Assembly: GCA_021791535.1 (NCBI GenBank)
Contig: JAJYWI010000024.1
Location: forward strand, 2,416 to 36,576
From: Microcaldota archaeon
GTDB taxonomy: Archaea > Micrarchaeota > Micrarchaeia > Micrarchaeales > Micrarchaeaceae
Direction: 5' to 3'
Length of the DNA stretch: 34,161 bases
Shown here: piece after piece, positions 1 through 34,161 of the stretch
Numbering within the stretch: position 1 is the stretch's first letter
Layout of the letters: each line of letters begins with the position of its first letter
Translations under genes and position numbers: made by a program
The notes under the pieces: generated by a model
What the model was told of the DNA's origin: nothing
Databases searched by the model: none
What the model saw: only the letters and a program-made list of their open reading frames with translations

Positions 1-119
1 ATAGAGTATATCGCAAGCTGCTCCTTAGTCAGCTTGTTCTGGAGCATGCTCGCGGCTATCTTCTCCTGCCCGGATGTGACCTTAACGACAAAGAACACAG
101 TATCACATTTGGAATGCAT
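1..119 (-). CDS. spt5: Transcription elongation factor Spt5 (NusG-like), N-terminus, partial
   Basis: The complement of 119 to 1 reads M-H-S-K-C-D-T, then VFFVVKVTSGQEKIAASM, then a short helix ending near AIYS. The strand followed by T-x-GQEK and a helix is the start of the NGN domain of archaeal Spt5/NusG, which binds Spt4 and the RNA polymerase clamp and promotes processive elongation. The frame is open to the left edge, so only about 39 residues are visible. ATG at 119 is the only in-frame start near the conserved block. A TATA-like stretch on the minus strand at about 150-158 would give a leader of roughly 10 nt. The gene diverges from trm5. The family call rests on a short but distinctive segment. 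Confidence 0.8.
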   Translation of the reverse strand, partial: MHSKCDTVFFVVKVTSGQEKIAASMLQNKLTKEQLAIYS

Positions 120-222
120 TTTGCATAGCGACAGCTATGTTGCATTTCCAGATACTATACAACTACAAAAGATTATAAAGCTTCGCAGGCGACTAACTGC
201 AGTGGTGAAACTAAGGAGGGCG

Positions 223-993
223 ATGCCAGGCTATGACATCCTCGGCAACATAGCCATAGTCGACCTGGAAGGGACCGGCAGCACAAAAGGAAGCAGGATA
301 GCGAGCCGAATACTAAAGGAGCACAAAAACGTCAAGACAGTGCTAGCAAAGTCTGGCCCGGTAAGCGGCAGGTTCCGCATCAGGAAGCTCAGGTACCTGA
401 AAGGGAGACGCAGCTACACGGCGGATTACAGGGAGAATGGCTGCAGGTTCGTCTTCGATGTCAGGAAGTCTTTCTTCTCAGGCAGGCTCGCGTTCGAGCG
501 CAACCGCATAGCCTCTATGTCGAGAGGGAAGGAGCGCGTCATCGTGATGTTCGCAGGCGTGGGCCCGTTCGCGATAGAGATTGCGAAGCGCAATCCAGAG
601 GCGGAAGTGATCGCAATAGAGCTCAACAAGGAGGCATACGCCTCTATGTGCGGCAACATAATGCTAAACAAGGTGAAGAATGTCAGCGCAGTCCTCGGCG
701 ATGCCAGGCAGGTCGCAGAACGCTACAGGAATTTTGCAGACAGGGTAGTAATGCCGCTCCCTAAGGACAGCATAGAGTTCCTCAGCGAGGCTGTTGGCTG
801 CTGCAAGAGAAAGGCGACCATACACATATACATGATCGTCGGCAGGCGCGGCCCGGAAAAGGAGGCAGTGCCTGTGATAATGGACCACGCGAAGGCGAAT
901 GGCTATAGGGTGAGGGTGCTGGGCTGGAGGGTCGCAAGGAACTACTCACCTAAGGAAGTGGAGGTGGTCTTCGATGTCGCGGTGACGAAGTAG
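223..993 (+). CDS. trm5: tRNA (guanine-37-N1)-methyltransferase, Trm5 family
   Basis: 256-aa SAM-dependent methyltransferase of the Trm5 family, which methylates G37 next to the anticodon and prevents frameshifting. Visible landmarks: YDILGNIAIVDL at residues 4-15 (Trm5 D2 domain); FFSGRLAFERNRIA at 84-97, matching the family's YFSPRL-x-xER-x-RIA block; SAM motif FAGVGPFAIEIAK at 110-122; acidic IELN at 132-135; and DRVVMPLPKDSIEFL, the equivalent of the family's D-R-I-I-M-N-L-P catalytic segment, with the usual Asn changed. The frame is open back to 34, but that extension overlaps the spt5 start and promoter. I chose ATG 223 because AAGGAGG lies at 213-219 and a TATA box (173-180) would place the transcript start near 202. 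The short N-terminus means the D1 domain is absent. A wybutosine-type Trm5 relative (Taw22) cannot be excluded. Confidence 0.85.
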   Translation: MPGYDILGNIAIVDLEGTGSTKGSRIASRILKEHKNVKTVLAKSGPVSGRFRIRKLRYLKGRRSYTADYRENGCRFVFDVRKSFFSGRLAFERNRIASMSRGKERVIVMFAGVGPFAIEIAKRNPEAEVIAIELNKEAYASMCGNIMLNKVKNVSAVLGDARQVAERYRNFADRVVMPLPKDSIEFLSEAVGCCKRKATIHIYMIVGRRGPEKEAVPVIMDHAKANGYRVRVLGWRVARNYSPKEVEVVFDVAVTK

Positions 994-1150
994 CTCCAAA
1001 ACCATATATCTGGCAAGGAGGCGCTTATTGAGGCATGGTCCTCATTATGGAACGCAGCAAAGCCACCGGGCCGCGCCTTGACATAGTGGGTTCGCCGCAC
1101 CCCTACAACCAAGCATTAAGGGCCGTTCCGCAACTCCCTGTTTTTCGTCG

Positions 1151-1160
1151 TCTTTATAAA
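1151..1160 (+). promoter_or_regulatory. TATA box of the scpAB operon
   Basis: TCTTTATAAA is centred about 28 nt before the scpA ATG at 1185. This fits the usual archaeal TATA-to-start distance and implies an essentially leaderless transcript. The preceding stretch 994-1150 holds no gene I can support. Confidence 0.6.
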
Positions 1161-1184
1161 ACTTTTCGTGGCATATAATCTTGC

Positions 1185-1943
1185 ATGGCGACAGTTGAGG
1201 CGACTACCGCGGTAGCGTACCGCGAGCTGGACCTTCCAGAATTCGTGCAGAATGCCACATGGAGAGAGGTGCTCATAGACCTTGTCGCTACTAATAAGCT
1301 AGACCCCTGGGACATAGACCTCGTAAAGGTCGTGGATGGATACCTATCGGCGATAAAGAGGATGAAGCACCTGGAGCTGCGCATACCCGCCAACATAATA
1401 CTCGCAGCGTCCATACTGCTGCGAATGAAGAGCGATACAATATCGATATTCAGCATGGTCGAGGACGCGCCACAGCCGGACGGCGACAGCATGGCAGCAG
1501 AGCGGGTCAAGCCAGAGGTGGAGCAGCTTGTTCCGAGGGCGAGGATGCAGCCGCACAGGAAGGTGACGCTGGATGAGCTGCTGGATGCGCTCAACGAAGC
1601 AATGAAGGTAGAGGAGAAACGCATGGTGGAGCACGAGAGGGAGATCGTGCCGGTGAGCTTCGCAGTTGACAAGGTTGACATAGAGGACAAGATGAGGCAC
1701 GTCCACGATGCGATAAAGGCATCGCTAGACAAGGAGGGGCTCACCACATTCAGCGCGATAGCCAAGGGTTATACAAGCCCTGAGGGCGTGCTTCTCGACC
1801 TTTTCGTGCCAATACTGTTCCTTGCGCATGACGGCAAGATAGCGGTGATGCAGGAACGATTCTTCGGAGAGATACTAATAAAATTGCTAGATGGTGTGAA
1901 GATTGAGGGAAGAGCAAGGGCAAGAGCGAAGGGAGCAGCTTAA
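1185..1943 (+). CDS. scpA: Segregation and condensation protein A (kleisin ScpA)
   Basis: 252-aa kleisin subunit of the SMC condensin complex. It bridges the SMC head domains and recruits ScpB, and so acts in chromosome compaction and segregation. The N-terminal block contains LVATNKLDPWDIDLVKV (residues about 31-47) followed by IPANIILAASILLRMKSDTI at about 66-85, the conserved ScpA SMC-neck-binding segment. The C-terminal winged helix is seen as LLDLFVPILFLAHDGKIAVM and then ERFFGEILIKL. The middle (85-150) is variable and charged, as usual. ATG 1185 sits about 28 nt after a TATA box. The stop overlaps the start of scpB by about 40 nt, indicating translational coupling. No smc gene is in the window. 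Confidence 0.93.
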   Translation: MATVEATTAVAYRELDLPEFVQNATWREVLIDLVATNKLDPWDIDLVKVVDGYLSAIKRMKHLELRIPANIILAASILLRMKSDTISIFSMVEDAPQPDGDSMAAERVKPEVEQLVPRARMQPHRKVTLDELLDALNEAMKVEEKRMVEHEREIVPVSFAVDKVDIEDKMRHVHDAIKASLDKEGLTTFSAIAKGYTSPEGVLLDLFVPILFLAHDGKIAVMQERFFGEILIKLLDGVKIEGRARARAKGAA

Positions 1944-2385
1944 GCTCATAGAGGCTGCGCTCTTCGCATCTGGCAGGGCGATGGGCGCCGACGAGCTCGC
2001 CGGGATAACTGGCATAGCCTCGATAGGCTACGTCAGGAAGCTCGCGGAAGAGCTGATGGAGGAATACAGCGCCAGGGACAGCTCGATCCGCGTGGTCAAG
2101 ATAGGCGAGAGGTACCTGCTGAGCCTTACGGACGATTATGCCAGCAGGGTGAGCAGCGTGGCCGGGCGGCCAGACCTCTCTAAGGGAGCGCTGAGGATTC
2201 TCGCCTACGTGAGCAGGAACGAGCCGATAATGCAGAGCTCGCTTGTCAAGGCTTTCGGCAGCACGGTCTACGACTACATGAAGGAGCTGCACGACGGCGA
2301 CTTCGTCAGGACTACCAAGGAGGGACGGAGCAAGAAGGTGGAAACAACGCAGAAGTTCAGGGAGTATTTCAATTTCTCCAAGTAA
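1903..2385 (+). CDS. scpB: Segregation and condensation protein B (ScpB)
   Basis: 160-aa partner of ScpA. ScpB dimers bind the kleisin through tandem winged helices. The N-terminal signature EQLKLIEAALFASGRAM (residues 11-27) matches the family's opening helix, and LSKGALRILAYVSRNEPIMQ at about 92-111 begins the second winged helix. An apparent TTG at 1903 is used because the next ATG (1981) would remove the conserved first helix. GGTGTGA at 1893-1899 could serve as the ribosome-binding site. The reading overlaps the scpA 3' end in another frame. The protein is slightly shorter than bacterial ScpB (about 190 aa), as is common in archaea. Confidence 0.9.
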   Translation: MREEQGQERREQLKLIEAALFASGRAMGADELAGITGIASIGYVRKLAEELMEEYSARDSSIRVVKIGERYLLSLTDDYASRVSSVAGRPDLSKGALRILAYVSRNEPIMQSSLVKAFGSTVYDYMKELHDGDFVRTTKEGRSKKVETTQKFREYFNFSK

Positions 2386-2588
2386 ACAGGGGCACTGGGA
2401 TAGGACCATTACTGCTTGAAAAGCTTGATATATGGGCCAAAAGGCTCGGCATACCAGCGGCGTATGGGCGCATATCTACAAGCAATCCAGTTATGCCACA
2501 TATATGCCGTGATAAACTTGGATTTACCGCTGTAGATGGCGTATTCTTATGGCGCGAAGAAAAGTTTATTAAGAAGCAGGAAACCTAA
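2385..2588 (+). pseudogene. C-terminal remnant of a GNAT-family N-acetyltransferase
   Basis: Directly after scpB, frame 3 reads V-NRGTGIGPLLLEKLDIWAK, then RLGIPAAYGRISTSNPVMPH, then ICRDKLGFTAVDG, with TAA at 2586-2588. This matches motifs A and B of GNAT acetyltransferases: R-x-x-GIG for the acetyl-CoA pyrophosphate loop, the helix, a strand, SN-x-x-x, and KLGF. Only about 67 residues are recognisable. There is no start codon before the motif, and the frame upstream lies inside scpB and is not GNAT-like. The N-terminal half has therefore been lost, leaving a decayed gene. The fragment is in the -1 frame relative to scpB, so a frameshift fusion is formally possible but unlikely. Confidence 0.7.
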
Positions 2589-2600
2589 TGATAAATGCAT

Positions 2601-3146
2601 TTAATATCTAGGATGATCCTCTTCCGCACCGGCCTTTTTATTCATGTATAATGCACATACGAAGAGCAATGATGATGTCCTGTTGAGGAAAGCCAATAGC
2701 TCCGGGTTGATTTTTTGCCTCTTCGAAAGCATCGCCGCAGACCTTTCTGCTCTTCTGGCCACAGACCTTGCAAGGTGCAGGTAGGAGCCAGCTATGGACC
2801 CTCCCGGCAGAACAAACTTCTTTATGTCAGGGATTTTTGAGCTTAGATCATCTGCCTGCTCCTCAATCCATTCCACATCCATCTTCGTTATCCTCTTTGC
2901 CTTCTTGTTGATGGTGCTTGATGCTGCGTCAGCACCGGCCTTGAAAAGCTTGTCCTGGAGGGTTTTCATCATCCCGGCTATGCTGCTGTCAGTAGTGTTC
3001 ACTATCGCAATCCCTATAACGCTATTCAGCTCGTCTATGTCGCCAAGCAGATTGGCTAGCGCTGAGCCCTTCGATATGCGGCCGAAGCCCATCGTGTCGG
3101 TCTCGCCGCTATCCCCCCTGCCGGTGTAATAGCGCATCCTATCCAT
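2601..3146 (-). CDS. pduO: Cob(I)alamin adenosyltransferase, PduO type
   Basis: 181-aa ATP:cob(I)alamin (corrinoid) adenosyltransferase, which transfers the 5'-deoxyadenosyl group of ATP to cobalt to make coenzyme B12. The ATP loop is YTGRGDSGETD at residues 7-17. GRISKGS and GDIDELNSVIG follow at about 22-45. The substrate-side motif FVLPGGSIAGSYLHLARSVA is near 110-130, then RRAER, and NPELLAFLNRTSSLLFV near 147-163. These are all family hallmarks, and the length is typical. ATG 3146 is annotated. ATG at 3137, giving MRYYTGRGD, is equally attractive because the TATA box at 3167-3172 lies only about 23 nt from 3146. The promoter is shared with the divergent tRNA-Val. No B12-dependent enzyme is visible nearby. 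Confidence 0.9.
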   Translation of the reverse strand: MDRMRYYTGRGDSGETDTMGFGRISKGSALANLLGDIDELNSVIGIAIVNTTDSSIAGMMKTLQDKLFKAGADAASSTINKKAKRITKMDVEWIEEQADDLSSKIPDIKKFVLPGGSIAGSYLHLARSVARRAERSAAMLSKRQKINPELLAFLNRTSSLLFVCALYMNKKAGAEEDHPRY

Positions 3147-3164
3147 ATTTATTTGCTAAGCAAG

Positions 3165-3173
3165 GATTATAAG
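3165..3173. promoter_or_regulatory. Shared bidirectional TATA box (tRNA-Val / pduO)
   Basis: The palindromic core TTATAA (3167-3172) is centred 30 nt before the tRNA-Val 5' end and 23-32 nt before the two candidate pduO starts on the other strand. No other TATA-like element lies in this 53-bp intergenic gap. Confidence 0.55.
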
Positions 3174-3199
3174 CTGTTTGAAGAATGTTAACTGTAACT

Positions 3200-3271
3200 G
3201 GGCCCATGGTCGAATGGTAAGACGTTACCTTCACAAGGTAAAGACCGGGAGTTCGATTCTCCCTGGGCCCA
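3200..3271 (+). tRNA. tRNA-Val (CAC anticodon)
   Basis: A full cloverleaf can be drawn by eye. The acceptor stem GGGCCCA pairs perfectly with TGGGCCC (3264-3270), with discriminator A3271 followed by CC. The D arm begins TGGTCGAATGGTAAGAC. The anticodon stem is TTACC/GGTAA with loop TTCACAA, giving anticodon CAC, which reads GTG codons. The T arm is GGGAG-TTCGATT-CTCCC. There is no intron. A TATA element lies 30 nt upstream. The gene marks the left border of an AT-rich accessory stretch, but I found no second copy of its 3' end that would act as an attachment site. Confidence 0.95.
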
Positions 3272-3330
3272 CCTGCGCTGTGCCAAGAGCCTCACTGCAG
3301 CGTGGATGGGCCAACACTATTTACTCCTTC

Positions 3331-3735
3331 TTAGAGGAATAAGTGAACCCTACCTCTTAAAAGGATAAGGAATATGCAAACTATGAAGACTACCCAAAAT
3401 ATATATAGATTATTGAAGATGGCAGCTACCACTATGCTTAGGAAGAATGCACCAAAAAACATCAAAATTGAATGGAAGGTCTTACTATGCTTCTTTTGAA
3501 TCAGCTCTTGATACTCTTTCTCGGTTTTGACTCTTGCTTTCTTTAGAGTTTCATTCTTAACTTTATTGGCTTCTTTGGGATGTCGGCTATAATAGTATTT
3601 CTTAACGAAGGAATCAAAAAATGTGAAAACAACCACGCCCACTATCCCACCTACCAACCAACCAGTAAATAATGCTATCAGAATCCATATGCTTCCAAGT
3701 ATTAGCAATCGATACTGCCAGAGTTTCATAAGCAT
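3331..3735 (-). CDS. Hypothetical small membrane protein with four predicted TM segments
   Basis: 134 aa, not recognised. Two hydrophobic hairpins, at residues about 9-23 plus 26-42 and about 88-104 plus 107-125, flank a charged central helix containing SRHPKEANKVKNETLKKARV and EKEYQEL. The likely topology is four TM segments with a cytosolic basic middle. The gene is clearly more AT-rich than the core genes, which suggests acquisition. Two ATGs (3735 and 3729) compete. GATAAAAGG on the minus strand near 3760-3770 could be its TATA box. It stands alone between tRNA-Val and a non-coding stretch. Confidence 0.6.
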   Translation of the reverse strand: MLMKLWQYRLLILGSIWILIALFTGWLVGGIVGVVVFTFFDSFVKKYYYSRHPKEANKVKNETLKKARVKTEKEYQELIQKKHSKTFHSILMFFGAFFLSIVVAAIFNNLYIFWVVFIVCIFLILLRGRVHLFL

Positions 3736-4135
3736 CCCGGTTAGACTGTTTCGAAAACCTTTTATCTATTACTAAGTAGTCTGCTAATAAATTCGCTCAG
3801 TTGCTAATTTATCTGCTCGAAAACAATGAGTTATTAGCAAAGCTCTCTTGTGGCAAAGGTATAAATATTTATCATACTATAAATACATATACTTTAGTAA
3901 ATAAATAGGTAGTTTAATGGGGATCAAGGCCATGCTGACGGCAATACATTCCGTTCCGCATAGAGTGAGGGTGCCATCTCCTGACATGGCCAGCCTCTTT
4001 ACGCCAGATGATGGCATGCAAATTCGCATGAGAGATACGACCCTTGGTACGCCGCTTGGCACATAGATGGCAATGCATGCAGCAATACGGCAAAATAGCC
4101 TGCCACTACTAGCACATGGATAAGCAAGCGGCGGC
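3736..4135. other. AT-rich intergenic stretch with TGCTAAT repeats and a doubtful 49-codon ORF
   Basis: No confident gene. The motif TGCTAAT occurs at 3782-3788 and 3802-3808, and inverted at 3833-3839; the outer arms TGCTAATAA/TTATTAGCA form a 9-bp inverted repeat. Two TATA-like elements follow (about 3861-3867 and 3876-3884). A + strand reading from ATG 3917 to TAG 4066 would encode 49 aa (MGIKAMLTAIHSV start) and could use them, but it matches nothing I know. The 4070-4135 part is just the 3' flank of the glycosyltransferase gene. Confidence 0.35.
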
Positions 4136-4867
4136 CTAATCCTTCCTGAAACGGCCCTCGAATAGCTCTGAGAGCAGGTATGATGCCTCTCTCCACCTGT
4201 CCCTGAGTATGCTTGCCAGGACCCTCGACGCATATACCGTTTTGGACTTCGCCAGTTTCGACACAGTGCCTATCCTCGGCGCATACAATACTGGCACGTT
4301 CCTCAATCTGAACCCCCTCTTCGCCAGTTCCATCTCGAAGAAAAGGGTCCCGCTGTAGTACGGCCTTACATTTCTTATAGACTCGAAAGCCTCCCGGCTC
4401 ATCGCGAACGACCCGCTGAACACATCCTTCATGCGCTGCAGGAAGAGCACGTCGAAGCCGACCGCGAAGAGGAAGTTGCCTAGCTTGAGGTAGGGGCCCA
4501 TAGCCTCGAAGGAGCAGCCTGACCTGTCTCCTGATGCAAAGTCAGCCTTCCCGCTTTTAACAGCATCGACCACTCTCTTGAGGTCGCGCACCGCGTATGT
4601 GCCGTCAGGGTCGAGGGATGCGAGCACCTTCGTCCCCTTCGCAATGGAGAAACCCTCCATTATCGCGTATTCGTACCCCTTTGATTTCTGAATCCTGACC
4701 GTCGCTCCGGTACCTCTGAACAATTTCCTGTAGTGTGTGTCGCTTTTGTCCACTATTATTAGCTCGATCCCTTTGCCAAATACCTTGAATATTTCTTTTG
4801 CTATCTCCGGGGCGCGCTCCTCCTTGATTGTGGGGGCGATTATGCTGATTTCGGCCATAACACGCAT
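4136..4867 (-). CDS. Family 2 glycosyltransferase (dolichyl-phosphate mannosyltransferase-like)
   Basis: 243-aa GT-A fold glycosyltransferase, probably acting at the membrane on a polyprenyl-phosphate acceptor for surface glycosylation. The N-terminal strand EISIIAPTIKEERAPEIAKE (about 6-25) is the nucleotide-sugar start. IELIIVDKSDTHYRK follows, and VLASLDPDGTYAVRDLKRVV (about 81-100) holds the D-x-D-like metal site. DFASGDRSG at about 109-117 corresponds to the family's F-V-x-GSR. The C-terminal part has a conserved-looking GSFAMSREAFESI and FFEMELAKRGFRLRNVPV, but no long TM anchor. Base composition matches the core genome rather than the AT-rich neighbours. ATG 4858 (MAEIS) is an alternative start; TATA-like sites fit either. 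Confidence 0.8.
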   Translation of the reverse strand: MRVMAEISIIAPTIKEERAPEIAKEIFKVFGKGIELIIVDKSDTHYRKLFRGTGATVRIQKSKGYEYAIMEGFSIAKGTKVLASLDPDGTYAVRDLKRVVDAVKSGKADFASGDRSGCSFEAMGPYLKLGNFLFAVGFDVLFLQRMKDVFSGSFAMSREAFESIRNVRPYYSGTLFFEMELAKRGFRLRNVPVLYAPRIGTVSKLAKSKTVYASRVLASILRDRWREASYLLSELFEGRFRKD

Positions 4868-5019
4868 TTTATGTCTACATAAATACTTATTAAATACGTA
4901 TAAAGTGAGGCATGAGCAGTTTCCCCGCGCAAGCGTGATTTCGTCATGTGGCCAAATAACGGCTTTGTAGAAATAATCTAATCTTGTCGCTTTATTAATC
5001 TTTTTGTCGTTTTAATGTT

Positions 5020-5526
5020 ATGGCAGGGCTACTTAGGGAGTTCAAGCTCAACGATAAAAGGGACGCCATAGTTTGGATATATCAAGGCATAAAGGGCGAT
5101 AACAAAGCCCTCGACATTAAGGTAAAATACTGGGATAACCTTTGCAAGACGAGAGCAGGAAGGACACCGAAACACATAGACTGGGTTATTGATATATTGC
5201 TAAAGAAGGAGCATAATAGAGAGCTAACGCTTGAATTCGTAAAGTATTTACTTACCACCTATGACAAGATAACTGCGTTTAAAAGCGAAGAGGAGCGCAA
5301 AGGCGACCTGTTGTATACACGGAAGGACGAACTGGCAAAGTTCGGGTCGCTAAACCAATATGGTCAGTTCTCGGTAGAGTTTCTTGGCTGCGTTATGGAG
5401 CTACTGAGCAGAGAGGAAAAGACGAGCTCAATCAAAGCGCATATGTTCAGGGATGTAATCGAAGCCCTGCTTACCTCAAACGACATATTTGCAATAACCA
5501 ACACAGCCACTTTTAGGGGAAGATAG
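5020..5526 (+). CDS. Hypothetical protein convergent with the Dam methylase
   Basis: 168 aa, not recognised. It is soluble, mostly helical and charged, with blocks such as LREFKLNDKRDAIVWIYQGI, KVKYWDNLCKTRAGRTP and EFLGCVMELLSREEKTSSIK. I see no nuclease signature (no clear PD-D/ExK, HNH or GIY-YIG) and no membrane segment. CTTTATTAA (4990-4998) is 26 nt before the ATG, so the message is probably leaderless. The stop codon abuts that of the methylase (TAG then TTA). The position beside a Dam-type methylase makes a restriction or modification-linked role possible, but that is inference from position only. Confidence 0.6.
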   Translation: MAGLLREFKLNDKRDAIVWIYQGIKGDNKALDIKVKYWDNLCKTRAGRTPKHIDWVIDILLKKEHNRELTLEFVKYLLTTYDKITAFKSEEERKGDLLYTRKDELAKFGSLNQYGQFSVEFLGCVMELLSREEKTSSIKAHMFRDVIEALLTSNDIFAITNTATFRGR

Positions 5527-6375
5527 TTAATAATTTGTAATAACAAGTTCGTTAATTTCACCCCGCTTTTCCGCTATGCAATTTATCATTCTTGTTGCCT
5601 TAACTTTTATTGTGTGCTCTTTGTAATTCTCATATAGCTTCTCTATATAGGGTGTGTCGCTGTTAGAGAGCATAACATTACATTTTTTCTTGTCTAAATC
5701 AGCGAATACACCACGCAATTTTTCTTGTTCTTTATCCAAGAAGGAATCGTTAGTATAAGAAGTGAAGCTCGATGTAGTAGTTAATGGATAATACGGAGGA
5801 TCGAAATAAACAAAGTCCCCCTTTCCTGCGTCTTTTACTGCGTCATAAAATTGTGTGGGTTTTGGATTTATTTTGGCATTTTGCAACAATTTGGATGCTT
5901 CTTTTAAATCTTCATCTGCACAAATTGCGGGGTTCTTATAGTTCCCTATTGGAACATTAAACTTTCCCCGGGCGTTTACTCTGTATAAGCCATTAAAACA
6001 AGTTTTGTTTAGGTAAATAAACCTTGCTGCCCTATCTATTGGGGGGAGGGCCCTCGGATCTAAATCATCTCTAACTCTATAGTATTCCTTTTCGTTGTGT
6101 CTACTTTTGTAACCTCTCAATTCTATTATCAATTGATCCACGTGGTCTCTTACTATGATATAGCAGTTAATCAGTTCTTCATTTATGTCCGAAAGGTAAA
6201 CCTCCTTTGGACGCCTATATTTCAAGATATAAAGTGCAACAGCTCCGCCCCCAACAAAGGGGTCGAAGTATCTATCTATCTTCTTTGGGAAAAGCGGCTC
6301 AAACTGTTTAAGCAATTGCTTCTTGCCTCCAGCCCATTTTACTATAGTCGGAATATTATACATCATACTATTCAC
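5527..6375 (-). CDS. dam: Dam-type DNA adenine-N6 methyltransferase (D12 class)
   Basis: 282-aa alpha-class adenine-N6 methylase. KWAGGKKQLL (13-22) is motif X for SAM. FDPFVGGGAVALYIL (37-51) is motif I. VYLSDINEELINCY follows. YLNKTCFNGLYRVNARGKFN (121-140) is the Dam/DpnM target-recognition and core block. DFVYFDPPYYPL (187-198) carries the catalytic DPPY. The end has MINCIAEKRGEINELVITNY. Relatives mostly methylate GATC, so that site is the likely target, but specificity cannot be read from sequence alone. The start is GTG 6375, which overlaps the stop of the upstream SWIM gene as GTGA, so the two are translationally coupled and share a promoter. ATG 6366 is an alternative start. AT-rich composition suggests horizontal acquisition. 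Confidence 0.93.
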   Translation of the reverse strand: MNSMMYNIPTIVKWAGGKKQLLKQFEPLFPKKIDRYFDPFVGGGAVALYILKYRRPKEVYLSDINEELINCYIIVRDHVDQLIIELRGYKSRHNEKEYYRVRDDLDPRALPPIDRAARFIYLNKTCFNGLYRVNARGKFNVPIGNYKNPAICADEDLKEASKLLQNAKINPKPTQFYDAVKDAGKGDFVYFDPPYYPLTTTSSFTSYTNDSFLDKEQEKLRGVFADLDKKKCNVMLSNSDTPYIEKLYENYKEHTIKVKATRMINCIAEKRGEINELVITNY

Positions 6376-6668
6376 GCAACAAAAGTGCTTAAAGCATACG
6401 CTAACTTTTTTGTAATCTTGGTTTCGCTACCGTTGGTCTCCTTTGTTATAGTTATCTTGACTGCGAAGATATGTTTGCATTTTATCCCTCTTTCAAGGAA
6501 GTCTGGGCAGTTACATTCCTGCCTATTGAGATATAATACAACCTCGTACCTTTTATTTGTTGTCCGGGAAGGCACAATCCACTTATGACCTTGCATTATC
6601 ACTTTTCCCGATTGGACTATCTGAAGACCTTTCTGTTTTCGTATCTGTAATTGTTCTTGAATCTGCAT
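6372..6668 (-). CDS. SWIM zinc-finger protein
   Basis: 98-aa protein with a SWIM finger CNCPDFLERGIKCKHIFAV (CxCx(n)CxH), a zinc-binding module found in DNA-associated proteins and in the N-termini of some transposases. Upstream is KGLQIVQSGKVIMQGHKWIV, a short beta-rich lead-in seen in front of such fingers. No transposase catalytic domain follows; the frame stops and the methylase starts, so this is a stand-alone finger or a truncated transposase N-terminus. ATG 6668 is chosen over an upstream GTG (6701) because it has GGTG a few bases before it and a TATA-like element at 6704-6718. The promoter contains two or three TTAGGTGCCTAA palindromes and faces a divergent AbrB-type regulator. Confidence 0.75.
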   Translation of the reverse strand: MQIQEQLQIRKQKGLQIVQSGKVIMQGHKWIVPSRTTNKRYEVVLYLNRQECNCPDFLERGIKCKHIFAVKITITKETNGSETKITKKLAYALSTFVA

Positions 6669-6693
6669 AAATACACCAATTCTTATAATAGTA

Positions 6694-6762
6694 TTAGGCA
6701 CCTAATAATATATATACCTTTAGGTGCCTAATAGATACTTTTATAAAGGTTTAGGTGCCTAA
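6694..6762. promoter_or_regulatory. Three palindromic operators TTAGGTGCCTAA between divergent promoters
   Basis: The 12-bp near-palindrome TTAGG(TG/CA)CCTAA occurs three times, at 6694-6705 (complement orientation), 6720-6731 and 6751-6762. The first lies between the SWIM-dam TATA box (about 6704-6718, minus strand) and its likely transcript start. The third lies between the TATA box TTTTATAAA (about 6738-6747) and the ATG of the AbrB-type gene at 6771. The second lies upstream of both. This placement predicts repression of both transcripts by one dimeric DNA-binding protein, most simply the adjacent AbrB-family product. Confidence 0.75.
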
Positions 6763-6770
6763 AACTTAGT

Positions 6771-6947
6771 ATGAAGTTACAACAACGTTTTTCTCGTAAA
6801 ATAGGGAAAATAGAATATGTAAAATGGATTATAACCATACCGCCGAAAATAGTCGAAACTTTAGGCTGGCACAAAGACCAAGAATTGGAATACAAGACAA
6901 ACGGCGAGAAGTTAGTAATATCCCCAATTAAGAAGCAGGGAAAATAA
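6771..6947 (+). CDS. AbrB/MazE/SpoVT-type DNA-binding regulator
   Basis: 58-aa protein. The core reads YVKWIITIPPKIVETLGWHK, then DQELEYKTNGEKLVISPIK, which is the swapped-hairpin AbrB/MazE DNA-binding fold (compare the family's V-T-I-P-x-x-I-x-x-x-L-G-L, G-D-E-L-E-V, G-x-L-V-I-x-P). Such proteins bind palindromes as dimers and act as autoregulators or antitoxins. TTTTATAAA about 28 nt before ATG 6771 suggests a leaderless message with one operator copy between the TATA box and the start. Its stop abuts the stop of the convergent 312-aa gene (TAATTA). It probably represses itself and the SWIM-dam operon. Confidence 0.8.
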   Translation: MKLQQRFSRKIGKIEYVKWIITIPPKIVETLGWHKDQELEYKTNGEKLVISPIKKQGK

Positions 6948-7886
6948 TTATATACCTATTTTTTGGCTTACGTTTTTAAGCACATCTTCATTTCCAATTA
7001 GATAGCCACTTTCCTCATCAAAGATTTTAGCATAATCAACTAGATACCCTATTTGGTTTGATGCTGTTGAATGAGGTGGTAATACGCCCATATTATAGAT
7101 ATTTGCGAAATTTTGAATTAAACCCAGTCTATTGAGTGAGAGCAATTTGCCAGCCTCGGCAGATGGAAAATAATAAGAGGCAACCCATTTTATGTATGGT
7201 TTAATTGAAGTCAAATGTAGATATTCGTTTATATATGGGAGTCCGTTTTTCAGTATATATGCTAACAACCTATCAAACATTTCTTTTCCTCCTTTACTTT
7301 TTAGGTCTTTTTCAAATTCTATGAATTGATTCCCTCCTACGATTTTACCATTTTCAATTCTAATTAGATCTAAATCTTTTAGAAATTCCATATATTGAAT
7401 TGCCTTTTTAGCTCCTCTTTCTCTCTTAAATTCATTAAAATTGAATTCATTGCGTGTTCTAATGTCATTTAGAATTACTCTCATTGGTGTTACGGCGTTT
7501 TGTATTGATGGAATTTGCAAAAGTTGTTCGTAGGTTTTTTCCAATAAAGAAGTTTCTACATTAGCAATTAGTATATTTGTCCTCATAGTAACGTTTTTGT
7601 ATAGCTCAGCAAATCTTGGAAGTAATACATCATATTCCTCTCTTTCTTTTTTAATTTCAAATGTGCCTATTGAATCAAATTTAAGAACTTTTACAATTCT
7701 CTTATTTGTTTTTGAATCATCAATTATTTCGGGTATGCATAAACCTACAACACCATAGGCTTGTTTGCTATCAGGTTTTTGGGAAATGAAGATGCCGTGG
7801 CCTAATCTATGTCGCATTTGTGTTTCAAGTTTTTCATCTATTTCTTGGACGCTTTTCATGTGTATTATGTCAAGATCTTTTCCCAT
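6948..7886 (-). CDS. Hypothetical 312-aa protein coupled to a cysteine peptidase
   Basis: Not recognised. It is soluble, AT-rich and lysine-rich. Residues about 1-110 look like a mixed alpha/beta domain (GVVGLCIPEIID, VKVLKFDSIGTFEIKKE). Residues about 150-190 (KKAIQYMEFLKDLDLIRIEN, then GKIVGG) resemble a winged-helix recognition helix and wing. The rest is helical. There is no TM segment and no enzyme motif I can name. The ATG at 7886 overlaps the TAA of the upstream peptidase gene by one base (TAATG), so the two are co-translated and probably work together. Possibilities include a regulator, a substrate or an immunity partner of the peptidase; the sequence does not decide. Confidence 0.6.
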   Translation of the reverse strand: MGKDLDIIHMKSVQEIDEKLETQMRHRLGHGIFISQKPDSKQAYGVVGLCIPEIIDDSKTNKRIVKVLKFDSIGTFEIKKEREEYDVLLPRFAELYKNVTMRTNILIANVETSLLEKTYEQLLQIPSIQNAVTPMRVILNDIRTRNEFNFNEFKRERGAKKAIQYMEFLKDLDLIRIENGKIVGGNQFIEFEKDLKSKGGKEMFDRLLAYILKNGLPYINEYLHLTSIKPYIKWVASYYFPSAEAGKLLSLNRLGLIQNFANIYNMGVLPPHSTASNQIGYLVDYAKIFDEESGYLIGNEDVLKNVSQKIGI

Positions 7887-8572
7887 TAGTTTTCACCTTT
7901 AAGGCTTTCTTTCAAACGTCTTTGAGGTATTGCTGTTCCGCTAGAAATTTTCTGTATCCAAAATGCATATTGATTTCCGCCAGACCAATAATTCAGGAAT
8001 TTTACTGCTGGTATAGTTATCTTATAATCCTCTTTATTATATGAACTACCATCTGCAGGCAACAATGTAAGTGGATCGAATAACTCAACTATATCATTTT
8101 CTAAAAATCTTGTAACAACAAGATCATGCCATAATCGACCATCTCCAATAGATGGCTCATAGAACTTTGTCTGTTCTTTTACATATTTTTCATTCACAGT
8201 TATTACTGGTGCGGAAGAGTCAAAATCACTTACTATTTTCTTCAGCTTACCGACGCTCATAGAGCCCGCCGCATCTTGATCAGCCCTGTAACCATATGAT
8301 TGTAGTGTCCGATTTAAAGAATTTAAAGGTATGCTCGGATCCCAGTATTCAACGCCCCAACCAGCTCGCCAGCCGATAGCTCTCTTTATTGCCCATTCGT
8401 CTAATGCGGTGCCATCTACTCTGTGAGAGTTGCATAGGCCTCTCCACACAATTTCAATTGCTGTGGGTGTGCAGGAATCCCCACGTTTCTGTGATTTAGG
8501 GAAAAAATTATCTCCTTCAAGCCTCATAAAATTGAATGTATTTTGAGGATATTTAATTCTATCTGACTGCAA
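7886..8572 (-). CDS. C39/papain-like cysteine peptidase-fold protein
   Basis: 228 aa. QKRGDSCTPTAIEIVWRGL (28-46) fits the Q-x(n)-C-x-P-x-A start of C39-type and related papain-fold peptidases. WHDLVVTRFLENDIVELFDP (148-167) fits the later H-x-V-V-V-T-x-x-x-x-D-x-V-x-x-x-D-P block. The triad would be Cys34, His149 and Asp166, with Gln28 as the oxyanion residue. There is no signal peptide, TM segment or ABC transporter, so a cytosolic peptidase, acyltransferase or deamidase-like role is more likely than bacteriocin export. The TTG at 8572 is uncertain; ATG 8527 (MRLEGDN) keeps all catalytic residues. It is AT-rich, translationally coupled to the 312-aa gene, and possibly horizontally acquired. 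Confidence 0.65.
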   Translation of the reverse strand: MQSDRIKYPQNTFNFMRLEGDNFFPKSQKRGDSCTPTAIEIVWRGLCNSHRVDGTALDEWAIKRAIGWRAGWGVEYWDPSIPLNSLNRTLQSYGYRADQDAAGSMSVGKLKKIVSDFDSSAPVITVNEKYVKEQTKFYEPSIGDGRLWHDLVVTRFLENDIVELFDPLTLLPADGSSYNKEDYKITIPAVKFLNYWSGGNQYAFWIQKISSGTAIPQRRLKESLKGEN

Positions 8573-8710
8573 TAAAGGTATGCTTTCTTGATATATAGCC
8601 TTATCTGTCGTTTTAATCCCCCATTTGTCATTTAAGTCCTATTATTCCTGCAAAACCCAAATAACAAAACATTTAAAAAGAAAGCAGCAGATAACATAAG
8701 GAATGGTAAT

Positions 8711-9421
8711 ATGGCGAAAGACGAGCGCCTAGTCGCATGGGTCGCTATCGCAGCGATTCTCGCATTTGCCGTTACAGCGATAACGATTGCACTTGCGCAC
8801 AACCAGCAGATCTACCAAACTCCAGGCCAAAGCCAGGCGATGAGCTATATAACTATAACGGCTACCGGGTCTGTGAGCGCCACCCCGCAGCAGGCGGTGG
8901 TATCGCTGACTGCCAATGGCACAGCCAAAACTGCAGCGAATGCGACCGCCATGCTGTCTAACACGCTGGCGGCGATGAGTTCCGTGCTCTCAGGCTATAT
9001 AATGAACGGCACGACGATACAGACTACGTCATACCAGCTATACAGGCCGTACAACAGCTCATACTATACCGCGAGCGAAGGCGTCACGGCCATGCTCCCG
9101 ATCAACAGGACAGGAGCGGCCATAAGCGCCCTTTCATCCATAAGCAACCTCTTCGTTAATGGCGTCAGCATACAGCTCTCGCAGTCCCAGTCAGCAGGGA
9201 TGAGGTCGATGGCGCTGATATTGGCGATGCAGAATGCATCAACCCAGGCGCAGCAGCTCGTAGGGCCCGCGACACGCATAACTATATCTAGCATAACGGT
9301 CAGCAGCGCCGGATATCCGCTGCCAGGGCCGACTTTCGCAGTGGCTGAGAACAAGGTGCCGGTATTCCCGGGCCAGCAGTCCGTCACCGAGAGCGTCGTT
9401 GTGAAGTTTTCGTACAGCTAG
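8711..9421 (+). CDS. SIMPL (DUF541) domain protein, membrane-anchored
   Basis: 236 aa. Residues 8-29 (VAWVAIAAILAFAVTAITIA) form a signal anchor. The SIMPL domain starts at about 45 with YITITATGSVSATPQQAVVS, the hallmark strand (x-I-x-V-T-G-x-G-x-V-x-x-x-P-D-x-A), and runs to the C-terminus (SVTESVVVKFSYS). Several N-x-S/T sequons suit an exported glycoprotein. The family is linked to oxidative stress or envelope maintenance, without a known reaction. ATG 8711 lies about 36 nt after ATTTAAAAAG and just after an AAGGA element. The gene begins the core-composition region to the right of the AT-rich island. Confidence 0.82.
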   Translation: MAKDERLVAWVAIAAILAFAVTAITIALAHNQQIYQTPGQSQAMSYITITATGSVSATPQQAVVSLTANGTAKTAANATAMLSNTLAAMSSVLSGYIMNGTTIQTTSYQLYRPYNSSYYTASEGVTAMLPINRTGAAISALSSISNLFVNGVSIQLSQSQSAGMRSMALILAMQNASTQAQQLVGPATRITISSITVSSAGYPLPGPTFAVAENKVPVFPGQQSVTESVVVKFSYS

Positions 9422-9518
9422 CTTGAAAAAACATGCAGATTCGTGGCGCATCGTTCACGGTCGCGGAAATCAACGCTCTGGCTCAAGAGGTGCAAGATGA
9501 CCAATCAAAAAACTGCCA

Positions 9519-9555
9519 TCGGAAGCCCGCGGCTTCAGTCGTGGGGGGATGTCAC
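9519..9555 (+). mobile_element. IS200/IS605 (IS1341-type) right-end-like hairpin, solo remnant
   Basis: The 8-bp stem CCCGCGGC/GTCGTGGG with loop TTCA (two G-T pairs), followed by GGGATGTCAC and preceded by CATCGGAAG, closely resembles the 3' subterminal hairpin and end of IS605-family tnpB elements, which also forms the 3' part of their guide RNA. There is no tnpB or tnpA reading frame in the window and I cannot identify a left end. It may be a decayed insertion or a palindrome-associated non-autonomous element. A 41-codon ORF (9433-9558) runs through it and may be a trace of the transposon gene. Confidence 0.5.
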
Positions 9556-9591
9556 TAGCGCTATGCGCAACTATTCAGGCCGGGTGGTTCA

Positions 9592-9873
9592 ATGCCGTTC
9601 GGGATAGGCGGAACTGTATTCAGCGAGATAGTGATAGCTGCGCTCATTGCTCTGGTCCTTTTCATAATCTTCAAGATAGGGAGGTTCATACTCAAGGTGA
9701 TATTCGGGATAATAATAAACAGCATACTCGGGATAGTTGCCTTCCTTGCGCTCTACTATATATTCGGCATAGGCATACCGATAGAGCTAGCTACGATGAT
9801 TCCTACGGCGCTATTCGGGCTCCCGGCGGTCGGCACCCTCATAATACTTAGGTTCTTCGGCTTGCCGGTCTAG
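9592..9873 (+). CDS. BofA-like small membrane protein
   Basis: 93 aa, nearly all hydrophobic, with two or three TM segments (about 10-28, 32-58, 66-90). The C-terminal GIPIELATMIPTALFGLPAV followed by GTLIILRFFG resembles the end of the BofA (pro-sigma-K processing inhibitor) family, which has many archaeal members of unknown role. In bacteria BofA holds an M50-type protease in check, and an M50 protease gene occurs later in this window, though not adjacent. GGTGG about 6 nt before ATG 9592 supports the start. Its TAG overlaps the histone TAG on the other strand (CTAG at 9870-9873). Confidence 0.65.
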   Translation: MPFGIGGTVFSEIVIAALIALVLFIIFKIGRFILKVIFGIIINSILGIVAFLALYYIFGIGIPIELATMIPTALFGLPAVGTLIILRFFGLPV

Positions 9874-10067
9874 TAGGCCGCGAGCTTTATGTCGGAATCC
9901 GTGACCGTCTTGCGTTTTGCATGGCTGGCGAGCCTGACGGCCTTCTGCCCCACGTCGTATGCGTACCTGTTTATCTTTTTCTGGAACTCCGATGAGGCCT
10001 CTTTGCTCACCCTCTTGGCCCCTGCCTCCTTGAGCATGCGCCTTGCCGTGCCTTCTGATATGTACAT
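9870..10067 (-). CDS. Archaeal histone (HMf family)
   Basis: 65-aa single histone fold: helix 1 EGTARRMLKEAGAKRVSKEA, the long helix 2 through EFQKKINRYAYDVGQKAVRL and ASHAKRK, then TVTDSDIKLAAY. The RVS, the A-x-H-A-x-R/K-K-T-V turn and D-S-D-I-K-L-A are diagnostic. It packages DNA as dimers or longer polymers. It lacks the usual initial LPxAPV residues, so it starts very close to helix 1. TTTAAA at 10095-10100 is about 30 nt before ATG 10067, inside the 3' end of hel308, so it can be transcribed separately. No tails are present. Confidence 0.95.
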   Translation of the reverse strand: MYISEGTARRMLKEAGAKRVSKEASSEFQKKINRYAYDVGQKAVRLASHAKRKTVTDSDIKLAAY

Positions 10068-10102
10068 AGGAACATGAGTATTACCTGATAAAGGTTTAAA
10101 AC

Positions 10103-12226
10103 CTATACCTGCGAGAGCACTTTATCGGCAGTTTCCTTGCCTAGCAGGCTCGTCACCTTTGCCCTGTTATTACGCACGTCGTTCACGCTCCTTATCCCAT
10201 TCATGTAGAGGGTCCTCGCCCTGGCGCGCCCTATCTGCTGCAGCCTGACAAGGTCCAGCAGCTCCTCCTTTATCCCATAGCGAAGCCTGACGCGCATCTC
10301 CAGAAGTTTCCTATGCGGCATCTTCAATATCTTTGAGAGCTCTATCGCTGAGTATATCAGCCAGTCCGCGTTCGTTATCTTGGTGTAGAGCGCTCCAGGA
10401 GTCGACGAGTACTTCTCGACTATCTCTGGCTCCTTCATCTCCTCAGCCCAGTCGTTCAGCATGAGCGCTGTGCTGAATGCGCCTTCTGGTTCATAGTTCC
10501 CATAGTCCATAGGGTCGAACTCCCTCAGCATCAGCTTCTTGTGCGTGTGCAGGTAAGCAGCGTAACGGCCCTCTGCGTCTGCCGTAACGCGCACGTAGGG
10601 CCTCATCTCCAGCGTGTTTGATATCATGAAAAGGGCGTCGAGGCTGTCTGAGACGTTGCTGATCGAGTCCACCATCCACTTCGCTGAGAGCGGGTCTATA
10701 TAGAGCTCGCTCACCCTGCTTCCAAGCTTTGTGGCAACGTACGATCGGTCATCCTCCTTTACCATCTCCCACCTCTTGAGGTCGTGGAGCACCTCGTCTA
10801 TAACCCTGTGGATGTGGCTCATGCTGTTGTACTGGAGCCCGTAGAAGGTCTTGCTGAAGAAGGAGTTCATCGACTCCTTGGTGCTGACGAAGTTGGTCGC
10901 GATAAGGGAGAGCACATGCGACCTCAACACCGGGACAACACCGAGCGCAGAGTCTATCGCCTCTGGCTTGGCTATTATGTAGTCCCTGTAAAGCTCCTTC
11001 ATGCGCTCCATGTTCGCCGCTATGATGAGGGCTCGGCCCTCTGTGTCGTACTTTGGCCTGCCTGCGCGCCCGAATATCTGCATCACCTCATTCACGCCCA
11101 TCATCCCACTAGAAGAGTTATCGTACCTGTGTATGTCCTTGAGCAGCACGGTATGCGCAGGCAGGTTCACCCCGTAGGCAAGGGTCGTCGTAGCGCATAT
11201 CACCTTTATCGCGTTGGCCCTGAACGCCTCCTCGATCGCGTTTCTCTGCACGTTGAGAAGGCCTGCGTGGTGGAATGCGACTCCCGACTTTATCAGCTTC
11301 GACAGCTTCGTGCACTGCTCTGTTGGCCTGTCGAGCGCGCCAAGGACCTGCCTGCTCAGCGAATCTAGCGCCGCAGAGTTGCCCTTTGTGAGAATGCCGG
11401 AAAGCGATTCTGCTATCCTTTTCGCGCCCCCCTCGGCGTTTCTCCTTGTTGAGTAGAACACAAGCGCCTGCTTGCCCTGCCGTATCGTGTCCTCAACCAG
11501 CCTCAGCTCTGGTAGCCTGCTCGTGCCATTGAGCGACGCGCTCTCCCTTGGCTCATCCGACTCTTCGTTGTCGTAGTAGACGCGGTTGTTGCAGATCACG
11601 CCCTTGCTGAGCTTTACCGGCCTGTAATCGCTCTCTATCGCCTTGGCATCTAGCCACTTGGCTATCTCGTTCGCGTTGCCAATCGTTGCGCTTAGCGCTA
11701 TAATCTGCGCGCTGGACTGCAGGCGCAGCTTCGTTATGAGTATCTCGAGCGTTGGACCCCTCGACATATCGCCAAGCATGTGCACCTCGTCGAAGATGAT
11801 GCAGCCGACACCGCCAACCCATTCTATCCCGTGGCGCATTAGGCTGTCGAACTTCTCGGTAGACACGAATATCATCTCGTAATCGGCGAGCCATTGGTCG
11901 TTCGCGTCAAGGTCTCCTATCGACATTGCGGCTTTCATGTATGGGTACGCTTCGCGGAATTCGTTGAACTTCTCGGTTACTAGCGCACGCATAGGCGCTA
12001 TGTAGACCGCTTTCTGCCTTTTCTCGAGTATTGACTTCACGCACGCTATCTCCGCGATGAGGGTCTTGCCGCTCGCTGTAGGCGAAGCGACAACCAGGTT
12101 CCTGTATTCCAGCAACCCTTCCTTTATCGCTGCCTCTTGCGGGGGTGTAAGCCTAGCTATGCCGCGCTTGGCTAGCGACTCTATTATCTCAAGCGGCAGC
12201 CGGCCTTTCAATGAGGAGATGTCCAT
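10103..12226 (-). CDS. hel308: Hel308-type Ski2-like DNA helicase
   Basis: 707-aa superfamily 2 helicase that unwinds lagging strands at stalled forks. Visible motifs: Q-motif region RLTPPQEAAI; Walker A ASPTASGKT; motif Ia APMRAL; DEVH in IIFDEVHMLGD; SAT in ALSATIGNANEIAKWL; GVAFHHAGLL; motif V TTTLAYGVNLPA; and motif VI QIFGRAGRPKYD. The C-terminal helix-hairpin block LQQIGRARARTLYMNGIRSV matches Hel308 domain 4/5. ATG 12226 (MDISSLKGRLP) is chosen over a TTG at 12241 because TATTTATTG-type TATA sequence (12246-12256, minus strand) is 25 nt upstream. Length is typical. Confidence 0.95.
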   Translation of the reverse strand: MDISSLKGRLPLEIIESLAKRGIARLTPPQEAAIKEGLLEYRNLVVASPTASGKTLIAEIACVKSILEKRQKAVYIAPMRALVTEKFNEFREAYPYMKAAMSIGDLDANDQWLADYEMIFVSTEKFDSLMRHGIEWVGGVGCIIFDEVHMLGDMSRGPTLEILITKLRLQSSAQIIALSATIGNANEIAKWLDAKAIESDYRPVKLSKGVICNNRVYYDNEESDEPRESASLNGTSRLPELRLVEDTIRQGKQALVFYSTRRNAEGGAKRIAESLSGILTKGNSAALDSLSRQVLGALDRPTEQCTKLSKLIKSGVAFHHAGLLNVQRNAIEEAFRANAIKVICATTTLAYGVNLPAHTVLLKDIHRYDNSSSGMMGVNEVMQIFGRAGRPKYDTEGRALIIAANMERMKELYRDYIIAKPEAIDSALGVVPVLRSHVLSLIATNFVSTKESMNSFFSKTFYGLQYNSMSHIHRVIDEVLHDLKRWEMVKEDDRSYVATKLGSRVSELYIDPLSAKWMVDSISNVSDSLDALFMISNTLEMRPYVRVTADAEGRYAAYLHTHKKLMLREFDPMDYGNYEPEGAFSTALMLNDWAEEMKEPEIVEKYSSTPGALYTKITNADWLIYSAIELSKILKMPHRKLLEMRVRLRYGIKEELLDLVRLQQIGRARARTLYMNGIRSVNDVRNNRAKVTSLLGKETADKVLSQV

Positions 12227-12342
12227 GATGGTATATCGCAACTAATCTATTTATTGCTGCGCGCCGCCTGCCAACATTCAAAAGCATGGGCCACGCGCGC
12301 TTTACGCCTTTCCTGGTGAAGGCGTTTATTTCCATCTCCTAA

Positions 12343-12354
12343 AGGTATATAAAT
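12343..12354 (+). promoter_or_regulatory. TATA box of the LamG/pilin-like operon
   Basis: AGGTATATAAAT lies about 27 nt before TTG 12376 and probably drives the four-gene operon to 20302. A 7-bp inverted repeat ACGCCTT/AAGGCGT with an 8-nt loop (12304-12325) sits just upstream and could be a regulator site or the end of another transcript. Confidence 0.6.
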
Positions 12355-12375
12355 TGCTAATGATTTAATAGAGAT

Positions 12376-15054
12376 TTGGGGGAGAGCTTGCTTCATTACA
12401 GCAAGAGATCGCAAATAGCGCTAGAATTCATGATAATATATGCCATAGTGCTGATTGTATTCGTTGTTGTGTTCGCCCTGATAGCAAACGAGAGGTCGGT
12501 TGCGCTCGCTGCACAGCAGGCATCTGTAATGCAGCTCATATCCCAGAGCGTAGCTAGCTACATAAACCAGGCGATGCAAGCAGGCAGCGGCTATTCCGCG
12601 TTCGTGCCGCTCAGCGCAGGCATAGGCCTTGTCTCGTACAGCATTTCTATATCGACAACCGGGCTCGTCATAGCGAATACGACAGTTGGGAAGGAGATCA
12701 TAACCGGGATAGCGCAGAGCAACGCGCGCAACCTCTACATAAACGGCACGCTTGTATCTAGCGGCAACGGGATAAACGTATACAGGATACCTACCTATAC
12801 CGGCTATGTCAAGGTAGCGAATGCCGGCGGCAGCATATTCGTCGACGTCCCATCTCCCCAACCAGATAGCTTAGCCGGTCCACCCACACTTTCGCAGCCT
12901 GGCTCGGTAGTTGCGCCGTATTTCAACGGGGTGAACAGCCTGATTAGCGCCCCTGCCAACAGTGTGCTCACGATAGGCAACAGTATATCGCTCGACGCGT
13001 GGGTTGAGATAAAAAGCCTGAAAACAAGCTCAGCGGCACCTTATCTCGACAATCCAATAATCGGTGAGATAAGTTCCACGGCACAGCCGTTCATGCTCTC
13101 AATAACGAACGGAGGGGCACCGATATTCCTGATGAACTGGGGAGGGGCGTCCAAGCTCATTGGCCAGAATTCGATAGTACCTGGCGCTCTGTACAATATA
13201 GCGGCAACGTACAACAAGAGCTCTGGGATTGCAGAGCTGTACGTCGATGGATTATCGGTAGCCACATCGAAACCAGGCGTAAGTATAACTGGATCAGCCA
13301 ATGTGATAATAGGAGGTTCGCCTGCAAACGCCACGTACCTTAACGGATATGTGATAAACGCGCAGATCTACAACACGTCGCTGCCTGCAGACCAGATCGG
13401 ACAGATATACTCGTCTGGGCCTGCTGCGGCGCCTGCAACTAGCCTTGGCAACCTGGTGGGATGGTGGCCGCTCAACGGCAACCCGAACGATTACAGCGGT
13501 TACGGCAACAACGGGGCAGCCAGTGACGTATCTTACCAGTACTCGGTTGACACCCTGGCAGGCATATCAACGCTTGGAGGCGTGGCGGCGCCTGGCGTGC
13601 CGGTGGGATTCTTCACCTCGAAAAACCTGCTGGGTGGTTCCAACAGCGTGGCAACCAACACTACATCTGCAGGGCAGCAGAGCGCGCTGCTTACAGCGAA
13701 CGGTTTCTCAGGCAATGCTACGATATACGCGGAATCGTTCAATGGGAACCTTACCACTGTAGGTAACCTGGTGGGATGGTGGCCGCTGAGCGTGAACGAT
13801 AGCCTAAGTGTGCCTGACTTCAGCGGCAAGGGGAACATCGGCTCTTTAGTGGTAGGATCCTCGCAGTCGAAGGCTGTATACCTGCCTGTCACGTCAAACA
13901 CAGCATTCAACGCAGCCAATTTCAACGGAGCAAACAGCTATGTGCAGATCAACAATACCCAACAGCTCCAGTTGTCGAACGTGACGATATCAGGATGGGT
14001 CGATTATGCTGGACCTGCATCTAGCACATACGGCTGGCTGGTGGCAAAGGAGGATGCCTGGGGCGTAGGCGCGTGCGGCCCGACCCTATTGGTGTGCTAC
14101 TATGATTGGGGCGGCACAGGGGAACATGAATCCTCTGTTTCACTCAGCACCAACAAATGGTATTTTCTTACTGCTACGGTAGCGAACGGGATAGCAGAGA
14201 ATGTCTACCTGAATGGCGTAAATGTGCTAAGCAACTCTGTTTCAATATCGAACCAGAACTTTGGCGTCCAGATTGGATACGGCAACGCAGCAGGGGAGCT
14301 GCTTGATGGCGCGGCAGCGAATATACAGATATACAACAGGGTACTATCACCTGGGCAGATTTCCAAGCTGTACTTAGACGGGCTGCCGGGAGCGCCTCTG
14401 CCAAACTCTGGCTTGGTGGGATGGTGGCCGCTCAACGGCAACGCGAACGATTATGCGAGCCAGGCATACATATCATCAAACGCTATCGATATAACATTCA
14501 ACTCAATAAGCTACAACAACACTGCAAAGATAGGCCAGCAGCTTGCCGCGTTCTCCCTCCAAGGAACCGGCGTGGAGATACCAAGCGCACCTAACTCCAT
14601 ACTCGGATCAGGGCCGAAGACTGCCGCGGCGTGGGTATATCCGATCAGCTTCAACTCGACATCGCCGTGCTACGTGGTGAGTATTGGAAGCCAGAGCACA
14701 GACGGCTATGGATTCAATCTCATTATAAACAATAATGGATATCTTGGCGCAAGCACAGCTACCGATGTTCAAACACCAGTATACAGCCAACTCCATGTGC
14801 CCCTGGACAGATGGAGCTTCGTTACGCTCAGCTATTCTAACAGCAGGTACGGCGTGTCGCTGGACGGAGTCCCGGATACGCTGTCGTTATCCACGGCGCA
14901 GAACCTGCAACAGTCCAGTTGGTATATCGGAAGCTGCGTTGCAGGGATTGCGGATGCGCAGATATACAACACATCGCTTTCGCAATACCAGATACAGCAG
15001 CTCTACCTGCAGGGCATGCCGCAGGCAGCTGGAATGGACACGACGCTAGGGTGA
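12376..15054 (+). CDS. Pilin-like N-terminus fused to three LamG domains (surface adhesin)
   Basis: 892 aa. Residues 10-18 (KRS-QIALEF) followed by a 20-residue hydrophobic helix look like an archaeal class III (type IV pilin) signal, with processing expected before Q13. After a pilin-like domain (about 40-160) come LamG/concanavalin-like domains at about 180-345, 515-662 and 725-878, separated by linkers containing LVGWWPLNGNxNDYS. LamG jelly rolls bind glycans or proteins, so the product is probably an extracellular adhesin presented on a filament. The start is TTG 12376, or TTG 12388 after a GGGGGAG element. It is the first gene of a tightly packed operon. Domain 2 shares long near-identical DNA with the fourth gene. 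Confidence 0.8.
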   Translation: MGESLLHYSKRSQIALEFMIIYAIVLIVFVVVFALIANERSVALAAQQASVMQLISQSVASYINQAMQAGSGYSAFVPLSAGIGLVSYSISISTTGLVIANTTVGKEIITGIAQSNARNLYINGTLVSSGNGINVYRIPTYTGYVKVANAGGSIFVDVPSPQPDSLAGPPTLSQPGSVVAPYFNGVNSLISAPANSVLTIGNSISLDAWVEIKSLKTSSAAPYLDNPIIGEISSTAQPFMLSITNGGAPIFLMNWGGASKLIGQNSIVPGALYNIAATYNKSSGIAELYVDGLSVATSKPGVSITGSANVIIGGSPANATYLNGYVINAQIYNTSLPADQIGQIYSSGPAAAPATSLGNLVGWWPLNGNPNDYSGYGNNGAASDVSYQYSVDTLAGISTLGGVAAPGVPVGFFTSKNLLGGSNSVATNTTSAGQQSALLTANGFSGNATIYAESFNGNLTTVGNLVGWWPLSVNDSLSVPDFSGKGNIGSLVVGSSQSKAVYLPVTSNTAFNAANFNGANSYVQINNTQQLQLSNVTISGWVDYAGPASSTYGWLVAKEDAWGVGACGPTLLVCYYDWGGTGEHESSVSLSTNKWYFLTATVANGIAENVYLNGVNVLSNSVSISNQNFGVQIGYGNAAGELLDGAAANIQIYNRVLSPGQISKLYLDGLPGAPLPNSGLVGWWPLNGNANDYASQAYISSNAIDITFNSISYNNTAKIGQQLAAFSLQGTGVEIPSAPNSILGSGPKTAAAWVYPISFNSTSPCYVVSIGSQSTDGYGFNLIINNNGYLGASTATDVQTPVYSQLHVPLDRWSFVTLSYSNSRYGVSLDGVPDTLSLSTAQNLQQSSWYIGSCVAGIADAQIYNTSLSQYQIQQLYLQGMPQAAGMDTTLG
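13453..13500 (+). repeat. GWWPL linker repeat family in LamG genes
   Basis: A DNA repeat encoding LVGWWPLNGNxNDYSG recurs at 13453, 13768, 14413, 17571 (diverged) and 19352. Each lies after a LamG domain or spacer. Copies at 13453, 14413 and 19352 share about 30 almost identical bases (GGTGGGATGGTGGCCGCTCA core). Confidence 0.7.
13921..14078 (+). repeat. Near-identical LamG repeat shared with 18866-19020
   Basis: 13921-14078 and 18866-19020 are almost identical over about 155 bp, differing by a few bases and a 3-base difference near CTAGCA. A second shared block links 14263-14353 to 19202-19292. Synonymous positions are conserved too, which indicates recent duplication or gene conversion between the first and fourth genes of the operon. 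Confidence 0.85.
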
Positions 15055-15060
15055 GTATGA

Positions 15061-15603
15061 TTGGACAACTTTAGGGCACAGTTCTGGAGCTTTGACGCGC
15101 TCTTCGCGATGATAATATTCCTGGCAGCGATAACCATATTGGCAATCGCATGGCTGGACATAAGCAACCAGCTTTCACTTTCTACAGGCGGGACGAGTTA
15201 CATAATGCAACTGCAGTCAGAGGCGGTGGCGCAGAACCTCATGTCTACAGGCAGCCCTGCAAACTGGCAGTCTGCTGTAAACACATCATCGGTAAACACT
15301 TGGACTGGCATAGGGATAGGGCTTGCGCGGTCGCAGGGGTCGTCCAGCCTCTCGACCGCGAAGATGTACGCGCTCATGTCCATGGTGGACTACAACTACT
15401 CTATGGCTGGGCAGGGGCTCGGCACAAGCTTCAACTACTACATAATTATAAACAGCAGCACACTCAACATAACGATGGGCAGAAGCCCGCTGACAGGCAA
15501 CTCTGTCACGACGTACATAAGCAGGAAGAGTGCGTTCATAAACGGGGCGCCTGCGCAGATAACCGTAATGGTGTGGAGCGGCAGCGTATCGTCGGTGAGC
15601 TGA
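15061..15603 (+). CDS. Pilin-like secreted protein
   Basis: 180 aa. The N-terminus AQFWSFDALFAMIIFLAAIT is a hydrophobic helix with the F-S-F-DAxFA pattern also seen in the next gene (FIFTIDAAFSL). It resembles minor pilins or archaeal secreted proteins that are inserted by an uncleaved or class III-type signal. The remainder is a Ser/Asn-rich beta domain with N-x-S/T sequons (VDYNYSMA, NSSTLNITMG) and no LamG domain. The apparent start is TTG 15061, six bases after the stop of the upstream gene. Its TGA overlaps the ATG of the next gene (TGATG). The likely role is a small filament or assembly subunit beside the large adhesins; this is an inference. Confidence 0.65.
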   Translation: MDNFRAQFWSFDALFAMIIFLAAITILAIAWLDISNQLSLSTGGTSYIMQLQSEAVAQNLMSTGSPANWQSAVNTSSVNTWTGIGIGLARSQGSSSLSTAKMYALMSMVDYNYSMAGQGLGTSFNYYIIINSSTLNITMGRSPLTGNSVTTYISRKSAFINGAPAQITVMVWSGSVSSVS

Positions 15604-17777
15604 TGGAGCAAAACGTTAAGGGATTCATTTTCACGATTGACGCCGCGTTCTCGCTCGTAGTTGCTGGCGCAGCCATAGGCATACTAGCATATGTGCACTT
15701 CGCAGGCACGCCGGTATTCCAGCCGCTGACCTCGCAGGCGTTCAGCGTCGCGCAGAGCCTCATAGAGACCAGGCTTGTGACAGCTGCTGATGCGGGATCG
15801 CTCTATGCGATGGCCGCCGCAAACGCAACCTTGGGCTCTGCAAGCACGTGGCAGTCGTTCGACAACGGAGGCCCGTTGTCATCATCGTCGTCAGTGGGGC
15901 CGCAGCTCCCGCAGCTGCTTTTCACATACGCAGCAAGCGGCCAGATAAGCTCTTCTGTTTCGGTCGGATATGGCATGGCTGCGTTTGCATCAGGCAACAC
16001 CTTGTATGTGATAAACGCCACGACGGGCAGCCTAATCATGAGCAAGTCCGTCTCCGGAAATGTCCTCTACCCTATAATCTACAACAACATGATAATATAC
16101 GGCAACTCGACCGGCTATGTCTCTGCAGTGCAGCGGAGCGGTTCCGCCAGCTGGCATTCTGTCCAGCTGCCCTCTGCGCCGTCAACGCCGATGTCCATAG
16201 GCGGCGGCTACATCGCATTCGGTGCGGGGGCCAACATAGTGCTCATGAGCCCGCTCAACGGCAGCTTTTCCCACAGCTCACTGCCTAACATAGCCACAGT
16301 ACCGGCATACGGATCGGGAGAGTTCGTAGTCAGCACAAGCGCGCCGGCATCGCAAAACTATATACTTGGTTTTGCGGTAGTTGGAGGCTCGTTGCAGCAG
16401 ATCTGGAGCTATAAATGGTCGGTAACTACATCAACCACCCCGTTGATAGCAGGCAATCTCGTAGTAGTTGGCAGCGCTAACCAGATAGTGGGGCTAAGCC
16501 TGAGCGGGCTCCAGCTCTGGTCGATAACAGTGCCTGGCGTAAGCGCATTCGGGGGCGGGACACTGGAGGGCGGCAACGTCTACTTCCCGATGCAGACTAA
16601 TGTATGGCAGATAAACATAAGCTGCGGCTGCAAAAGGGCTGGATTCCACATAGAGAGCACGCTATCAAACTCCACGCCATCTTCAACAGCTGGAGCCTTC
16701 TACATGCTAGCGGCAAACGACCATTTCCTGTCGTATAGGCTATCAAACAGCAGCTCTCCGGCATGGGACACGGAGCTGCCGCAATCTAGCTCTGCGCCAT
16801 ACCAGGATGTGGCGCTCGCCTATGGCAACGCATACATATCTGCTGGCAACACAGTATACGTGTTCGGCACATGCAGGGCGGTACCAGGCGGTAGCGTGCT
16901 GCAAGCGATAGCAAGCATGTACGTGAATGGCTATGGGGGGTGTGCAACAAGCCTCCTCAACAGCTCGTACAGCGCGCCCAACATCGGAGTATACATAAAC
17001 GGCACGTATGCGCCGTCGCTTTACCTAGCCCGGTTCAACGGCATAAACAGCTACGTCAGCGTTCCAAGCTCTGCGTCTTTGGACTCGCCAAACACCGGAA
17101 TAACGATATCGGCATGGGTGCGCTTCAACTCAAACGCATACCCGTATGACCAAGCTATCGTGAACAAGACGAACGACTATGCATTAGAATATGTAGGTAG
17201 CAATGCCAACGGTTGTGGGACGGCGTATGGTCTCCTCTTCCTGGCCTCCAACTTCTGGGGCTGCTCCTACGAGGTATCGTTCAAACCTGTAGCAAACAGA
17301 TGGTATTACATCACTGCGGTATGGAGCTCTGTGACTAATGAGGCGAGCATCTATGTGAACGCTTCGCTGATAGGCTCTTTCCAGACAACAGGCACGATAT
17401 CGTTCGACAACAACAACCTCGGCATAGGGAATGATGCAAGCGGAAGCGGACTGCCGTTCAACGGGACGATTTCTGACCTGCAGATATATGACGTCCCGCT
17501 CCAGCAGCGTGGTATAACCTCCCTTTACGATAAGGGCATCGCAGGCGTGCCTGCGAACTCCACGATAGCCGGATGGTGGCCGCTGCTTGGCGACACCAAC
17601 GACTACAGCGGCAACGGCAACATCGGGTATCCATCCGGGGTTACATACGCAAGAGTGAACTTCACTCCGCCATCACTCATCTCAGCGTATCAGGTCAGCG
17701 CCGCGGCATTCCCGATGAGCCTCAGCACCAGCGCAAACGCGCCTCTATACAATGTTAGCGTGGTATTGTGGAGATGA
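15603..17777 (+). CDS. Pilin-like N-terminus with PQQ-like beta-propeller and LamG domain
   Basis: 724 aa. It begins KGFIFTIDAAFSLVVAGAAI, a pilin-like membrane helix. Residues about 90-430 contain repeating beta strands typical of PQQ/quinoprotein-like propeller blades (NTLYVINATTGSLI, GYVSAV, NLVVVGSANQIVGLSLSGLQ). A LamG domain follows at about 478-640 (FNGINSYVSVPSSASLDSPN through QIYDVPLQQRGI), then the GWWPL linker near 657. The frame is open upstream to 15150, but that part lies inside the previous gene in another frame. ATG 15603 overlaps the previous TGA. Its own stop overlaps the next ATG (ATGA). It is probably exported and cell-surface bound, with an adhesive or sensory role. Confidence 0.75.
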   Translation: MEQNVKGFIFTIDAAFSLVVAGAAIGILAYVHFAGTPVFQPLTSQAFSVAQSLIETRLVTAADAGSLYAMAAANATLGSASTWQSFDNGGPLSSSSSVGPQLPQLLFTYAASGQISSSVSVGYGMAAFASGNTLYVINATTGSLIMSKSVSGNVLYPIIYNNMIIYGNSTGYVSAVQRSGSASWHSVQLPSAPSTPMSIGGGYIAFGAGANIVLMSPLNGSFSHSSLPNIATVPAYGSGEFVVSTSAPASQNYILGFAVVGGSLQQIWSYKWSVTTSTTPLIAGNLVVVGSANQIVGLSLSGLQLWSITVPGVSAFGGGTLEGGNVYFPMQTNVWQINISCGCKRAGFHIESTLSNSTPSSTAGAFYMLAANDHFLSYRLSNSSSPAWDTELPQSSSAPYQDVALAYGNAYISAGNTVYVFGTCRAVPGGSVLQAIASMYVNGYGGCATSLLNSSYSAPNIGVYINGTYAPSLYLARFNGINSYVSVPSSASLDSPNTGITISAWVRFNSNAYPYDQAIVNKTNDYALEYVGSNANGCGTAYGLLFLASNFWGCSYEVSFKPVANRWYYITAVWSSVTNEASIYVNASLIGSFQTTGTISFDNNNLGIGNDASGSGLPFNGTISDLQIYDVPLQQRGITSLYDKGIAGVPANSTIAGWWPLLGDTNDYSGNGNIGYPSGVTYARVNFTPPSLISAYQVSAAAFPMSLSTSANAPLYNVSVVLWR

Positions 17778-20302
17778 GAAACAAGAGAGGGGTATTGCTG
17801 ACATTGGCGATGCTTGTCCTATTTATACTCATGCTTGGCGAGCTTTCAAGCTATGTTGACATAAGCATCAGCTACGAACAGCTCGCTTCAGCAACCTCTG
17901 CAGCGTTCAGCTCCTCGGCCCTGCTGAACTTCATAAGCAGCGGCTCCGGCAGCTTCCTTGCGGCTAGCCTGAATAATTCGCTAAAAGCACTTACGGTTTA
18001 CGAGTCCACGCCGTCATTGAGGAAGTACCATTTCATAAACAACACAGCATATGCGCTGACCAGCCTGATGGACAACGGGATTATATACGGGACTGATATG
18101 TCATCATACATGGGAGGGGCTATGCTAGTCAACTACACCTCTGCGCTCGAGAGGTTGGCGTCGCTGCAGGGCGGCAGCTTCGCCATCAGCAACCTATCCA
18201 TCAGCGTCTATCAGGGAGGGCCGTTGAACATCACTGCCAAACTGACCGGCCTTGTGACGCTGAACCTGAGCACCGGGATAATCAACTACCCAATCTCATC
18301 AACAGCTAACGTAAGCATAAACGGGACGCAGAGCCTGCTTGGCGCCGAGAGGGGCGCCACATCTTACGTGACAGGCGCGGCGCCGCCCCAAACTATTGTA
18401 GGGAATACGAAAGCGCTTGCCGGAAGCAGGAGCCCGTTCATCTTCGCGTACGGCACCGCCATATACATAGGGGGCACGCCGACATGCAGCAACGTGCCGT
18501 CAGGATTCCAGAACGCAAACTATATACTGGTCACCCCTAATGCTGGCTCGCTCTCTTCGAACATATGCGGTATGGGCGGCCTGGTCACAAATTCATTGGG
18601 GTCGCTGACACCGCTCTTCCCTTACCTTATCTACCAGTCTGGCTTCATATCCCCTAACGTGATAGGCAACGGCACATCCGTGCTTCTTGATGGATCGGCC
18701 TTGACGCTTCTGAACCTCACACCAGTGCAGGCAGGCATCCAGAACGGCTACTATTATCCTGCGTCTGGCGCACCCTCATACCTGCAGCAGTCGCAGCAAC
18801 AGGGATCCGTAGGATCCGGGCAGGGCTCTTTCAGCCTAGGCGCCCTTAACACCAAGTATGCGCATTTCAACGGAGCAAACAGCTATGTGCAGATCAACAA
18901 TACCCAACAGCTCCAGTTGTCGAACGTGACGATATCGGGATGGGTCGATTATGCTGGACCTGCATCTAGCATAGGCTGGCTGGTGGCAAAGGAGGATGCC
19001 TGGGGCGTAGGCGCGTGCGGCAGCTCGTTAAACCCCTGCTTCGAAAACTGGGCAGCCAGCACGCAATACACATCATCAACTTCACTGAGCACGAACAATT
19101 GGTATTTCATTACTGCAGTGATCTCAGGCGGGATCGAAACCGTCTATGTTAACGGAGTTAATGTGCTGAGCGACCCGAGCTCGGTATTGAACCAGAACGT
19201 TGGCGTCCAGATTGGATACGGCAACGCAGCAGGGGAGCTGCTTGATGGTACGGCAGCGGATATACAGATATACAACAGGGCACTATCACCTGCCCAGGTG
19301 TCTCAGCTCTACATTAATGGCCTGGATGGCGCACCTCTCTCGAACGCGAGCTTGGTGGGATGGTGGCCGCTCAACGGCAATGCGAACGACTATTCCGGAG
19401 GGAACAACAACGGCACAGCACAGAATGTAATATACACCAATGCAGCAGGGTACACTGCAGATCCAATATTCCCAAACCTGCCAAACCCTTACAACACCAG
19501 CGTGGTGAAAGGTGTGCTCAACTGCGCCAACCTGAACCAGTGCGGCAACATGTCGCTAAGCCACCTCTACCTAGGACCGCGGGCGCTTGCGGCGCCGAAC
19601 GGAACAACGCAGGACGAGGCAGCCGCGCTCGGGGTGATTAACGGGACAATCCCGTGGTCAATCGCTTTTGCCAACAGCGCATACGTGCAGGTGCCAAACG
19701 TAGAGGCGCTGAACCTCTCATCCCCAGTGACGATATCGGGATGGGTCGATTATGCAGGACCTGCATCTAGCATAGGCTGGCTGGTGGCAAAGGAGGATGC
19801 CTGGGGCGTAGGCGCGTGCGGCAGCTCGTTAAACCCCTGCTTCGAAAACTGGGCAGCCAGCACGCAATACACATCATCAACTTCACTGAGCACGAACAAT
19901 TGGTATTTCATGACGGCCGTTATATCCGGGGGTACTGAAACCGTATACGTCGATGGCGCAAATGTGCTGAGCGACCCGAGCTCGGTATTGAACCAGAACG
20001 TTGGCATCCAGATTGGATACGGCAATGCAGCAGGGCAGAGCCTCAATGGCAAGGCCACTGATATACAGATATACGCCAATGCCCTGACGCCCGCCCAGGT
20101 GCAGAGCCTTTACCTGAACAACAGCATCAGCGGCGTGACGCCCGTAGCTTACTGGCCTCTCTCTGTGCCATACCAAGGAATGCTGAACCAGACGCAAGAC
20201 ATAATAGGCAACAACAATGGCTACATCAGGAATTCCTCTGGGATATGCACTGTAAAAAGCATGATTACTGGCGCGTGCGGCGCATCGATAGCACAGACGT
20301 GA
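17774..20302 (+). CDS. Membrane-anchored protein with two LamG domains
   Basis: 842 aa. The N-terminal anchor (RGVLLTLAMLVLFILMLGEL) precedes a Ser/Asn-rich domain (about 35-190), a unique region (190-345), LamG A at about 365-513, a GWWPLNG linker near 527, and LamG B at about 630-779 ending with AYWPLSVP. The two LamG domains contain a 185-bp nearly perfect direct repeat. ATG 17774 overlaps the upstream stop as ATGA; GTG 17768 is an alternative. The TGA abuts the stop of the convergent secretion gene at 20303. As the last gene of the operon, it is probably another surface adhesin of the same system. Confidence 0.78.
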   Translation: MRNKRGVLLTLAMLVLFILMLGELSSYVDISISYEQLASATSAAFSSSALLNFISSGSGSFLAASLNNSLKALTVYESTPSLRKYHFINNTAYALTSLMDNGIIYGTDMSSYMGGAMLVNYTSALERLASLQGGSFAISNLSISVYQGGPLNITAKLTGLVTLNLSTGIINYPISSTANVSINGTQSLLGAERGATSYVTGAAPPQTIVGNTKALAGSRSPFIFAYGTAIYIGGTPTCSNVPSGFQNANYILVTPNAGSLSSNICGMGGLVTNSLGSLTPLFPYLIYQSGFISPNVIGNGTSVLLDGSALTLLNLTPVQAGIQNGYYYPASGAPSYLQQSQQQGSVGSGQGSFSLGALNTKYAHFNGANSYVQINNTQQLQLSNVTISGWVDYAGPASSIGWLVAKEDAWGVGACGSSLNPCFENWAASTQYTSSTSLSTNNWYFITAVISGGIETVYVNGVNVLSDPSSVLNQNVGVQIGYGNAAGELLDGTAADIQIYNRALSPAQVSQLYINGLDGAPLSNASLVGWWPLNGNANDYSGGNNNGTAQNVIYTNAAGYTADPIFPNLPNPYNTSVVKGVLNCANLNQCGNMSLSHLYLGPRALAAPNGTTQDEAAALGVINGTIPWSIAFANSAYVQVPNVEALNLSSPVTISGWVDYAGPASSIGWLVAKEDAWGVGACGSSLNPCFENWAASTQYTSSTSLSTNNWYFMTAVISGGTETVYVDGANVLSDPSSVLNQNVGIQIGYGNAAGQSLNGKATDIQIYANALTPAQVQSLYLNNSISGVTPVAYWPLSVPYQGMLNQTQDIIGNNNGYIRNSSGICTVKSMITGACGASIAQT
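18926..19110 (+). repeat. 185-bp direct repeat, copy 1 (copy 2 at 19727-19911)
   Basis: 18926-19110 and 19727-19911 align without gaps and differ at about one base by eye (TGCT/TGCA). The period is 801 bp, one LamG unit. A further similar block is at about 19160-19237 and 19961-20038. Conservation of every codon position indicates very recent duplication or conversion rather than protein-level selection alone. Confidence 0.88.
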
Positions 20303-21298
20303 TTACGCTGCAGGTGTGATGCCAGCGAAAAGCCCTGCTATGAGCTTCGCTATGATCAGATAAATCCCTAGACCGCCCAATATGAACAGCGGAAGATACT
20401 TTATGCCTCGCATAGCCGATCCTGTTGATATCGAAGACATTATCAGCCCTGCAAAACCTGTTATCGTTATTATGGCTGCAATTGAGAAGTACCTGTAAGT
20501 ATTTATGCTTATGTGCGGCGGCGATGGTTTCAGGAACGACACGCCTATCGTCGGGAGCCCTCCTGGGTTAGCGGCTAGTATTCCCTTCCAGACGGTATCG
20601 GTGACACTTATCATCTGGCCAGTAAGACCATAGAGCACAGGTGCAGCTATGACACCAGCAAATGCTATGAATATGCTGTACATGAAGAGCTGGCTCGACA
20701 CCTCCTTCTGGATCATCTGCTGGCCGCGTATGTCCTTGCTTACCTGGTCGAGCAGGTCCGCCATTGCACCGCCATAGCGCAGCGACTCGGTGATCATCTT
20801 GACAGTGTGGTTGAGCTGCCTTGACCTGTACTTCGCAGCCATTCCATTCAGAGCGTTCGCAAGCGTCTCGCCACCGAACACCCTCCTAGACATGTCCTTT
20901 ACGTCATTGGAGAAGAACGTGAATTCCGGCCTTGCCGCCATCATCATTGCCCTGTCAAGGGAGAGCCCGCTTCTCAGGTTCGCCGATGCTATCTGCAGGT
21001 AGTCAGGCAGCATGCTCTCCATGCCCATGCGCCTCTTGTCTATCCTATACTCCAGGAATATGTATATGATGGCTATGTAGAACGCCGCAGTACCTGCGCC
21101 GATGATGAAGGCAATGGGTGCGCTGGTAGTGTGAGTGACGGTGAGCAGGAAAGAGACGGCTATGAGTATTACCAGCGCTCCTATTATGGCGATGCCAAGC
21201 ATGCGGTTCACGCTGCTTTTAACTCCAGCAAGGTCCATCTCGGCGGAGAGCCGCCTGGCCAGCCCGCGCGAGACAAGCCTCTCGAAATTTATGGCCAT
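20303..21298 (-). CDS. tadC: Type II/IV secretion platform protein, T2SF domain (TadC/ArlJ-like), second copy
   Basis: 331-aa integral membrane platform protein. N-terminal TM helices at about 37-85 flank a cytosolic T2SF domain: MLPDYLQIASANLRSGLSLD (about 100-119), then GGETLANALNGMAAKYRSRQ, ITESLRYGGAMADLLDQVSK and DIRGQQMIQKEVSSQLFMYS. C-terminal TM helices follow (IFIAFAGVIAAPVLYG, the 265-290 region and the end). It would sit over the ATPase and drive pilin insertion. ATG 21298 follows the upstream stop by four bases; a TTG at 21313 would overlap. It is the last gene of the pilus operon. With one T2SF domain it pairs with the preceding paralog, unlike archaellum ArlJ, which carries the duplicated domain in one protein. 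Confidence 0.85.
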   Translation of the reverse strand: MAINFERLVSRGLARRLSAEMDLAGVKSSVNRMLGIAIIGALVILIAVSFLLTVTHTTSAPIAFIIGAGTAAFYIAIIYIFLEYRIDKRRMGMESMLPDYLQIASANLRSGLSLDRAMMMAARPEFTFFSNDVKDMSRRVFGGETLANALNGMAAKYRSRQLNHTVKMITESLRYGGAMADLLDQVSKDIRGQQMIQKEVSSQLFMYSIFIAFAGVIAAPVLYGLTGQMISVTDTVWKGILAANPGGLPTIGVSFLKPSPPHISINTYRYFSIAAIITITGFAGLIMSSISTGSAMRGIKYLPLFILGGLGIYLIIAKLIAGLFAGITPAA

Positions 21299-21302
21299 AG
21301 CA

Positions 21303-22418
21303 TCACATAGCAAATACAGGCCTTGATGACCTTATCAATTGCAGGAATATCACCTGCAAGAAGACTATCCCGACTATCGCTGCCTCGAGCAGCGCGACGT
21401 TAACAGTAAACACAGATATGAAGGTGGTCAGTATGGTGGCAATCGCTATGCCCATGCTTGGCAGTATCACGCCGAAGAGCATGTAGAACATCGCTATCGC
21501 GTTCAGCCTCTGCCCATACCTCCTGAGCGATATCATGCGCTCTTCGGACAACTGGTCCGTCACACTCTGCAGCGATGCCACTATGTCGGCTCCGGCCTTT
21601 ATGCTGGCGGATACCTGGAGCATTATCCTCCTGAATGACTGGCTCTTCGTCTCAGACACAGTCTGGTCTATCGCCTCCTCAAGCGACATACCAAGGTTGG
21701 ACTTCTCAGTCACCTTGGCAAATTCCTTGCTGGCATCCCCGTATCCTGAGCTGACAGAGACTATCGCATTGTAGAGAGGCATGCCAGACCTTAACGATAT
21801 TATCATGTTCCTGGCGGCGAACAATATGTCGCGCTCTACGTTCTTGGCCGCTATCTCCTCGCTCCTGAGCGGATATCTAAGGAACGAATTGAATGCGAAC
21901 CTGTTCACGACGTAGCCTATAAGTACTGTGAGAACTAGCGCTACTGGCAGCACCACTCCGGCCTTCACAAGGACAAGCAGCATAGCCGCAGCTATGACGA
22001 CCGCGACTATTATCGATGCTATTAACATGCGCTGTATGAAATCGTAGAGGCTCTCCCTCATGCGCCTCTGCAACAGCATAGGCTCTATCTTCCTGTTCTT
22101 TATCGCTAGCTTCTCTATGTAGTGGCGCCACGCGCTTGACGCACGGCTCTGCATTTTTTTCTGCACCTGCTGCTGTGACTGTTGCGGCTGCGCTGGTTTT
22201 TCAGCAGGCTGCACTGGCTGGGGGGCCGGTCTCTGTTGCGGCTGTGGGACAGGCCTCTGCGGCTGGGCGGCAGGTCCAACGATTTGCTGGGGCTTCGGCT
22301 GCCGCTTCGCCCCGCCGCCGAACAGCGCAGACAGCCCCTTCTTCGGCTTAGGCTGCAGCTCTATCCTCTTGCCCTCTACATTTATCACTTTAATTTCCTT
22401 TTTCTTGAAAAGCCCCAA
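21303..22418 (-). CDS. Type II/IV secretion platform protein with Pro/Gln-rich cytosolic tail
   Basis: 371 aa. Residues 20-95 are a Pro/Gln-rich, low-complexity cytosolic extension (PQPQQRPAPQPVQPAEKPAQ and similar). TM helices at about 130-175 follow, then a T2SF domain with NMIISLRSGMPLYNAIVSVS, EEAIDQTVSETKSQSFRRIM and VSASIKAGADIVASLQSVTD. C-terminal TM helices follow at about 305-360. Together with the next gene it provides two T2SF subunits, as in Tad-like pili. The tail may bind the ATPase or a partner. The start is TTG 22418, directly after the upstream TGA, with GGTGA a few bases before. Confidence 0.83.
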   Translation of the reverse strand: MGLFKKKEIKVINVEGKRIELQPKPKKGLSALFGGGAKRQPKPQQIVGPAAQPQRPVPQPQQRPAPQPVQPAEKPAQPQQSQQQVQKKMQSRASSAWRHYIEKLAIKNRKIEPMLLQRRMRESLYDFIQRMLIASIIVAVVIAAAMLLVLVKAGVVLPVALVLTVLIGYVVNRFAFNSFLRYPLRSEEIAAKNVERDILFAARNMIISLRSGMPLYNAIVSVSSGYGDASKEFAKVTEKSNLGMSLEEAIDQTVSETKSQSFRRIMLQVSASIKAGADIVASLQSVTDQLSEERMISLRRYGQRLNAIAMFYMLFGVILPSMGIAIATILTTFISVFTVNVALLEAAIVGIVFLQVIFLQLIRSSRPVFAM

Positions 22419-23087
22419 TCATTCACCTGCCTTCTCCGCGCTCGTTAGCGCGGCAGCCACCGCTTCTATCCTCTGGTCTCGAAGCTCCATCAGCTGGTAT
22501 TCATCAGCGCTTGGCAACCTGCCCTTCTTGAGCTGCTTCTTCTCAGCATTGACCTGCTCAACGAGCCCGTATAGCTCGCTGGCAACGGTATCGAGCTCGT
22601 CGCCGCGCAGCGCCTTGGCGTTTATGGCGTCGAGGAGGCGCTCCAGCTCCGCGACCTGGTCAATGAGCGAGAGGTTAGGCAGCACAAGGTTCGCAGCTTT
22701 CTCCCTCTTCAGTTTGTGCTTGCCGATTTTGGGTATCTTTACAGGCAGAGATTTTGCAAGCTCGACAAGCTCCTTACCAGCATATAAGTTTGCCCCCTCT
22801 TTCTGCTCTGTCGGCAGCTGCGCAAGCTCCTCCTGCTTCACCTGCGGCGGCGGTGGGGCTACAGTCTGCGCGGCGGGTGCGGCCTTCGGCACCCTCGCTT
22901 TGACCCGCTCTATTTCGTTTATCACAGCAAGCATATCCTTGTATGATGGCGCTTTCCTGTCTGGCTCATAGGCGAAACTGCCAGATATATCCACAGCTGG
23001 GTTCCCCGCAGAGCTAGCCGCGCCCTCAATCTGCTCTATCCGCTTCAGCAGCTTGGCGTACGCGCTCTCTGCCGCTTGGTCAGCCAT
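22419..23087 (-). CDS. Helical accessory protein of the pilus operon
   Basis: 222 aa, not recognised. It is soluble and helical: an N-terminal helix (AESAYAKLLKRIEQIEG), a Pro/Ala linker (PKAAPAAQTVAPPPPQVKQE, about 87-106), a basic stretch (KIPKIGKHKLKREKAANLV), and two C-terminal helices that could form a coiled coil (QVAELERLLDAINAKALRGD, ELDTVASELYGLVEQVNAEK). ATG 23087 is chosen because GGGAGG lies at 23095-23100 with a 7-nt spacer. It overlaps the upstream 96-aa gene by 8 nt. Its position between the ATPase and platform genes suggests a cytosolic cofactor of the machine. Confidence 0.65.
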   Translation of the reverse strand: MADQAAESAYAKLLKRIEQIEGAASSAGNPAVDISGSFAYEPDRKAPSYKDMLAVINEIERVKARVPKAAPAAQTVAPPPPQVKQEELAQLPTEQKEGANLYAGKELVELAKSLPVKIPKIGKHKLKREKAANLVLPNLSLIDQVAELERLLDAINAKALRGDELDTVASELYGLVEQVNAEKKQLKKGRLPSADEYQLMELRDQRIEAVAAALTSAEKAGE

Positions 23088-23370
23088 GTGACATCCTCCC
23101 ATCAATAAACGGTGTGGGCTTCCTCTGTTTGAGAAAATCCTTGTTTTCCGATATGATATCCTTTATTATTTTATTTGATAACCTTCTCTTTATTCCAAAT
23201 CCTTTATCCTTCGCATACCCCTCTTTTGCCTTTTCAAGAAGTTTGCTGCAGAAGCCTTTCGGGATAAACAACTGAAATCCTATATCCACCTGTAGTTTAG
23301 GATTCTGGTATAACCTTGATTTATACGCCATTGTGGAATCCATGTTGTTTATATTATCATTCATGTTCAT
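23080..23370 (-). CDS. Hypothetical 96-aa basic protein inserted in the pilus operon
   Basis: Not recognised. It is lysine-rich and soluble, with KAKEGYAKDKGFGIKRRLSN and KIIKDIISENKDFLKQR. It is noticeably more AT-rich than the genes on either side. Its C-terminal PTPFID codons lie in a 21-bp repeat (23103-23123) that recurs at 23404-23424 just upstream of the gene, as if a segment of about 300 bp had been inserted or duplicated. The stop overlaps the next start by 8 nt. It may be a small nucleic-acid-binding protein, but nothing visible proves that. Confidence 0.5.
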   Translation of the reverse strand: MNMNDNINNMDSTMAYKSRLYQNPKLQVDIGFQLFIPKGFCSKLLEKAKEGYAKDKGFGIKRRLSNKIIKDIISENKDFLKQRKPTPFIDGRMSHG

Positions 23371-23424
23371 ATACCTTTGTTCTGCGGTCCGCTTTCATCA
23401 CGCCAATGAACGGTGTGGGATTCC
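23103..23424. repeat. 21-bp imperfect direct repeats bracketing the 96-aa gene
   Basis: CAATAAACGGTGTGGGCTTCC (19 of 21 identical) occurs at 23103-23123 and in variant form at 23404-23424, 301 bp apart. The enclosed segment is nearly all of the AT-rich 96-aa gene. The layout fits an insertion with a long target duplication, or an unequal duplication that left a remnant peptide (N-PTPFIG) on the ATPase side. Confidence 0.6.
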
Positions 23425-23442
23425 ACACTCACTCTGCAACCA

Positions 23443-24942
23443 TTAAAATATATCTCTCGAAAATGCTGCATTGTCCCTTACAATGCCCAGAACTTTGCTC
23501 TTATTCTTATAATAGTTGGCAACTACAAACCCAGCGTCGTCCACTGACACGACGTCGTTCTTCACCATCCAGTCGAGGATGGATGCCTTCTCCACTATGT
23601 CGTCGTCTATCTCCTTCGCGGTATATCCGGAATACAGCATCAGCGTGTCGGCCAGTCTCGTCATATCACCTATCTGCGGAAAACTGTCGTTCCTCGGGTT
23701 CCATTTGTACAGCACGTTGACATCCCCGCTCCTGAGCACCTCGCCGTATTCGAGTATGCGCCTTATGCCCTTGCTCCTGTGCCTGAATGTGACCATGACG
23801 GCTCCAAGCGCGTTCAGCATTATCTTCGGGACCTCTATCGGGGGGTTTGTTAGCCTCACTATGGTATCCTGCGCGTTATCGGCGTGCACGGTACCATACA
23901 CAGCGTGGCCTGTGTGTATCGCTTCAAAGAGGGTCTCGGCGTCCTTCTTAACCCTTATCTCCCCCACAACGACTATGTCCGGCCTCTGCCTAAGCGCGTT
24001 TATTGTAAGGTCGTAAAGCGTCACCTCTCCCTTGCCTTCGGGGTTAGGCTGCCTGGTGACCATAGGCACCCATTGGAGGAAGCTGGGCAGAGTGAGCTCC
24101 CTGGTCTCCTCGACAGATATGACCCTGTGGCTCGGCGGGAAGAATATGCTTGAGGAGTTGAGCAGGCTGGTCTTGCCACTTGCAGTACCTCCCGATATCA
24201 AAAGGCTTATCTCGTTCTGTATGCACAGCCACACTACCGCGCCTATCTCTGAGCTCACCGTCTGGTTCTTTATCATAGCAGTCATTGTCCACGGGTTCTT
24301 CGCGAACTTCCTTATTGTGATGGTGTTGCCGACTTGCGAAACGGGGTAGAGCGTGGCGTTCATCCTAGAGCCGTCGGGCAGCACAGCGTCCATGAGCGGA
24401 GAAAGGTTGTTTATCTCCCTGCCAACCCGCCTGCCTATCTGCTCAGCGTAATCATATATCATCTCCTCGCTGGCCAACTTCATGTTTGTCTTGCACCAGC
24501 CAAACTGCTTGTGGAACACCCATATCATGTTCGCTGAGCCGTTGACGGTTATCTCCTCAAGGTTATCATCAGCCAACGGTGCCTCGAGGTCACCGAGCCC
24601 CAACATCATGTTTATTATGTAGGCGATCAAGAGCGATTTTGTTTCTGGAGAGGTGCCTGGCAGGTACTTGTCTATCAGTATGCTGCTCGTCTCGACGTAC
24701 TTCCTGTTTATCTCATCCAGGTATTTCCTGTCCTGTATACGCGTAGTGTCAACTGTCACCATTGCGACAAGCTCTCCCCTTAGGGAGAAAAGGAGCAATT
24801 TGGTCGGGTCGCTCAGCCCTGGTATGCTCATGTTGTATATCGGTACGTAATCGTCAGTCTGTGCTATCCTTACATTTATCGGCATGCCGTTGGCATTAAG
24901 GCTGTACTCAGCAAGAACATTTTCTGCGTCTTTTTGCTCCAA
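23443..24942 (-). CDS. tadA: Type II/IV secretion ATPase (TadA/ArlI/VirB11-like)
   Basis: 499-aa hexameric ATPase that powers pilin assembly. Walker A GGTASGKT is at 251-258. The Asp box VISVEETREL is at about 274-283. Walker B DIVVVGEIR is at about 322-330. The His box HTGHAVYGTVHA is at about 343-354. The N-terminal domain carries the usual DDNLEEITVNG block (125-135) that precedes the nucleotide-binding domain. The start is TTG 24942, ten bases downstream of the upstream stop; no ATG occurs before residue 20. The operon also encodes a wHTH/coiled-coil protein and two T2SF platforms, so a Tad-like or adhesive pilus rather than an archaellum is more likely (no arlC-H genes are visible). Confidence 0.92.
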   Translation of the reverse strand: MEQKDAENVLAEYSLNANGMPINVRIAQTDDYVPIYNMSIPGLSDPTKLLLFSLRGELVAMVTVDTTRIQDRKYLDEINRKYVETSSILIDKYLPGTSPETKSLLIAYIINMMLGLGDLEAPLADDNLEEITVNGSANMIWVFHKQFGWCKTNMKLASEEMIYDYAEQIGRRVGREINNLSPLMDAVLPDGSRMNATLYPVSQVGNTITIRKFAKNPWTMTAMIKNQTVSSEIGAVVWLCIQNEISLLISGGTASGKTSLLNSSSIFFPPSHRVISVEETRELTLPSFLQWVPMVTRQPNPEGKGEVTLYDLTINALRQRPDIVVVGEIRVKKDAETLFEAIHTGHAVYGTVHADNAQDTIVRLTNPPIEVPKIMLNALGAVMVTFRHRSKGIRRILEYGEVLRSGDVNVLYKWNPRNDSFPQIGDMTRLADTLMLYSGYTAKEIDDDIVEKASILDWMVKNDVVSVDDAGFVVANYYKNKSKVLGIVRDNAAFSRDIF

Positions 24943-24951
24943 TCAAACTAC

Positions 24952-26232
24952 CTACTTCTTTTTCTTGCCAGCTATCTTGCCTGCAGCAGACTCGGCGTTC
25001 CCCACCTTGTCCTCTATGTTAGAGACCCTAGATCTTGCAGCTGATGCCCGCTTCTGCAGGTCGCTAAACGCCGCCGTCTTCTGCTCGGTGGTTGCTGATG
25101 AGAGCGCACTGAGGGCGCGCAGCTTGTTTGTTATGTCGTTTACGTCCTGGCGAGCGTCTGCTATCTCCCTCTCCAGGCCTGCCATCTGGCTCTTTAGCGT
25201 GCTAAGAGTATCGTCGATCTCTGCGGCTTCGCCGAAACCGGACTTCAGCCTCGCGACCTTCTCGCTTATCTCTTTTGATATGGCTGCTGCTGATGATTTC
25301 TGCGTGTTGAGCTCCTCGCTCATCTTCATGTAATAGTTGTTGAGTTCGACCCTGGAATCGCGTAGCCTACGCAGCTGCTTCTCCCGTTCCTTGGAGAAGC
25401 TGTTCAGCTCCTCAACGCTGGAGCTTATGGCTCTGACGCGGTCCTTGAGCTGGCGCTCTACGGTGTCAGCCTGTTTTGCGTACTCATTTAGCTTAGCGTC
25501 AATCTCCTTCTTAGACTGCTCTATCTGCCTCTCCAGCGCCTTGGACTGCTCTATCACGCTCCTCCTTATCTGGTCCATCGATTCGGAGCTGCTCTTGCCG
25601 ACCGCGGATATCTGGGAGTTTATGCTTGCAATCGATTTAGATATGGATTCGAGTTCCTGCCGGGCGTCGTCGACGCCCTTCGCGCCTCCTTCGCCGCTTA
25701 TGCCGCCGAGCCTGGTACTGAGCTCGATGACCCTCTTGTTTATCTCGTCATATATCTGCTCGGCTTTCTTCGCCATCTGCTCAAAGCCTCTATTCCTCTG
25801 CTCAACTGTTGCATATATGCTGTTGAGGTCGGCGATTGCGCGGCGTATTTCCGGCATCTCGCTGGCCTCGGCCTTCTCTGCGGTCGCAACAGACCCTTTT
25901 ATCGATTCTAGTGTCTCTGTAAGCTTGTCTAGGGAAAGCATCTGCGACTCGCTCTGCGCCATCAGCCCTGAGATCTCTGCCTCGGCCCTTGAGTGCTCCG
26001 TCGCCTCCTGCTCTGCGGAGAGCGTCGATATGGTGAGGAACATCTTTCCTACTTCATAGGTGATTTTGACTATGTTGCCTTTCTCAAGCACCTTGGCCCA
26101 GTTCTCCACTATCGACTGGTCGACTCCTAGAGCCACCGACACGGAAGCAAGATCCATCTTTCCTTTCTTCTTGAGTAGCTCGACCAGAGAATCTATCGTC
26201 GTCTTAGTCGATGGTGGCGCGTCGTCTGCCAT
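24952..26232 (-). CDS. Winged-helix plus long coiled-coil protein
   Basis: 426 aa. Residues about 10-70 (TIDSLVELLKKKGKMDLASV, SVALGVDQSIVENWAKVLEK, then GNIVKITYEVG) have the pattern of a winged helix with recognition helix and wing. Residues 75-415 are an almost continuous heptad-like coiled coil rich in Glu, Lys and Ser, ending KIAGKKKK. It has no TM segment. It may be a scaffold around the ATPase or a DNA-linked regulator of the operon. As first gene it lies next to a 22-bp palindrome that could be its own operator. The ATG at 26232 is the first codon of the operon. Confidence 0.7.
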   Translation of the reverse strand: MADDAPPSTKTTIDSLVELLKKKGKMDLASVSVALGVDQSIVENWAKVLEKGNIVKITYEVGKMFLTISTLSAEQEATEHSRAEAEISGLMAQSESQMLSLDKLTETLESIKGSVATAEKAEASEMPEIRRAIADLNSIYATVEQRNRGFEQMAKKAEQIYDEINKRVIELSTRLGGISGEGGAKGVDDARQELESISKSIASINSQISAVGKSSSESMDQIRRSVIEQSKALERQIEQSKKEIDAKLNEYAKQADTVERQLKDRVRAISSSVEELNSFSKEREKQLRRLRDSRVELNNYYMKMSEELNTQKSSAAAISKEISEKVARLKSGFGEAAEIDDTLSTLKSQMAGLEREIADARQDVNDITNKLRALSALSSATTEQKTAAFSDLQKRASAARSRVSNIEDKVGNAESAAGKIAGKKKK

Positions 26233-26242
26233 GAATACCGCC

Positions 26243-26264
26243 TTTAGTATAGTGCTGTACTAAA
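26243..26264 (-). promoter_or_regulatory. 22-bp palindromic operator candidate before the pilus operon
   Basis: TTTAGTATAG-TG-CTGTACTAAA has 10-bp arms with one mismatch. It lies between a TATA-like GGTATTAAAGG (about 26265-26275, minus strand) and the ATG at 26232, where a bound protein would block initiation. The wHTH protein encoded first in the operon is a candidate ligand. Confidence 0.5.
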
Positions 26265-26279
26265 CCTTTAATACCTTGC

Positions 26280-26972
26280 CTAGAATGCGCGTCTGTAGAA
26301 TAGCGAGAAGAAAAGGGCTATCACAAGCATGAATATTATCGTTGATAGCGGTATCGGGGTGAATATCAGCATCAGCACGAAAATCGTGCCCATGGTGGTG
26401 AGGTAGATCGGCGCGCTCCACGCAAGCACCTTGCTGCCATCAAGCGGGAATATCGGAAGCATGTTGAAGAAGGCAAGGAGTATGCTTATGAATATTATGA
26501 AGTAGAGCGCCTCGCCAATGTAGGAACCTGCGGAAGGGGCGAGAATGTAGAAGAGCACGAGCGACGCGCCAAACACGACGAAATTCGTGAGCGGGCCTGC
26601 AAGCGAGACTATGCCGTTCTCTCTCCTAGTGAAATTATGGGCGTATATCATCGTAGCTCCAGGTATGCCAAGGAGGAAGCCGAACGCGCCAGTGGCGAGG
26701 GTTATGCCGAGGCCCATGAATGAGGTGCGAAAGCCAGCTATTGCACCATAGTGCTGCGCTACGAATTTGTGCATCAGCTCGTGGAGGACGAAGCTCAGCG
26801 TCACGCCTATCGCAGCTATCGGGAGGAGGAGCAGGAAGTTGCCTGCGAATTTCGAATTGCCGGCTCCGAATATGCCACCAGAGAGGGTGAGCGACATGGC
26901 TATGATAAGCACAATATCGGCTATGATAATGTCCCTGACCTCGATATGCCAGGTGGTGTTCTCGCGCATCAT
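26280..26972 (-). CDS. M50 family (site-2-type) membrane metalloprotease
   Basis: 230-aa polytopic protease. The zinc motif HELMH lies at about 64-68 inside a TM helix (SFVLHELMHKF). The third ligand is in FFNMLPIFPLDGSKVL near 169-184, the family's NxxPxxPLDG motif. Surrounding hydrophobic segments give about six TM helices. It cuts substrates within the membrane, possibly anchored regulators. ATG 26972 (or 26969) is preferred to a TTG at 27011 because TTTTATACC lies 25 nt upstream. That TATA box is shared with the divergent tRNA-Gln. Some M50 proteins of this type are non-canonical Rip1-like; the substrate is unknown. Confidence 0.88.
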   Translation of the reverse strand: MMRENTTWHIEVRDIIIADIVLIIAMSLTLSGGIFGAGNSKFAGNFLLLLPIAAIGVTLSFVLHELMHKFVAQHYGAIAGFRTSFMGLGITLATGAFGFLLGIPGATMIYAHNFTRRENGIVSLAGPLTNFVVFGASLVLFYILAPSAGSYIGEALYFIIFISILLAFFNMLPIFPLDGSKVLAWSAPIYLTTMGTIFVLMLIFTPIPLSTIIFMLVIALFFSLFYRRAF

Positions 26973-26991
26973 CAATAATGATTGGGCAACA

Positions 26992-27001
26992 GGTATAAAA
27001 T
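26992..27001. promoter_or_regulatory. Shared bidirectional TATA box (tRNA-Gln / M50 protease)
   Basis: GGTATAAAAT is centred about 30 nt before the tRNA-Gln 5' end and 25 nt before the protease ATG on the other strand. Confidence 0.6.
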
Positions 27002-27026
27002 AGGTTAGCAAATAATATAGTTGCGC

Positions 27027-27099
27027 AGCTCCATCGTCTAGTGGTCAAGGACACCAGGCTCTGGACCTGGGAACCCCAGTTCGAATCTGGGTGGAGCTA
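27027..27099 (+). tRNA. tRNA-Gln (CTG anticodon)
   Basis: The acceptor stem AGCTCCA pairs with TGGAGCT (27092-27098), with discriminator A27099. The D arm starts TCGTCTAGTGGTCAAGGA. The anticodon stem is CCAGG/CCTGG with loop CTCTGGA, giving anticodon CTG, which reads CAG. The T arm is CCCAG-TTCGAAT-CTGGG. There is no intron. A partial copy of the T arm (about 27123-27137) follows directly downstream. Confidence 0.95.
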
Positions 27100-27141
27100 A
27101 TGCGGATTCTTGTCGTCGGAGACCCGGATCGAATCTGTAGG

Positions 27142-27561
27142 TTATCCTTCACTAAGAATCTTTAGTAGATTGCTGGTGGTAAAAACTGATATCACTTTCT
27201 GCATCTTGAAATGTCTGTCGTCACTCCATATGCCGTCATTGTCTATATAAAGTGCTAACGCGATAAACGGCGTGTCATCCGGATCTATCTTATCCATTAT
27301 CTTCATCGCGGTTTCAAACTTTACCTTAAGCGCAGAATCATCAACAACATATATACGTTTGAAAAACAGGGCAAGTAGCCCATCAAGATCCTTTTCGGAT
27401 ATTTTTGCCTTTTTTAGTATCTCGACCCTATGTTCGCGAAGCTCTTTTCTTGTGAATTCTGCGGTCACCAGCTCGAATTTGTTAGAGAGTATTACCTTCC
27501 TGCTTGCTCCATCCTTGATGAGCGCGGCTATTATCCTATTAGTATCAGTTATGAGCCTCAT
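27142..27561 (-). CDS. vapC: PIN-domain toxin, VapC-like
   Basis: 139-aa PIN nuclease. Acidic residues are at D6 (LITDTNRII), E40 (FTRKELREH), D95 ([13 protein letters not shown]) and D114 (WSDDRHF), the expected metal site. VapC toxins cut RNA, often tRNA or rRNA, when their antitoxin is lost. The start overlaps the vapB 3' end by 17 nt. The pair sits just downstream of tRNA-Gln. Confidence 0.85.
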
Positions 27562-27778
27562 GCACTAGCCTTTTGCGAATCTCGTGCTTTATCTCGTGCC
27601 CTATCCTCTCTGCGTCATCTTCGGTAAGCTCGCTCTTGCTAAGGAGCCTGTCCGCTGCACGGATCTCCTCGAGCCTCCGCTTTATGGCCTGCCTGGCTAC
27701 TTCGCTCCACTTCAGCTCTTTGTGTCTTTTCATTTCCTTGAACAGTTCTACAGGTACTGATAGTGTTATGTTGACCAT
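27545..27778 (-). CDS. vapB: VapB-like antitoxin
   Basis: 77 aa. ATG 27778 gives [20 protein letters not shown], then [20 protein letters not shown]: a beta strand and two helices of a ribbon-helix-helix domain, followed by a charged helix that would wrap the toxin. The frame extends upstream to 27826, but that part lies in the promoter. ATTTATA on the minus strand (27811-27817) would start transcription about 10 nt before the ATG. Confidence 0.82.
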
Positions 27779-27785
27779 ACATATC

Positions 27786-27815
27786 ACACATATAATTATG
27801 TGCAAACACATATAA
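27786..27815. promoter_or_regulatory. Operator candidates upstream of vapBC
   Basis: The direct repeat ACACATATAA occurs at 27786-27795 and 27806-27815, 20 bp (two helical turns) apart. CACATA-TAAT-TATGTG forms a palindrome at 27787-27802. They overlap the vapB TATA box and likely transcript start, as expected for RHH autorepression. Confidence 0.55.
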
Positions 27816-27840
27816 ATACTTTGCATTATTCAGAAACAGG

Positions 27841-28136
27841 CGATTTCAAAGGCCCATACCATAGTACAAGGTATAGAAAGCGTTGAAAATACGATATTAA
27901 AACCCATTTCTAATAGGGCTGGTTCATAACTTGAATTTGTTCAATATAGGGCGGAGTTACGTGAAGAGGGGAGACCGGCCCCACTCTTAAGATATGATAT
28001 ATGGCGTGGGGAGAGGGCTTACTTTTATACCAGGCTTGGAGGATTTGCCAAAGCCAATCCCATCATGGATAGGCCATCACACATCGCAATTTAAAGGCTT
28101 GTTTTGCATATTAAGTTAGGCATTGGACGTGGTTCT
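27841..28136 (+). other. Intergenic leader region with competing hairpins
   Basis: No gene seen in about 300 bp. AGAGGGG (27965-27971) can pair with CCCC-AC-TCT (27979-27987), while CCCCAC (27979-27984) can instead pair with GTGGGG (28006-28011); the two folds exclude each other. TATA-like sites occur at about 28023-28030 and 28089-28098; the second is about 44 nt before the trkA ATG. I could not match it to SRP RNA, RNase P RNA or a known riboswitch. Confidence 0.4.
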
Positions 28137-28562
28137 ATGGCTGAAAAACGTTTCGAGATACGCGACCACGTGATCGTGTGCGGCTTAGGCATGGTGGGCC
28201 GCAAGGTCGTTGAGATACTCCTGGAACACAATATAGGTTTCGTCGTAGTGGAGATTGACCCTCGTGCGGCAGCAAGGGCAGAGGAGTTAGGCTACAAGGT
28301 CATAAACGGCGATGCGACGGCGTCCAGGACGCTCCGCAGTGCCGGAATAATGAATGCGAAGGCCATAGCCGTAGTGATGGACAACGATGCAAAGAACCTC
28401 TTCACTGTGCTGACCGCAAGGGACCTCAACAAGAAGATATTCATAGCTACGCGCAGCAACGATGACTTCGTCAGGGAGAAGCTTGTGGACGCAGGCGCGG
28501 ATTACATCGTGATGCCGCAGAAGACCGCGAGCAAGGAGATAGTCAGGGAGCTCCTGAAGTAG
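28137..28562 (+). CDS. TrkA-N (RCK) domain protein, cytosolic
   Basis: 141-aa single RCK-N domain. RDHVIVCGLGMVGRKVVEIL contains an intact G-x-G-x-x-G loop. Beta2 ends VVVEIDP with its acidic residue. INGDAT and GADYIVMPQ follow as in TrkA/KtrA. It binds NAD(H) or ADP/ATP and gates a partner K+ channel or transporter. ATG 28137 is chosen over an upstream start at 28104, which lies between the TATA box and the ribosome-binding region. It is the first gene of a three-gene operon of the same fold; the other two carry membrane anchors. Confidence 0.85.
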   Translation: MAEKRFEIRDHVIVCGLGMVGRKVVEILLEHNIGFVVVEIDPRAAARAEELGYKVINGDATASRTLRSAGIMNAKAIAVVMDNDAKNLFTVLTARDLNKKIFIATRSNDDFVREKLVDAGADYIVMPQKTASKEIVRELLK

Positions 28563-28570
28563 GTGCGCAT

Positions 28571-29344
28571 GTGAATGTGCCAGAGATCGAGAGGAAGAGC
28601 ATAGCCGGCAGGACTCTCGTAGGGCTTGCTATAGCCGCGCTCATCTTCGGCCTTGCCACGCTTTACATAGTCTACAGCATATCACACAGCATATATCTCT
28701 CGGCATACTACACGATAGCATCAATGTTCGATGCTATAGGAATAAATGTCGGCCCTGCCCTGAATGCCTTGGCCCCTGCCTTCAGCACGGCCTTCGATGA
28801 GATAATACTTATAACAGTAATAGACGGAATAGCGAAGATAGTGGCGGTTGGTCTCGCCCTCGCTGCTATAATTGAGATAATAACAGGTACGGCGTTGCTT
28901 TCGAAGGTTAACACGATAGCTGCTAGGAGGCTCAAGGACCACGTAATCGTGTGCGGATACGCGAAGATGTCTGAACGGCTCTGCAATGAGCTGCAGGAAC
29001 ACAAGGTGAGGTTTCTGGTCGTTGACATCAACCAGGATGTGGTAGAAATGCTGCACGACAGGGGCTACATAGCGATAAACGGAGATTTCACGAACGAGGA
29101 CGTGCTGAAAAGCGCGGCGGTAGAGCGCGCCAGGGCAGTTGTATTTGCGACAAAGAATGATACGGCTAACCTGCTCGGCATAGTTACCGCACGGCACCTG
29201 AACTCTAATGTCAGGATAGTGTCGAGGGTGTCAGAAGAGGACATAATGACAAAGATGCAGAGGGCCGGGGCTGAGCAGGTTGTCATACCAGAGGTGCTGA
29301 CTGGCATAGAGCTCGGCAGCTACATCAGATCCAAGGTGAGATGA
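28571..29344 (+). CDS. Two-TM (channel-like) protein with TrkA-N domain, no visible K+ filter
   Basis: 257 aa. TM helices at about 12-36 and 78-106 are followed by an RCK-N domain (KDHVIVCGYAKMSERLCNEL, VVDINQD, INGDFTNEDVL, GAEQVVIPE). Architecture matches two-TM K+ channels of the MthK type. However, the segment between the helices (YYTIASMFDAIGINVGPALN, then ALAPAFSTAF) has no TVGYG selectivity filter. It may be a channel regulator, a non-selective pore or a membrane-bound ligand sensor. GTG start after GGTG at 28562-28565. The stop overlaps the next start as ATGA. Confidence 0.78.
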   Translation: MNVPEIERKSIAGRTLVGLAIAALIFGLATLYIVYSISHSIYLSAYYTIASMFDAIGINVGPALNALAPAFSTAFDEIILITVIDGIAKIVAVGLALAAIIEIITGTALLSKVNTIAARRLKDHVIVCGYAKMSERLCNELQEHKVRFLVVDINQDVVEMLHDRGYIAINGDFTNEDVLKSAAVERARAVVFATKNDTANLLGIVTARHLNSNVRIVSRVSEEDIMTKMQRAGAEQVVIPEVLTGIELGSYIRSKVR

Positions 29345-30072
29345 TGGTACTGATAAAGAGGAGGAATACAAACTACATATTGCTCGCTGCTGCCATGCTG
29401 CTCTTCACTGTCGCGGTAGTGCTGACTGCGGCAGCCGGAGTGAAGATAGGGCTATCTCTGGTGTGGAACCTGCTCGCTGCGCTTTACGTTTACTACGACA
29501 TAATACCCGCAAGCCTCGCAGACACGCCATTCGTGCTTGTGGCTAGCCTGCTTGACGCCTTCGTATTCGCCCTCTTCACCGTCTTCCTTGCCACATGGTT
29601 CACTCAGCTGCTCAGAAGCATAAACATAAGCGAATACTTCAGTGTTTCAAAGATAAGGCGCCTGAAAGGCCATGCGATAATAGTGCCGTACAACAACTTC
29701 TCTAGGACTCTGGCGGAGGAGATGCGTAAGGCTGGCATTAAATTCGTTGTGCTGGCGGAAAACCAGTTGCAGGCCTCTAAGCTCTACAGCAGGGATATGC
29801 TCGCGGTTGTTGGCACAGTGCGCGGCGACGACTCCTTCAAGAATGCAGGCATAGACAGGGCCGCTTACGTGGTCGCATGCGATGACGATGATGTTAAGAA
29901 TGCGCTCATAGCCATAACCGCCAAGGACGCAAACCCTGAAATAAAGGTCATATCGAGAGTGGTAGACGAAGAGAATATGCCAAAGCTCGACAAGGCCGGC
30001 GCATCCTGGGTAATACTGCCTGGCATAACCGCAGGGGAGAGCATAGGCAACGAGATAGTTAAGAGGTCTTAG
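29341..30072 (+). CDS. Two-TM protein with degenerate TrkA-N domain
   Basis: 243 aa, the third paralog in the run. TM helices at about 10-33 and 62-86 precede an RCK-like fold in which the glycine loop is lost (GHAIIVPYNNFSRTLAEEM). Beta2 ends VVLAENQ, and the later VVGTVRGDDSFKNAGIDRAA and KVISRVVDEENMPKLDKAGA still align with its neighbours. Nucleotide binding is therefore probably lost, leaving an assembly role. There is no selectivity filter. The stop overlaps the stop of the convergent 304-aa gene (TTAG). Confidence 0.75.
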   Translation: MMVLIKRRNTNYILLAAAMLLFTVAVVLTAAAGVKIGLSLVWNLLAALYVYYDIIPASLADTPFVLVASLLDAFVFALFTVFLATWFTQLLRSINISEYFSVSKIRRLKGHAIIVPYNNFSRTLAEEMRKAGIKFVVLAENQLQASKLYSRDMLAVVGTVRGDDSFKNAGIDRAAYVVACDDDDVKNALIAITAKDANPEIKVISRVVDEENMPKLDKAGASWVILPGITAGESIGNEIVKRS

Positions 30073-30983
30073 TCATGCGATGCGGGTGGGGGAGGCGGGG
30101 CTCCACGCTTGCCGAGACGCCTTATGCGCTCTTCCGAGACCTTGCCGCGAAGCACGGCCATTGCCAGCGCATTGCTACTGAGAGGCTTTTGGCCAGCGCG
30201 CTGCATCTCCTTAATGAACTCGTCTACAATCATTTTTTCCCTGTCGCCTTTCAGCTTTTTATTAGCTGCTGTGTGCGCACTCAGGCTTTCCTCGCTGGCG
30301 CGACGTTGGGCCGCAGCTCCTCTCTGGGATGGCAGTCTGTCATAAAGGCGTGCCGCCCCGGCAGCCGCCAGCCCTACAATGGGGATGTTGGCTCTGAAGA
30401 GCGGATTGCCCCACCTATCGGTGTACTTGCTCCGTATCTCTCCGATCTGCCGGTCGTCGGTGGTCCTCCTTGCTATCCTTGGCTCGGCTGCCTTAGATGG
30501 ACCATTGGGGGTCGCCTGCTCGACAAGCCTCGTTCTATTGTATTCCATGCCAACAGCCGTTCCGCCAACTGTGGCCACCGCGGCCATCGCTGCAGCCTGT
30601 GCTGGCGTTGGTGTGATGCCGCGGAGCTGTGCATCTTTCCCAGCGGTAGCGAGCGCTTCGACATGTGCAGCTTCAGGATGAGCACCGGGGTTTTTCACGT
30701 TGTAATACGCTTTTTTGACAACTTTGTTGCCAAAACTACCCGCGCCTCCTGTTTTCTTTGCAGCTTTGATGGTGCTTTTCGGGATGTTTAACCCTGACTT
30801 GAGCCCTCTGCCTGCGCCTCCGGTTGCCGTGGCTCCCTTTATGCCCATGAGCGCGCCTATGCCGAACACGGCGAAAAGGTCGCTTCCCCTTGTGAGGCCG
30901 GCAGCGGCCGCTATAAGGATTATGATTATGACTATAGGTATGAATGCGTATATCGCACCTATGCTTAGCGCAACCTGAAGCAT
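30069..30983 (-). CDS. Hypothetical Ala/Gly-rich membrane protein
   Basis: 304 aa, not recognised. Two N-terminal TM segments (about 5-28 and 36-50) lead into a basic, Gly/Ala/Lys-rich region (KSTIKAAKKTGGAGSFGNKV). Further weakly hydrophobic stretches lie at about 130-147 and 205-218. A charged helical C-terminus ends in GAPPPPPASHD. TATA-like sequence at about 31014-31022 (minus strand) suits ATG 30983. It probably lies at the cytoplasmic membrane; its role is unknown. Confidence 0.6.
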   Translation of the reverse strand: MLQVALSIGAIYAFIPIVIIIILIAAAAGLTRGSDLFAVFGIGALMGIKGATATGGAGRGLKSGLNIPKSTIKAAKKTGGAGSFGNKVVKKAYYNVKNPGAHPEAAHVEALATAGKDAQLRGITPTPAQAAAMAAVATVGGTAVGMEYNRTRLVEQATPNGPSKAAEPRIARRTTDDRQIGEIRSKYTDRWGNPLFRANIPIVGLAAAGAARLYDRLPSQRGAAAQRRASEESLSAHTAANKKLKGDREKMIVDEFIKEMQRAGQKPLSSNALAMAVLRGKVSEERIRRLGKRGAPPPPPASHD

Positions 30984-31050
30984 CCTACCGCCCTGATATT
31001 ATATGGCTTCCAAGATATAAATAGCTAACTCAAGGTGCGTTTACTGACGT

Positions 31051-34000
31051 CTAAGTCCGCGGCAGCATTCCCCTGATAAGGACATATCCGACTATGCCGA
31101 GCATGGCGAGCAGCGCCGCCAGCGCAGCGGTGTTTCCGAAGGAGAGCAGATAGCTGCCTATCGGGAACGACACAACGGTCTGGTTCGGGCTTATCGAGTA
31201 GTTGAACTCATCGGTGTAGATCAGCGGGTCGTTTGAGGCTATGTCGCATGGCACCCCGCCGCCGCAGTTCTGCAACACGTACATTCCGATTACATTGCCG
31301 TTGCTTATGGAATAGTCAGGGTTTGATATGAAGGCCTTTGTAGGCATGAGCTTGCTCTGGCTGATCGGCTGCTGGAGGAATATGCTGGGCTGCCCTGGCG
31401 GGTAACCGTAATAGCTCGCAGTCACGCGCCCAGTTCCTGTGCCGCACACGTTGAACGTGTAGCTGAACTGCCCCGTGCTTGTTGTCGGGACTATCGCCAT
31501 CAGCCCGAGCTGCGATGTGAGGACACCGTTGCCGTCCTGGAAGTATGGTACGCAGTACTCGCGATTGCCCTGGGCGCTGAGGCCGGTCTGCGGCAGCCCA
31601 AACGGGTTGTTCGGATAGATATTGCACTCCTCGGTGTTTGTGCTAGTAGGCAGCAGCAGGCTGTTAGGAGGCGGCGAGCACTCCCCTATCGAGTTGTACT
31701 GCGTATTGAAGTTTATGACGTTGGCCTCAGTTGAGCCTATGGCGCCCTGCCCGGCAGGCGGGTTTGTCGTCAGGACAGGGTCTGCGAACTCACATGGGAG
31801 CGTGGGCGCGAATGCGCACTGCTCTGCGTATATGTAGTAGGAATCCGGGTTCGTGAACACTTCACCGCCAGGCTGGTAGAAGTTTATGTTTGTGTCGTAA
31901 TACAGGTATATCGGGCTGCCTGGTGGGACTGGCGACGGCGTCGCCGAGAATAAATTCGGATAATATGCGGCTGTGCCGGTTACGCTCACGGTTGTCTCGT
32001 TGGTGTCCAGCGCGTTTATTGTTGTAGCCGCGTTAAGGTTTATTGTAGTTATGTTGGCGAGGTCGGCATCCAACGGCATGTTTATTGTGTTGTTGAACTC
32101 GTCGACAAACGTGTAGTTTATCCTGTTGTAGCCCTCTATGCCATTGTTGTACGTCAGGTCCAGCGCCGGCATCAGGGCGCTGACATACACCTCAAGGGCG
32201 GAGAACAGCTGCAGCGCACCTATTGTTCCGACCTGAGCTGAATAACCGAATATGCTGTTTCCGCAGAAGATGTTCGAGAACGGGCACTGCTGGTCCGTCT
32301 TCGCGCTTCCCAGATTATAGTAATAGTTAGGCACGCTGTTGCAGTTTATGCTGTTGCAGGCAGCCCCTATTAGCGGCAGCGCGTTGACCTGGGCGAGCTG
32401 TATAGGTACGCCACCTGTCACGGCGTCGAAGACCATGACGTTCCCTGAGCCGCCTGCTGCGCCTCCTCCGCCGCCACCAGCTCCGCCACCATAGTATTCA
32501 CTGCTCGGCTGTGAGAAGGACGCCCCGTGCACAAGCACTATCACCCCTCCGCCGCCTCCTCCGGATCCTGCGCCGCCCCCCTGACCCATGGCGTTCACCG
32601 TTGCGCCTGAGAGCTCCAGGCTGTCAGCCTGCAGGTAAACGCCGTAGGAGCCGTCGCCTCCTACACTCGTGTAGGAGCCAGATGCACCGCCCGCTCCTGT
32701 TAGGTACGCGGCTATGCTTGAACCCAGCGATGCGACAAGCGAGGAGCTCGGCTGCGACGGCAGGGCCGGGCTTGTGCCTGGTGTGTTCATGCCTCCGCCG
32801 GGGGCGAGGGTGCTGCCGCCCGATGAGCCGGTCGAACTGCCGCCGCCGCCTGATCCTCCATACGACGCCGGAAGGCTCTGCCCTGATGCGCCATAGGCAC
32901 CGCCATCGTTGGCGGTGCCGCCTATTATGCTGCTGCCAGGCTCTGCAGTTAGGTAGTCAAGCGCCGCCATCGGGTATCCGTCTGTTGTTATGACCACGCC
33001 GGGGTCTATCGTTATGCCATAGGCATAAACAGGACCGTTCAACGTCATGCTGCTGCTGTATTCTATCTGCCAGCTGGCGTTGAGCGATGTCGCCACGTTC
33101 TTGTGCGGTGTTATCGGGTTGAGTGGCGGTCCGGAGGCGGCCTCAGCGGAGTAGCCGCTGAATGAGCCGTATTTTGGTGAGTATTGCCCGTACACTATCT
33201 GGGAGTAGTTCAGCAGGTGTATTGCGTTGAAGACCAGCGGCGCAGGCACATATGGGGTGCCGCTGCAGGAAGTGCATGAAGACCCGAACGGGACCAGCCT
33301 GGAGAAGCCTTCAGGCCCGACCGTCTGGTTTATGAATATCTCGCCGAGAATCCTATTTGTGAAGAGCTTTAGGTCTATCACCGGGGGCATGATAAGCCCC
33401 TGGTCAGAGAGATTGGCAGTATAGTACTGCTGGTTGTTCTGATACTGCGCTATCAGCTGCCCCCCCTGCAGCTGCTCCTTGAGTGTGCTGCTCGCAGGCA
33501 CGACAATGGCCCTGGTGAAGGTCTGAGGGGTTGCAAAGCCGCCGGTTATGGAGAGGCTGGTAGTGCAGTCGCCAGAAGGTCCAGTGGACCCGGTTAGCGA
33601 GCCTGAGTCGCTGTACGAGAACTGCTCCGTGTACGTGTACGGTATAAGTACATATCCGCTCAGCCTTCCCTGCAGGTATGTAGCTGTGAGCTGCTGGGTA
33701 GGCACTGGTGGCGGAGGGGTGCTGCCGACGTACAGGTTATAGCCGCTGCCCTCCGTGCCAGTGCTCAGGTCCTTCGCATTGAATGTGAATGTGGCGGCGC
33801 CGCCAGGGCTTGATGTGAGGGAGTTCGTATTTATAGTATTTGTTACTATAGATATCGCATTCGCAATCTGGCTCCCGTCAGGCCCTATTATCGCGCAGTT
33901 GTCGCCGCTGGTGCAGGTGCCGGTTATTACGACATTCTCGCCCCATGTCACGTATGCGCTTGGTGAGAAGGAAATGGTTGGGGGCAGCTGGTACGAGGAG

Positions 34001-34161
34001 TATACTTCCACGGTGTCGGTCGGCGAGCTGGCGGTGTCTGGAGGTGAGGCAGAGTCTTTGACTATGTAGCAGTAGTTTGTGGTGCTCGTCGGCTCGGCAT
34101 TGTACGTTAGTGAGCTGCTCTGCCCTGATGCTTTGGAATCAGATGGCGAACATGTAGATCG
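31051..34161 (-). CDS. Large Gly-rich surface protein with C-terminal TM anchor, 5' end missing
   Basis: At least 1036 aa. The frame is open through the right edge, with no stop in the 50 codons before a GTG at 34011. That upstream part (QSSSLTYNAEPTSTTNYCYI, VKDSASPPDTA) looks like an Ig-like repeat with a Cys, and TVEVYSSYQLPPTISFSPS continues it. A central stretch (about residues 395-560) is Gly/Ser-rich with runs such as GGSGGGGSSTGSSGG and GGGAGSGGGGGGVIVLVHG, resembling beta-roll or beta-helix surface proteins. The rest is Cys-containing beta structure with many N-x-S/T sites. The C-terminus ALAALLAMLGIVGYVLIRGM is a single anchor. It is an S-layer or adhesin candidate; the family is not identified. 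Confidence 0.75.
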   Translation of the reverse strand, partial: RSTCSPSDSKASGQSSSLTYNAEPTSTTNYCYIVKDSASPPDTASSPTDTVEVYSSYQLPPTISFSPSAYVTWGENVVITGTCTSGDNCAIIGPDGSQIANAISIVTNTINTNSLTSSPGGAATFTFNAKDLSTGTEGSGYNLYVGSTPPPPVPTQQLTATYLQGRLSGYVLIPYTYTEQFSYSDSGSLTGSTGPSGDCTTSLSITGGFATPQTFTRAIVVPASSTLKEQLQGGQLIAQYQNNQQYYTANLSDQGLIMPPVIDLKLFTNRILGEIFINQTVGPEGFSRLVPFGSSCTSCSGTPYVPAPLVFNAIHLLNYSQIVYGQYSPKYGSFSGYSAEAASGPPLNPITPHKNVATSLNASWQIEYSSSMTLNGPVYAYGITIDPGVVITTDGYPMAALDYLTAEPGSSIIGGTANDGGAYGASGQSLPASYGGSGGGGSSTGSSGGSTLAPGGGMNTPGTSPALPSQPSSSLVASLGSSIAAYLTGAGGASGSYTSVGGDGSYGVYLQADSLELSGATVNAMGQGGGAGSGGGGGGVIVLVHGASFSQPSSEYYGGGAGGGGGGAAGGSGNVMVFDAVTGGVPIQLAQVNALPLIGAACNSINCNSVPNYYYNLGSAKTDQQCPFSNIFCGNSIFGYSAQVGTIGALQLFSALEVYVSALMPALDLTYNNGIEGYNRINYTFVDEFNNTINMPLDADLANITTINLNAATTINALDTNETTVSVTGTAAYYPNLFSATPSPVPPGSPIYLYYDTNINFYQPGGEVFTNPDSYYIYAEQCAFAPTLPCEFADPVLTTNPPAGQGAIGSTEANVINFNTQYNSIGECSPPPNSLLLPTSTNTEECNIYPNNPFGLPQTGLSAQGNREYCVPYFQDGNGVLTSQLGLMAIVPTTSTGQFSYTFNVCGTGTGRVTASYYGYPPGQPSIFLQQPISQSKLMPTKAFISNPDYSISNGNVIGMYVLQNCGGGVPCDIASNDPLIYTDEFNYSISPNQTVVSFPIGSYLLSFGNTAALAALLAMLGIVGYVLIRGMLPRT

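Follow-up and report, generated by a model that had tools for sequence, protein, structure and literature searches.

Candidate exchangeable LamG cassettes on the minor pilins of a predicted Epd-like type IV pilus in a Micrarchaeota genome

The window analyzed here (the whole stretch of 34,161 nucleotides) comes from a Micrarchaeota MAG. As an initial annotation had proposed, it holds a four-gene pilin-like set (A to D, 12376–20302, forward strand) and an opposing secretion operon (20303–26232, reverse strand) encoding a TadA/ArlI-like ATPase, two T2SSF platforms, a coiled-coil protein and a helical protein, and every open reading frame of this arrangement was recovered (Table 1). Pilin-type N-termini were found in all four proteins of the set, three of which carry LamG or propeller domains, and the two operons converge on adjacent nucleotides, D ending at 20302 and F2 at 20303.

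Table 1. Features of the pilin set, the convergent assembly operon and their neighbors (window positions; a slash in a motif marks the predicted cleavage site).
Feature	Position	Strand	Basis or remarks
TATA-box-like TATATAAA	12346..12353	+	30 nt upstream of A's TTG start; by sequence reading
A, minor pilin, 892 aa	12376..15054	+	class III signal KRS/QIALEF; 3 LamG
LamG module A2	13915..14373	+	near-copy of D1, D2
B, small minor pilin, 180 aa	15061..15603	+	motif RA/QFWSFDALFAM
C, minor pilin, 724 aa	15603..17777	+	motif KG/FIFTIDAAFSL; propeller + LamG
D, large pilin-like protein, 844 aa	17768..20302	+	motif KRG/VLLTLAMLVLF; 2 LamG
LamG module D1	18860..19312	+	near-copy of A2, D2
LamG module D2	19664..20113	+	near-copy of A2, D1
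F2, single-domain T2SSF inner-membrane platform, TadB/C-like	20303..21313	-	Pfam
F1, single-domain T2SSF inner-membrane platform	21303..22418	-	Pfam
X, helical cytosolic protein, 228 aa	22419..23105	-	conserved in operon
ORF, 96 aa, probable TnpB-type transposase N-terminal remnant	23080..23370	-	between ATPase and X
E, assembly ATPase, TadA/VirB11/ArlI superfamily	23443..24942	-	T2SSE PF00437, 3.7e-33
CC, first gene of machine operon	24952..26232	-	conserved N-terminal domain, then long coiled coil
M50 family membrane metalloprotease	26280..27011	-	adjoins CC

The PDB relatives of ATPase E include 2oap (3e-68), FlaI (8e-58) and CpaF (6e-48), while F1 and F2 each carry one T2SSF domain (1e-14 to 1e-15) and are the only T2SSF proteins in the genome. 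X and CC could not be identified against Pfam or PDB except as generic coiled coil, although the N-terminal domain of CC appears winged-helix-like by eye. Because the top NCBIfam model for E is archaellum FlaI (265 bits), the operon might be read as a swimming apparatus, but this score falls far under the FlaI cut-off of 550, the window holds no archaellin, the genome offers F1 and F2 only and no ArlJ-type double-T2SSF platform, and the operon lacks an ArlH-like ATPase, with Walker A motifs absent from CC and from X in 21 orthologues. An archaellum is thus extremely improbable. The small ORF between E and X, which the initial annotation did not list, resembles transposases of 443–446 aa in the same operon of two relatives (G059, 1.8e-8; G043, 5.2e-8) that themselves match a PHROG transposase at 8.5e-98; it is probably an inserted TnpB-type remnant that lies outside the pilus system. 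An M50 metalloprotease also stands next to CC in the majority of genomes from this family, an association only.

Among 60 relatives, E was found in 59, near-full-length in 54 of them at 60–82% identity. A comparison of synteny, which had been suggested as a check, showed that 33 of the 39 related loci retain the convergent pair. Separation of the two operons, which had been named as grounds for abandoning the link between them, does occur in the other six genomes, yet all or some of the pilin genes persist at other sites in these: the A-B-C-D order is intact at the relocated sites of G014 and G025, C and D are reduced in G032, and B is the only pilin gene located in G048, G045 and G052. The separations therefore do not refute the link between pilins and machine. 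Taken with the conservation of the ATPase and of the pilin motifs of all four set members, the convergent order indicates at the sequence level that this locus is more than a chance arrangement.

A is composed of a pilin part (aa 1–175) followed by LamG domains at aa 181–345, 514–666 and 724–877 (Pfam 3.2e-44), and the position of the TATA-box-like element makes a leaderless transcript plausible. The pilin-type start of C (MEQNVKGF) lies at 15603, an ATG ORF from 15150 being over-long; it is followed by a PQQ/BamB-like propeller (aa ~61–475, 2.3e-12) and one LamG (aa 476–642, 5.3e-21). D has a pilin-like part (aa 1–195) and LamG domains at aa 365–515 and 633–782 (7.6e-31). No adhesin domain was found in B by Pfam domain scan, and its AlphaFold model (pLDDT 84.5) consists of an N-terminal helix at residues 3–60 (57 residues) and then four strands, a helix/sheet layout that the model of D repeats ahead of its LamG folds. 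Foldseek of the B model against PDB returned no significant pilin (best E 0.02, ribosomal proteins), and similarity of B to haloarchaeal DUF7288/7285 stayed below significance.

Given their size (724–892 aa, very large for pilins), the LamG-bearing proteins could belong, with B, to a set of Sec-exported, uncleaved membrane-anchored adhesins that merely sit beside an unrelated pilus operon. The acid relative to the predicted cleavage site would also fit such a reading, as it lies at +6 in B and C and is missing near +5 in D, so that processing of these three may be unusual, and the operons are apart in six genomes. Inspection of the N-termini, however, revealed prepilin-peptidase-type motifs and not ordinary Sec signals. 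The QIALEF-type motif occurs in all 24 A orthologues, with Q at +1 invariant and E/D at +5, and the orthologue motifs are Q..S.D in B, KGFxFT.DA in C and KG.L.TL in D. A [KR][GAS] pair before Q/F is conserved in A to C across two families, and leaders are very short (e.g., MKA/QFWSFD), the opposite of ordinary Sec signals. Moreover, the convergent pairing is frequent, A-B-C-D stay together after moving in G014 and G025, and B has a pilin-like layout only. Uncleaved adhesins are thus unlikely, and we favor minor pilins.

Further candidate pilins are encoded elsewhere in the genome. PF04021 proved blind as a genome-wide pilin finder (A was the only match worth noting, below cut-off), while a QSAMEYL-type pilin profile gave seven additional class III-type matches, for which reason the notion that A to D are the only pilins of the genome was dropped. 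A stand-alone gene of PilA type (tandem pair, contig C14) probably encodes the major pilin. One prepilin peptidase (A24) is present in the genome, away from the locus on contig C24, with GxGD and a PF01478 score above cut-off; it may belong to either the EppA or the FlaK type.

Direct fusion of adhesin domains to pilins had initially been considered uncommon, a view that does not hold among relatives: among the orthologues scanned, LamG is present in 24/24 for A, 22/24 for C and 22/23 for D, and at least 10 further stand-alone pilin-LamG proteins occur in each of several relatives, with conserved pilin parts and variable LamG parts. DUF2341 occurs in 2/23 D orthologues. Outside the order, A is only 130–176 aa long, and C in an Aenigmatarchaeon carries a VWA domain. 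These distributions indicate that the grafting of adhesin modules is lineage-specific. In the genome studied here, A, C and D hold every detectable LamG domain.

The main result of this study, which had no counterpart in the initial annotation, is that the LamG modules behave, as judged from alignments, as exchangeable cassettes within a conserved pilin frame. For example, in a species pair whose ATPases are 92% identical (G007 and G008), both modules of D have been replaced and share only 31–35% identity, whereas that of the pilin part and linker is still 85–88%. Within the window, A2, D1 and D2 are near-copies of one another, and these three are 51–56% identical to a module from another family; LamG pairs between families can be closer than the pilin domains bearing them, and cross-slot pairs also exist. 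Positively selected point mutation at a very high rate, with no swapping of modules, might be invoked instead, since LamG is generally the fastest part of these genes. Nonetheless, nucleotide identity in D of the species pair drops to ~30–45% in two blocks that break at the LamG edges, the linker between them stays at 85%, and the LamG of A and C keep 74–85%; together with the near-identical copies in A and D and the between-family pairs, this makes point mutation a very unlikely account. The argument for cassette exchange rests on close pairs, because gene labels (A/C/D) on the LamG tree are near random (58 changes versus 62.6), to which weak deep resolution contributes; with deep relationships poorly resolved, the number of swaps is uncertain. 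Stand-alone LamG pilins were also considered as direct donors to A, C and D, and blastp in four genomes gave mostly 25–40% identity and no specific recent donor.

Based on these results, we propose that ATPase E, via platforms F1 and F2 and with CC and X as helpers, would polymerize pilins matured by the single prepilin peptidase of the genome. A, B, C and D would be minor pilins, most likely forming a tip or tip-proximal complex in which D, because it is large and without the +5 acid, may act as a GspK-like cap. The LamG and propeller domains of A, C and D would provide a multivalent lectin tip that could attach the archaeon to the glycans of a second cell, and homologous recombination, within the genome and between species after DNA transfer, would swap LamG cassettes and thereby alter binding specificity. 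We assign a probability of roughly 0.7 to this model of an Epd-like pilus with a minor-pilin lectin tip and swapped cassettes. A pilus serving mainly as a DNA-uptake or conjugation-type device, with LamG as an incidental coat, would be in line with the pili-mediated DNA import proposed for Undinarchaeota (PMC7414124) and with the DNA transfer that between-family module exchange needs; it is nevertheless quite improbable, as both operons lack DNA-binding and competence genes and the heavy, conserved investment in LamG (all A orthologues) suits adhesion better.

To our knowledge, almost no molecular candidates exist for host recognition or host change in DPANN archaea. A conserved pilus with only its lectin modules exchanged names the stretches of protein in which host specificity would be expected to reside, an idea that can be tested with binding assays of recombinant modules and in Micrarchaeota co-cultures (e.g., Mia14 with Cuniculiplasma). 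Swapping of modules while the filament stays is what would be expected if the modules choose which cells are stuck to. More tentatively, it is possible that within this order of probably host-dependent archaea the conserved pilus tip is a changeable receptor-binding head, whose LamG cassettes move among three minor-pilin genes, stand-alone lectin-pilin families and species, and whose turnover would set the attachable host, much like phage tail-fibre swapping. LamG proteins are reportedly abundant in DPANN, and the literature found on them contains no description of module swapping or of stand-alone lectin-pilin gene families.

The Tad-like machine with minor-pilin adhesins initially suggested for this DPANN archaeon is supported, but is more exactly Epd-like, as indicated by platform layout and by the placement of the Mia14 type IV pilus system in Epd-like clade 1 (PMC5498576). 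A trait of this clade is a pair of adjoining platform genes, each with a single T2SSF (PMC6668835), and F1 and F2 are such a pair. The pilus system itself is not new: LamG has been linked to type IV pilus loci in Mia14, which is grown in co-culture (PMC5498576), and MIA14_0170-0177, whose position is in agreement, is apparently the orthologue of the system in the window. Shared with Epd (Methanococcus maripaludis; Makarova clade 1) are the TadA/VirB11-like ATPase, several minor and large adhesin-type pilins and stand-alone major pilins. A secondary ATPase of MinD/TadZ/FlaH type is reported to be frequent in Epd-like pili, whereas here none was found in the operon and the locus has CC and X in place of a MinD/TadZ ATPase and an EppA gene; the adhesin modules also differ, being LamG and propeller here and mostly DUF2341 in Epd. 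The bacterial Tad pilus shares the ATPase and a split TadB/TadC-type platform with this archaeal system, but a Pfam scan of genes across the 34 kb window found no secretin, RcpA/TadZ or TadE/F. Like the PilV shufflon of IncI plasmids (R64, TP114), the system pairs a minor-pilin adhesin of a type IV pilus with exchangeable C-terminal specificity modules, although here modules would have passed from gene to gene and from species to species on an evolutionary time scale, and the window has no inverted cassettes and, among its Pfam-scanned genes, no site-specific recombinase. Finally, PilC and PilB of Streptococcus sanguinis, for which a tip complex has been proposed, join a class III pilin N-terminus to a ConA-like lectin (PilC) or vWA (PilB); species and scaffold are unrelated, and here three pilins, one with a propeller (C), share several LamG per protein. 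The same fusion of pilin N-terminus and ConA-like lectin is present here, with putative glycan binding, and PilC offers a functional precedent for such a modular lectin pilin (PMC9934059).

The locus is best read as encoding a pilus of Epd-like type whose tip would act as a multivalent lectin; the filament, tip position and glycan binding are all predicted. Every pilin-like and secretion gene reported in the initial annotation is present in the window (start of C corrected to 15603), on a genome of 741 kb (93% complete) whose close relatives by pilus ATPase carry the label Candidatus Micrarchaeota. The ATPase, E, belongs to the TadA/VirB11/ArlI superfamily, and the platform proteins F1 and F2, with one T2SSF domain apiece, are the sole T2SSF proteins in the genome; its other T2SSE-family ATPase (contig C13) lies beside an FtsY-like gene and has no T2SSF gene close to it. 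Epd-like pili of archaea and the bacterial Tad system both have split platforms (PMC6668835). A Methanococci/Methanothermobacteria/Thermococci-type pilus system has been listed for Mia14, Candidatus Mancarchaeum acidiphilum, at MIA14_0170-0177 (PMC5498576), a position that agrees with the orthologous locus in G016, a single-contig genome (952,257 bases) of the same family, taken to be Mia14. The helical protein X and coiled-coil protein CC are kept in the operon; Walker A motifs are absent from both, and no known family was found for either. The genome encodes a single A24 prepilin peptidase (GxGD motif, contig C24), and a long protein with YVTN-type propeller repeats is encoded next to it (L113:4000-6132).

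N-terminal motifs, compared across 24 genomes of two families, were highly regular in the pilin-like proteins A (..QIALEF.IVYSFVLVVF.., acid at +5), B (K(A/G)QFWSFD.IFA..IF), C (KGF.FT.DA.FAL) and D (KG.LLTL.T.VLF.LML.E). The canonical class III pattern holds for A and for the stand-alone pilins; in B and C the acid comes one place later, and D, like GspK-type caps, lacks an acid near +5. B belongs to a family present in 195/245 sampled genomes of the phylum, and its AlphaFold model (pLDDT 84.5) consists of a 57-residue helix, then further helices and a sheet of four strands, with no significant Foldseek match in the PDB. In the model of D (mean pLDDT 66.6) the N-terminal layout is similar, and the LamG folds that come next match structures of laminin, neurexin and pentraxin. 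A gene outside this locus probably encodes the major pilin; seven QSAMEYL-type class III matches were found in the genome, two of them in tandem on contig C14.

The pilin and machine operons face each other tail to tail in 33 of 39 loci, with 0-4 genes intervening. Their separation in relatives, which the initial annotation had counted against a joint system, occurs in a minority (6/39), and these genomes still keep all or part of the pilin set. Four relocated sites were read: G014 and G025 retain the full A-B-C-D order, G032 has reduced forms of C and D, and B alone was recognised in G048; in G045 and G052, B alone was located, on another contig. Whole TnpB-type transposases lie inside the machine operon in G059 and G043, of another family (L037:12687-14018; L047:6095-7435).

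Probable insertion and neighbouring genes of the pilus locus
Feature	Window position	Strand	Remark
96-aa ORF, probable truncated TnpB-type transposase	23080-23370	-	Between ATPase and X; resembles TnpB-type N-terminus
PIN-domain protein with overlapping small ORF upstream	27142-27826	-	Resembles VapBC-type toxin-antitoxin pair
304-aa membrane protein and three TrkA_N genes	30069-30983, 28104-30072		Conserved pilus-locus neighbours in several genomes
986-aa secreted-type protein, C-terminal membrane helix	31051-34011	-	Conserved pilus-locus neighbour in several genomes

The LamG modules appear to be exchanged as cassettes. For example, G007 and G008 share 92% identity in the ATPase, 88% in the pilin part of D and 85% in its linker, and only 31% and 35% in its first and second LamG modules, with identity falling sharply at module edges in protein and DNA; the LamG modules of A and C keep 74-85%. 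In the window, the second LamG of A (A2) and both of D (D1, D2) are near-copies (A2-D1 75%, D1-D2 83% in amino acids), with 48 nt identical in three places and 108 nt at 99%. Compared with the same slots in G001, a sister species with an ATPase at 82% identity, they are just 25-36% identical; their identity to the fourth A module of G047, from another family, is 51-56%. At a threshold of 40% identity or more there are 52 LamG pairs, of which 29 connect different slots and 17 connect different families. Between families, LamG pairs reach 59% identity and A pilin domains at most 41%; since LamG of A evolves about as fast as its pilin domain (G007/G008 pair), this excess points to lateral exchange. 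Deep LamG phylogeny is weak. A 67-nt motif coding GWWPLNGN..NDY follows LamG in A1, A2, C and D, and stand-alone proteins have this peptide behind their LamG as well; homologous recombination could use the motif as an anchor. Exchange of tip modules would alter cell-binding specificity, and we infer that these modules may govern host choice. No description of LamG module swapping was found in the literature searched; LamG abundance in Mia14 and its linkage to pilus loci have been noted (PMC5498576).

Some relatives (e.g., G007, G010, G042, G044 and Mia14) also encode at least 10 stand-alone lectin-pilins of ~300 aa, comprising a QSAMEYLMTYGWAIL pilin start, one LamG and a GWWPLNGNANDYSG tail; within one genome, pilin parts are 86-94% and LamG 32-35% identical (medians). 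None was detectable in the window genome, where all six Pfam-detected LamG domains fall within A, C and D. Four members of the Mia14 cluster (C1:581-604 kb) have equal LamG scores and ~1,974-bp spacing, a repeat that is a recent tandem amplification. Two separate small LamG ORFs just upstream of A in G010 (L117:118-1927) are possibly loose cassettes or lectin-pilins.

LamG was found in 24/24 A, 22/24 C and 22/23 D, and 18/24 C have a propeller. In the window's family, A mostly has three LamG modules, sampled members of the second family have four, and C in five genomes, including Mia14, carries a second LamG where the propeller would be. Beyond the order, A consists of a 130-176 aa pilin with nothing attached, and C bears a VWA domain in one Aenigmatarchaeon; hence, the modules are grafts specific to the lineage, added to an older set of minor pilins. 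The same design, adhesin modules grafted on minor pilins, is seen in Streptococcus sanguinis, where PilC (lectin) and PilB (vWA) are modelled at the pilus tip and PilC binds glycans (PMC9934059).
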